The notes under the pieces were generated by a model. That model searched no databases. It was not told the origin of the DNA and saw nothing but the letters and a program-made list of their open reading frames with translations. A program made the position numbers and the translations under genes. A stretch of 64,000 bases of DNA from Tenrec ecaudatus (lineage: Eukaryota > Chordata > Mammalia > Afrosoricida > Tenrecidae). Of this stretch, positions 1-64,000 are shown piece by piece (within the stretch, counting starts at the first letter, position 1; the number at the start of each line of letters is the position of its first letter). Location of the stretch: assembly GCF_050624435.1 (NCBI RefSeq), contig NC_134535.1:122933731-122997730 (forward strand), in the 5' to 3' direction.

Positions 1-311
1 GGAAGGTGGGGAGAGAGATCAACATATAACCCTCTTCCAGGGGGACGAAGAACAGAAAAGTGGGTGAAGAGTAACAGAGGATGATGTAAGATATGAAAAT
101 AATAATCTATAACGTATCAAGGGTTCATGAGAGAGGGTGGGTGAGGCAGAGAGGGGGAAAACCAGGAGCTGATACCAAGGACTCAAGTATAAAGAGAGTG
201 CTTTGAGACTGATGATGGCAACATGTACAAATGTGCTTGACACAGTGGATGAATGTATGGATTGTACTAAGAGATGTAAGAGCCCTCAATAAAAGTATTT
301 AATAATTAAAA
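1..311 (+). mobile_element. L1 3' end, 5'-truncated by the window edge
   Basis: The sequence is the last 300 bases of the long L1 3' end seen repeatedly in this window: GGGGGACGAAGAACAGAAAAG, GGGTTCATGAGAGAGGG, ACAAATGTGCTTGACACA, CCCTCAATAAAAG, then an A-rich tail. Confidence 0.8.
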
Positions 312-504
312 AAGGTATTTGGAAAAAATGGGCAAAAAAAGCTCAATTTTCCAGACACTTAATATCAAAGCTACTGAAGTAATTTGCCTTTCCCTCTCTT
401 TCATTATGCATATCTGCTTACTCACCGTGTCTCTAGATTTTTCTTTTTCACACTAATCCTCTCTTGCAAAGGCTTTGAGGCTATGCAGGTTTTCTTCAGT
501 TTCT

Positions 505-650
505 TCTCCAAAGTAGGGAGCCAGCTCTGCTCTTGGTCTGGAAGCTCTGCAGAAAGCTGTCCACTTTGGGTGACCCTGCTGGCATTTGAAACACCAGTCA
601 CATAGCTTCCAGCATCACAGCAACACAAAGCCATCACAGTACCACAAACT
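505..650. repeat. Unassigned interspersed repeat, copy 1
   Basis: A segment with ACATAGCTTCCAGCATCACA and GCAACACAAAGCCATCACAG recurs in diverged form at 32640-32770, and more weakly at 2835-2950. I recall similar sequence elsewhere in afrotherian DNA but cannot name the family. Confidence 0.5.
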
Positions 651-689
651 TTTCAACACTTTGACGTAAGGCCATCCAGGGATGATTGC

Positions 690-1868
690 AACAGCATATT
701 GACAGAGCACTGCCAGACGTTCAGGCCAGATTCAGAAGAGGACATAGAACAAGGGATATCATTGCTGATGCCAGATGGATCTTGGCTCAAAGCAGAGAAG
801 GATGTTTACTTGTGTTTTATTAACTATACTAAAACAATCAATTGGGTGGACCATTACAAATTATGGATAGCTTTGAGAAGAGTGGGAGTCCCAGAACACT
901 ACATTGTGCTCTTGCCGAACCTGTACATGGATCAAAAGGCAATTGTTCAAACAGAACCAGAACGTCCTGCCTGGGTTAAAATTGTGACCGGTGTGCATCA
1001 GGGTCGCATCCTCTTACCACACTGATTTAATCCGTGTGCTGTGCCAAGAGAGAAACTGGATTACATGAAGAAAACTGTGTCATCAGGATTGGAGGGGGTT
1101 CCTATCAACAATCTGTGATGTGAAGAAGGTACAACTTTGCTTGCTGACAGTGAGGGGGCTTGAAGCATTTGCTGATGAAGATCAAGGATTGCAGCCTTCA
1201 GTGTGGATTAGTCAATGCAAAGCCAACCAAAATTCTCCCACTGAACCGGTAGGTAATGTCAGGATAAATGGAGAAAAGGCTGAAGTTGTCAAGGATTTTG
1301 GATCCACTATCAGTGCTCATGGGAGCAGCAGTCAAGAGATCAAAAGACGTATTGCATTGGGTAAGCCTGCTGCGTATACTTCTTCAGAGTGTTGAAGAGT
1401 AAGACTGTTACTTTGAGGACTCAGCTGGGCCTGACCCAAGCCATAGTGCTCCATTGCATCAGATGCACATGGCAGGTGGACACTGAATAAAGAGGACCCT
1501 AGAGGAATAGCTGCCTTTGAATTGTGGTCCTGGGGAAGAATATTGAAAGTGCCATGGACTGCTAAAAGAACAAGCAACTCTGTATTGGAAAAGAAAGGGT
1601 AGAGTACCCCTTAGAGGCAACGATGGCAAGACTGTGTCTTACACGCTTTGGACAGAGTGTCAGGAGAGACCAGTCCCTGGAGCAGGACACCGTGTGTGCT
1701 AAAGGGGAGGGGCGCTGAGAAAGAGGAAGGCCCTGGAGGAGATGAATTGACGAAGCAGCTGCGTCTAATCGTGAGCGTGATGGAGACCTGCAGTGTTCCA
1801 TTCTGCGTGCACAAGGTCGCTAGGAGTCGGAGTCAGCTCGATGTCACCTAACAACAACAACAACAACA
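690..1868 (+). mobile_element. RTE/BovB-like LINE fragment (reverse transcriptase remnant)
   Basis: Broken frames read AEKDVYLCFINYTK, ALRRVGVPEHYIVLLPNLYM and VNGEK-like blocks, which match the RTE reverse transcriptase order (FCFIDY.KAFD, G.P.HL..L..NLY). The end reads VARSRSQLDVT and runs into an (AAC)n tail at 1849-1868, the usual RTE terminus here. Large internal parts are missing and frameshifts are present. Confidence 0.85.
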
Positions 1869-2834
1869 CAAACATCACCTCCCTTTCAAGGTTTGTTTGG
1901 TTTTTAATCACTTCTTACTTTAATGGAATTTTTACTAAAATATGCTGAAACACTGGAAGAATAATTGTGACTAAGTGACAGAGAAAAGGAAACATGTGAA
2001 AAGCAGTCAAACTGCTTTAAGTATTTGATCAACAGGATTTATGCTGTTTTGTACTAGTCGAATAAGTAACTTCAGTTGTCAGGCTGACCAATAAGCAATG
2101 TCAAGCGGGCTTACTTGTGCTTACTTAGTAGTAGGTGGTGAACAATTTCAATTTTTTCCCACCACATCAGAAATTTTGCCTGTAGATATGGCTGAATCTG
2201 TCCCTCTCCCAACCCCAAAGTATTTTCCTACACAATCAAATCTCTTTTCAAATTTACATGACTTGACAGGGACAATGGACTCAATAAACATGTAAAGTCA
2301 GGGCTTACCTGTGCCTATTTACTAATCTGTAGTGAATAATTTCAAATGATTAGTCAGGCAGTCAAAGTCAGGCTGTGTTTACCTTGTGTACCAGGTAATC
2401 TGTTCCTACATTGCTTCTGGAAGTTTAACCATTTAAATTGAATCTAAAAAGTAAGGGTAAGACCCATCAGTATTTGGAAACTTTTAAATAAAATGTAAGG
2501 CTAAGTAAATATCTCTAATAAAAATTCTTGTGTAATTAGCGTAATTTCTAAGAAGACATTAAATATAACAATCAGTTTACATTGTTGAGGTTTCCATGTT
2601 ATCTAGACCTACTTATTTTTTTAAACTCTCATTGATCCTTCCTGTAAACCACTAGGGATAAGCTGAATTTAATCCTTGATATACATCTACAGTTAACACC
2701 GGAAGTAGGAGAAGCTCAAATGGGGAACACCGATTCTCTGATGATATTTCTGTCAGATACCTCAGCCTCTAGGTTGTTCTTTGGTTCTCTCCTCTTTCCA
2801 ATGGTTCTTTTTCATTGCTTTCTGGATCATAGAG
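1869..2834. other. AT-rich intergenic DNA with weak internal repeats
   Basis: No gene is supported. About 60-base stretches near 2098, 2296 and 2365 share GGGCTTACYTGTGCYTA and GTGAAYAATTTCAA motifs, suggesting an old, diverged local duplication. Confidence 0.4.
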
Positions 2835-2950
2835 ATCTCCAGACACAGGCCGAAGGTCTTGTTTCCAGATCTGGGTTCCACGAGAAGGAGCTTTGCTGAC
2901 AGGCTGGTAGCAAAGCCTCCAGCATCACAGGAACACTCGAGTCACCCGAG
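2835..2950. repeat. Unassigned interspersed repeat, copy 2 (weak)
   Basis: GCAAAGCCTCCAGCATCACA followed by GGAACAC resembles the copies at 505-650 and 32640-32770. The match outside this core is poor. Confidence 0.35.
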
Positions 2951-4491
2951 AGCCATGTGGTGCCTGTAATTCACAAGAACTCGATTTTACCTTGACTTCT
3001 TTCCCCAAACATTGTGTTCTAAAATTAGACATACTTCTAAGCATGATGTCCCTGACAACACTGTGTAATTCCTCCACTCCCTTCACACATATTCTAAACA
3101 TAAGCTGAGTTACTCGGCAAAAGTCAAGCATAGAATTGGAGGCAAAATGAGACACACGTAACACTATCTTCTTTCCCCTTTTCTAAATATTAGAGACTTT
3201 GCTAAGCGTCTCTTCATTGGCCTACAAGACCGATATCATTGTAGTCATATTTTTTTCCCTTTTATTTTTGTTCATGATGTCATTTCTTTCTTTTTGGCTC
3301 AGATAGCCACAGTGGGATAAAAGGCTTGTATTTAAAATTTCTGGTGATTATGAACCTGGAATGTAAACATTCATTTACTTGGTAGTTTAGACATTAAGAA
3401 GTTTTCATGCATAAATGATAACTTTATTTCAAGTAGATATTTATTGACTGTCCCTTATGCTTCAGACACTGTAATTGGAGCTGAATATTCATGGAGAAGG
3501 CATAGTGTAAGTCAACATGGAGACAAGAGTCTCCGATTTGAACTCTATAACTTTATTTTTCTTAGACTTTGGGTAATAGCTTTCTTCAAGTTGTTGCTCA
3601 AAGATATCAGTCCACATCCCTGTCCCTCTTCCTAGCTTCACTGTTTTTATGGCACGGATCTCTATTTCAACTTCACAGACTCACCTTATACATTTCAATC
3701 ATTGGCATTTATCCGCACAAAAATATACTAGGATAAGTAAAAAAGTGTTGCTACTAGGGCTCCAGTTCATACACACAGACTTATTTCCAAATAAAACATG
3801 TTTTCTTTGATCAATGGATGGCTGTAGACAAGCTCTCTGACTAATACATGTGTGTTGGTCACCTTAGAGTACCTTTGGGAAAAGACCCAGTTAAATCACT
3901 GACTTCTAAGGGCATCAGCTGTGTGAGTTAGGTTCCAGGCAAAGAGGTCAGCCTAGAGACTGTTTTTTAGGACTTCCAAGGTGAAATCTTGATGTGTTTT
4001 CTTGAAGGCCACTTATTGTGAAGGGTTTTCCCTTCCTATCATGACAATATGCCTGTTCAGTTTCCAAGCATAGCAATGTCTGCCCTATGAGCATTTGATT
4101 GATAAATCGTACACCATTCACCCTGTAGCCCTGATCTTGTCCTCTCAGGCTCCGTTTTATTCCCCAAACTCAAGGCACGTTGAAAAGGAGCACAGTCGGA
4201 GTTCCTTGAAGACGTCAAAACCACCATTCTTTGCGTGGCATAAATCAAAGAACACAGCGTTTTGCAGATTAGAGAGGTGAAGATACTGACTTCAGAAGTT
4301 ACTAATATAGATGGGAGATATGTCAAAAACAATAGCCTCATATTTTGATGCTTTTGTTTAAAAAAGATTTCTCTGATTGTATAACAATACTTCAATATTC
4401 CATGGTTCTTTAAGAGGGTATCATAATACCATTTCCACCCAAAAGATATCTGTTGAATGAATGAATCTATGTAGAAGGGGCATTTCCATTT
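2951..4491. other. Intergenic DNA without recognised features
   Basis: I see no splice-supported exon, RNA gene or clear repeat here. A 157-codon minus-strand open frame at 4057-4530 runs into the start of the following LTR and has no recognisable domain, so it is probably chance. Confidence 0.5.
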
Positions 4492-5045
4492 GTTATGGAT
4501 AGAATCATGTCCCTTCCACACATGTATCAAATTGACTTGGTCATGATTTCCAGCATTGTGTTTTTGTCGTTCATTTTATGATCTGATGTAATTATCCTCC
4601 ATGTTACATGTTGTGCATCATAACATTTATGTATAAATGAGGCAGGATTAGAATAATGTATCTTGAGTTTTCCTAGAGGGTATGATGTAGGCCCCACCCA
4701 TATTTAAATCACGTCTTTAATCTCAAAAGCAAGCTGGGAGGGGAGGGTACTTCATTACCAGTAAGAAAGAAAAGCTGGGCGAGTAGTATAGAAATCCTTG
4801 GGACTCCAGGTTTTACTCTGAGAACCTCCTGGATCAAGGAGAGGAGTAATGCAGAGACATCCAAGGAACACAGGACCAACAGATGTTGAATTCAGACAAG
4901 GATCTTCGACAGGACTACCGAGAAAGCCTTCCCACAGAGCTGACATCGGAATTCTGATTTCAGGTCCCAGACACTATGAGAGACTAAATTTCCGCTTGCT
5001 AAACCCATCCATGTGTGGTATTTCGGGGATAGCTGTACTGGATAA
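4492..5045 (+). mobile_element. Old MLT1-like solo LTR
   Basis: It starts TGTTATGGATAGAATCATGTCCC and ends with a stretch like AGAGACTAAATTTCCGCTTG and GTGTGGTATTTCGGGGATAG. Both are diverged forms of the start and end of MaLR MLT1 LTRs. No second LTR is seen nearby. Confidence 0.6.
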
Positions 5046-6924
5046 CAAACACACACTCCTAACTCTACCCATGTAGACAGAGAAATGCAAGCAAATTGCA
5101 GCTTTCCTTTGTAATTCGCAATAGCATTTACCCAGAGATCAGGATCTTTCAATGATATGATGTTTTCAAATTTAGATACCACCAAACTCCCTTAACTGGG
5201 TTGTGGCTAAAGGATTGATGGGAAAATGCCACTAGGATGATAGTAACAAGACGTAGATGAATTAAGAAATTGCCAGGGTATGAAAATTCTGAATGGGACT
5301 GATGAGCAGGCAATGATGTGTGAAGGCGAAAGAAACAACAAAATGATACTACAATGATAGGTGCTAGCACAGTGTCGCTAAACTGATCAAAAAGGGAGAG
5401 AGAAGTGAGAATTATGCAGTTCATAATACCTTTTTTTATTTCTAGAAGATCTTTAAGTGCACCATCCTTAGGTCAAATTTGGGCACACAGATCAATGCTA
5501 TGTACTGTTTTATTGTTCAACTCACTACATTAATACTTCCGGCTCATCATTGCCTTATCAGTCTTATATATAAATATCAAATAATTGAATCGTTTAACTA
5601 ATTTAACTTCGCTTATTACCCAAGTTGAATGAATATCCATTTCAAAATCAATTCTATACAAAATTTATCCGGTGGCTCCTCCTTGTGGCCATTTTTTTCT
5701 TTCTAATTTTAATTCTCTTTTGTCCAGTCTGCTTCCATAAGGATCACAGCCTTGGGGTGTAAGGCTGTTTGGGGGATGGAAAGTAAAAAAGAAGGCAAAG
5801 GCAGAAAAAGTTTCAAAGGTTTCTTTCAGAGCTCCAGGGTGAGGTTCACGGGTCCCGTTAGGAACGGAGGGGAAGGGTTTTAGAGTACTGGTCTGAAGTA
5901 AAGGCAATTGAGGAATTTTCCATTGCGGACTGGCTGTTTTGCAGGGTGGGCAGTTTGTAACATAGTAACAATGTAACGATGTGACAATGCTTATCTGGAG
6001 CTGCCACTGGTCTGCGTCAGGGCTTGAACGGCCAGCATCTGGAGTTGTGCGCCATCGCGTACTGTCCTCGGGGCATTGTTCCACTTGCTCGCCCCACCAG
6101 TTCTCATTTCTGCTTAACTTGGAGTTCCTAGAGAGGGAAGTTCTACACAATCCTATGGAATCACTATGAGTCAAAACCAACTTGAAAATATTGGAATTAG
6201 GTCTTTTGTGGTTTTATTATGTTCCTTGGATCTTTGAAATCTCTGAATTGAATCTTCATTTACTACCATCCCTTTTTGTAAACAATTTTGAATTATTCTG
6301 TATTAGAGCTTAAATTTGGAGCACCCCAGTATGCAAAAGGCTATGGATGGCAGTGACAGCCCCAAATCCATTATCAGGATCCCCATTTAGTTGAAGCCTC
6401 TGAATTAGTGCCTAAAAGCAAAGGCACCCCCCCACACACAGAGTCCGGTTTCATCCCAAGCCCTAAAAGAAGTTCAAAAGGAGTGCCCACATCCACTTTC
6501 TGACCACCAAGTAGCCAAAGTGAAGCCCAAGAAGACAGAAAAGGACAGCAGCCTTGAGCAATCTTTTTGGGGTCATAAAGGAACAAGACCGATCTAGGTG
6601 ACAGAAGAGCATTGGCACTGCAAATACAGGAACATAGACAAAGAAGAGTGAGGGGTAGGGTTAGGGCAGACCTAAGGGAGTTCCCCTCAATACCTAGACA
6701 CGCAAATAGGAGCAAGACATCTCCTTTGTCCTCCCCATTCTGGCTGGATGAATCAACAAAAGATCCTTCCTGACTTTCTTTATTAGAAAGTATTAGACAA
6801 AGAAAGGTTTCTCAGAAGTTACTGCTTATACTTATCTAGTGTAAGAGCCAAACCACTACCAACTCTATAAGAACACGTGGTGTCTGATTTTGATTCAGTC
6901 ACACATAGCTTTGATGGTGTAGTA
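5046..6924. other. Intergenic DNA, mostly unassigned
   Basis: A 171-codon minus-strand frame at 5665-6180 starts at an AfroSINE-like end (AATCACTATGAGTCAAAACCAA at about 6160) and has no recognised domain. The stretch 6300-6750 is GC-richer but yields no family match by eye. Confidence 0.4.
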
Positions 6925-7284
6925 CCCTGTTTCCCTGAAAGTAAGACATCCCCCGAAAATAAGACCTACTTACAAATTTGCCTCCGCTGAAATAGAAGGC
7001 ATCCCCCGAAAATAAGACCCCCTGAAAATAATCCCCCTCCCCCAAGCTACCATAACTCTGGACTCTGGACCGTAGCAGGGGGACCACTGCGCAGTTCACT
7101 ATTGATCACAGCGCAGCCGGAGCAGACAGGAAGTGTGAGGTCTCTTTTAATAAAACAATAAACAATAAATGTGTACTGTATTTTTCTTCATGGAAAAATA
7201 AGACATCCCCTGAAAATAAGACCTAGTGCATCTTTGGGAACAAAAGTTAATATGAGACCCTGTCTTATTTTCGGGGGAAAAGGG
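6925..7284. mobile_element. Tc1/mariner-like MITE
   Basis: Inverted termini CCCTGTTTCCCTGAAAGTAA and (from the other strand) CCCTTTTCCCCCGAAAATAA are flanked by TA at 6923-6924 and 7285-7286. Inside, CCCCGAAAATAAGACC-like motifs repeat near each end. At 360 bp and without a transposase frame it is non-autonomous. Confidence 0.75.
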
Positions 7285-7599
7285 TAGTTCATGTCCCAGC
7301 TCTCTTTCCTTTTTGACACATGTTCAGAAACACTTTGTTGTCTCCCCTCTAGAGCTAGTATAGACTTGATGGCAGGGAGTTTGGCTTTTGTAGTATAATC
7401 TTGTGATGATTTTTCACTAGGACACCTCCTCTGAAATCTTTCTGACCATTAACCAAGAATATAGGTAATCTTGCCCTCAGTTGGATTGCCTTTGTCAATA
7501 GATGACCTCCACCCCTCTGCAGCCAGCCCAGGGATGGGCACTCTCTCTTAGGGGCCTGCCTGGGTATGTCCTCGATGGGGGCAACCTGCTGGGGACAGT

Positions 7600-7722
7600 A
7601 TAAAAAACCAAACTCACAGTCATCGAGTCAATGCCAACTCGTAGTGACTCTGGAGAGCACACACCACTGCCCCTGTGAGTTTCGGAGACTGTAACTCTTT
7701 ATGGGAGGGGAAAGGCACACCA
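7600..7722 (-). mobile_element. AfroSINE fragment
   Basis: The minus strand of AAACTCACAGTCATCGAGTC with CTCGTAGTGACTC and TTTCGGAGACTGTAACTC matches the 3' half of AfroSINE (GGTCGCTATGAGTCGGAATC...). The tRNA-like head is missing. Confidence 0.7.
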
Positions 7723-8146
7723 CTGAGATTTATAATGTTTTGATTTCAAAAAATAAGATTTGGAGGTAAACTTCTGTAATTTTTGATATGTGTTTTTTTG
7801 GGGTTTTCTGTGTTCATCAGGACTGATGAACCTATAGAGCTAGCAAGTAGAATGAGAGCTCATGGGGGGCTCAGTGAGGGAGAGGTAAAGGGGAGCTGAT
7901 GTGAAGGAGTTCAAGAAGGAAGAGAATGTTTGGAAACTCATTGTGGTAGCAGATTGTTGTACAAGACTGCTTGATGGGATTGAACTATGCAACGATAAGA
8001 TATCTGCATTAGCGCCCAATAGAACAGTTTTGGGGGGGGGCACAAACAAGATTTGATTTCTCTACCTCTGAGAGAACAGAACAGAAACATTGTTATTCTG
8101 TTCTTAGAGCAGGCCAGTGGGCTGTCCTCTGGGCCAGTTGAGTATC

Positions 8147-8154
8147 TATATAAA
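8147..8154 (+). promoter_or_regulatory. Candidate TATA box of CLEC12B
   Basis: TATATAAA lies 90 bases before the CLEC12B start codon. A transcription start about 30 bases downstream would give a 5' leader of roughly 60-70 nt. The assignment rests on position and sequence only. Confidence 0.5.
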
Positions 8155-8244
8155 GATTTCCAGCCTTGAAAAGAACATGCTCTTCCCAAGCCTGAAGAAA
8201 TGGAAACATTAATTACAAAGCGCAGAGCAGTGCTTTCTCCTACG

Positions 8245-8332
8245 ATGTCTGAAGAAGTGACCTACGCGACACTCACATTTCAGAATTCGGCAGAAGCAGG
8301 AAATAACCAGGGTCCAAAGCTAAGAAAAAGAG
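8245..8332 (+). CDS. CLEC12B: CLEC12B exon 1 (cytoplasmic tail with ITIM)
   Basis: This exon encodes residues 1-29 plus the first base of Gly30. It begins MSEEVTYATLTFQNS; Tyr7 sits in an exact ITIM (V-x-Y-x-x-L). The donor is G|GTAAGA, phase 1. Confidence 0.95.
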
Positions 8333-11300
8333 GTAAGAGGAGTTCGTTGAAAGCCGGGTAACCTGGGAGGGATGGACGAGGGTTAAATGCATTGATGATG
8401 TTGCCTTTGATGATGAGAATGTTAAAGAAGGGTATGCCGTGGAATCTCCAAAATGGACACCCGAGAGCTGGGCTTAGGAACTCTATGTCCACAGTTGTTT
8501 TACAAATGCAGTGCCTCGTCTTTATACATTGTGGAAGATAGCAGGCAAATGGGCATTTTTAAAAAGCCATTTCAGGGGTTCTAAAATAGAGAGGGTGGAA
8601 AGACTTTATGCTTTAGATAGTATGAATTGTTGCAAGGAAAAAATCACCTAGAAGATGAATTGTTTTAAACTGAACAAGAGCGAGTTTCTCCTGTGTAACT
8701 TAACTTTTTAAAGTGTAATTTAAATTCCAGGACAATGCTGAGTAAATCCTAACAACTAAAAGCTGTATAGTATTTAATATAGATAACCTGATATTCTTCT
8801 CCAAATATTATGGTGAAATGGAATACTATGAGGACTTCCTCCATTGTGTAAATAAGAAAACTGAGGCTGAAAGAATGAGGAGACTTGTTGAAGTTCATAC
8901 ACCTGGTATGTGGTGGATCCAAGACTGAATTCTTCTGGTCTTCAGCTCATGCCTGTAGATCCCACTGGAAGATACAGCCATCTCCGTGGTCAGCAGTTTG
9001 ACTGAACCCATCAGAAGGCATTCTGTACCGACCGATGATCTGTTCAGGGTTCAGGCTGTTGTCCTGAATTGTCTAAACTTCACTTCCTCTTTACTTTGAG
9101 TTTCAGTTAGGGGTTAGGGCGAAGATAACAATGCACCTGGGGGTCGCGTTAACTATCTCTAACATTGTGCTAGATACCATTAAGACATAAATCCAGGAAT
9201 CAGAAGGTTAGAGAAATCCGAGAATCTTTGCAGAGAAAAAAATTAAAGACGCTAAATTTTGAAGTCATATACTGGCTTTCTGGACTATTCTGCCACCTTA
9301 GATTATACTGTACATTTACTCACTCTTTCATTCATTATTCATTCATTATCTACAAGATGATCGATAAGATAGATAATCTTTAAAAGTAAAATCCACGACA
9401 GCCCTGCTCTATGGAGGTTTGTAGTCTCAAACAAAAAATAAAGAGGAGGGGGTATTTTTTCCTATTGTCAAGTCACCCAGAGACACAGTTCCACCAGCAT
9501 CTTATTAATACATCCAGTATACTTGAAGAAGCAAAAGTTTTATAATTAAGCGAAACATTCTGAAAGGCAAGGACAGTGGCAAGGAAATGGGTGAAAATAG
9601 ATGGGGTGCTATCTTGATTATGTGTGATTATTGGTATTTTCCAAACAGGAGCATTTTAAAGGCAAGAGGAGAAAGATGAATTCTTAGAAGTTCCCTAACA
9701 GATAGACATAAAAAACCCAAGGTGTAAAAAACTAAAAGTCAATTCCGGTCGCTAACTCCTCTGTCTATTAACTTTCTTCAGGGGATCCAACTCCATCGGC
9801 TGTATGGCGTTGGGCTGTCCTGAGTCTGATAACCCTTTGTCTGTTGCTGCTGACTGGGCTGGTGACCTTGGGGATTATGTGTAAGTATATTTGTATAAAA
9901 CCCCAGAGAGGTGATTGGCAAGGATATTGTAAACTATCTTAACTCAGATTAGAAAATGCGGTAGGTGCTAGACTGCTGAATCCTCTTATACTTTCTGCCA
10001 TCCTGAGCATTCTCCATTCTCTAGTCCTAAAAGATAATCTAATCTAGGTCAAATTTAGCAAGGAGCATAATAATATTATATGACATTCTTGTCATAATTA
10101 TTGTTTTTTCCTAGGTAAGTTAGCTTGGGTGGTAAAGAAGACTCTTCCTTTTCTAGATAGTTGCTGAAATACGAATCCTCTCTTCAGTGTAGTACACACT
10201 CCCTCGTTATTTCAATGAGGAGGAACAGGGAGTCTGCAAGGTTGTGTTCAGAGAAAGACAACCCCATTGCATTTAACTCTAGTGCTAGAACTAGACTCAT
10301 TTTATCTACGTTTTGAAGTCCTTTCTAGTGTATGGAAAACCTCTAGTCACAGTGGCCTGGGTACAGTGAATGGTGACAGTTCAAATGAGACAGGATGTTC
10401 TGCTGTATTTCACTTAGGAACATGGAATTAAACCCTTTCTACATTGCAATGGAAGATCTCCTCACTAGCACCATGGCCACAAATGAATATCCCCTTGCTT
10501 TGGACTCATAATTGTGCAGTTGTAAGTTGCTAGACTAACAGGGGATTTGTAGCCAGGAGAGTTTATTTTCTGAATAAAACTGGTGTCTCCTGTCATATAC
10601 TTATTTTTCTTTTACTTTTTCATAATTAAGATTTTTGAATGTCTATTCATTCATTGATATAGAAGTCTTTTGTAATTTTGTCTTTTCAGAAAGAGTATGA
10701 TAATTTAGAAGTAGCAGCATATTAATTAGCCAAGAATTATAAGGATCAGCAGTTGACCATCTACATTGATGCACATTTTTAAAAATATTTTATTACGGGC
10801 TCATATAACTCTTATCACAGTCCATACATGTACATACATCAATTGTATAAAGCACATCTGTACATTCTTTGCCCTACTTATTTTCTTTTTTTTTCCCTTT
10901 TCTTTTTTTACATTTTATTAGGGGCTCATACAACTCTTACCACAATCCATACATATACATACATCAATTGTATAAAGCACATCCGCACATTCCCTGCCCC
11001 AATCATTCTCAAAGCATTTGCTCTCCACTTAAGCCCTTTGCATCAGGTCCACATTTTTTCCCCTCCCTCCCCGCTCCCCCCTCCCTCATGTGCCCTTGGT
11101 AATTTATACATTGTTATTTTGTCGTATCTTGGCCTATCCAGAGTCTCCCTTCCCCATCTTCTCTGCCGTCCATCTCCCAGGGAGGAGGTCACATGTGGAT
11201 CCTTGTAATCAGTTCCCCATTTCCAACCCACTCACCCTCCACTCTCCCAGCATCGCCCCTCACACCCTTGGTCCTGAAGGTATCATCCACCCTGGATTCC

Positions 11301-14300
11301 CTGTGCCTCCAGCCCCCATATGCACCAGTGTACAACCTCTGCCCTAACCAGTCCTGCAAGGTAGAATTTGGATCATGGTAGTTGGGGTGAGGAAGCATCC
11401 AGGATCTGGGGGAAAGCTGTGTTCTTCATCGGTACTACCTCACACCCTGACTGACCCATCTCCTCTCCTAAACCCCTCTATAAGGGGATCTCCAGTGGCC
11501 GACACTTGAGCCTTGGGTCTCCACTCTGCTCTTCCCCCTTCATTCAATATGGTATATATACATACACACACACACATATACATATACATATATATATATA
11601 TACATTGATGCACATTTTAAAAAATGATGAAGATGGTATATGTTTATTGGCTCATCATACAAGGGCACTTCTCAATTTTCTTTTTTTTCTCCCTTAACTG
11701 CAGTGCTATAAATTCCTATACCTATTGTGCTGATAATTTACCTGAGGCAATTATTAAAAATCCAGGTTTTACTTATGTGCAACAAAAGTCTTTATCCAAA
11801 GAGATCCCTACAGATTGGGGAAAAATCTTTAGTAATAACGCAATGGATGAGGGTCTAATTACCAATATTTATAGAATTCTGTAATGCCTCAATAATAAAA
11901 TAAGCAATGACTCAATTAAAAAGTGGGGAAAGCTAAATGGACAGTTCATCAATAATTCCATTCTCATGGTGGGCAAACACGTGGAAAGAGGCTCCAGATC
12001 ACTAGCCATCTGGGAGATGCAAATCAAAACTACAATGAGATATCAACTCATACCCACAGTGCTATCTCAATTCCAAAATAAAACCAGAAAACAACACTGG
12101 AGAGGATGTAGAGAAATTGGATGGCTTACACACTACTGGTCAGTTTGAAATATATACAACCATTAAGGAAAGCTATACAGCAATACCTAAAACAACCAGG
12201 GATAGAAATCTCATGGGACCTAGCAATAAGTCTACTGGGCATACACTCCAGCGATACAAGAGACAGAGCACGAACAGACATGCTGTCTTTTGCTCAGTTC
12301 AGCACAGTTTATAATAGCAAGAAGCTGGAAATAAGCCAAATGGGTAAAGAGATGGAAGTAGAAGAATGGATAAAGAAATTCTTGAACATACACACAGTGG
12401 AATATTATGCATCCCTGAAAAACCATGAAACACCTCATGACATGGATGAGCCTGGAATTCACTATGTTGAATGATGTTAGCAATCATAAAAGGATAAACA
12501 TTGAATGGCCCCCTACTATAAACACCAAGACAGAGGCCACATCATCTGATCTCTTCTAGTTTCCCAGGCAACAAGGTATAGTATGCCTACCTAGTGTTTA
12601 TGAACCATAAACCACCCCCTTATTTGTGGAACTCATTGCCTGGAGGGTGCCCAAGACATGGAAATGCAAGAATACTCGGGATGTCCTGTATGGAGCCTGA
12701 GGACAATGCTTATATCTATTACTCTAAAAACTCCATTCCTATTAGAACCACAAAATTCACACCAACCATCTCGAAAAAGGGGGTGAGGGAGGGGAAGCAA
12801 AAACCTTTTACTAAAAAGAATGACAATAATAAAATTGCCTAACATAACATTTCAGAGTTCTAAAATTATTCATTTTTTTATTTAAGTGTGCTCTTAATTC
12901 GGTTATATATAAAATTATAAAGGTGGGATTTAAAGCATTGGTAATAGAAATGTACCTAGTGTATTTCCTCCATAATAGCACAATTATGATGAGGTGAGAA
13001 TAAACACATATTTTTGCTTATCTAAATATTTATCTGAGGTTATGTATTATGTCTTGGAGATTTTCAGACATCGAATATCATTGACTTGGATTCCGAGGAA
13101 TTGAGTTCATTTCAGAAAACTACCTGCCAACAGCAAGGTAACCCCTCCCCACAGCTGAGCGACTACAACTTTCCCACGGATGAGGACTTTCTCAAATCAC
13201 AGATCTCCAATCTGTTGAAGAAGCAGGAGCAAATGGCCACCAAGCTCTGTCAGCAGCTTGTCATTGAAAAGTCAGGTAAACACACATAGACTTGCTACCC
13301 AGTCGTGTGTAAACTGGTGCCCTATTCACATGCGTATGTGCCTCTCCTCAAAGACATGCTCGCCAAGACCCTTTAAGAGTTTCACACTGAAATGACACAA
13401 GAAAAACGAATGTGTATTCAACTTCATTTCTTATATTTGAGAATCATAGAGGGAAAGTTGGGGAGCTGGTTGGAATTGTCCTAATTTTTAAAGTCATCAT
13501 TTACATTAAATTAAATGGAGTGCTTTAAAGTCCTCATTTCATTGACAATTTGTGGCTGATCATTGCAATTTTGAGGCCAGAAGACTAAACTCTGAAAGCT
13601 GCATTTGGATCTGTGGCACAGTGGGATAAACATGTTGGAGATTCAAACCATACCAGTCATTTCCAAGGAAACAGATGAGGCCATCTGCCCCTGTACAGAT
13701 TTATAGTCTTGAAAACAGGGACCCAAGGAGTTACAATCATCTCGATGGCAGTGGGTTTGAGTTTTGGTTGGTTACTCCCCATCCATGGCATAATCACAGG
13801 ACCTTACTTAAAAAGGCCTCTACAGTGGACTATTTCTGTGTGCTAGCACTAAGACCTTATTGCTTTATTAAACACAATTAACTCAAGATTATCCCCAGGA
13901 ATCGTTTCTCAAACTTGTTTGGCCTATCACCCACTTTTCAGAGGGAAAAAATTACTTAATGTACCCCTCACCTCCATTTAAAACATTTGTGCCCTAGCCT
14001 ATAATATAAGATCAAGCGTAGGCATCTGACTCTGCAGCACCCCTTCCACCAACCATTCCATCAGCTCATGGGAGGGCGGGGGCATGGCTCACTAGGGGAA
14101 ATGCCGACCTAGAGTCATTGAGTTTCTACTATTGTGCAGAATGTCTTTCTTTTGTAGACCACAAATGCAATCCTTGTCCTAAAATGTGGCAATGGCACCA
14201 AAACAGCTGCTATTATGTTCAAAGTACTGAAGAGAAAACCTGGAGTAACAGTAGACAAGACTGCAGGGACAGGAACGCCACCCTGCTGAAGCTAGACAGC

Positions 14301-17300
14301 TCGGAAGAAAAGGTGTGGTTGGAGTTCTTGTTCAAATTACTGAAATTGTCCCTTTCCTGAAAGGTCTACCAGTGGAATTTCTGATTCTCACGGTGGGACT
14401 TCAGTCCATTAAAATGGTAATAAATGAATTTAAAGAAGACTCCCATCTGCCTTGCATTTGCAAAATGGCATGTGGCTCTCCTATGCAAATGTTTTCTGTT
14501 TTCTCTGCCAGGATTTTCTCAGGTCCCAGTTGTTCCCCAAGTTGTCGTTCTTCTGGCTGGGATTATCGTGGAACCCACATGGCAGAAATTGGCTGTGGGA
14601 GGATGGTTCTTCTCCGTCTGTCTCCTTGTAAGTCTCAAACCATCAGGGAGAGATCAAGCTTTCCAAAGAATTTCAAGAAAATAAATGCTAATTAAGAATT
14701 ATTGTACACTTGGATTAGACCCACAAAGGGAAGAAAGCTGCAGTAACAAATAATGGAATGAAGGGTGTCTGATATCATTTGTTTGAGAAACTAATGGCAA
14801 GGCACTTGATTGACATTATGAATTTATTTTATCCAACATATATAATAGCATTCTCAAATTTCTTTATAATCTTAACTCTACAAGGTAAACACTTTTCTAT
14901 GATCATTTTGTAGGGGAGAAAATGGAGTCACTGAGAGATTAAATAACTTGTCTGAGGTGTCTCATCTATTAAGTGGCAAAGTCAGGAGTGTCTGGAGAGC
15001 ACACATTCAGTGCTTAACTAATCTGGCTCCCCGGCCGTAGCATTCATAGATTAGGGGGGCCCCATATGAACTCACATGAAAATTGGTACATTGATTCAAA
15101 TTGCATATTTGTCAGTCATTTTCCAACAGAAAGCCAGTCTGACCTGACTGATTAGTTCAACAAGCCGTTTCTCAGTGAGGATTGGTTAGCTAGGTTGTAT
15201 GGCAAACATTTTCCATGAATTTACAGTGAGCTAAATCTATCACTTTGTTGCTTTGATGGAAACACTTAAACTACAATTAGAATATGTCATACTCGGAAAG
15301 TGACATGTTTGAAAATATTTATGCAAAAAATTACATGTCAGCTTTAAACAATGTGTGAAGGGCACCTAACCAAAACTAAACTCAAAGTTACTGCTGTCAA
15401 GTCTAATCAGCTCAGACCCCCCCAAAGGACAGGGTAGACCGGCTCCTGGGATTTCCCAAGACTGTAGGGGAGTAGGAAACCTCCTCTTTCTCCTGTGGAG
15501 TGCAGACCTTGTGACCTAGCAGCCCAATGGGAAACCCACTACGCCATCAATCTTCCTTCTTTCAGCCACTGCAACCCCCCAATTGTTGAGGAACATTGTT
15601 TTAGAATCCCCCCTGAAGTCACAACTATATTAAAACAATGAGATCATAGATATTATACTAATACTGTAGGAGCCCTGGTGGTGTCATCGTTGTGCGTTGG
15701 GCTGCTAACTACAAGGTAAGCAGTTCGAGACCACCAGCCAACTCAGTAGAAAGATGATGCTTTCTGTTCTCATAAAAGTTAGCAGCCCAGAAAGTCACAG
15801 GGGTGGTTCTACCCTGTCCCAGAGGGTCTGCTTGGGTCAGAACTGAGTCCACGGCAGGGAGGTTTAGGAATACAGTGCAGTGCAGTGCTAGCGGCGTATG
15901 AAATAAGATGTAGATTCATTGACATATTTCAGGGTGTAGTAGGTTTACTCCTCCCACCTACATCCCCTCCCAGGCCCAGCAAGGACTTGATTCATTGCAC
16001 TTACTTTTGTTTTACTCTTCAATCTACGTTTTCCTAGTGTTTTTAAACTGAATTAGAATCACTCATTATCTATCAAAGATACTAGACTCCAGGTGAGACT
16101 CACCAAATCCCTTAAATAACAAACTATGTTACGTTTATGTGTTTTCCCTAGGTAGAATTTATCTACATCTACTTTCCAAAATTTTACCATGCTTATTTCT
16201 ACTCAGACAAATATTAATTCAGGCAAAGTCTCATTCCCTAATCATGATAATGATATTATTAAATCTATTAATTTAGTTTCACATACACAAAAATGACAAA
16301 ATACATACAGATTAATAGATGAAAAAGCAAAAACAATTTTGAAGCATATGCAATACTGGGTGTGGGGTGATTAAAAATAAATTCCATACAGCGTTGATTG
16401 GCTGGAGAGCTTACAGGAATAGACCACGAAACTATGTAAATGTATTTTCATGTCCACTCTGAAGTCTAACAAATGTTTCCACTCACAAAGTGATGTAATC
16501 ATCATTTTCACCCTCCCCCACTCCTCATCACAGCATGGGATGGCTTCCAGAGAAAGGCTTCAGAGTCCCCAAACACTGAGTCCTCTGGCTAGCACAGGTT
16601 ACAGAGGAGCATTTTCAGGTTAGAGAAATGGAGTTTCAGTGTTACATATCCATTTCAGACTATTGAGTAAAGGCTCTCTCTTTTTTTACTTTTCCATTTT
16701 ATCCGGAGCTCTTACAGATATTATAACAATCTAGAGTTCAATTAGATCAAGCATGATTGTACAATGCTGCCACCATCATTTTCAAAACATTTTCTTTCTT
16801 CGTACACTCTTTGATATCAGCTCCCCTTTATCCCCTCCCTCTCCCACCGTAACACTCAGGAACCCTTGTTCTTATATTTAAATATTATTATTTATTTTTA
16901 TCTTTTTCCATATCTTACACCATCCAATGTATCTGTCCGTGTACCATTCTGTTATCTGTTCCCCTCGAGTGGGGTTATATAATCATACTTGCTATCAGTT
17001 TCCCTTTCTCCCCTTCTCTTTCTGTACCATCAAGGAATCATTACATCCCTTACTATTTATGAAGGGTTTATCTAGCTTGGAGTTCATGCATTGAATAGAA
17101 TTAAGATCTTAATTATACAAAGGAACATGTACACATCTACTGGGATTAATGAAGTAAAACTAAGACCATAATAGTAGCAGGAAGGAAATATTAGCAAACT
17201 AGAGGATAGTTATGTGTTTCAACAGTGGTATACTACACCCTGGATATATCATCCCTTTCATGTGGCCCTTCTGTGAGGGACTGTCCAATTATCTCACAGG

Positions 17301-20300
17301 TACAGGTAGTCTTTGGGTTTCCACTTTGTTTATGTTCTTTCATGTCAATCTGGGTGCTTAATTTTGAACTTCTGATACCTATTTCCATCGATGCCGCCTG
17401 ATGACACAGGCTGGTGTGCTTCTTCCATGTGGACTTTGTTGCTTCCCTGCTAGATGACCCCTTGTTGAATTCAAGCCAAGCAAAGGCTATTGTGAGCAAG
17501 TATATACACAAAGATTAAGATTTAGTAAATCCAGTGCCCAAGTGAGAAAATAATATGGCTTTGCAATATAGAACATTTGGGAAAAAAGCCATGTTGGGCT
17601 CACAGAGAATTTTACATCTGAATAACATGTAATTGTGAAATAGCTGGGTGTTGCCAATGATTAAGGGGAGATGCTAATAGGAAGATTGACTGGTTAAACC
17701 AACCCAGAAGCATGTTATCATGGTTGTTGTTAGGCTCCATCAAGCCGGTTTGAACTTAAAGTGACTGTCTGGAAATATTGCCGGGTGCTGGGCCACCCTC
17801 ACGAGGAATGCTGTGCTTTGGCCCATTGCTGCCATCGCTATGTCAGTCCATCACTTGGACGATCTTCCTCTTTTTCACTGCTCTTCTCCTTTACCAAGAA
17901 CACGGTCCTTTTCCAGGAACTGGTCTCTTCGGATACATGTCCGAAATACCAGAAGTGATGTGTCAACATCCTCTCTTCTAAGGAGGATGTACCTTTTCCA
18001 AAACAGATTTGTTTGTTGTTCTGGCAGTCCATGGCACTTTCAATATGCTCCACCAGCTTCCATTAGTAGCTTACCTCATCACCATAATGCAAGCACAATG
18101 ATTCTTCTTCGGTTTTCCTTATTCAACGTCCAACTTTCATGTGTTTGTGAGGTGACTGAAGATACCATAGCTCGAGTCAGGGACATCTTAGTCCTAACGT
18201 GACATATTTACTCTCCAGGGTTGTTCACGAAGTCTTCTGCAGAAGTCTTACCCAATACAATAATACATCATTGGATTTCTTGACTACTCTTTCCATGAGC
18301 ATTGATTAGGGACCCATGCAAGATGAAATCCTTGACAATTTCAATCTTTTCTCCATTTATCATGATAATGACTATTGGTCCACTTGTGAGAGGTTTTACT
18401 TCCCTTTTTTAACATTGCCATATTTTTAGGATATTACAACCCTCCATTTGTGTTTTCTGTAATGTAAGTACTTTTCATTATACTTGGTAGTGTGTTTATG
18501 TCTTATATTGGGGCCCTTAATTTTTCCTCTAATTTTTGTTGATGATTCTTACACTTCTAGGGTTTATATTTACATATATCTTTAATCCATCTTGAGTTCA
18601 TTTTAAGCATCTTATTGAAATATAATTCACATATATTACAAGCCAATGGTTCAAATACACTAAAAAGACTTGTTGCAATCATTACAATCTATTCTGGAAT
18701 GTTTTCTTCTTTCTTTTCTTCATTGTTATTAGCATTTCTCATCTCCCACAACCTCCCTTGCTATACCTCCAAGAAACTATTGACCCAGTGGCTGTTTCTA
18801 TAGGTTTACCTATTCTAGATTTAAAGAAAATTGAACAAATATATTTTCATATAAAGAAGATTGAACAAAAAGAAGAAAACAAAAACACTAAACTAAAACA
18901 GAAAAAGCTCATTTTCAAAGAAAGTAATAAAAACTAGGAGAAGTTAAGAAGAGGTCAAATTAAGAAAATGGTTAGATGTTAAATTTAAACCAATTATCTG
19001 CAGTAATCTATTTTCCAAGTCTTCCTGTCTGTGAAGAAGACAGTTCACATTCCTATTCAATACTCTAAGTAAGGTCTTAAACTACATAGGGCCTCTGCAA
19101 ATGGATTTTGGGCTGTCATCCTTAGCCTCGAAAAACTGGTGGTCCAAATTTAAAGCCCTTATACAATTCCCTCCTCCAATCTTGGCTTTTAGTATTCTAC
19201 ATCCTCAGATTACACAGGGGTGGCGTGCTTCCTCTATGTGGTCTTAGCTGGCACCTCATTTAGATGTCTGTGTGTTTAAGCAAGTCTGTAAGGCTCCAGA
19301 CACTATGCTTTCTGTGTTAGGCAAGGTTGAGGAGAGACATATATATATATGAAAGAGTTTTATATCAAGCAGTATTTATATATCAAGAAAGTATCCCAAC
19401 CCAGTCCAACTCAAGTCCATAAGTCTGATAAGTCCATTAGTCCCTCTTCAGACTCACACAGTCACAAGCAATGATGCAGAATGCAGGAAGACCACAGGTT
19501 GTGTAGATCCAATGTGCAGAGTTGTGTGGATCCAATCATGGTGGAGGCATCAGGGCTCTGGCAGCAACCAGGACAGCGAGCAGGAAGGTGAAGCCAGAGA
19601 GAGAAGGGAAGATACCCAGGGCTCTCCTTATGAAAAGGCCACACCCACAAGGAGGCACTATCAAGCTGTGACTTGATTGACAGGTTGACTACCACCCCTA
19701 CTCTTTCATATATCTTCAAGTTGGCATGAAATTATGTAATCACCACACTCTGTTAACTAGGCACCATCTGACTTCTTCACCATACTTTGTTCTTCCACCC
19801 ATATCTTCACTGATCATTTTATGAGAAGTATTAAGCAGGGTCATATTATAAGAATTTATTGTTCTTAGATTAGGGTTTACAATTATGTATGCGCTCAAAA
19901 TTCATTCATATATCTAATGGTTATATATATTTTTCATCTGTTTTAGAAACAACAATATCAGGTTCTTACAATCTTGCAAAATAATGAGTAGTACACAGGG
20001 CTTTTGGTAATTTATTAATTTTGTTAATAATATCCTTAATTTAGTTAATGATATAGAATTTTAAATACTAGTGTGAAAAGGAATATATATATTATAGGAA
20101 AGTTTATTAGACTGAAATATATGAAATATTCACTATACCGGTTAAAAACTCAAGTGACTGAACATTGCCAAGTAAACAATAGCAATTAGACACAAGACAA
20201 AAATTTCGAGAATGTTGTTCACTAATGCAAAATTAGGCCTGATGAACATGTCTTGAGTTCACTTTTGTATATAGATTGATTTGCCACGTAAATAGGGGGA

Positions 20301-20672
20301 ATAGAAATCCTCAAACCCTAATTTAAGTGTTCTAAGGAATCCTATCTGGGATCATAATGAATTTAAGACCAGTAATTCAAGTGTGCATCTTTAGGGACTT
20401 AGATGAGTTGTGGATGTGGAAATTGCTTATCATCCAGTCACGTGAGTTTTGGCTGATAGGACAACTGCAGTCACATTTAAAATATGGGATTTACAATGAC
20501 TTTCAAATGGTTTATTTTCAGATTCAGTAGGAATGAACTTGCCCACATCAATGGATCCAAAGGATGTGCTTACTTTCAGAAAGAAAATATTTATGCTTCC
20601 CGCTGCAGTGCTGAAATTTCTTGGGTTTGTGAGAAGACAGCAGCATTGGTAAAGATTGAAGATTTGAATTAA
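8245..20672 (+). CDS. CLEC12B: CLEC12B, C-type lectin domain family 12 member B (six coding exons)
   Basis: The exons are 8245-8332, 9782-9880, 13060-13275, 14158-14312, 14512-14627 and 20522-20672; they join into an 825-nt frame of 274 residues plus stop, against about 276 in human CLEC12B as I recall it. Phases are 1,1,1,0,2. In order: cytoplasmic ITIM VTYATL (residues 5-10), transmembrane segment about 41-62, stalk 63-134, lectin-like domain from C138. The domain shows CNPCPKMWQW, WLGLSW, WLWEDGS, NGSKGCAYF and a final VCEK. From family knowledge, CLEC12B is a type II myeloid and skin-cell receptor whose phosphorylated ITIM recruits SHP-1/SHP-2. It lacks the usual calcium and sugar ligands (WEDGS rather than WND), as expected for this receptor group. 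The start was chosen because it reproduces the family N-terminus. Nothing is broken; two splice sites are weak. Confidence 0.96.
8815..8965 (+). repeat. MIR SINE in CLEC12B intron 1
   Basis: TGTGTAAATAAGAAAACTGA, GGCTGAAAGAATGAGG and CACCTGGTATGTGGTGGATC are diverged forms of the MIR core (GAGGAAACTGAGGCACAGAG... GCTAGTAAGTGGCAGAGC). Confidence 0.7.
9782..9880 (+). CDS. CLEC12B: CLEC12B exon 2 (transmembrane segment)
   Basis: The acceptor is TTTCTTCAG and the donor ATGT|GTAAGT. It encodes DPTPSAVWRW followed by a leucine-rich hydrophobic run ending in VTLGIM. The absence of a charged residue in the membrane segment fits a receptor that signals through its own ITIM rather than an adaptor. Confidence 0.95.
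10780..11601 (-). mobile_element. Two L1 3' ends, head to tail, within one target duplication
   Basis: The 17-bp sequence ACATTGATGCACATTTT occurs perfectly at 10763-10779 and 11602-11618. Between them lie a first L1 3' end (TTTTATTACGGGCTCATATA, to about 10875) and a second, longer copy starting TTTTATTAGGGGCTCATACA at about 10907. Both are in minus orientation. The far end is a CA/TA-rich tract at 11556-11601. No ORF2 is present. Confidence 0.8.
11690..12845 (+). mobile_element. L1 fragment, end of ORF2 and 3' region
   Basis: ACACGTGGAAAGAGGCTCCA, ATGCAAATCAAAACTACAATG and GTGGAATATTATGCATCCCTG are the classic end of mammalian L1 ORF2, here broken by frameshifts. It ends in an A-rich tail (AATAATAAAATTG). 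It lies in CLEC12B intron 2, in the same orientation as the gene. Confidence 0.85.
13060..13275 (+). CDS. CLEC12B: CLEC12B exon 3 (stalk)
   Basis: The only start that keeps the frame open and matches human residues is the AG at 13058-13059. It gives YFQTSNIIDLDSEEL as the beginning and KLCQQLVIEKS as the end. The donor is TCAG|GTAAAC, phase 1. The stalk includes a heptad-like stretch around FLKSQISNLLKKQEQM and unpaired cysteines at 85 and 126, as expected of a dimerising stalk. A second AG eight bases later (13066-13067) would shift the frame into an immediate stop. Confidence 0.9.
13590..13775 (+). mobile_element. Degraded AfroSINE
   Basis: GGCACAGTGGGATAAACATG, CAGATTTATAGTCTTGAAAA and TCATCTCGATGGCAGTGGGT follow the AfroSINE order, including its terminal CTCGATGGCAGTGGGTTTG. 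Confidence 0.65.
14158..14312 (+). CDS. CLEC12B: CLEC12B exon 4 (first third of lectin-like domain)
   Basis: The acceptor is CTTTTGTAG. It encodes DHKCNPCPKMWQWHQNSCYY through RNATLLKLDSSEEK, with the expected cysteines at 138, 141, 152 and 170 and an N-glycosylation sequon at N174. The donor, AAG|GTGTGG, is poor. Read-through would add about 15 residues and then stop at 14358. Confidence 0.93.
14512..14627 (+). CDS. CLEC12B: CLEC12B exon 5 (middle of lectin-like domain)
   Basis: The acceptor is CTCTGCCAG and the donor CTT|GTAAGT, phase 2. It encodes DFLRSQLFPKLSFFWLGLSW and then NPHGRNWLWEDGSSPSVS. The two tryptophans W201 and W213, twelve residues apart, are the landmarks used to recognise the same exon of the minus-strand pseudogene. 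Confidence 0.95.
14860..15035 (+). repeat. MIR SINE in CLEC12B intron 5
   Basis: GTAGGGGAGAAAATGGAGTC, AGATTAAATAACTTGTCTGA and TAAGTGGCAAAGTCAGGAGT match the MIR core in order. Confidence 0.75.
15668..15875 (+). mobile_element. AfroSINE, nearly full length
   Basis: It begins GGAGCCCTGGTGGTGTCATC, continues GGGCTGCTAACTACAAGGTA and GCAGTTCGAGACCACCAGCC, and ends with GTCAGAACTGAGTCCACGGC. This tRNA-derived SINE family is restricted to Afrotheria and is the best lineage marker in the window. Confidence 0.85.
16678..17520 (-). mobile_element. Old L1 3' region
   Basis: The order TTTTATCCGGAGCTCTTACA, CATCATTTTCAAAACATTTTC, TCCCCTTTATCCCCTCCCTC and CATGTGGACTTTGTTGC mirrors the younger L1 3' ends of the window in minus orientation, but it is more diverged. 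Confidence 0.65.
17725..18400 (-). mobile_element. RTE/BovB-like LINE 3' end
   Basis: On the minus strand the (AAC)n tail end is followed by CGGACATGTATCCGAAGAGA-type sequence and by ATAAATGGAGAAAAGATTGA. The same blocks occur in order in the + strand RTE copies at 690-1868 and 34140-35700. Confidence 0.8.
18401..19312 (-). mobile_element. Old L1 fragments
   Basis: CTTTAATCCATCTTGAGTTC is antisense L1 ORF2, and TCTATGTGGTCTTAGCTGGC with GTTTAAGCAAGTCTGTAAGG is an old L1 3' end. The latter appears to continue after the inserted LTR at 19748-19985. Confidence 0.5.
19313..19747 (-). mobile_element. MaLR/ERVL-type solo LTR
   Basis: On the minus strand it starts TGTGGTGATTACATAATTTC and ends CCTAACACA. 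It shares its start, middle (GGACTTATCAGACTTATGGA-type) and end with the LTRs at 43457, 46545 and 48581. It is inserted in an older L1 in CLEC12B intron 5. Confidence 0.65.
20522..20672 (+). CDS. CLEC12B: CLEC12B exon 6 (end of lectin-like domain and stop)
   Basis: The acceptor is TTTATTTTCAG. It encodes FSRNELAHINGSKGCAYFQK, then ENIYASRCSAEISWVCEKTA and a tail ending KIEDLN before TAA at 20670-20672. The human tail ends almost identically (KTEDLD). It is separated from exon 5 by a 5.9 kb repeat-filled intron. Confidence 0.95.
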
Positions 20673-22442
20673 TTTATTTCTTCCAAATTCACCAAGAACT
20701 ATGAGGTGGTGTTCAGGACCACGTGAAGAAGAGGAAGAGTTACTTTGCATTTAAACTATTACCCAATTGAATTTGCTCAAGAGAATAGTCTCCTCTTCCT
20801 TAGTTGTAGCTTCTTCATTTGCTCCTCTTATTATTCAGTCTTAAAATGATCTCCTGTGCCTTAAGATGAGTAGAAACATTGTTCTATCATTCTGTCTCAG
20901 AATTAATCTGTCAAATTACCTGTTCTATAAAATATGTATGTATCATGTAAAATATTATTTTCTCTATGTGTTATTCCATAATCATATGTGACAAGAATAA
21001 TAGTAAATACTTAAAAACCAAACTGACACCGACCATGGCACTAGTGTAAGGTCCAGACCAGGTCCTTGCTGCAGCAGTTGATTAGGTTAAGGGATCCCAG
21101 GGTCGGGCCCCTGCCACTGGGTTGGGGAGCAGTGCCACACCAAGTGGATTGGAAATATGTTTTCATCTTAGTACTAGATTTCGATGTGCTACTGCATCTC
21201 AACCAAATATCAGTCTGCCTATGCCTCTCCATCATTTTCTAAAAATACATTTTGTTAACGAATCTTAAAATCTAAGTAATTTGTAACCAAGTGGAATAAC
21301 CCAAAAAAACTGAACCCAGTGCTATCCAGCTGATTCTGTCACATAATGACTGTATACAGGGTTTTTAAGACTATAAATCTTTATGGAACACATAGTCTCA
21401 TCTTTCGCCCAGGAAGGACCTGCTGGGTTTGAACCTTTGACCTTGCAGTTAGCAGTCCAATGCTTACATGAGAGTGCCACCAGGGCTCCTAACAAATGAA
21501 ATAGAGAAGCATTTAACATTTAAAATACTATCATTTATTTAAATCCACAAGATTGAGGCTGTTGATTTGGTATTTGGGTATTACCATTTTTTAAAAGTTT
21601 CTTATTTTACAATTGGTATTTCCTTTCTTTCAAAAATAATCCTAATAAAATTATCTGAATTCACTGATATTCCTTTCATTTTAGTCCATAAATATCCCTG
21701 CACACTGGGAACAAGTCATTGCCAGTTTATTGTTCCAGAGTTTTTCTTGTACAACATGGCTTTTTACAGAATATCAGTGGGCTGGGCAGGGGACTAGAGT
21801 TGCTATTTTCTCCTTATATAATGGCATAGCTGCATATAGACTAAAAGATTGGTAAAACCAAAAGAACTCAACCTGAGAAAGGATGCAAAAACAGCAACGC
21901 TGTTATGATGAGAATTCATCCTGCTGTCATCCAAAGGTTTCAATTCATGAATTAGTCAACATTTCCTATATGCTACAGCAGAAATATGAGGATAAACAAA
22001 TAAAGTTCAGTGTGAAAATGTATGAAGCAATATACTTTTAAACAAAAATTGTATAATTATCTTTACAATAAGCTAGCTGAAAGGAGTTAGCTTTACTCAT
22101 ATACAGACTTGAAATGCAAGTTACATTCATATAGATTTTTAAAAGGCAACATTTTCTTTCATTTCTTTCTAGTAGTTTACTGCCATGCTGACTCTCACAA
22201 AGATACAATTACTTAAGAAAGGCCACAAACTCTGCATATGACTCCCAAAGAGTTGAGCATCTTTTCATTACCCTGGGAAAGATAATTTCTTCTTTTGTTC
22301 TCCTATTTCTTAACTGTAAGTTATCTATTATTAGTAATTCATATCTCTTTGTTATTTGTTCCCATTAAGAGTTGACGTCTTCCCCATACACCCACAGCCC
22401 CCACCTCAGGTGCGTTTTATCTTTAAATGTTCATCACATATA
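20673..22442. other. CLEC12B 3' flank, AT-rich
   Basis: The 3' untranslated region begins here, but I see no convincing AATAAA near the stop. An AfroSINE in minus orientation occupies about 21305-21490, ending in CACCAGGGCTCCT. The rest shows no recognised feature. Confidence 0.5.
21305..21490 (-). mobile_element. AfroSINE
   Basis: In minus orientation it carries AGGAGCCCTGGTGGCACTCT, then GGACTGCTAACTGCAAGGTC and an internal AAGACTATAAATC block. The 3' end is more degraded than the head. Confidence 0.75.
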
Positions 22443-23574
22443 CGAGGGGGTACCACCACCCCCAACAAATACACACAGAAAAATGCTCTGCGGGCAGAAC
22501 TTTTGTAGTATGCATTTTTTTCCCCACTAGGCGAGCATCCAGCAACATGCTCTGAGTTAGCGCACCCAGTGGCATTGCCTTGGAAGGTTCTCTCTGGTCA
22601 CAGTCATTTTTTTCATAAAAGCAGTTTCATGTGAACCTTATTTTTTGTGATGGCCAATGTAACAATAGCATGTGGCTATGAAATTTTGTTTCCTGCTCAG
22701 GAAAAATGCCACAGAAACTGTTGTAATGTTGAACACAGCTTACAAGAACAGCACTATGGGAAAAACTCAAGTGTACAAGTGGTTTTCTTGTTTCAAAAGA
22801 GGGGAAATGTCGATTGATGACAAACCTGGTTCTGGACATCTGTCAACTTCCAGAATGGACGAAAATGTCAACTCATGGTGCATTTGGAGTTCGTTCCACC
22901 ATGTCGGACTGTTAATCAAGCTTTCTATTTAGAGAAGTGGTTCTCAACCTTCCTAATGCTGTGGCCCTTTAATACAGTTCCTCATGTTATGGTGAATCCC
23001 AACCATAAAATGGCTTTGTTGCTATTTCATAACTGCAATTTTGCTACTGTTATGAATTGGGCGACCCCCGTGAAAAGGTCATTTGACCAACAAAGGGGTC
23101 AGTAACCACATGTTGAGAATCGCTGATTTAGAGGTTCTGAAAAACACTGTGTGATACAAAACACCTGATTTGTGGCAAATGGGGGGACTTGTTTTTCCAC
23201 CACGACAATGCACCTGCTCATGCAGCTATCTCTGTCCAACAGCTTTTGGCGAAAAGCATCATGCATTTCTTGCCCCACACAGCTTATTAACCTGACCTTA
23301 GTCTTTATGACTTCTTTTTGGTTCCACAAATGAAGAGGGACATGAAAGGACAGCGATTTGACAAAGTAGAAGAGATGAAGGAAAAAACAAAGGAGGGGCT
23401 GTCAGTCATCCAAACAGATGAGTTTGAAAATTGTTTCCAATAATGTAATCACAGATTTGACAAATGTATTAAGTGTAATGGAGTGTTCTTTTAAGGTAAT
23501 AAAGCTGTTATATAAAAAAATTAAATACATAGCTTTGAAAAAAATTCCATTTTTTGGTGGGGGGTACCCCCTCA
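22443..23574 (+). mobile_element. Internally deleted mariner transposon
   Basis: Inverted termini CGAGGGGGTACC and TGAGGGGGTACC are flanked by TA at 22441-22442 and 23575-23576. An N-terminal transposase piece (GKTQVYKWFSCFKRGEMSID) joins directly to the middle of the protein (EFVPPCRTVNQAFYLE). A later piece contains HHDNAPAHAA-like sequence broken by frameshifts and stops. The catalytic core is therefore partly deleted and the element is dead. A hAT element is nested inside. Confidence 0.85.
22935..23125. mobile_element. hAT (SPIN/URR1-type) non-autonomous element inside the mariner
   Basis: The termini AAGTGGTTCTCAACCTT and (other strand) CAGCGATTCTCAACATG are inverted repeats. The 8-bp sequence ATTTAGAG flanks both ends perfectly (22927-22934 and 23126-23133), the hAT hallmark. 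At 191 bp it has no coding capacity. Confidence 0.9.
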
Positions 23575-23576
23575 TA

Positions 23577-24254
23577 CTGACCTTCACATTCATTAAAACA
23601 ACAGCAAAAAATCTGTTTCCAACTTCAGAGTACCTTGGATTTGGATCAGGCATCACGTTCCTAGACATGTTCTCGTTGCCCTCATCAAGTTTTCTCCAGC
23701 AGCATGTGCAGTGGACACGTACATCCAAGGGTCCTCTAGAACACCATGTCCCTTGTTTTCTAATCATTCGGCTGATGACACCTCCCTGTCCTGTTCTCAT
23801 TGTCTGTGTGTGCGTTCTGTTGCACACACACACTCACGCATTCACAGAGGAAATAAAAGGAGTCCTGACAACACAGTATTTAAGCTCTTGGCTGCTTAGT
23901 CCAAATGGTGATTCGAACCCCCCAGTCACCCCATAGAAAAAATACCCACTTCCATGAAATAATCAGCCTCTGAAACCTTATGGGCACTTCTTGTCCTACA
24001 GGTAAATGACCTCATCTTACGTTGTGTTTCAACAACCCTTCTTCCCTCATTGAGTAGTTATGCAGCTTCTAAATCTGCCCTTATATGGACGATACACGCA
24101 TATATTGGTTAAAGGTTTCTTAAAGGTACTGATGCCTGGGTCATATTTCAGATCTAAAGAATCAGAATGACAGGCCGGGCAAGAGACCGTATAAGTCTCT
24201 ATGCCCAACAGAATGAAGATGTTACCAAACAATAGTATTAATATCATATGCCAG
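23577..24254. other. Intergenic DNA without recognised genes
   Basis: No supported coding exon is seen. A CA-rich stretch lies at 23822-23836. The long open frames on both strands at 23402-23936 mirror each other and carry no family signature. Confidence 0.45.
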
Positions 24255-25745
24255 TAAAATTTTGTTGAAGATAATTAAACAAATACAGCAACACATCAAC
24301 ACGGAGCTTCTAGAAATTCAAGCCAAAGCCGGAAGATGTGGTATGACGGATATCATTGCTGATTTCACTCAGATCTTGACTGAAAGCAGACAATACCAGA
24401 AAGATGTTTACTTGTGTTTTATTGACTATGAAAACACATTAGACTGTGCGAATCATAAGTATGGATAACATTGCAAAGAGTGAGACTTCAAGGAGACTTA
24501 ATTGTGATCATGTGGAACCTGTATACAGATAAAGAGCCCGTATTTTTAAAACCAGGGAATACTGCCTGTTTTCAAATCAGGATGTGTTTGTAACATGCTT
24601 TCAACACACTGATTTAGTTTTTACACTGAGTAAATAACTGGACAAGCTGGACTGTGTGAAAAGAATACAGTATCAGGCTTGGAGGAAGACTCGTTAATAA
24701 CCTGCAATCTGCAGGTGACACACCTTGTTTGCAAAAATTCTACTGATGAAGATTAAAGGCTACAGCCTTTGGTATGGGTTCAATGCTAAGAAAACCACAA
24801 TTCTAACAACCAGACACACAGACAGCATCAGGATAACGGGAGAACAGCTTGGGATTATACAGAATTTCATTTCACTTGGATCCGCAATCAACACTCATGT
24901 GGAAGTCAAGAAATCAAATTGCTTGTTTTGCTGTGCATGTCTGCCACATAAAACCTCTTTAAATGTTAAAGAATAAATATATCACTTTACAGACTAAAAG
25001 GTACCTATGACCCAAGGCATGGCATTTTCAATTGCCTCATAAGCTCGTGAATTGTGGACAATGAGTAATATAGACAGCAGTGGAATTGCTGCATTTGAAT
25101 TACAGTGTGTGAGAAGAATGTTGAAAGTACCATGTATGTTGGAAAGAGGGAACCGATTACAAGGATGTACATGTGCCCTCCTCCCTGGGGGATGGACAAC
25201 AGAGAAGGGGGTGAAGGGAGACGTCAGACAGGGCAAGATATGACAAAATAATAATTTATAAATTATCAAGGGCTCATGAGGGAGGGGAAAGAGGGAGGGA
25301 GGGGACAAAATGAGGACCTGATGCCAAGGGCTTAAGTGGAGAGCAAATGCTTTGAAAATGATGAGGGCAATGAATGTACAAATGTGCTTTACACAATTGA
25401 TGTATGTATGGATTTTGTTAAGAATTGTATAAGCCCCTAATAAATTGTTTTTTTAAAAAAGAAAGTACCATGTATATCCAGATAAAAAATTTATCTCTGA
25501 GGAGGTACAGAAAACATATTCCTTATAATCAAGATTGACATGTTTGTCTTTTGTACTTAGGACATGTTAGGGTAGAGACCAGTCCCTGGAGAAGGCTATC
25601 ATGCTTGGTGAAGTAGGAGGTCAGATAAAAGGAGGAACCTTAAAAGGAGGTGAATTGACACAGTGGCTGCAGCAATGGGCTCAAGCATAACAGTAGTTGT
25701 GAAGATGTCACAGGACTGGAGAGTATTTATGTCCTAACAATAGCA
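24255..25745 (+). mobile_element. RTE/BovB-like LINE copy, split by an L1
   Basis: It contains KDVYLCFIDYENTLDCANHK, AACCTGCAATCTGCAGGTGA (the YADDTT region) and the later AGAGACCAGTCCCTGGAGAA block. A young L1 end at 25138-25460 interrupts it; the RTE resumes afterwards. Confidence 0.85.
25138..25460 (+). mobile_element. Young 5'-truncated L1
   Basis: A 323-base L1 3' end ends in CCCCTAATAAATTG plus A-rich tail. It is flanked by the perfect 15-bp duplication GAAAGTACCATGTAT at 25123-25137 and 25461-25475, inside the RTE copy. Confidence 0.9.
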
Positions 25746-25845
25746 GTGATGATCATACACTGGAGGTTGCATTCTGAAGAACACCCAGGTGCAATTATGC
25801 TTGTAAAGGAGATATATGCGTGTAGCAAGATAAGGTAGACATGTT

Positions 25846-26300
25846 ATTTCATTTCTTTTTTAAACTTAAAGAAAACTTTATTAAGTCCTAAACAGGACAA
25901 TGACAAAGACATACCACCTAGAAGAGCAAGACCATTAGCACAGGTCGTAAGGGCATCCAATGGTTTGCTGAGATACCGAGCTTCAAGAGGTAAATGGGAG
26001 TGCCAAAGAACTGTCGCAAATGCATGATTGGTAGCACATCCATACATTACAGTCACAGGTGGGACTACAAAAGCAGAAACAAGACCATTATTGGGACTAA
26101 TACAGTACGTTAGACAGAGGCGTTTACAAAATTGATCCATGGTCTTCCAACCAAGGCACTCATGGCATGGCTCAAGATGATGTGATACTCAGTTTGATAA
26201 TTTCCTTCAAGGACATATCCAGGAAAGCCCCTTAGGGAGATTGCCCCCTTCTCCACTTTCCAAAGTAGTCTGCCTGAGGATAAGACTGTGTACATCCATG
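25846..26300 (-). pseudogene. Possible processed pseudogene, parent unknown
   Basis: On the minus strand two overlapping frames read SLRGFPGYVLEGNYQTEYHI and then, in a shifted frame, GCATNHAFATVLWHSHLPLE. Both are unusually protein-like and continuous across one frameshift. They are followed by ACTTAATAAAGTTTTC and an A-rich end, as in a retrocopied mRNA. I do not recognise the parent gene, and an unclassified repeat is the alternative. Confidence 0.35.
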
Positions 26301-26339
26301 GTCAATCTTCAGAAGGAATTCAAAGAGGCTTAGCTTAAG

Positions 26340-26990
26340 TAGGGATTCTGGAAATTTATTTTGGGCATCAACTGTTATCTAGCCTTCTGCAAACCAAGTA
26401 CTCTAATACAACCTACAGACATCTCATCATGGATTTTATTATTAATAATCCATTGATTGCACAGACGTGTGTACATCTTCCATGCAGACCCATGTGGCAC
26501 CACGCTTATATGGCTGTGTGTTTTAAGACAAGTCTTTGAGACCCAGACACTAATTTTTTTCAGATATCTGGACACTACTTGATTTCTCCACTACACTTTG
26601 ATATAGCATCCATATATTCAGGAACCACCTAGTAAGAGCAAGTATTGAGGAGGGCCACATCATGAGAACGGATTGTTTTTATGATAAGGTATACAGTTAA
26701 CTGCGAGCTCAAAATCCATTAATAGAGTTATGACTTGCTTTAGAGGCAGCATTGTATCTTCTTGAGAAATAAAATAAGTAACAGCCATGAGACACTTGGG
26801 ATTTTTAAGAATAATATCATTAATGCAGTCAATGATGTGGACTTCAACATACAATGAGAAAAAGATATTATCCATTTTAGGAGGGTTTTTTAGATTAAAG
26901 TATTTGGAATGTTTACCTCTACAGATGAAAAACTTAAGTAGCAGAATACTGCTTAAGAGAACTGTCAGGGTGAGACACAGGTAATCATTT
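26340..26990 (-). mobile_element. Old L1 3' region
   Basis: CATCTTCCATGCAGACCCAT, TTTAAGACAAGTCTTTGAGA and CACCACGCTTATATGGCTGT follow the older L1 3' end also seen at 19220-19985. Confidence 0.55.
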
Positions 26991-27502
26991 CAATAACCCA
27001 ATCACTAAGTAAAATTATTTGCAGAACTAAGACATGTCACAAAAAGCTAAGAAAATATGACAATAGCAAATATATGACAGTCTGGAGTTGCCAATTATTG
27101 GGCAACCACAAAAGCATTAGAGATTGACCAAAAGTTTAATTATTTATGTGCCACAAGACACTGCTGAAAGGAAGTTCTATTAGAGTTTTTAATCCCTTAC
27201 TTATTTGATCTAAATTTAGCTTACTTAAATTTTTGAAAATATCTTTATTTTGATTTTTACACACCTGGTCATTGAATAGATTCTCATTTACCAATCTCAT
27301 TAGCATTGAGTAGAAACTTCTTCCAGTGGTTTGAGAGAGTAAAGCTCAATGGAAGGAAACTGCTTGACCTTTTAACAAGGGGTCATTTGACTTGAACTGC
27401 CACATTTTGACACTCTGTCATCGGACTATTTCTACATAGGATTAATCCTAGTGACTTGCATATATGAACAAGCTTGTGTATGTGAGACACAGTCTAATAT
27501 CT

Positions 27503-28092
27503 GAGATAGTTAACATTTACTGTGCCAACATGGCCAACGAACACATGTGGGATTAACTGAAGGGCAGAGAGAGAAATGGCTCGGTGAGCCTCACCTTTCT
27601 TGTCTCTTGCTCTTTGATCATCGGAATTAGTAGGCGGCTGCCTTAGTTTGTTCTGTGCCTCAATTTGCAAGCTACGCTACCTGTGGGATACCTTACCCGT
27701 GGACTCTTTCGTTGTAATTTGAGGTTCCTTCAAGACCTGCTTCGAAGCACTACTGGAAGGTACATCTCTTGAGCTGGGGACTGTCAGACCCTGTCATCTG
27801 GCTGACTGTTGGTGACCTGCCATTCTGTTTGCTGCCTGTGCCCAGATTGCCTGAATTGCTCTACAGAGGAATTTCCTTACCTGAATTGCTCTATCTTCAG
27901 GCCCTCAAGACTTGAAGAACTGCCAGTGTCTCACAACTATCTCATGGGAGTGAGTTGCACTGAGCTATTTGTACTGCTTTATAATTTAATTAACTGCTTA
28001 TTTCTTATGTTATATAGCTACCTATCTGTATAAATATATATAAAATTATTAGCATTCTGGTTTTGTTTCTCTAGAGAACCCTATCTAACACA
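27503..28092 (+). mobile_element. ERVL/MaLR-type LTR
   Basis: It begins TGAGATAGTTAACATTTACT and ends GGTTTTGTTTCTCTAGAGAA then CCCTATCTAACACA. That end matches the general 3' terminus of ERVL-group LTRs. Confidence 0.6.
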
Positions 28093-28439
28093 ATTTATAA
28101 TTCAAGTAACTTGTGAAAGTCTATATTATATTCTATAGTTGATACACATACAAAAGACTGTCCGAATAATTCATTTCATCAATTCCTCATTATATCCAAA
28201 CAATTTAATCCACACGTGGTTACAGGGAAGAGAGGGGAAGGGAAAAAGGAAGGGGAAATATTAGGCTGGAGGGTCAACCATTGTTAATTTGGGTGAAGGG
28301 GAAGACAGTATCTTAAGACAGGAAAATGCTGAAGGAAGTATGGTAATAAGGCCAACTATGAGGAGGGGATGAAGTTGATAAATTGTTGAATGCAAAAATG
28401 ATCATCTGATAGGTAAACCCCCACTTAGTTTACAATTGA

Positions 28440-28556
28440 AGTTGTACAATAATAATAACATAGTAATTATGAGGCTAGCACAAGAAAAAACAGTGTTTCA
28501 TCTGTACATAGGGTCCCTTTGGATCGGCATTGACGCCACAGCACTAACAACCACAA
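28440..28556 (+). mobile_element. AfroSINE or RTE 3' end
   Basis: GTTTCATCTGTACATAGGGT followed by CCCTTTGGATCGGCATTGAC corresponds to the shared AfroSINE/RTE tail (TACATAGGGTCGCTATGAGTCGG). Confidence 0.55.
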
Positions 28557-28559
28557 CAG

Positions 28560-28945
28560 CATTCAATTATGTGTACTTGCCGATGCTTTTTTATCCGTTC
28601 TTCTGTAGATGGATTTAGATGGTTTCCATCTGCTTGCTATTGTGAAAGTTATCTTGACACTCATGAGTCTATATATCTTTGTTTGTGTTATGGCTCTGAT
28701 TTCTTTATCATGGAGGAATTGCTGGGTCACATGTTTTTCTATTCCTAAATTTTTTAGGAAGCTCCCTATCGCTTTCGAGAATAGTTAAACCATTTTACAG
28801 TCCCACCAGTGGTTTATGAGAGAGCCAGTCTCTCCATCCCCATCAGTTACTTTTTGATTTTTAGTACGTTGATATCAAAGCTGGATTATGGTGGTATCTC
28901 ATCATTGCTTTGCTTTGCATCTCTCTGACTCTTTTCTTCACATGT
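28560..28945 (-). mobile_element. L1 fragment, antisense
   Basis: CTGTAGATGGATTTAGATGG, ATTGCTGGGTCACATG, TTTACAGTCCCACCAGTGG and GGTGGTATCTCATCATTGC are standard antisense landmarks of L1 ORF2 and 3' sequence. Confidence 0.8.
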
Positions 28946-29046
28946 GTGAAGAAACTTTGCTCCGGAAAGTTTTCTTTGGTGAACTTTCTGATAAATTGTT
29001 GACATTGATCTCTTCAAGGAAAAATAACTCTTTCCCTTTCTCCTCT

Positions 29047-29049
<3 letters not shown>

Positions 29050-29096
<47 letters not shown>

Positions 29097-29114
29097 TACT
29101 CTCTCTCTCTCTCA
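29050..29114. repeat. (CA)n then (CT)n microsatellite
   Basis: About 22 uninterrupted CA units are followed by a short CT run. Such tracts are usually length-polymorphic. Confidence 0.9.
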
Positions 29115-29589
29115 TCCACTTACTTCTTGCCCAATAGTAAATATTATTTGAGCTAAAAATTTAAATCCATTTTAATGAAGAATTACCCATTGCACAACTA
29201 TAAAATGATCACAGTAAGTGTATCTCTAAATAATGTTATGCAAATCAATGCCATATCATTATACTTGTTTCTTTTTTCAATTGTCAATCAACTTCTGAAA
29301 GATTTCCGCATTGAAAACCCTATGGAGTACAGTTTTTCCTTGAAATACAGTGAGTTACTATGAATCAGTCAACTGTTTTGGCTTGGGGGGTCTGATTTAT
29401 TAACATATTAACTACTTTTTAAGACCAAATAAATCTATTTTTTTCCATTTGTGTTCCATAATGAAACTTAATCTATGAGGGTACATCACAATTGGTCAAT
29501 TAATAAAATATAGTATGTAGTTGATCTTTATGCTTTCCAGATATTTTTGGACACTCAAAACTTCCCCAAGGAGTGGGGAGGGACTGGAC

Positions 29590-30053
29590 AAGTTGGTCTC
29601 AATCTTCCTAACACCAGGACCCTTTCATACAGTTCCTCATGTGGTGGTGACCCCATACCATAAAATTATTTTTGTTGCTACTTCAGAACTGTAATTTTGC
29701 TACTGCTATGAATCGTCATGTAAATAACTGACATGCAGGATGTATTTTCATTGTTACAAATTGAACATAACGAGAGCATTGTAATTAATCACAAAACAGT
29801 ATGTAATTATGTATTGTGAAATATTTATTTCTAATGACAAATAAATGAATTTTTTTCTGGAAGCATGGTGTAGTACGGGTAACAGTCTTCACTCAGGGTA
29901 TTCATATGTGGCCGTATCTGCACGTGGGCGGACCCGCCTGGAGACCAAAAAAGGAGTGGTGTTTTCTGATGGTTTTAGGCAACCCCTGTGAAAAGGTAAT
30001 TTGACACCCCTCCCCCAAAAGAGGTCACGACCCACAGGTTGAGGACCACTGAT
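29590..30053. mobile_element. Longer hAT (SPIN/URR1-type) copy
   Basis: Terminal AGTTGGTCTCAATCTTCCT and (other strand) CAGTGGTCCTCAACCTGTG match the ends of the 22935 copy, as do internal blocks such as ACAGTTCCTCATG. It is 464 bp because it retains a middle part absent from the short copy. I could not find a clean 8-bp duplication. Confidence 0.8.
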
Positions 30054-32269
30054 CTTGCCGGTCCCTGAGCTCCATGCTGCTTTTTGCACGGAGAAGACCA
30101 AGGCCTGTACTTCATGTACTGAACGCTCTCCTATACAGGGAGTAGCAGCCCCACAGGGAGCCTTGGAGAGGGAGTGCAGTGAGGTGTGTGGTGTGTTCGT
30201 GTCACTACAGTTGTGGTGATCAGTATGGGCAGCAGGGCAGGGCGGGGACCCGATTCTGTAACATTTTGGTGAGGGAGATTCCTTTACCTTGAATCACTTC
30301 AGCCCCTCCTATCAAGCAGGTTTTTGCCAGCCCCAAAGACAAACAGCCACAAGGAATGACCAGTAGTCTTGGTTGCTCACAGCCCAATTGGAACCTCAGA
30401 CTCCCCAAGGCTTCTCACTTCTCTGAATGGAGTCCCCCTAGGTTTCTGGCTGAGCTTTAGGCCTGGCTTTTGGACTCTTTCTTTGAAAATGGAGGCCCAC
30501 TTTCCTTGAGAAGTGGAGAATGCTTCTGCATTGCTTTGGATACTCTGGATACTGGCATCTCTATTCTACACACGGGACCTATATTGTACCTTCCCAGACC
30601 CTTGTCTTCGCCCTGCTGGCCTGACTTTTTCTGCCTTCCCCGGGAAGCAGGAAAACGGAACTGCGTGCTTCTTGTCCTCCTCCTCCTATTGTTCCCTTGG
30701 CACGTACCCAGATATGTTCTCATTACAAGTGATCATTTCATTAATCAAAGAGACAGACTTATTGAGCAAATATATCTTGAAATCCTCTGTAATAGACAAG
30801 GGATGTGTAGATGACTATGAAACAAATCGTGATATCCTCTTCCTCATTATCACCACGCAACTACTCAAGGGGAAATATGCCCAATAAAAAACCAGAGAGC
30901 ACATCATGAAGGGGCGGGGCGGGGGGGACGTTGACCCACAGGGGTAGGCGGGAACAACAGTCCACAGGCAGTGGGGCCACAGTCTGTTTCTCTCCTAAGT
31001 CTCTGGAATATCTCTTCATAGCAGATGTCTTTTATGAGAAAGTACAGAGCTGAAAAAAAACAAAGCCCTGCTTTAGAGTTAATCTACGGATAGTCCCCAG
31101 TTTATTACGGTGCTCCATTCTGTCGACTCTGTCATAAGTCTCTTCTGATTGAATTTACATGCCTTTTAAAAAAAGTTTTCATAATCAAAACCTCTTACTT
31201 TCAGTATCTTTATAAATCCTATCGTTGGCATAGGAAACAGTACATGTAAACCTACAGATAAGCTTTAATATTATATGTCATATTATTAATGATTGCATGT
31301 ACAAAAAAGAGAACAAAACAGATGTTTCTAAATGTGCTTCCTAATTATAAATCGGAGACGACCTGTTGTTATTCATTTGTTAACATTAAAACTTGCCACC
31401 CCTAGAGGGAATTTCTTCTACTCCCAGTAGGGGGAGCCAAATGCCATGACGGAGTTCAAACCACAGCAACTGCGTTTCCTCCCCCAGGTTATGAAGGACC
31501 AGAGGAGACACTGCCATCGTCACTGCCAGTGGGGATCAGCTGAGTGAGGGAAGCGTTCCTCCTAAAGAACTTCACGTTTTGTTGTTCGTGTCTTTGCCCT
31601 CCCGCTCACAAAATCTCCCACACTTAGAAAGGAGAAGGACTGGTAGATTTTCTCTCAACCGGGACCAATTTTATAGCCGCAGTCAAGGTGAAAACAAACT
31701 TAGACAACCTGTAAAACTATTTATTGATTTTAATGCTAGCCCTCCCCAAAGTTCCCAGTTCTGAGGAAAGGCAAATTACACCCGTGCAATAAAAATGTCC
31801 ATGTTTACTAGGTACGTTTGGGAATCATGCCGAGATCATCAATCTGTGGTCTATCTCAGATTCTCAAATCTTCTAAATGATTTTTAATATGAATCGTATT
31901 CCAAGTTGGAATTTCGCTCAAATTATTTTGCTCCAATATTTCATTAAAGTAATTCATAGTGTATTAGTTAAGGGCAGTTCTACTCTGACACATGGATTTT
32001 TGTGTGTGGAAATCTACTGTTTATGACTTAACAAAAATATTCCTCATTGAAAGCCAGTGGAAGAAGACTCATAATGACCTTTCATGGGGTTTCTGAGGGT
32101 GTGAATCTTTGTGGGAGCAGCTTGCCTCATCTCTCTCCCTCATAGTGGTTGATGGGTATGAATGGCTGATGATACAGTTAGTAATCCAAGGTTTGCTCAC
32201 ACACTAAAAAAACCCACTGACTCCCCATTGACTCAGTTCCAACACAGGATTTCTCTAGAGCAGTGGATT
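30054..32269. other. Intergenic DNA without recognised genes
   Basis: The stretch 30110-30900 is GC-richer and has 88- to 124-codon open frames on both strands but no family signature or splice support; it may be an old LTR. 30900-32270 shows nothing I can assign. Confidence 0.4.
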
Positions 32270-32490
32270 ATTTAATATATGATGATGAAGTAGGTGACAC
32301 GTTGGCTCCTTATGGTTCCATAGGTGAACAGTTCAAAACCACCAGATCCCCTCATGGCATTTTCAGGTAAGCATAGGACGGTCAGCTGAAAAACTATTGG
32401 TTCAATACCAACAGCTTCCCCGAGGGAGCAAGTTGAGGCTATCTGTTTTGAATCATTATGAAATTAACTCAAAGCAGTAGGTTTGGTATG
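32270..32490 (+). mobile_element. Degraded AfroSINE
   Basis: GGTGACACGTTGGCTCCTTA, GTGAACAGTTCAAAACCACC and ATTAACTCAAAGCAGTAGGT are in AfroSINE order. Confidence 0.6.
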
Positions 32491-32639
32491 AATTGTATCT
32501 TGGTAACTGTACAGTACATTTTGATATCAAGATTTGTGAATATTCCCATTTGTTATTTTAAATTTTGTCTATTTAAGGGATCTGACAATGTTCCCATGCT
32601 ATGCCTAAGATTTTAGGGGCTACTTCCTCCAAAGTGGGC

Positions 32640-32770
32640 AGCAGAGTCCTTTTTGGTTTTCTGTTCCTAGTCTAGAAGTTCCACTGAAACCTGTTCAAAT
32701 GTCCTGACGGCATTTACAATACCAATGACATAGCTGCCAGCAGCACAGCAGCACGCACGCCACCACAGGA
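32640..32770. repeat. Unassigned interspersed repeat, copy 3
   Basis: It matches 505-650 along most of its length: AGAAGTTCCACTGAAACCTG, GGCATTTACAATACCAATGA and ACATAGCTGCCAGCAGCACA. Confidence 0.55.
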
Positions 32771-32974
32771 TGACACACCAATAGACAGTAGTAGGAAAAT
32801 ATGTTTCAGGGGTGAAAAAACGAAGCTAGAGATTGAGTGACAGAATTTTGCAAGACCAGTGACGTCTTCATAACAAATGCTTTTTCCAACAACACAAATG
32901 ATGACTATACACATGGACTTCTCAGATAGAATACACAGAAACAACTTGGCTACATTTCTAGAAAGGGATGATGG

Positions 32975-35695
32975 CGAAGTTCAATATCAGCAGCTAAAAC
33001 AGGCCAGAAGCTGACTGTGGAACGGGCCACCAAGAGCTTATATGAAGTTCAGGTTGAAGCTGAAGAAAAGTAAAACAAGCCCACGAGAGCCAAAATACCA
33101 TCTTGAGTCTATCCCTGAAATTTGAGATGCTTTCAGGAACAGATTGGATGCTGTGAACACCAATGGCAAAAGTCCTAATGAGCCATGGGAGGACATAAAG
33201 AACATTCATGAAGAAAACAAAAAGTCATTTAAAAGACCCAGTGCCTCAAGGTGTGAATGCAACATTCCAGCGTGGAATAGGGAACCAGAAGAGAGGTCTG
33301 GGAGGCTGGACCCAGTACCAAATATTAAGTGGATGCCTGCCCCTCCCCCCAGAAGAATTTGTTTCAAAGGATGACATTGAATCTGCAGCTCCAGGAGAGG
33401 GACATATCTGATCAGAGCACATGGGAGCAGATAAAGGGGGAAGAGGAGAGAGTGGAGCACAGCCTGGCCCACCAGGCCGTGAGGATGATGTTCCTGATTA
33501 GAGCAGCCAGTCCACAGAGAGGACAACATGGCTGGCCCCACTATGAGACATGATGCCCCTCACTGACCCATGGCGCTACAGGGGACAACACCGGAGACAC
33601 AGTGTGAGAATTGCGCCTGACCTGATCCCACCACACTGAGGCAAAGCACTGGGGGAGTGCAGCGGAACAGCAAGGGAATGGGGTGACAAGGTCCCCAGAG
33701 AATGCTGAAGGTGGATTTTGGAGCCAGGGCGTGGTGCCCCAACAGACTGGACTGGAAAAAACTCCTAAAGGCCAACAAACGATCCTTGAACTAACAAAAA
33801 TAAAATAATAAAATAAAAGACAAGAAAGAAAGAAAAGGTCAAAGTTGCTCTTAGAGAGTAGTAAGGCACATGGGAGAAGTAATGAACCCCAAGAGCTGAA
33901 CATACAATTTCAAAGAGCAATTTGAAAAGGCAAAAAAAGTAAATCATTATAGTGAAATGTGAGAAGACAGAGAATTAGAAAACAAAAATGAAGAACACAC
34001 CTAGCATTGCTTAAACTGAAAGAAATCCAGGAAAAATTCAATCCTTGAATTGCAATATTTCAAGGTTCTCTGGGCAAAATAGTGAATGATACAGGAAGCA
34101 TCAAGAGAAGATAGAAAAATACAAAGACATTGTACTAAAAATAATTAGTCACATTTCACCATATCAGGAGGTGCCATATGAGCAAGGACAAATGTTATTG
34201 CAGGAAGAAGTTCAAGTGCACTGAAAGCATTAGACAAAAACAAAGCATCAGGAGTTGATGGCATACCAATTGAAATGTTCCAACGAACTGATGAAGCACT
34301 GGAAGCACTTGCTCATTTATGCCAGGACATTTAGACGACAACCACCTAACTAAGAGATCTATATTGGTACCCATTTCAAAAAAGGGGGACCCAAGAGAAT
34401 GCTCAAATCATAGAACGGTATCATTAATGTCACATATTAGTAAAATTTTGCTGAAGATCATCCAACAGCACACTGACAAGGAGCAGCACATTGACAAGGA
34501 GCTTCCAGAGGTTAAGGGCAAATTCAGAAGAGGATGTAGAACAAGGACTATCATTGCTAATGTCAGATAGATCTTTGCTCAAACTGGAGAATACCAGAAA
34601 TATGCTTACTTGTGTATCATTAACTATCCAAAGGCATTCCACTGTGTGGTTCAGAATGAACTATGGATAACCTTGAGAAGAATGGGAATTCCAGAACACT
34701 TCATTGTGCCCCTATGGAACTTGGACATGCCTCTTGGCAGTTATAAGAACAAAATGGGGGCATATTGCATACATTAAAATAAGGAAAGGTATGCATTGGA
34801 GTTATAGCTTCCCACCATACTTATTCAAACTATATGCTAAGCAAATCACCAGAGAAGCTATATGATATGATGAAGAATGCAGCATCAGGACTGAGGAAAG
34901 TTCATTAGCAACCTGAGATATGCAGATGACACAACTTTGCTGACTGAAAGTGAGGAGGACTTAAAGCACTTGCTGATGAAGTTCAAGGATTAGAGCCTTC
35001 AGTATATATTTCAATTCAATATAAAGTAGACCACAATCCTCACAACTGGACCGCTGGGTAACATCAAGATCAATGGAGAAAATTTAGTAATTGTCAAGGA
35101 TTTAGTCTTGGTTGAATCCACAGTCAATATACATAGAAAGAGCAGTCAAGAGATCCAATGACACATTGCATAGAGTCAATCTGCTGCACAGACCTCTAAA
35201 GTGTTGAAACGCAAGGGGGTTACTAGGATGTACCTGACCCAATCCAGGGTGTTTTCAGTGGCCTCATATGCATATGTAAATTGGACATTGACTAAGGAAG
35301 ACTGAAGAAGAATTGATGCATTTGAAGTATAGTGCTGGGGAAGAATATTAAAATTACCATGGACTTCCCAAAGAGCAAACAAATCTGTCTTGGAAGAAGT
35401 ACAACCAGAATCCTCCATAGAGGCAAAGACAGCGGGACTTTATCTCATGTTCTCTGAACATAGTGCTAGGAGAGGCCAAGCTCCAGAGAAGCTTACCATC
35501 CTTAGTAAAGAAGAGGTGCGGCACTATGTAAGGGAGGCCCTGAACAAGATGTATGTCCACAGTGGCTGCACCAATAAGCTCAAACATACAAACCATTGTG
35601 AGGACGACACAGGACCAGCAGCTTTTCTTTCTGTTGTACATAGGGTTGCTAGACTTGCAACCGACTCAATGGCACCTAACAACAACAACAACAAG
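32975..35695 (+). mobile_element. Long RTE/BovB-like LINE copy
   Basis: The order is: upstream coding region (EPWEDIKNIHEENKKS), an inserted retroposon at 33237-33815, then LTKRSILVPISKKGDPREC, a FRRGCRTRTIIANV block and ATATGCAGATGACACAACTT (the YADDTT site). It ends with a 3' tail GGCACCTAACAACAACAAC. Stops and frameshifts interrupt it throughout. Much of the reverse transcriptase order is preserved, making it the fullest RTE copy in the window. Confidence 0.88.
33237..33815 (+). mobile_element. Retroposon inserted in the RTE copy
   Basis: About 575 bases interrupt the RTE frame and end in an A-rich tail (AAAATAAAATAATAAAATAA). TAAAAGAC occurs on both sides. Its last 240 bases resemble 37591-37850, the first part of the long L1 3' end; the first 300 are not seen elsewhere here. 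Confidence 0.6.
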
Positions 35696-35739
35696 ATGGT
35701 GTGTATACTTCTTAATATTACAGGGGTAGGGCATTGTTT

Positions 35740-36370
35740 ACTGCGGTCTCTTCTAGCCAGAGTCTCTGCAACTCCCACCAAGGGACCTCATCCTTCATGC
35801 GTCTGAGGATGATGTAGGGGGTGACACTGATGGGATTGAGTAGCCCGGAACAGGATTCCTCAGAATGCCATCCTGCTGGTTATAAAATGAACCCGCTGAG
35901 AAGCTGGTGAGGAGAACTGGGAGGGGACCATGTCCTCTGCACCCGGAGAGCCCTGCACCTCGATCCATAGATGTTTGTGACATCAGAGGAGCAGAATCAG
36001 GAGCCAAACTTGTCAGACCACAGAGTAAGTACAAGTGACTGCTTTTCGGCAGACAGCTGGCTTATGTCCATGGACATTTAATCCAGGGAACTGGGCTTGC
36101 TGACCCACAAAGGTGTAGCTGAGTGCCTTTCGGCTGGAATTTGTTGGAGGGGGTGCCTCTGGGCACTTGATTCACAGAGCTGGGTTCGCTGGCCTGTGGA
36201 GCTTCAGGTGAATGCCTTCCAGTGGAGGCTTGCCTTTTGGGTGTATGTTTAGCAGACCTGAAAGAATTGCTGTAACTTGTCCGGATGTGCAACTCAATTC
36301 TGAGCATTCCCAAAACTCACTTGCATTCCCCAAACTCCAAAACACACCTGCATGGGGTCAGTGTTTTCTC
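35740..36370. repeat. Unassigned GC-richer repeat with two diverged internal units
   Basis: Units of about 95 bases near 36055-36150 and 36155-36240 share GGGAACTGGGCTTGCTG / AGAGCTGGGTTCGCTGG and GAGTGCCTTTCGGCTGGA / GAATGCCTTCCAGTGGA. I cannot name the element. Confidence 0.45.
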
Positions 36371-36374
36371 ACAG

Positions 36375-36522
36375 CAAGTCCACTGTGGATTTCTGAGACT
36401 ATAACTGATTATGGAAGTAGAAAGCTCAGTCTGTCTTCTATGGAGCTGTTGGTAGTTTTGAACTGCTGGCTATGTGAATTGCAGCCCAACTCATAACTAC
36501 TACACCACCAGGGTTCCTTTGG
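36375..36522 (-). mobile_element. AfroSINE
   Basis: In minus orientation GGAACCCTGGTGGTGTAGTA leads into the SINE, and TTTCTGAGACTATAACTG lies near the far end. Confidence 0.7.
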
Positions 36523-37577
36523 CATTACAACTTGTTAATTTCCTTAATAAATCCTCTAATCATTAATATTGTCTGTGAGTCTTAGGTAGCCATTGCAATG
36601 GACTACACAATAATCAATGTTAGAGAATATTGTTTGAAAATAGAACACAACAAATAACATTAAATTTTTTTATTACAACGAGCTTTTAAAGTTATTGATT
36701 TCATTTGCTTTAAATTTTCTATTTTTTTTAAACTTACACATTGTAGTCCTTGAATTTTCTTTCCCAAAGTGATGCATTGGAATTTGAAAAAAAAATACAA
36801 GAATTTAAATGAAGAGGTATATATTTTCACTCTTTGGTTATTCTACTCAATGAAGTACTTATAGAAAAATGGGAACTTTATTGAATCAGCATTAAGCATT
36901 TCAAAGAAGAATATTATGGAAAATAATTAATAGCTAATATATGACCTAGAGCCATATATCGTCAAGGTTTTAGCTGCAATTTTAGGAAACTTTTATCCAG
37001 TAAACTCATGATGGCACTAAAAGTAGCGTAAAACATTCACGATTGTACTGTAAATAAAATTGTATTTATATAAGACTAAAACTTTCAAATGCACTAAAAT
37101 AAAACTTTGAGGCTTTATCTTTTATCTTGACATGCCCATAGTAAAGTTCTGAAGCTTCACTTATTAGATGACTCCCTAGTTATAATTTAAACTTCAAATT
37201 GGCCTATCATCGTTTTCCTCATCAGAGATGCTCACAGCTTGCTTTTTGTCCTTTCAGGTTTTTCTTTCTCTTTATTGTGGGAACAAAAAATGTTCTAGAC
37301 TTAAAGACAAATGAATAAACCCTGAAACCAAAGCTAAGAATGACACATTTTGTAGACTTCTTTCTGGATTAGTTTTGTTCTACGATCTCACTGAAACTTG
37401 TCATCATGTATTTTAAAATAAAAAAATAAAGCTGCTGCTATCCAAGTCTTAGAAAAAGACTTTGTGCTGGGAAATCCAACTTAACTATGATTCACAAGCC
37501 ACATACTTTATGTCCATGTTTAGCTTAAAACACCTTACAAAGGACTGAAATATGGAAGACATAGGATATTACTTAAG
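36523..37577. other. AT-rich intergenic DNA
   Basis: I see no exon, RNA gene or assignable repeat here. Confidence 0.5.
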
Positions 37578-37590
37578 AATGTGACTATGG

Positions 37591-39400
37591 ATCACCAGGC
37601 TGGCCCCACCACAGGACACGACGGCATCCCTCACTGACACATGTGCTAATGGGGCCAGCACTGGGGACACAGTGTAGGAGATGTGCCTGATCTGAACCCA
37701 TCTCACCCAAGTGAAGCAGTAAGGGCAAACAGCGGAATAGCAAGGGGAGCAAAGCAAAGAAGTCCCCAAGAAATGCCAAAGGGAGATTTGGGGGCCAGAG
37801 CATTGCACCCAAGTAGACTGGACTGGAAAACACCCATAAAGGTCAATGGACAGATCTGGAACTGTTTGAGGGCTTTTTTTTCTGTTAGTTTTTAATTTAT
37901 TTATTGTTGTTTTGTTGGATTAGCTGTTATTGATTTGTTTTTTGTCTCTCTTCTTTGGGTTATGTTTAGCTTTGCTTTGTTTTTGCACTTATTATTGTCT
38001 ATGTATGTATATCTGGACAATATAGGCTGTATGAACAATCTGGAGGAGAGAACAATGGGACCAATGGTTCTGAGGAAAACGTGAGAGAGGGAGGTGGGAG
38101 AAAAGGAGGGGGTGCCAACAAACTATAGACAAGGGAGAAATTAGATCAAGTGATCTAAAACTGATGGCTAGAAGGGCATAGGATGCTTGATGGGGCTCAA
38201 TCAAGGGCAATGTAGCCAAGAGGAATTACCAAAATCTGAATGAAGGCTGAACATGATAGTGGGACAGGAGGAAAGTAAAAGAAAATAGAGGAAAGAACTG
38301 GGAGGCAAAGGACATTTACAGAGCTGTAAATATAGGCATATATATATGCATTTATATATAATGATAGGAGAATAGACCTATGTACATATATTTATTTATT
38401 AAGTATTACAGCAACAGATGAACATTTGGCTTCCCCTCAAGTACTCCTTCATTGCAAGAACACTTTGTCCTGCTAATGCGGGACTCTGTGAGGTTTACCT
38501 TCTCTGACAGGATCACTCAAGACAAATGTGTGCATAAGCAAATGTGGTGAAGAAGCTGATGGTGCCCGGTTATCAAAAGATAAAGTGTTTGGGGTCTTAA
38601 AGGCATGAAGATAAACAAGTGACCATCTAGCTGAGAAGCAACAAAGCCCATACCCAGCCTGTGTGATCATGAGGTATTGATGGGATCAGGTATCAGGCAT
38701 CAAAGACCGAAAACAAAACAAAATAATACAAAAAGCATATCAGTGGGAATGGGGGAAGGGCAGAGTGGAGACAAAAAGTTCATCAGTCAATTGGATACCC
38801 CATGTCAGAAGGTCCACACAGAAGAGACAAGGCAGTCAGGGTGCATTGCAGTGTAGCACCAACAAAACACACAACCTTCCTCTAGTTCTTTAATGCTCCC
38901 CTGTCCCTTCATGACCTCAATTCTATCTTACAAATCTGGCTAAACCAGAACATGTATACTGGTACAGATAAGAGCTCACAACTCAGGAAATCCTGAACAG
39001 ATAAACCCCTCAGGAACAATAAGGGGATAAGTAATATTAGGAGGGTAAAGTAAGGGGGAGGGGGAGGAATAAGGGGGAACCAATGACAATAATCAACATA
39101 CAGCTGCCCTCCCAGTGAGATGGACACTAGCAAAGTGGGTGAAAGGAGATAGCAGTTGCTGTAAAACATCAAGGAAAAAAAAAAAGAATAATTTATTAAC
39201 TGTCAAGGGGACATGGGAGAGGGAGGATGGGGGAGGGAGAAAAAAATGAGGAACCGATACCAAGGGCTCAAATAGAAAGACAATGTTTTGGAAAAAATGA
39301 TGACAACATATGTACAAATGTGTTTGACACAATGGATATATGTATGGATTGTTATAAAAGCTGTAACAGTCCTCAATAAAATAAAAAAATTTTAAACAAG
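37591..39400 (+). mobile_element. L1, long 3' end, first of a tandem pair
   Basis: About 1.8 kb of non-coding L1 3' sequence runs from CACCAGGCTGGCCCCACCAC to CCTCAATAAAATAAAAAAAT. It is preceded by AATGTGACTATGG (37578-37590) and followed by a close copy at 39401. It includes the blocks GATGGTGCCCGGTTATCAAA and TCAAGTACTCC seen in other copies. Confidence 0.8.
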
Positions 39401-39414
39401 AATGTGACTGTGAG

Positions 39415-40600
39415 GGTAATGTAACCAAGGGGAATTACTGAAACTCAAATGAAGACTGAGCATGATAGTGAGACAAGAGGAAAGTCAAAGGAAATAGAGG
39501 GAAGGACTACTAGGAGGCAAAGGGCATTTATAGAGGTCTCAATAAAGGCATGTACATATGTAAATATATTTATATATGAGGATGGGGAAATATATCTATG
39601 TGCATATAGGTTTAGTATTAAGGTAGCAGATGGATATTGAGCCTCCACTCAAGTACTCCCTGAATGCAAGAATACTTTTTTCGTTTAAATTTGCATTTTA
39701 TGATGCTCATTTTCCTGACACAATCGCTGAAGACAAAGCGGGTGCATAAGCAAATGTGGTGAAGAAAGCTGATGGTGCCCGGCTATCAAAAGATATAATG
39801 TCTGGGCTCTTAAAGACTTGAAGGTAAACAAGCGGCCATCTAGCTCAGAGGCAACAAAGCCCACATGGAAGAAGCAAACCAGTCTGCGTGATCAAGAGGT
39901 GCTGAAGGGATCAGTTATCATCAGAACAAAAAATCATATCGTTGTGAATAAGGGGGAGAGTGCAAAGTGGAGAACCAAAGCCCATTTGTAAACCACTGGA
40001 CACCCGCTTACAGAAGGGTCTCAGGACGGAGACAGCTAGTCAGGGTGTGATGCAGCAACAATGAAATATACAATTTTCCTCTAGTTCCTAAATGTTTCCT
40101 CCCCCACCCCCACCCCTTACCCCCAATAGCATGATCCCAATTGTATCTTGCAAGTCTGGCTAGACCAAAGGATGCACACTGGTACAGATAGGAACTGGAA
40201 ACACAGGGAATCCAGAGCAGACGATCTCTTCAGGACCAGTGGTGTGAGTGGCGATACTGGGAGGGTGGAGGCAAGGTGGGTTGGAAAGGGGGAACCGATT
40301 ACAAGGATCTACATGTGACTTCCTCCCTGGGGGACAGACAACAGAAAAGTAGGTGAAAAGCGACGTCAGACAGGGCAAGATAATGACAAAACAATAATTT
40401 ATAAATTACAAGTGCTCCTGAAGAAGGGGGTAGCGGGGAGGGAGAGGAAAAATGAGGAGCTGATGCCAGGGGCTTAAGTGGAGAGCAAATGTTTTGAGAA
40501 TGATGAGGGCAATGAATGTACAAATGTGCTTTACACAATTGATGTATGTGTGGACTGTGATAAGAGTTGTGTGAGCCCCTAATAAAATGATTTTTAAAAT
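39415..40600 (+). mobile_element. L1, long 3' end, second of a tandem pair
   Basis: This copy starts further downstream in the element (AACCAAGGGGAATTACTGAA) and ends CCCCTAATAAAATGATTTTT. AATGTGACTGTGAG precedes it and AATGTGATTGTGAA follows it (40601), so both L1 copies share one target sequence. Confidence 0.8.
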
Positions 40601-40614
40601 AATGTGATTGTGAA

Positions 40615-41404
40615 GTTTATGAATATGGTAGCTATAAAGAAAAAAAGATTTAAGAAGATAACTTACAGGAGTGAGAGAACTATCCAAATTTTTATTTGAA
40701 AAATATTCAGAATAAAATATTTGATCTCTCAAATTCTCAAACAATTAATAGCTGAAATACATAGGTTTGTAAACTAGAGAACTAAAAGGGGAACTGTTCT
40801 TTCCCATCTATTCTAGTATAACTCTGCATTTTTAATTCCTAAATGAAAGTTAATTTTGTCCTTTTTCTATAGATGAAAATGATAAAATTCTTTGGAAAAA
40901 AATTGACCCACATCGTCCTTTTATTAGAACTAAATATTTTTTCTCTTTGTGTATTCTAAATTTTATTCACAGTCTAATGGAATTTCTCCCAGACAAATGA
41001 AGATGTATGACATGAGAAAAATATTGAGTAACCAGAGACTCACTATGTGTTAACGTCTCAAAAGGTTCACAGTAACTTGAGCAATTGTGCTTCCTTCTTC
41101 TTCAAACTTTTGTCTCTGAGAATCTGCAGTCATGTCTGTGTGAAGAAATTCTGTGGCAAAAAACCTTTGTGTGGACTGCACTAACTTCCAATGATGTTAG
41201 AGCAACTGTTAACTAGGAGTTAAGGCATATCTTTTGGTTAATGAGCCATTGTAGTCTTGATATTGGTATTGCTGTGGTTGCTAATTTAAAGCAAATCTGG
41301 AAGGATTCTATGTTTCAGAAGCAATAGTAAGTAATTATGGCAATACATACATTCTATTTCCTACACTTAAGAAATAAAAAATAATCAATTTTAACAGTCT
41401 TGTT
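40615..41404. other. AT-rich intergenic DNA
   Basis: No feature is recognised between the L1 pair and the next RTE fragment. Confidence 0.5.
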
Positions 41405-41480
41405 TTAGATGACATTGAGTTGGTTCTGACTCATATTTCCCCTATGTACAGCAGAACAAAACACTGCCCAGGCTATGCCT
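41405..41480 (-). mobile_element. RTE 3' end fragment
   Basis: GATGACATTGAGTTGGTTCT, then CAGCAGAACAAAACACTGCC is the antisense RTE/AfroSINE tail. Confidence 0.65.
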
Positions 41481-41959
41481 TCCCCATCAGAGTTCAGGGG
41501 TTTATAATAATGAATAAACAGCTTGCTCCTATCACAATGGTTGATTAGTAGACAGGTAAAATGGAAAGATATTGTTAAATATTTGTAAATGATATATATG
41601 ATTGTAACCTCATATTTTTCTTTTCTGCTGTTAATGCTGTTGGAGACCTTTACTTTGTATCTTTTCTCAAATATGATCAATTAATAATTTGAAGTGGGTT
41701 TTAATTTATTACATGATTTTGATATGTTACACTAATATTGAATCATGATGGCTATAAAACCTCTACTAGGTATGCAAAGATAATTAGGAATTAATCAGAA
41801 AAATATGAAATAAAATATAAAATGTATAAGAAGTGAGAGAGACAAAAAGTTGGATTTAAGACATATCTTTCTGAGTTGGGGAACATACCGTAGAGGAACT
41901 TGTGAAGCCATATGGTCCATATTAATATTGGTGAAGTGTTATTTTCCCAGTTAATTAAG

Positions 41960-42225
41960 TTCCTTATATGTGCTGTGGATTGACTTGTGTACCAACACTG
42001 GGATCCTAACCTCTATAGCCATAGATATGAGTTCTACCTGTGCAGTGTGTGTCCTATACCTATTCACTTCTGAGTTATATGAAGTTATTTAGACACAAAG
42101 GAGCACATTCTGGAGAAACAGATGCCATGTGGGAATCACCAAGAACCTAGGTCCTGGGGATATCAACAGTGTAGGACCCAGTGCTGGCAAGATTTTAAGT
42201 TAGAGTTTTAGCTTTCTGAAGTGTC
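41960..42225 (+). mobile_element. Old MLT1-like LTR fragment
   Basis: TGTGCTGTGGATTGACTTGT with ACTGGGATCCTAACC matches the MLT1/MST LTR start (TGTTATGGATTGAATTGTGTCC...). Confidence 0.55.
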
Positions 42226-43154
42226 AAACAATACTGTTACAGTCTTTCACATGACCTCTTTGTAGGGTTTGTGTTAAAGCAGATTTTACACACCAGAACA
42301 CCAAATGTACATAGAATGCTCTGGGAACATAGGAAAAAGATGTGAGATATAAAAAAAACTATTTTATATGGAGCTTGAGTATGCAGTGGAAAGTATGGAT
42401 AACTTGGAAACAGGAAAAGGATGTGTGCTTGTAAATGGCATAAAATGTTAAGACAGCAAGAGTCAAGTATGGAAATCCCACCTCCACAACCAAATGGGTC
42501 CAAAGGTGTGGTTGTGTAATTGAAAGGTAAATTTAAGAAACATCAGACAAGCCATGCAAGGACTCACCTCTTCCATGGAGACTGGAACCAGAGAGAAAAA
42601 AAGCTAATGCATTCTCCAACACGCTTAAATGTTCTTACGTTAGGAAGCCCAGGTAAGCATATACATAACAGGAAAGGGATGTACTAGGGACATGCAAATG
42701 ACAGGAAGGCACACACATAAGAAAGTCGGTGGGTTCTAGAGTTAACATGGTGGCTTAACCTTGGCCGGCCATGAGCCAGCTTGACTTTAGGGGTCTGAGC
42801 TGTTCTCCAGGGGAGCAACCTATGATCCTTATCAGAAGGGAGTGGGCTGTACTTAGGGTGGGTGGGGTGGACAATAGGTTCCGATTGCTCCAGAATCTAG
42901 ATCAGAGACAACATTTAGACAGATAACCTTCAAGTCATCTATGAGCTTGTAAGACACATTTTAAGATTGGCATTATTATGCAGGGACAGTGTGGGGGACA
43001 GTTTTCAGCTAGGAGAATGGGACTGGGGTTCATCTCCCTCCCAGAGTCCGGCATCCAGAGTCTTTAAGTGTGGATGTAGAGAATTACATACACTCTTTTC
43101 CCGGGTCTCAGTCTCCCACAGTCAGGATCATGAAAATTTACATAAATTAATATG
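42226..43154. other. Intergenic DNA without recognised features
   Basis: Open frames here are short and unsupported by splice sites or domains. Confidence 0.45.
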
Positions 43155-43425
43155 ATTGCCAAAAGCACAAAGAAATCTGCCTTGGGTGGAAGTGCAGCAA
43201 GAAACATGCTGTAGAAGCAAAGATAGCAAGATTTCATCTCACATACTTCGGCCATGTTTTCAAGAGAGACCCGTCCCTGGAGAAGGACGTCATGCTTGAT
43301 AAAGTAGAGGGGCATCCTTAAAGAGGAAGAGCCTCAACAAGATGAATTGACACAGTGGCTTCAACAGGGGCTCAAATATAACAACTGCGCAGAAGGTGCA
43401 GGAATGGGCAAGGCTTCGTTCTTGG
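43155..43425 (+). mobile_element. RTE 3' fragment
   Basis: GCCAAAAGCACAAAGAAATC, ATTTCATCTCACATACTTCG, ACCCGTCCCTGGAGAAGGAC and CAAGATGAATTGACACAGTG match the end of the RTE copies at 1560-1800 and 35360-35600. Confidence 0.8.
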
Positions 43426-43456
43426 TTGAAGGTAGGGTGTCTACCTTATGAGTCTG

Positions 43457-43965
43457 TGTTAGTCTGGGTACTTTAGGGAAACATATCCACAGAAACTCAT
43501 GTAGAAGAGAGAGTTTTATATAAAGGTTAAGTGCGCATCAAGAAAACATCCCAACCCAGTGCCGCCCAAGCCCACAAGTCCAACATTATCCCATATGTCC
43601 AACACCAATCCACAAAATCTTCCTCCATCTCACAAAAGAGATGAAATGATGCCAACTGCAGGGGGAAAGTTAAGTCAGTGAAAGGGTAATCATCTCAGGA
43701 TTGGGGGTGGGGGGGCGGGGCAGTTTCCACAGGGCTGCTCCAGCACCCAGGGCTGCATCAAGTTAGGTCCATGTGGCTTCTGCTCAGGGATGTTCTGCAG
43801 GAAGTGAGCCTTGCCAGCTGAGTCAGGGAACTGGCTAAGGCAGCTACACCCCGGTCCAACCATCAACAAGCAAGAGACCCGAGAACTAGAAAGGCAATAC
43901 TCACTGAGCCATTTATCCCTCCGCCTTTCAATTAACCCCACATATGTTTATCAACCAGGTTGGCA
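43457..43965 (-). mobile_element. MaLR-type solo LTR
   Basis: It belongs to the same LTR family as 46545 and 48581 (TGTTAGTCTGGGTACTTTAGG at its left edge, CATCCCAACCCAG inside). The right part is diverged and includes a G-rich tract near 43710. Confidence 0.6.
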
Positions 43966-44914
43966 AAATAAACTTTATCTCAGAGTCAGAACCAATTCAA
44001 TGGAAATTAATAAAAACAATACAATTGAAACAAAAGTTACACATTTACTAATTCACAATATAATTTAAAACACCTTTAAAACATGCTAAGAAATTCTGCT
44101 GCATTTAATTAAAGAAAGTAATGGGGGTTTTCCACTTACTGATATATTTTTAAAAGGGATAATTTAATAAATGATAGTTAGGATGGAGTTGTGTAAGGCT
44201 GGAAATATGAAAAACATATTATTTCCAGTGAAATATGATTAGGACATGAATAAGTTAGAGTGAATAAGGTGATAAAAACAAATAGAATACTTTACCTGTC
44301 TCTGATTGTAAGGATAAATTAATGCAGAATAAAGAACACCTTTCATATTTACACATCAAGTAATTCAAGTTGGTATAATTAATTTATCTTTAGAGAAGTC
44401 CTTTGAGTTCCTCAATGAAATTTTCCCATTGAATAGTAAAAGATATATACTTCAGAAGTTAGAAGAGAGGACTGACTTAACATAATAATGAACATTTGAA
44501 CTTGAATATCTTGAGCATAACAGAGATAAAGAGTATGTATAAAAAGAAGAGGAGTTAGAACAAATATTCAAGGGAACATAAGTAATGATAAAAGACAGAC
44601 CTAGAGGAGTGAGTTAAGTAGTCAAAGAATCAAAGGAATACTATAAGAAAGGTTAAGTATGAAAGAATCTCCAAGAAGCATTAGTCTTCTGTAGTGGTAA
44701 ATGTACTAGGAATAAAAATAGCCTATTTGACGGATACTTTTATGATTAGAAGTGGTCTTTATAAGTTCATTTTCATAGAGAAAGTTTTCAGAAATTTTGA
44801 GAAGTAATTAAAGATTTGTCTCATATGAATGTGAAGTTAAACAATGAAAAGAGAAGGCAGGAAAAAACAATGTTTTCAAATTGTGGTGTTGCTGATGAGT
44901 ATTACAAATACTAA
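43966..44914. other. AT-rich intergenic DNA
   Basis: No feature is recognised. Confidence 0.5.
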
Positions 44915-45000
44915 GGACTGCTAAAAGAGTGAGCAAGTCTGTTTTAGAGGACATCCAACCAACTCCTTCTAGGGAGGATGGTGAGTTTTCAGTTTGATCA
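44915..45000 (+). mobile_element. RTE fragment
   Basis: GGACTGCTAAAAGAGTGAGC and AAGTCTGTTTTAGAGGACAT correspond to a block just upstream of the end of the longer RTE copies. Confidence 0.6.
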
Positions 45001-45049
45001 CTGTGGACATAGCATCTGAAATGACCAATGACTAGACAAAGGCATCTTT

Positions 45050-45606
45050 TTGATTTATTAAAGGATCAGCAAAATTGAGAGAAAAGCTGTGTAAGATGGT
45101 GTGATATTTACATAATCTACTTTCAACTTGAGGAAGGGGTAGGGTCTAGCCTTTCCATCAGGTTTTAGCCAATGAAGCCTCTGTATGGGCACGGTCTTCT
45201 CCTGATTCTGGGAGCCTATCTTCCTCTCAGGAGGGCACACACACTCTTCCCGCGAGATCTTCCTGTTAAAAAGTCACATGGAACTACATTGATGGAGTCA
45301 GAGCCCTGGAGCTGGAAGAACCACATGGAGACCCACACCAGTGCTGAGATGTTTCCACCGACACTGGATCCTCAAGCCTTCCCACCCATTAGCTTGTGAT
45401 CTTTCTGCATTTGTTGTCATTGCATGTGTTGTGTGAGTCTGAAAAATTTATAGACTGGTATCAGGCATATGGGCTAATATAAGGCTTGATCTGGACTATG
45501 CTGGGATGTTTTCTTAATATACAATTACTATTTATATAAAGCTCTTTCATATACATATATGAATATCTATGAATTTGTTTCTTTGGTCAACCCAGACTAA
45601 CACAGA
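45050..45606 (+). mobile_element. MaLR-type solo LTR
   Basis: GAGGGCACACACACTCTTCC, CCCTGGAGCTGGAAGAACCA and the end TTGGTCAACCCAGACTAACA are the reverse complement of the neighbouring LTRs, so this copy is in the opposite orientation. Confidence 0.65.
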
Positions 45607-45649
45607 TGGAGTGATATAATTGCAATAAAATGGCCTCAAACCTACGAAT

Positions 45650-46075
45650 GATTGGGAAGACAGTGCAGGGCCAGGCGGTATGTTGTTTTGTTCTGCAAAC
45701 AGGATTGTGAGTCAGCTCCAACTCTATGACAACCACAATTTCAAGATCAGAAAGTGTGTTTCACAAGTTGAAAGTACTTGTTAAAACATCTTTTATGGTG
45801 AAAAGTTTCTATGTACATGAAGATAAAGAAAGCATGTGTAATTGCCTGGGTATTGTATGTTATTACTTCCAGAATACATCACTCAAAGAACCTTGATGAC
45901 CTTGTTGGTTAGACATTGGGCTGCTAATCAAAAAGTTGCCAATTTAAACAACCATCCACTCCATGGGAGAAAGATAAATTGGTCTCATCCCCTAAAGATT
46001 TACAATCTCAGAAGCCCTAAATACCACTGCTTTGAGTTGGAATTAACTCGAAGGCGGTGGGTAAGTCATAAATCC
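45650..46075 (+). mobile_element. RTE tail and AfroSINE
   Basis: An RTE end (CAGTGCAGGGCCAGGCGGTA) at 45650-45745 is followed by a diverged AfroSINE at 45895-46075 (GACATTGGGCTGCTAATCAA ... GAATTAACTCGAAGGCGGTG). Confidence 0.6.
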
Positions 46076-46544
46076 TGAAAGAAAAAAAATACTATCCAAG
46101 ATCACATAGCTAGCAAAATTCCAGAAATGAGAGCCAAACCACAACATTCAAGATAAACAGAAGATAGAATTTTTTTTTTTAAATGAACAAGCCTTCCAAG
46201 AAACATTAAAAGGAGACTTTGGGGTAGAGAACAAACACCAGACAACAATCTGAGAAACAGACGCATGCCAACTCCACCCAAATGCTGAACAACACAAGTA
46301 CTTCCAAAAATCATGAATACCAAAAACTGAGCACAGGGAACCAGGCATGTTAAGCTATTTATGATGACATGTCCAAAACTCAAAGGAAAATGAACAGTGT
46401 CATTAGGAATTTACAAATAAATAAGAAATCAAGATAAAGCTGCAATTTGAATTTAAGAAGAGAAAGGTAAACCACAAAGAAAATGAATAAATCTACACAC
46501 CAGAATGACGAATATAAACACCTGTTGATTACAAAACAATCTCT

Positions 46545-47040
46545 TGTGTTAATCTGGGATGACTAGAGAAATAAATCCAGAGAATCTCATATGTGTATAA
46601 GAAAGAGCTTTATATAAGAGAGTAATTGTATATTAAGAAAACATCTCAGCCCAGTCCAGATCAAATCCATACATCCGATATTAGCCCATTTATCTGATAC
46701 AAATCTAAATTGCTCTGCAGACTCACACAACATAGCAATGGTAACAAATGCAGGAAGATCATTGGCCAGTGCATGGAAACTCTTGTGCATCCAGTGGTGG
46801 TAGAAGCATCTTAGCACTGGTGTGTGTCTCCATCTGGCCCCTCCAGCTCCAAAGCCCTGGTTGTATTAGCATCGTTCCATGTGTCTTATCAACAGGAATT
46901 TCTCCCAGGGAGAGTGCGTGTGTCCTGTCTCTAGCAAACAATTTATCTCCTCAGTGCCTCCAAAAAAGTTCATCAATCTGCAACCTGATAGTTGCACTCT
47001 AAATAGTCTCAAGTTGACAAAATATTATGTAACTACCACA
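46545..47040 (-). mobile_element. Downstream LTR of the MaLR-type element
   Basis: It is bounded by TGTGTTAATCTGGG at the left and ACTACCACA at the right. It is clearly similar to 48581-49093 along its whole length but with many substitutions, so the insertion is old. Confidence 0.7.
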
Positions 47041-48240
47041 GACCACCTTTTGTCAACTTGACACTTTCACACAACTCTTTAGCCATAGATAATTTTCAAA
47101 CAAACAATAATAAAACCATATCTGTGCCTAACAGTATAAAACTAAACTGCATACACTTAAAAATATGCCACCCTCATTTAAATATAGCATTCTATAAGTG
47201 AAAAAACAAAAATGTTCTATATTTATGTGAACACCTACACCTTAATCCTATAATCCCCTGGATATATTTCAGCATCTATGAAAGTTTGTAAGTCAACCAC
47301 TTCATGGTTTTATCCTCCCCATTTTGGGTATCCATTTCTGTACTGCCTACTTACATCAACTAAATGCTCTGAGGAGACAATCATATTCTTGATGTGAAGA
47401 ATCTTCTTTCCAGTTGGAACTTTGTGGAGTCTGCATCCATAAGCAAAGTCACATCAGGACAGGCCATCCATAAGGTGAGCAGCAATATGCACCAGTTTAC
47501 AGATTCAAAACTCTTCTCTTCATCTGGTCAGGTTATGGTCAACTCAACATGGGCCGCCTCACTTACACTCACCATGGTGCCCACAGGCTGCTTGTCTTTA
47601 GACCATGGGCCCCATCACAAATTCTCAACAACCCTAGCCCCTTTGTGCTAGGTCCTGAACTTCAGACCAGTCAACTTGCCCTTGTCTTCTTCTCTACTCC
47701 CTGTGAACCAGGTCCACAGATATCAATGGCCAGACTCCAAAACAGACTCCCTTTAACATTCAGTCCTAGAAAGGAGAGTTTCTTTATGTCTCCAAATTTT
47801 TTCCAGGTTCTGACACAAACAGCTAACACAAAATTCAAAAAGCCAAAGAGTTTCATTTTTTTCTTCAATCTACCAACAGTCCCCTAGGCAAGTCTCTTCA
47901 CTTTCAAATGTGCTGTGCACTCAAGAAACTGGGTAGAGGTTGTCTTCTCAGAGCCTTCTTTGCAGGTGTGTCCTAACCCATTTAAAGGGTCAAATTTTAA
48001 TGGCTGAAGGTAAGGCTTACAAACTATTTTCATACTTCCCAATAATCATTTCTACCGATCATTATATCAATAAAAATAAGCAGACTAAATCAGTATAAAC
48101 AAAATAGAAAGATACTAAACTCAACTCTTAAAACTGTCAAGTTGATTCTTTGTTTAGCTTATCTTAATCATTATCTAAACCATTCCAATGATATAAAATA
48201 TAGTGTTAGGCCTCTGACTGCATCAAGCCAGCGTGGGGAT

Positions 48241-48280
48241 TTCTGTCAGCCATTTTGACTTTCTGTCAGCCATTTTCACT
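48241..48280. repeat. Tandem pair of 20-base units
   Basis: TTCTGTCAGCCATTTTGACT is followed directly by a copy with one change, inside the retroelement's internal region. Confidence 0.85.
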
Positions 48281-48580
48281 AAGTAGCATGGTCTCTGAGA
48301 AATTCAAGGGGCAATTTCCCCAACTTAGTTCAACATTTACATTTACCACATTCATTTCTGTCATTTCACACAAGAAAAAACCAAGACAACAACCAAACAA
48401 AATAATCTAAATTTTAACTTCCCATATTCATTCCAGAAAACAACCCAGTAAACTGCATGGCCATATCTGAGCTCTGGCTAGCCAAAGAGGAAACACTACC
48501 ACAAGGCAGAGGTCAAACAAGCATCCATTCTCCATCTTTTTGATTTGTTTATCTAGTGCCCCACTCCCAAATTAACATAA

Positions 48581-49093
48581 TGAGTTAGTCTGGGTTGAGA
48601 GAAACAAATCCAGTGACACTAACATGTGTATAAGAAAGAGCTTTATGTAACAGAGTAATGTACATTAAGAAAACATCTCAGTCCAATCCAGAGCAAGTCC
48701 ATACATTCGATATTAGTCCATATGTTCAAGACCAATTTATAAATTGCTATCCAGACTCACACAACATATGCAATGATGCCAAATGCAGGAAGATCACAGG
48801 CCAGTGAGTGGAAACTCTTGTGGAACCAGTGGTGGTAGAAGCATCTCAGCGTTGGTGTGGGTCTCTACCTGGCTCCTCCAGCTCCAGGGTTCTGGCTCCA
48901 TCAGCAAAGCTCCAAGTGGCTTGTCAACAGGAATATCTCCCAGAGAGAGTGTGTGTGTCTCACCACCAGCAAGCTATTTATCTCTTTAGTACCTCCAAAT
49001 GAGGTCATCAAGCTGCAACCTCTTTGACTGGCTAAATTCCACCCCTTCACTCTTAATAGTCTGAAGTTGACAACAGATCATGTAACTACCACA
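48581..49093 (-). mobile_element. Upstream LTR of the MaLR-type element
   Basis: It has the same order of blocks as the downstream LTR, including GAGCTGGAGGAGCCAGGTAG on the minus strand. It ends at CTACCACA on the + strand. Confidence 0.7.
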
Positions 49094-50587
49094 TCCATGG
49101 ACAAAATTTTGTACATGGGTAAAATTGGGAAACAAAGAACAGTGATGATTATACAATGAATGCAATCAATTTAATTGAATTGAATATGTAAAAGTGATAT
49201 GGCAATTATTTTTATGTATGTTTATACTAAGAGCAGTTAAAATACTTATAGAAAATCATTTCAGTATATTATTGTTGCCCATGGAAGAGACAAAATTGTT
49301 GCTCTTGTATCCAACAACCTAATGCACAGACACAAAAATGAGATTACCGTAGAGACTAAAATTAAGAACTGCTATAATCTTAAGGATTCATAACTAACAC
49401 ATGATCAATTTGTACTGAAAGAATAGGCTACTCTTATTTTGCATGATTTTGATATTTCAGCAACTTTCTTTCAGTTAAGTAGCATCAGTTTCTCCTAATC
49501 CCGTTTTTATTTACCCTGGCAAATAACTGAATAAATCCATAATATACTCAGGTAGCAGATTTATATATATATATCAAAGACAAGCCTTTTCATTCTTTCC
49601 AAGGTCTGTTCAGGATCTGTCATTGTGAATTTCTTATTTAATACACAGAAGACAAAGAAGTATATCATTTACCTTTTTGTCCCTCAGTGAGTATTGTTGT
49701 AGGTATAAAAATTGAATTGTTGAAGCACTATTCCTGTTGAATAATGCTTCAGGTCACCCCTATTCTCTTAGAGTATTGATTTAAGGTGAAACATTTGATC
49801 TTTACCATGTTTTACAAATAACTAACCAAAAACAACTTCATTAATTTAGGAGCTATTTCAACATTTAACATCTATTAGCTTATATGAAACGTTCGACATA
49901 CATACCATTGATACTATAACTGGAGTTCATGCAATTTATTTAGTTGAGTTTTAGAAGACATGATATAATAAATGAAATAAAAAGTACTTAAACATCTTGT
50001 ATCCAAGAAGCATTAGTAATACCTTACAGCTTTGCAGAAACTTTTTTCCATGCATACAAACAACTGTACAAGATTCAAATGGACCCTACGTGGAGTTAGT
50101 GAAGAATTAGTTGACCGTGGGAATGTGAACACATCATTCCAGAGACTTCCAGCTAAGCAGCCAGAGGAACTTAGAGAAGGAAGTATGTCACTATAAATGT
50201 GGAAAGTATTTCAGATAGAGAAGATGATGTCACAGAGGAAGTGGCACCACATCAAATACTTCTTGGAGATGTTTCACATCATTAAATGCACAGATGTTGC
50301 AAGCTGACCCAAACTTAGAAATTTTTCTGAGGCAAAAGAAAAATGATAGCCCTTATATAGCAAGAACACAAGCATTTGTTACACTGCTCTACATAAATTT
50401 TTAAACAAATAATTCTCAATTATTATAAAGTTTTAGATAACTACATACGAAAAATGTTAGTTTCCTATGTTTTTTTCAATTTCTATACATTAACAGTGAG
50501 AGTTTTAACTGTTTCAATAAAATCTTTAATGGTCACATGGTAATAATATTCTTTTTCCCTCTGATTGTGAAGATGTTTTGCACCATT
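49094..50587. other. AT-rich DNA downstream of the receptor pseudogene
   Basis: No feature is recognised. A poly(A) site of the pseudogene would be expected here, but I could not single one out. Confidence 0.45.
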
Positions 50588-50738
50588 TCAGCTTGCCTGA
50601 TCATTTTTAGTGCTTGGAATTTTCTGAGACTGATAATTTATATTTACTTTCTTTTCACAAATGTAGTAACTAATGTACTCGTTAGCTTTTCCAATTCCTT
50701 TCTCTTCATTGGAAATAGTCATGAGGGTGCCAATCAAC
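50588..50738 (-). pseudogene. Receptor pseudogene, terminal lectin-domain exon
   Basis: After a strong acceptor (CTTTTTCCCCCCACAG) the phase-2 frame reads LIGTLMTISNEEKGIGKANE, YISYYICEKKV and a tail to TGA. YICEKK is the typical end of this domain. NEEKGI aligns with NGSKGC of CLEC12B, so that cysteine is Ile. The cysteine expected eight residues before the last one is Asn. The coding length, 151 nt, equals CLEC12B exon 6. Confidence 0.75.
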
Positions 50739-51544
50739 CTGTGGGGGGAAAAAGATTTGATTGCCTAAACAAATCCAACAACTATATTGAAAGTCCGACA
50801 ACTATATCCTAGCTCTAAACTATTATTTCCCAAACCTGGTGGATTCTTTATTTAAAAGGAACAACAGAAATAAATAACTGCTTTGATGGTTACTTTCACT
50901 ATGATAAGAATTTACCAGTCCCCTCAATTTTTTTGGACTTGCAGCTCTGCCTGGCCCTTCTGTAATCCAGTTTATCTAGGTGGTGATCACACCTCCTTTC
51001 CATCCCAGGGCATTGTTGGTGCCTTGATATATTATCAATAGTGTCTCCTTTAAGGCTAAAAACTATTTGGGTTAGGGTAATAAATCATGTGGAATTCTGG
51101 TCAAATGCCACTTAAAAATCTTTTATGATATTATTTTAATAAAGTATGTGAGCTTATATTATTTGCTTTAAAAGCACGTAAAATGGCAAAGCAGAAACCC
51201 GCAACCATAGGTCTCTTGACTACAAGAGAAAGCTTTTGTCCTATTTTACAAAGTAACTTCCTAGACCTTGATTTCTTGGTTTCCTTTCTCCCTTCTCTAG
51301 GAAGGGCGACACCTAGTGGAATGGGAAAGCAAGGGACCATGGCATAGCTTGTCCTCATTCCAAGGAAATTGATTTCTCATCAAAGAAGAATTGCCTAAGG
51401 CAATAGAAAATTGCCTACTGAGTTTCTTATTTTCTGTGTACAAATATCTTGATCATAGATGGCAAATGACTATCAGGGAAACATTTTTAAATTAACAGTA
51501 AATATCATTTTTTGATTGACAGAAGTAAAAAAATGGAGACTTAC

Positions 51545-51651
51545 GAGATATCACAGAACTCCGAGCTGCTCTCGGCAGTCTAGTTTTCCTCGTGCAGAGT
51601 ATAATTTAGATTCACCTAGGAAAAAGATGATGGAAGACATTGGATGAACAG
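51545..51651 (-). pseudogene. Receptor pseudogene, middle lectin-domain exon with two stops
   Basis: The acceptor is TTTGTTTATAG and the donor CTC|GTAAGTCTC, nearly the same as the CLEC12B exon 5 donor. In the required phase it reads LFIQCLPSSFS, stop, VNLNYTLHEEN, stop, TAESSSEFCDI. The stops are at 51616-51618 and 51580-51582. They are twelve codons apart and align exactly with CLEC12B W201 and W213; the distance from the second to the donor is also identical. Confidence 0.8.
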
Positions 51652-52494
51652 CTATAAACAAAAGAAACACCATTCACAGCCTTGTTGTATCTCTAGTAAG
51701 TCACCCCAGTGCATTCGAATCAGATTCAGATCATCAAAATTTCACTCAATTATACTTTCACCCCTTCTTGGCATATTATTGTCTTTCCCTGAAGGAGAGA
51801 TTTAAAACATTCTTTACTCTTTCCAGCTTCCTGTCTACAACCATCAGTCCACCCTAACATTCAGCAGATAAGCATGCTACAGCTTCCCAGTGTGGAGACA
51901 AAAATGTAGGTCATCAGATGACCTCTTAAAGGTCCTCCTTATTAAACTACTACTACATTGGTGTCTTCAAAGATTATCGTTAACTCTTCCCTAGGAACAC
52001 TGAGCTAAGTTCCATTCATCCAAGGCCATCCATCATTTTTGCTGAGATCCCCACTCTGTTCTAGCTTATATGTCTCTGTCCTGATCCTTTACTATTTCCC
52101 TATTCACTGGATGCTGCCCTAAATTAAGTCATATGTTATTAAAAAAAACAAACTCTTTGGGTACTTTGAAATTTTTGTTGAGATGTAAAAATTTCTTGCG
52201 TTTCATTAACTTCTAAGACTCTAGGGAAATGTCAAAGGTTTTAAAACTTTTTTTCTTTCCCATGTAGTTTTTAAATCCTTTCTGGACATCTTTTGGAAGT
52301 TCTGCATTTTTAATTTTATTTTATTGCAAATTTTGGATTTATTATTTTGTCTCATCTTATAAACCTTTTAAAGGTCCATGGAGGCAAGTTCTATTGCTCC
52401 TAAAGCTATTAGTCAGTGTGCAAAAATGAGTAAAAACTTAAAAACAAGAAATTGATTTTGACGCATCCTGAATGACCCTACTAACCCCAGCTGT

Positions 52495-52715
52495 AACTCA
52501 CTGCCACTGAGTCCGTTCCCGCGCAGTCAGTACTCTGGGGCTGCTAACTACAAGGCCGGCAGTTTGAAACCGCCAGCTGCTCTGAGGGACAACAAAGAGG
52601 CTTTCTACTGCTGTAAAGAGGGGAGATTCGGCTCTGTTCTACAGGCCTGTCATGAATTGAAATTTGTGACCTTTTATTAGTAACTGACTGCTATTTCTAC
52701 TGAGCCGCATGATCC
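52495..52715 (+). mobile_element. AfroSINE
   Basis: GGGGCTGCTAACTACAAGGC, GGCAGTTTGAAACCGCCAGC and GGCTTTCTACTGCTGTAAAG are in the AfroSINE order. It lies in an intron of the receptor pseudogene. Confidence 0.8.
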
Positions 52716-53034
52716 TAAGTAAACACTTTAGAAATATTGATTTGAATTACAGAAGGTAATCAATATTTAACTAATGGATATGCCTTTCCACAGGTTTCGT
52801 AGATAACAGGGAGGTTTCTTAGCAGAGAGGATACAGGACAGAAATAATTCCTGACATTTTTATCTTCCAATAGTTCTCACATGTCTTTGTCCTAACTAAC
52901 ATCTAGGATATCAGTCATTCACCCAGGCTTTGATGGTCAAAAGGATATTGTCCAAAATCTGACTGCTTTCATAAGTGAAAAACTGATCATTGATAGTTGC
53001 TAATGATAACATACTAGAACAAACCATATAGTAT

Positions 53035-53985
53035 GTAAAGGCATTTGACAGTGTGGACCATAACAGACTGTGGATCACCTGGAGAAGAGGGGAATTCTGG
53101 AACCCTTCATTGTGCTCATGTGGAAATTGTACATGGATCGAGAGGCAGTTGTGCAAACAGAATAAGGGAGTACTTCGTGGCTTAAAATCAGGAAAATGTG
53201 TGCCAGGGTTGTGTGTTCTCACTCTACTTATTCAAATTATAAGCTAAGAAAATCATCAGAGAAAGTGGATCATATGAAGAAGATTGGACATCAGGATTAG
53301 AGGAAGACTTTATTAACAACCTGTGATATGCAGATAACATAAACTTGCCAAAAGTGAGGGGGGAATTAGAGATCTTGCTGATGAAGATCAAAGATTGTAG
53401 TCTTTAACTGGATTCCAGCTCAATGTATAGAAGCCCAAAGTACTCATATCTGAACTAGTAGACAACATCATGAGAAATGGAAAAAGGTTGAGGTTGTCAA
53501 GGATTTTTTCTGACTTGTATCCACAATCACTGCTCATGGAAGCAACAATCAAGCGATCGAAAGAGGTATTGTATTAGGTAAATGTGGTGCACAGATCTTT
53601 TTAGCATACTAAAGGACGAGGATGCTACTTTGAGGGCTAAGGTACCCCTGACACAGCCATGGTGTTCTCCATCGCATCATATACATGTGACAGTCAACCA
53701 TTCAATAAGGAAGCCTGCAGAGTGGATTTATTTGAATGGTGATTCTGGAGAGGAATACTGAAAGTACCAAGAGCTGCTAAAAGGGCAAACCGATCTGTAC
53801 TGGAAGAAGTACGGCCAGCGTGCTTCTTAGAGGCAAGAATGACAAGACAACATCTTATGTAATTTGGACATATTGTCAGGTGAGCCCAGTCCCTGGAGCA
53901 GGACATTCTGTTTGGTAAAGTGGAAGGGCAGCGACAAAGAAGGCCTTCACAAGATAGATTGCATAGGGAATTCAAGATAATCAAT
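53035..53985 (+). mobile_element. RTE/BovB-like LINE fragment
   Basis: AAAGGCATTTGACAGTGTGG, AACCTGTGATATGCAGATAA (YADD region), GAGGTTGTCAAGGATTTTTT and CCCAGTCCCTGGAGCAGGAC follow the RTE order. It lies in the pseudogene intron, antisense to the pseudogene. Confidence 0.85.
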
Positions 53986-54131
53986 ATTTCTCTCTCCATA
54001 TCGTACCTGTTGTAATATGTTTCATAGATTAGTCCCTCTCCTAATAACTGGTTTTCCTTTTTATAGGAATATGTGATGAAAGAAATCTCCAATGGCATTA
54101 CTCAGAGAAAGGAGGCTAGGCTCCTTATAAA

Positions 54132-54330
54132 CCCAAACTTACTGCCATGGAGTTGATTCTGAGTCACAGTGACACTATAGGACATAGAAGTGTCCCTCTG
54201 GGTTTTGGAGACTGCAAGTCTTTAAGGGAGTAGAAAGCCCCATCTTTCTCCCTTGGAGTGGCTGGTGTTTTCAAACTGCTGACCTTGGAGTTAACAGCCC
54301 ATCAAGTAACCGACCACTCCACCAGGGCTT
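54132..54330 (-). mobile_element. AfroSINE
   Basis: In minus orientation it begins AAGCCCTGGTGGAGTGGTCG and ends near CTCAGAATCAACTCCATGGC, nearly complete. Confidence 0.8.
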
Positions 54331-54464
54331 GGGGTCAAGTACAGGGTATACAATCCATCTATTAGAAAACAGCAAGGATTAATGTTGTCGCCTAAATTGT
54401 CATTACCTGCAATTCAACAAAAATGAGATCCTTTTGTTGATCTATCACAAATTATAATACTTAC

Positions 54465-54595
54465 CTGAGTTGTAGTTGGACTAGTCTCCTTGTCAACACT
54501 GTTTGAAGAGGAGTGATTCATTCTGCAATCAATGCTATTTTTGTTGAGAAAATTTCCTTCTCCATGTGATATCCATAACTCTGAGCATGTGCAAT
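54465..54595 (-). pseudogene. Receptor pseudogene, first lectin-domain exon
   Basis: The acceptor is TTCCTTGTCAG and the donor CAG|GTAAGT. The 131-nt exon is open, phase 1 to 0. It reads NCTCSELWISHGEGNF and then SIDCRMNHSSSNSVDKET. The C-x-x-x-W-x-x-H pattern and the later DCR match CLEC12B, but eight codons are missing, and the cysteine of the usual CY pair reads Asn-Phe. Confidence 0.65.
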
Positions 54596-54769
54596 CTGAC
54601 AAGGAAATGCATAATGGCTATAAAGGTATGGTATAATGATACATATCAAACAAACATACATAATTATACTCTAAACAAGCATATATACCAGCAATATATA
54701 AATATATTTATTAAAAGGATTAACAAACCTTATGTATTGAATGAGATTATTAAGATATGAGCAAAAGAA

Positions 54770-55345
54770 GGAGTCAGCCAGGGTGCAATGCAGCACCAAC
54801 AAAATATAAGACATTCCTCCAGTTCTTTAATGCTTCCCCCTCTCAGCCCCCATCACCACTACCACTATCATGACCCCAGTTCTACTTTACAATCCCAGCT
54901 AGTCTGGAGCATGGACACTGGTACAGGTAAGAGCCCTCGACCCAGGGAATCCAGAACAGATAAACCTGCAGGGACAATTAAGGGGTTCATGATACCATGA
55001 AGGTAGGGGGAAGGTTGGGGGAGAAGAAGTAGAAAAGGGGAACTGATAACAATGATTGATTTATAACTCCCCCACCCCCAAGGGGGATGAACAACAGAAA
55101 TACGGGTGAAGGGAGACAGCAGATGGTGTAAGATATGAAAATAATGATAATTGATAATTTATCAAGGGTTCAAGAGGGAGGGGGATGGAGGTAAAAAAGA
55201 GGAGCTGATACCAAGAACTGGAGTAAAAGAAAATGCTTTGGAAATGATAGCAACATATGTACAAATGTGCTTGATACAATTGATGTATGGATTGTTATAA
55301 GAGCGGTGAGAGCCCCCAATGAAATGATTTATTAAAAGAAAGAAA
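54770..55345 (+). mobile_element. L1 3' end
   Basis: AGTCAGCCAGGGTGCAATGC, GGGGGATGAACAACAGAAAT, ATTTATCAAGGGTTCAAGAG and CCCCCAATGAAATGATTTAT are in the order of the other L1 3' ends of the window. Confidence 0.8.
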
Positions 55346-55640
55346 AGAACAATGGAAGAATGTAAAAGAACCCATTGTGACCAGGTGTGATCCTTATCAT
55401 ACGCGTGTGGACTTCATAGATCTTTTCCTGGTGGAGGAACCAGGGCTCATATAAGAACTGACCGATTCCAAAATAAAGGGGTTTTTATCAAAAGGACTCA
55501 GGAGGCAAGGGCAAATCAATCAAGGTAACAATGGATTGAAACAAGTGTATGTGTAGACCGGCCTTCATATTGATACTGAAAATCTCACTGGAAACCTTTG
55601 GTAGACCTTACAGAGAGCCAGCTCATTATTTTGAAAAGTA

Positions 55641-55725
55641 GTAAATAAAAAGAATTAAATCGCCTGCTCTCAAGAAAGAAAGAAAAAAAGAATTAAATCT
55701 CCCGCTCTCAAGAAAGAAAGAAAGA
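55641..55725. repeat. Tandem duplication ending in (GAAA)n
   Basis: The unit AAAAGAATTAAATCGCCTGC plus TCTCAAGAAAGAAAG is repeated once with three changes. Confidence 0.8.
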
Positions 55726-56009
55726 TACGAGCAAAGGGAAAGAATGGTATCTAGAAATAAATTGGTTTGGATGTAGGAAAATCTAAAAGCAGAAGAATTA
55801 AGATAGATATAGAAGAAGAGATGTTATTAAAGGAATATTAAAATCAATCAAGTAAAATGTCATCATGATTTAAATTTTAGCAATGGGTCCTTGTCCATTT
55901 CTACTCTGATTGTCTATAGCAATCTAGATCTCCACTAAATTCCAGGGGGATAGTTTAGTAAGAGTATGTATTATTTTATCCTCCTTTCCCTAGATCTCAA
56001 ATTAAAATT

Positions 56010-56310
56010 AAAATTCTTCCCATTATCTACAAGACCCCACTGACACACCAGCACTGTTACCACCTACCTTTGGTGTTCTGTCATTCAGTTACCCTGAGGA
56101 TCTTTAACTTTTCTTCAGATTCCATGATCACTGTCTTACCTTTTGTTGCAATGCGCCTCCACTCCCAGGATTTGTACAACCTATTCCCGCTTAGTCTGGA
56201 CTGTATAGTTTTCTTGCGTTACATGTTATGCCGTGATCATTTCTACACTGCAATGTAATTTTTTATTTACTAATATGCTTCACCTAACATATCATCTAAA
56301 CTTAAGGGAA
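56010..56310 (+). repeat. Possible LINE2 3' end
   Basis: TACAAGACCCCACTGACACA and the later pyrimidine-rich blocks have the order of an old L2 3' end, but similarity is weak. Confidence 0.35.
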
Positions 56311-56359
56311 GAAGCTCTTATAATGGTTGAAAATTTTATACTCTTTTTTTCCCTTTTTT

Positions 56360-56555
56360 TGAGTGAAAGAGTGAGTGGTGAAAGAGTGAATGAGTGAGTG
56401 AGTGAGTGAGTGAATGAGATAGTGTGTGAGTGAGTGAGTTAGTGAGAGAGTGAGTGAATGAGAGTGAGTGAGAGTGAGTGAGAGAGTAAGTGAGATAGTG
56501 AATGAGTGAGAGAGTGAGTGAGTTAGTGAATGAATGAGAGAGTGAGTAAGTGCGA
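56360..56555. repeat. (GTGA)n-type minisatellite
   Basis: About 195 bases consist of GAGT/GTGA units with frequent A and T interruptions (GAGTGAGTGAGTGAATGAGA). It lies in the intron between pseudogene exons 3 and 4. Confidence 0.9.
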
Positions 56556-56764
56556 AAAACTTATATTCTTAAGGTCTTCTACATGCTTGACATACATGAC
56601 TCAATCTTTTTGTTTAGTGAAAGAATGGGGGAAAATTAGTGGGAAAGCTGTAGAATTTGCAGGGGGAGAAACGACAGATGTGGTTCCTTTTTAAATACAA
56701 CTGAATAAACTACCCGTCAAAGCTTCTGCTTCAATCTATTATCATTGTTGATGCTACATTTGTT

Positions 56765-56880
56765 GTTTGTGTTAGGTGCCATGGAGTTCGTTCCGACCCA
56801 TAGCAACCATATGCACAACCAAATGAAACACTGCATACCCCTGTGCCATCCTCACAACTGGTCCTGTACTGAGCTACATT
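56765..56880 (-). mobile_element. RTE 3' end fragment
   Basis: TTAGGTGCCATGGAGTTCGT, CCATAGCAACCATATGCACA and CCATCCTCACAACTGGTCC are the antisense RTE terminus. Confidence 0.75.
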
Positions 56881-58074
56881 CTACACACAGCCGAATTTTA
56901 AAAGGAAAATGGTCTGTCCCTATACTCCATCCTGGTCTTTCAGGAAAAACATGTGCTGACAGAATTCTCTCCCACAGAGTAATCCAGTAGATAGTTATTT
57001 TCAGTGGAAATGAATTAATAGAAGATTCAATCTACATGAGCCATCCCTTTCTATCTTAAATATAAACAAGAACATCAAACAACCCCCGCCCCCTTTAAAA
57101 AAACACAATAATCAGAAGTATGAGTATAACAGCATGTAAAAGAGAACTCTAAATTAAAATCAAATAAACAAACAAAACTAACTCCAGGCACCAAATGGGA
57201 AATAATGTATGGGAGGAGAATATTCTAATTTATATACTTAGATCTACTATAAAAGCGGTTATATATTTAAATAATGAACAGGCTATTGTACAAACAAATT
57301 TCAAGAATTAAAGACTTAAAATGATGTTTTCATAACAATCAGTTAAAGGAGTGGAAAATAAAGCTAATGGAATTTTCCACAATCTAATGTAGAAAAAAGA
57401 GAAATCATAAGGGGAAACGGAAATCCAAAAACCTTATAATTTAAATCATAGAAGTCATGAAAAGAACAGGAAAAGTAGAATAAAGAGAAAAAGTAGAATA
57501 AAGAAACAAAATATATTGGTAACAGTCTTTCTTCCGTGTGAACAATTTAAATGAAGATTTAAATGTAGATAAGGTCCACAAAGCACAGAGGAAATAAATG
57601 GCTCCAGCCCATATGCATACACAGATCACCTTACAATTTTTATCTCTAAGAATCAGTTAAAATCAATTCATTTAAAACACAATAAAAAAAGCACAGACTT
57701 TTTATAAGCAACATTGTTTTCTCAGACACAATGAAGTGGCTTTCCATAACTGGAAAACTGATTTTCAATCTTAAAAATTTATACTTAGATGGAATTAATG
57801 CCATTTTAAATATGCCAGGATTCAACCTTTTTAAGGAAACTACTTATAGCTAAACTCTATTAAAATAAGAATGTAAAGAAAGAAATAAAACTTAGAAATG
57901 GAAAACATAGTGAAAATAATCCAATAGAGAGAAACAGCAAGCAATAAAGTGCCCCATACATACTTGTTAGCTTGATTATTAAAAATACTAATTAAGAATA
58001 CAAAAAGTAAGAAAATATAAAAGTGTTTTGCTATTTAATACAAAGTTTTAATATTCCAAGATTATGCATCTGAA

Positions 58075-58258
58075 GACAGGCTGGTAGATATGGAAGCATC
58101 CTGACTCACTGATTCGGTGGGAAATGACATCGTGTTTGATAAAGTAAAGGGCAAGCAAAGTGGAGACCCTCAAGGCAGTAGACTGACACAATCACCACAG
58201 CGAGAGATTGAAATTACACTAAGATTATGAAGATGGCACAGGGCCAAGCAGTCTTTCA
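58075..58258 (+). mobile_element. RTE 3' fragment
   Basis: GACATCGTGTTTGATAAAGT, GACCCTCAAGGCAGTAGACT and GATGGCACAGGGCCAAGCAG match the last 200 bases of RTE copies. Confidence 0.7.
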
Positions 58259-58292
58259 TTTGACAAGAAACATAGACATCATATTTACTTAC

Positions 58293-58508
58293 TTTTATTA
58301 TTCTGCTTTAATTGTTCACAGTAGTTAGAGAGTAAAGTTTTCAGTTTCCCTATTTTGTTCTCTGACATATTTCTGAAAGCGCTATGCTCTCTTGAGATGT
58401 TGTTATACATCTCTAGACATGACGTCACATTTCTCTGCAGCTGTTCCAGGAGAGTGGGTGGGCGTTCCGATGCGGTTCTGTTATTGCACTGAATGTATTT
58501 CTGGAAAT
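58293..58508 (-). pseudogene. Receptor pseudogene, stalk exon
   Basis: The acceptor is TTCACTCTAG and the donor AAAA|GTAAGT. The fully open 216-nt exon is exactly as long as CLEC12B exon 3. It begins YFQKYIQCNN and ends SNYCEQLKQNNK; the CEQL cysteine sits at the same residue as CQQL in CLEC12B. The middle (EQLQRNVTS) resembles the human CLEC12A stalk (EELQRNISL). Several N-x-S/T sequons remain. Confidence 0.85.
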
Positions 58509-58644
58509 CTAGAGTGAACACAGGGAGATTAACTAAAGGTCAAAGAGCTTTCTTCTCTATTCTATGAACTCACAGTATCACGTTGGTGATATTTTAATTT
58601 AGTGAACTGTACATTTTTAAAAGATAGGAACATAATGATAAGGT

Positions 58645-59045
58645 ATTAATTTTATGAATGACTACGGGTTGATGAATAGCCTCCCAAAAGATACATTTAG
58701 TCCTGGTTCCTGTGACTTTATTGGAAAAATAATATGTTTTCAGCTGGAATTAATTAACATAAAGTCATAGTAGAGTAAGGGTGATCTTATACAATATGTT
58801 AGTGCCCTCAGAGCAGAGAGAAAAGGTGAAGACATAGGCAAAGTCTTAGTTCCGCTGCCACAAGCCAAAGAACACAAGGGGCCATCCGACGGTGGGTGAA
58901 ATAAAGCAGAAGTCCTGGTCCTGAATGTTTCAGAGAGTGCCTGACCTTGCCAACATTGATTTCAGATTTCCAGCCGGTGGGACTTTGAGAGAATGGCTTT
59001 CTCTTGACTAGTCCTCGAGTTTGTGGTGTTTTGCTACTGCGCCCT
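58645..59045 (+). mobile_element. MLT1-like LTR
   Basis: GAATAGCCTCCCAAAAGATA, GCTGCCACAAGCCAAAGAAC, GATTTCAGATTTCCAGCC and TTTGTGGTGTTTTGCTACTG are in the order of MLT1 LTRs. Confidence 0.65.
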
Positions 59046-59244
59046 TATGAAAGGAATGCATAAGCATCTCAGACCAAACTTGATTCAGCGTAAATATATA
59101 GTTCTCTTAAATTGAGTGGCAATTCCTTCTTTAAGGAAATGCTCAAGTCAGTTTAAGAAGTCTATAAGAATATAAATAAGCAACATGAAGAAAATGCTAA
59201 GCATCCCATGTCACTAAGGAGTTCAAAATTAAATTATAATAAGA

Positions 59245-59640
59245 TTGAATTCATGTGACCTGTTAGAAAGGGGAAAATCATAAACATTGACAAAAGCAAA
59301 TCCTGGGAGGATGTGGGGCAATAGGAGCTGGAATTCACTGCTGGTGGGCATGTAAAATGGTAGCGGCACTGACGAGGCCAGCTTTGATCCTTTGCACAAA
59401 ACTAAGTAAAAGGTCACCATATGGTTCCACAGTCATGTTCCTAGGCATCTCCGCAACCAAATGAATTGAAAATGTATGTTCACCCAAAACACTGCATACA
59501 AATGTTTAAAGCAGCTATAAACATTGCCCCCAGTTACAGGAATCCCGTAGATGCCCTTCAATAGAATGGATAAACAAGCTATGATGTATGCGTACAGTGA
59601 AAAATGATTCAGTAATACAAACAAAGGAGTGGTCAAGTGG
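59245..59640 (+). mobile_element. Old L1 ORF2 end
   Basis: GGGAGGATGTGGGGCAATAG, GGTGGGCATGTAAAATGG, TTTAAAGCAGCTATAAAC and CTTCAATAGAATGGATAAAC are standard L1 landmarks. Confidence 0.75.
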
Positions 59641-60847
59641 TGCAGACATGGACATCACTGAACTGAATAGTATTCAGAGCAAAAAAAAAAAAAGGACTGG
59701 AAGTTTGGAACCCATCCTGTTTGAGTCCATCTCTATGACATCTGGGAAAGGAATACTGTAGAGGAAATGAAAAAGGTCCGAGGTGGCAGGAGTTTGGAAG
59801 GTGAGAAGCGAATAAAGAATTGGTGGAGTTCAGGGCATTTTTAGGACAGAGGTGATTCTGCATGATGCAGTGTTGTGAACACACTACATTATGCATTTGC
59901 CAAAACCCCTAGACGAATACAACACAAAGCATGAACCATTACGTGGACTATGATCATGTGCCAATAGCCATTAATCAATTGTAACAAATATGCCACATTG
60001 ATGTAAGATATTATTAACAGGAGGGACCTAATTCAGCAGGCGAGGGCTTGTGAGAACTTTTTGAACAGTTTATAAATCAAAAAATAAAATCTTAAGACAC
60101 ACTTGGGAGACCAGGAGGAGTCAGAATTTATTGACCAGGAATTTCATGTAGAGATATAACCATATTCTAACAATTATGGTCCACATCAAATAAAATGAAT
60201 TATGGTCCACAAAAAATAAAAGAATCATGATTCTAAGACCACTTACAAAAATTTACGATCTCCCTATTAATGAATCTAATAATAAAAATCCAGCTTTAAA
60301 GGCTGACTCTTGTTCCTTTACTGGATAGACCCTGACTTCAATTTTGTAATTTTCAAATGGAATCTTATAATGATTAAGTGAGATCTCTGGGCATTGAGGA
60401 AATGCTGAATCTTATTGTTAAATTTCTCCTCCCCCCCCCACCCCCTGAAACATTTCTATTCACCATGGAAGGGAGAGTATTTCCCACTAAGCCGCCAGGT
60501 TTCAGGGGAGATGCTCTCAAAATATAGAGTGGTTAAAATGTTAACTTTAAATTTCCAAAGAATTTAATCATGCCTGAAACAGTACATTATTACAAGGCTG
60601 AGAAGATGGTCAGGACAGAGAAGTAAACATAATGCTTGGGTAGCACAAGTGGTCTGTGATTGCCTGGCAACACAATGGTCACTAGTTTAAGACTATCCAG
60701 CAGCTTCAAGAAAGAGCCATAGAGATCGGCTTCTGTGAAGATTACAACCAAGAAAATCCTTGGGCGAAGATCTACCCTGCAGCCCATGGAGATGCCATGG
60801 GTTAGGGAGCCACAGGAAGACAGCTCCAACAAGAATAATACCAAAAG

Positions 60848-60855
<8 letters not shown>

Positions 60856-60886
<31 letters not shown>

Positions 60887-61925
60887 ATTAGGGGCTCATA
60901 CAACTCTTATCACAATCCATACATACATCCATTGTGTAAAGCACATTTGTACATTCATTGCCCTCATCATTCTCAAAACATTTGCTCTCCACTTAAGCCC
61001 CTGACATCAGGTCCTCATTGTCCTTCCTCTCTCTGCCTCTCCCTCCCTCATGAACCCTTGATAATTTATAAATTATTATTTTGTCATATCTTGCACTGTC
61101 TGACGTCTCCCTTCACCCACTTTTCTGTTGTCCATCCCCCAGGGAGGAGGTTATATGTAGGCAGATCCTTGTAATCAGTTTCCCCTTTCCAACCCCACCC
61201 TCTCTCCATCTTCCCGGTATTGCCACTCTGACCGCTGGACCTGAAGGGATCATCCACCCTGGATTCCCTATGTTTCCAGTTCCTATCTGTACCAGTGTAC
61301 ATGCTGCGGTCTAGCCAGATTTGTAAGATAAAATTGGGATCATGATAGTGTTGTGGGTGTGGGGGGGGGTGGGGAGGAAGCATTTAGGAACTATAGGAAA
61401 GTTGTATGTTTCATCATTGCTACACTACACCCAGACTGGCTCATCTGCTCCCTGTGACCCTTCCATAAGGGGATGTCCAATTGCCTACAGATGGGGGGTC
61501 TCCACTCCGCCCTCCCCCTCATTCACAATGATATGATTTTTGTTCTGATGATGCCTGATACCTGATCCCTTCAACACCACGTGATCACACAGGCTGGTAT
61601 GTGGGCTTTGTTGCTTCTGAGCTAGAAGGCCACTTGTTTACCTTCAAGCCTCTAAGACCCCAAAGGCTATATCTTTTGATAGCCAGGCACCATAAGCTTT
61701 CTTCATCACATATGCTTATGCACCCATTTGTCTTCAGCGATTGTGTCGGGAAGGTGAGTTTAATAGAGCAAAGTGTTCCTGCATTGAGGGAGTACTTGAG
61801 TGGAGAACCAATGTCCATCTGCTACCTTAATACTAAATCTGTACATATATGCACATAGATCTATTTCCACATCCTCATATATATTTACTATGTACATGCC
61901 TATATTTAAACTTCTATAAATGCCC
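60856..61925 (-). mobile_element. Young L1 3' region next to an (AT)n tract
   Basis: It begins TTTTATTAGGGGCTCATACA after about 14 AT units and runs about 1.05 kb to AAATGCCCTTTACCTCC. It is the cleanest copy of the long L1 3' end in minus orientation and contains GGTATGTGGGCTTTGTTGCT and TTTTGATAGCCAGGCACCAT. Confidence 0.85.
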
Positions 61926-62758
61926 TTTACCTCCTAGCTCTTGCAAAGGTGTATTTCAATGAGCTTGAGACCTCATTTCTTAGATATAAAACAACTTGCT
62001 GATAAGAATGAACAGATTTGCTTCTCCTTATAAAGACACTTTGCCTTTGATATTAAAATTATACTGGTACTTACACATTTTTCATTTAATAATAAAAATA
62101 TACAAAGCATAAATAAACCATAGTTTATATCCTTACAGTATTCTGGAGTAATGAGACTCTGTCCTCCACTTATTTTACTAGTACCAGGCATAAGTATGGA
62201 AGTTATATAAAATAAATATTGTTTTGTAGTTATAATCTGAAAGGACAGTAATATAGAACCAGATTACATTCACATAATAATAATTATTATTATTATAATT
62301 CACTGGATAATAATCTATTATCCAGCAGCTTTTATCAGGAGATAAAAATCAGTTGTTAGAAAACCAGAAGAAAAAAGAATCAAGATAATGAAATGATGTT
62401 TAGAAAGATGTTTACAAATGAGCAGAAGAAGGGGAAAAGAGTCACAAAAATGTAGTATTTATCAAATGAATGAAAACTTTCAGGGTGTTAATGAATATCA
62501 CATTTATTGCATTTATTTAATAACTTTTAGAAGAAAATGGACTACATTACACCCTTTACTATTATTCTTCTGATGTATGATCATCACTGAGATGATTTTT
62601 ATTTAAAAGTATTCTCAACAGAAAGATCAATGTGATCTAAGTATGTAGAAATAAACCCTGTTTTCCTGGAAATTTTGTATGATGATGCATCAGAATCTGG
62701 ATTCATTCGTGATGTGTCTAATAAAATCAATGAAACAACAGAGGAAGTGGAAGCTTAC
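61926..62758. other. Pseudogene intron, AT-rich
   Basis: No further element is recognised. A short ATAATAATTATTATTATTAT stretch near 62277-62297 is self-complementary. Confidence 0.4.
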
Positions 62759-62857
62759 ACATTAACCCCAGGGTTCCCAGTCCAGCCAGAACGATGAGGT
62801 GAAGCACAAGCGAAACACAAGCGACCTGGCACCATACTCGTGAGGGGGCTTTCTGTC
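62759..62857 (-). pseudogene. Receptor pseudogene, transmembrane exon
   Basis: The acceptor is CTTATAG and the donor ATGT|GTAAGC. The open 99-nt exon encodes QKAPSRVWCQ and a hydrophobic run ending in GLGTLGLM. Length and both phases equal CLEC12B exon 2, and APS..W at the start is typical of CLEC1A/12A/12B. Confidence 0.85.
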
Positions 62858-63145
62858 CTATAAGAGAACAGGAAAAAGAATAAATAGCATGAAGCAACAC
62901 CTTCATTCCAAGCTCCTCTTCCCAATCTGCTGTCCTGCAGAGTATGAAATATTGGAATTTTTAAAATTTATTTTAAAATTTATTTTAAAATGCTTAACAT
63001 GTCAAGTCAAATAGTCCTCATTGTAGTCAGCCAACTTGAATACGATTCTATCATCATACCCAGCAGTAAACACACAATTTATGTACGTGTGCTTTTCTAA
63101 CAAGTTATGAATATTGTTATGGTTACTTTCTTTTTTATATTTAAT

Positions 63146-63172
<27 letters not shown>
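63146..63172. repeat. (TC)n microsatellite
   Basis: About 13 perfect CT units lie between exon 2 of the pseudogene and the window end. Confidence 0.9.
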
Positions 63173-63176
<4 letters not shown>

Positions 63177-63525
63177 CCAGCCTATCTTCCTAATCCTGTT
63201 CTCATTGGTTCACTATTCCAAGTTAGGCTTTTCATCTACAGGTAACTGGTGTTGACCGCCTGCTAGAAATCCTTCTTTCTCAAATGGGTGGTGAAATGAA
63301 TTCCTTTATGTGAAATTTTGCCTTGGTTCTTTGGAAAAAGAGCTTGAGGGATCGTTCCACTAAATTCCATCAGGTTATCGTTGCCCTAGTTTCTACCCCA
63401 TAGGGTAGGTTGTACCCAGCTTGGTGTTTCCTAAGAAACCATAAACAACTTCATATTTTGTCTGGAAGTGGCCTGAAGCCTGTCCTGTGATTGGTATACT
63501 TCTTAGAGGGAATGGTCAATGCACC

Positions 63526-63582
63526 ATGCAAATGAAATAACTATGGACTATGCAAATTGGGTGACTATCCTATTATGCAAAT
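63526..63582. promoter_or_regulatory. Three evenly spaced octamer motifs
   Basis: ATGCAAAT occurs perfectly at 63526-63533, 63550-63557 and 63575-63582, spaced 24 and 25 bases apart. OCT factors bind this motif. It could be part of an LTR enhancer or of the receptor pseudogene's old upstream region; the sequence does not decide. Confidence 0.45.
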
Positions 63583-64000
63583 GACATCTGTGTCCTCCCA
63601 AGAAGGCATGGCCAGTTTGTGGCCCACTTTGGTGAGAATGTCCATGCCTTGAAATTGACAAGGGGTGGTGCATCTGAGGAAGCAGGCTTCAAAAAGTGCT
63701 TAGAATAATTTTGTTCCCTTTTAATTTAATTTTCCATAAACTATTTGAAGACCCCTTATACATATTCAGGCAGTTTCACACCTTTTTCAGACATCAGGAA
63801 GCAGGAAGCAGAAGAAGCTGAAAGATACAGAAGAATGATGGTAAAAAGCAAAAAGCAGAGAGGGTAAAGGACTACTGAAAAAGCACAGTAACATCAAGGC
63901 TGTAATACTGCAGAGCACAGGAGCCTGAAGGAGCCCAGGGAAGAGCTGTTGACCACAGGCCGTGGGGCTGAGACGAGAGGAGGGAACCTAGAGAAGTGTC

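Follow-up and report, generated by a model that had tools for sequence, protein, structure and literature searches.

A probable decapitated leftover of a third CLEC12-group gene lies between CLEC12B and CLEC12A in the common tenrec

The window, a 64-kb stretch of DNA from the common tenrec, Tenrec ecaudatus, was analysed over its whole length; whole-genome placement puts it at C62:122933731-122997730, and nine-digit coordinates below refer to this contig, shorter ones to the window. The contig measures 175,366,159 bases in that genome but 175,368,482 in the protein record of P0001, which hints at slightly different assemblies. To follow the gene order beyond 64 kb, 14 fetched stretches and the window were joined into 202 kb without N, and lectin exons were mapped onto them. 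A CTLD exon of the window matched 26 genomic places, eight of which became loci, the mapping itself being confined to the 202 kb. Read along the plus strand, the order is CLEC1A, CLEC9A, CLEC1B, CLEC12B, locus X, and CLEC12A, where locus X is our label for a third CLEC12-group gene on the minus strand. Three exons of CLEC1A (122887499-122891930, plus strand, ca. 42-46 kb upstream of the window) are 96-100% identical to annotated T. ecaudatus CLEC1A (P0125); the remaining CLEC1A exons fall outside the fetched stretch. They are followed by two minus-strand loci, CLEC9A (122900731-122911098) and one at 122915944-122925278, which we take to be CLEC1B from its match to human sequence. CLEC12B (8245-20672, or 122941975-122954402, plus strand) is intact and encodes 274 aa in six coding exons (8245-8332, 9782-9880, 13060-13275, 14158-14312, 14512-14627, and 20522-20672); 244 of 245 residues are identical to T. 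ecaudatus CLEC12B isoform X2 (P0001), and the sole mismatch sits at a splice junction. Locus X is its tail-to-tail neighbour. On the other side of locus X lie a frameshifted CLEC12A-like exon-6 fragment (C62:123026034-123026123) and then an intact, stop-free CLEC12A with six exons and 267 aa (C62:123058319-123032094, minus strand).

An excerpt of PMC13076529 gives the Dectin-1 cluster seven genes in most of the eutherians it covers, and reports CLEC1B and CLEC12B to be flipped in human and chimpanzee with respect to the remaining species studied. Starting at CLEC12A, the tenrec genes come in the order 12A, 12B, 1B, 9A, 1A, in agreement with the non-human layout, which we infer from that statement on the flip, the excerpt giving no strands for other species. 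Passages of PMC11484026, PMC11624271, PMC5350243, and PMC6614441 contain nothing on the strand or order of cluster genes in afrotherians. A preliminary description of this DNA had placed the locus outside the expected order and was misled because it used the human layout: the neighbours are where the non-human layout expects them, and only locus X itself is extra. It is one additional gene between CLEC12A and CLEC12B, adjoining both and lying on the CLEC12A strand; the "inverted copy" of the same description is inverted relative to CLEC12B only.

To score exons in the window, every segment on either strand that was bounded by AG...GT or AG...stop and had the appropriate phase and length was compared with exons of CLEC12A, CLEC12B, CLEC1A, and CLEC9A (from 9, 41, 26, and 29 proteins, respectively, the CLEC1A and CLEC9A search being represented by the best 120 of 219 matches), using six random proteins per family. 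A transmembrane exon (exon 2, 62857-62759, minus strand, 99 nt, open, bounded by AG/GT, phase as in CLEC12A/12B) scored 70 versus 21 for the best unrelated segment among 1155 candidates. The stalk exon (exon 3, 58508-58293, minus strand, 216 nt, open, donor GTAAGT), which carries four N-glycosylation sequons and three cysteines, scored 49 versus 9 among 201 candidates. In tblastn with 217 lectin proteins, these two exons were matched at E values of 1e-4 and 0.002, and beyond them and the CLEC12B exons nothing else in the window was found at E <0.04. Both exons are thus real and far above background; they are two of the five exons previously proposed, and at 99 and 216 nt they are indeed as long as their CLEC12B counterparts, as had been pointed out. 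Exon 1 (C62:123002875-123002785, equivalent to window 69145-69055, minus strand, 91 nt, open, MPEEVTYATIKFPNDSKTETCQESYSLRRT) lies 5 kb beyond the window end, so that part of intron 1 occupies window positions 62858-64000. It encodes VTYATI at residue 5, which matches the ITIM pattern [ILVS]xYxx[ILV]. Exons 1, 2, and 3 scored 31.8, 28.9, and 11.2 bits against CLEC12 exon models; background maxima elsewhere in the 202 kb and in reversed sequence were 5.8 and 2.8 bits for the exon 2 model, and 4.7 and 3.5 bits for the exon 3 model. Joined, the three exons (91, 99, and 216 nt, in the order tail, transmembrane segment, stalk) form 406 nt, or 135 codons, with no stop, no frameshift, canonical GT/AG splice sites, and phases matching CLEC12A/12B. 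Exon 3 keeps an intact donor, and read-through of this site adds two residues before a stop, for a total of 137 aa.

The exons of a lectin domain (CTLD, exons 4-6) would be expected 3' of exon 3, at 50588-58292 on the minus strand. Exon models detected none on the minus strand of 122954400-122992300, the 38 kb from exon 3 to CLEC12B, where the best exon 4, 5, and 6 scores were 3.2, 1.3, and 2.8 bits versus reversed-sequence maxima of 6.4, 3.9, and 5.0 bits. This null is not a strict one: at other places in the 202 kb, single matches surpass it by a few bits, among them the exon 2 match of 5.8 bits mentioned above (null 2.8) and an exon-5-like match of 7.8 bits at 123013956-123014015 (null 4.7), which lies upstream of exon 1 and is therefore out of order for locus X. 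The joined exons matched no lectin in Pfam or PDB searches. A single group V C-type lectin-like domain was not found in locus X, and, since nothing 3' of exon 3 rises above background as an exon 4, 5, or 6, we do not file it as a working CLEC12 receptor.

Assignment of locus X to the CLEC12A/12B/1A group had been made before and is upheld. Exon 2 does not discriminate among these three families and exon 3 resembles each of them weakly, but median alignment scores of exon 1 (CLEC12A 59, CLEC12B 51, CLEC1A 1) narrow the membership to the CLEC12 group. Profile scores over exons 1-3 were 62.3 bits for CLEC12B, 60.8 for CLEC12A, 32.9 for CLEC1A, and 11.3 for CLEC9A. Of 38 residues conserved in both CLEC12 families, locus X keeps 20, tenrec CLEC12A 24, and tenrec CLEC12B 36; exon 3 shares 16 of 69 residues with tenrec CLEC12B. 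Locus X is roughly equidistant from CLEC12A and CLEC12B. With tenrec CLEC12A (MICL) it has in common the strand, cluster position, 91-nt exon 1, ITIM-like tail, 99-nt transmembrane exon, exon phases, and a stalk with sequons and cysteines, whereas the stalk exon of CLEC12A is 189 rather than 216 nt. With CLEC12B (MAH) of the window it has in common the tail motif VTYAT[IL], the 99-nt transmembrane and 216-nt stalk exons, and the phases, but it lies on the opposite strand. It differs from both in that no CTLD was found.

A tree was built on exons 1-3 from 33 rows: locus X, 14 of 42 CLEC12B, 10 CLEC12A (nine chosen plus tenrec, the more aberrant P0094-P0096 being omitted), and 8 of 26 CLEC1A, the last without exon 1. 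In the best tree, locus X falls outside both the CLEC12A clade (99/98) and the CLEC12B clade (98/99), while tenrec CLEC12A is inside the placental CLEC12A clade. Locus X itself is a single long branch (1.66), whose position beside CLEC1A is unsupported (29/15). Pairing it with tenrec CLEC12A alone (p-AU 0.031) or with tenrec CLEC12B alone (p-AU 0.048) was weakly rejected; constraining it to group with the full set of CLEC12A rows (p-AU 0.39) or of CLEC12B rows (p-AU 0.41) was not. An earlier tree of 37 rows, on exons 2-3 only, joined locus X to CLEC1A (62/64) without rejecting either CLEC12A or CLEC12B. Exon lengths are likewise divided, exon 3 (216 nt) agreeing with CLEC12B and exon 1 (91 nt) with CLEC12A. 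An old third CLEC12 lineage is favoured rather than proven, the tree position within the group being without support.

Our preferred explanation, which we consider probable, is that locus X is a third CLEC12-group gene whose exons 1-3 are still open, whose CTLD exons have been lost, and which is now a recent remnant. An unlikely, though still credible, alternative is that it arose when CLEC12A was duplicated in tandem in the tenrec or in afrosoricids, either in full or as exons 1-3 only, and then evolved fast, so that its distance would reflect rate and not age. Its place on the same strand next to CLEC12A, the 91-nt exon 1, and a stalk motif, LQRNV, common to locus X and tenrec CLEC12A are consistent with such an origin, as are the CLEC12A-like exon-6 fragment between the two genes and the failure to reject locus X from the full set of CLEC12A rows. 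The weak rejection of the pair with tenrec CLEC12A argues against it, however, and so does the position of tenrec CLEC12A within the placental CLEC12A clade, from which locus X is excluded. DNA similarity points the same way, all 16 same-strand matches between locus X and the CLEC12A locus being repeated stretches. Moreover, exon 2 is nearer to tenrec CLEC12B (16/31 identical) than to tenrec CLEC12A (11/32).

Neutral evolution was simulated under a simple model in 4000 draws, with exons 1-3 of tenrec CLEC12A (379 nt) as the starting sequence and parameters of our own choosing (0.12 indels per substitution, 80% of them frameshifting). The chance of a sequence remaining open and frameshift-free was 0.08 at 0.05 substitutions per site and 0.0025 at 0.12. 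Given these low chances, constraint on exons 1-3, if lost at all, was probably lost recently. When only stops were counted, the chances were 0.49 and 0.18, so the case for recent constraint leans partly on the chosen indel rate. A codon-position bias (75/127 versus 29/63, p 0.06) pointed weakly in the same direction. No annotated protein from locus X or a relative was found among 77 candidates at E up to 10, in a search whose query was exons 2-6, half of it unsupported sequence and without exon 1, and for which only proteins of ca. 122-387 aa qualified. A literature search found no report of locus X, which is apparently an unannotated third CLEC12-group gene of the Dectin-1 cluster. The gene is most likely a recent remnant and possibly the source of a headless ITIM protein. 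Its earlier description as a pseudogene is likely to be right in view of the lectin domain not being found, but the stop codon cited for it sits in an unsupported exon.

As a recent remnant, locus X would once have been a full type II inhibitory receptor, the ITIM of which may have recruited SHP-1/2, by analogy with the recruitment of SHP-1 and SHP-2 by the CLEC12B ITIM reported in an excerpt of PMC2704933. The CTLD exons would then have been lost by deletion or rearrangement, leaving a product presumably unable to bind ligand in the usual way; if transcribed, the gene could yield a headless ITIM-transmembrane-stalk protein of ca. 137 residues via read-through of the exon 3 donor. Forms with a tail and a transmembrane segment but no complete lectin domain are described in human, in excerpts of the respective papers: the MICL gamma form has a stop codon after the transmembrane exon (PMC3061320), and a CLEC12B splice form lacks part of the CRD (PMC2704933). 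These are splice forms of complete genes, whereas for locus X no CTLD exons were found nearby in the genome. Stalk cysteines of CLEC12A govern oligomerisation and surface display, according to an excerpt of PMC8508511. We regard as quite doubtful a reading in which locus X is an old third lineage that pre-dates the placental CLEC12A/CLEC12B radiation and is expressed as a headless, ligand-free protein under selection on exons 1-3; such a protein might act, e.g., as a dimer with CLEC12A or through tonic recruitment of phosphatase.

It is very improbable that locus X is a complete receptor with a highly diverged CTLD encoded by exons 4-6 of the preliminary description (54595-54465, 131 nt; 51615-51545, 71 nt; and 50738-50588, 151 nt; all minus strand). 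The exon 4 candidate does have C-x-C, W, HG, and DC at plausible places and correct phases, and in the last candidate YICEKK precedes a stop at 151 nt, the third length said to equal that of CLEC12B. In the window scan, however, the exon 4 candidate scored 20, a tie with background among 838 candidates, and the exon 6 candidate scored 15, rank 11 of 936; the exon 5 candidate has an in-frame stop and is thus not open. A second scan covered the 202 kb, used a different random panel to which the tenrec genes were added, and ranked candidates outside known genes; it gave exon 4 a score of 12 (rank 14 of 1927) and exon 6 a score of 9 (rank 45 of 1953). Exon models gave nothing above the reversed-sequence maxima there, and tblastn with the 217 lectin proteins was silent at E up to 1. 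All three candidates, being at chance level, were rejected.

The earlier suggestion of a CLEC1A decayed at its own locus can be practically dismissed: the minus strand, a position downstream of CLEC12B that matches the human order, the transmembrane exon score of 70 for CLEC1A (the same as for CLEC12B), and the placement beside CLEC1A, without support, in both trees would agree with it, but a separate CLEC1A is annotated and mapped, and exon 1 of locus X is unlike CLEC1A. A recent inverted copy of CLEC12B was likewise rejected, the DNA matches amounting to repeats, pieces of chance size, and 36 bases of the transmembrane exon, and the pair with tenrec CLEC12B having the p-AU of 0.048 given above. 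Locus X is neither CLEC1B, mapped at 122915.9-122925.3k, nor the only CLEC12A of the tenrec, an intact CLEC12A having been found.

We conclude that locus X is probably a decapitated leftover gene and not a misplaced CLEC1A. The Dectin-1 cluster, with seven genes in most eutherians covered by the excerpt of PMC13076529, gains an apparently unannotated third CLEC12-group gene, and the non-human layout is the proper reference for gene order in this region. Should the front half still be produced, locus X would be a natural test of what an ITIM receptor does without a ligand-binding head; as a remnant, it would mark a gene loss that is datable through relatives.

Between CLEC12A on one side and the third, minus-strand gene of the CLEC12 group on the other lies a frameshifted last exon resembling that of CLEC12A (NC_134535.1:123026034-123026123, minus strand, outside the window), which is a further partial copy; the frameshift sits at a run of A. 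An exon-5-like match, weak and likewise on the minus strand outside the window (123013956-123014015 on the same contig), falls between CLEC12A and the third gene's first exon. It scored 7.8 bits versus a reversed-sequence maximum (the background of the exon models) of 4.7, and inspection of this stretch revealed no clear exon. Two matches resembling exons of the C-type lectin-like domain, both containing stops, were observed on the plus strand in the same chromosome region (123242089-123242271 and 122820017-122820202).

Interspersed repeats in the third-gene locus (window positions 60861-61942, 54766-55354, 54129-54329 and 53032-53940) have 10 to 20 other matching pieces within 202 kb; the short one at 54129-54329 is presumably AfroSINE-like. 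Two long, neighbouring open frames on the plus strand (window 606-1395) gave no match in a Pfam search; we take their translation to resemble a LINE reverse transcriptase.

The CLEC12B last exon occupies window positions 20522-20672. The annotated T. ecaudatus isoform X2 is without 29 residues from the start of this exon, and the full-length reading, 274 aa, is likewise open. In the last exon of tenrec CLEC9A (NC_134535.1:122900731-122900859, minus strand), the translation ends in ...YFICEM, with a stop directly after. The tenrec CLEC9A protein would therefore be shorter at its C-terminal end, by a few residues, than that of other mammals.
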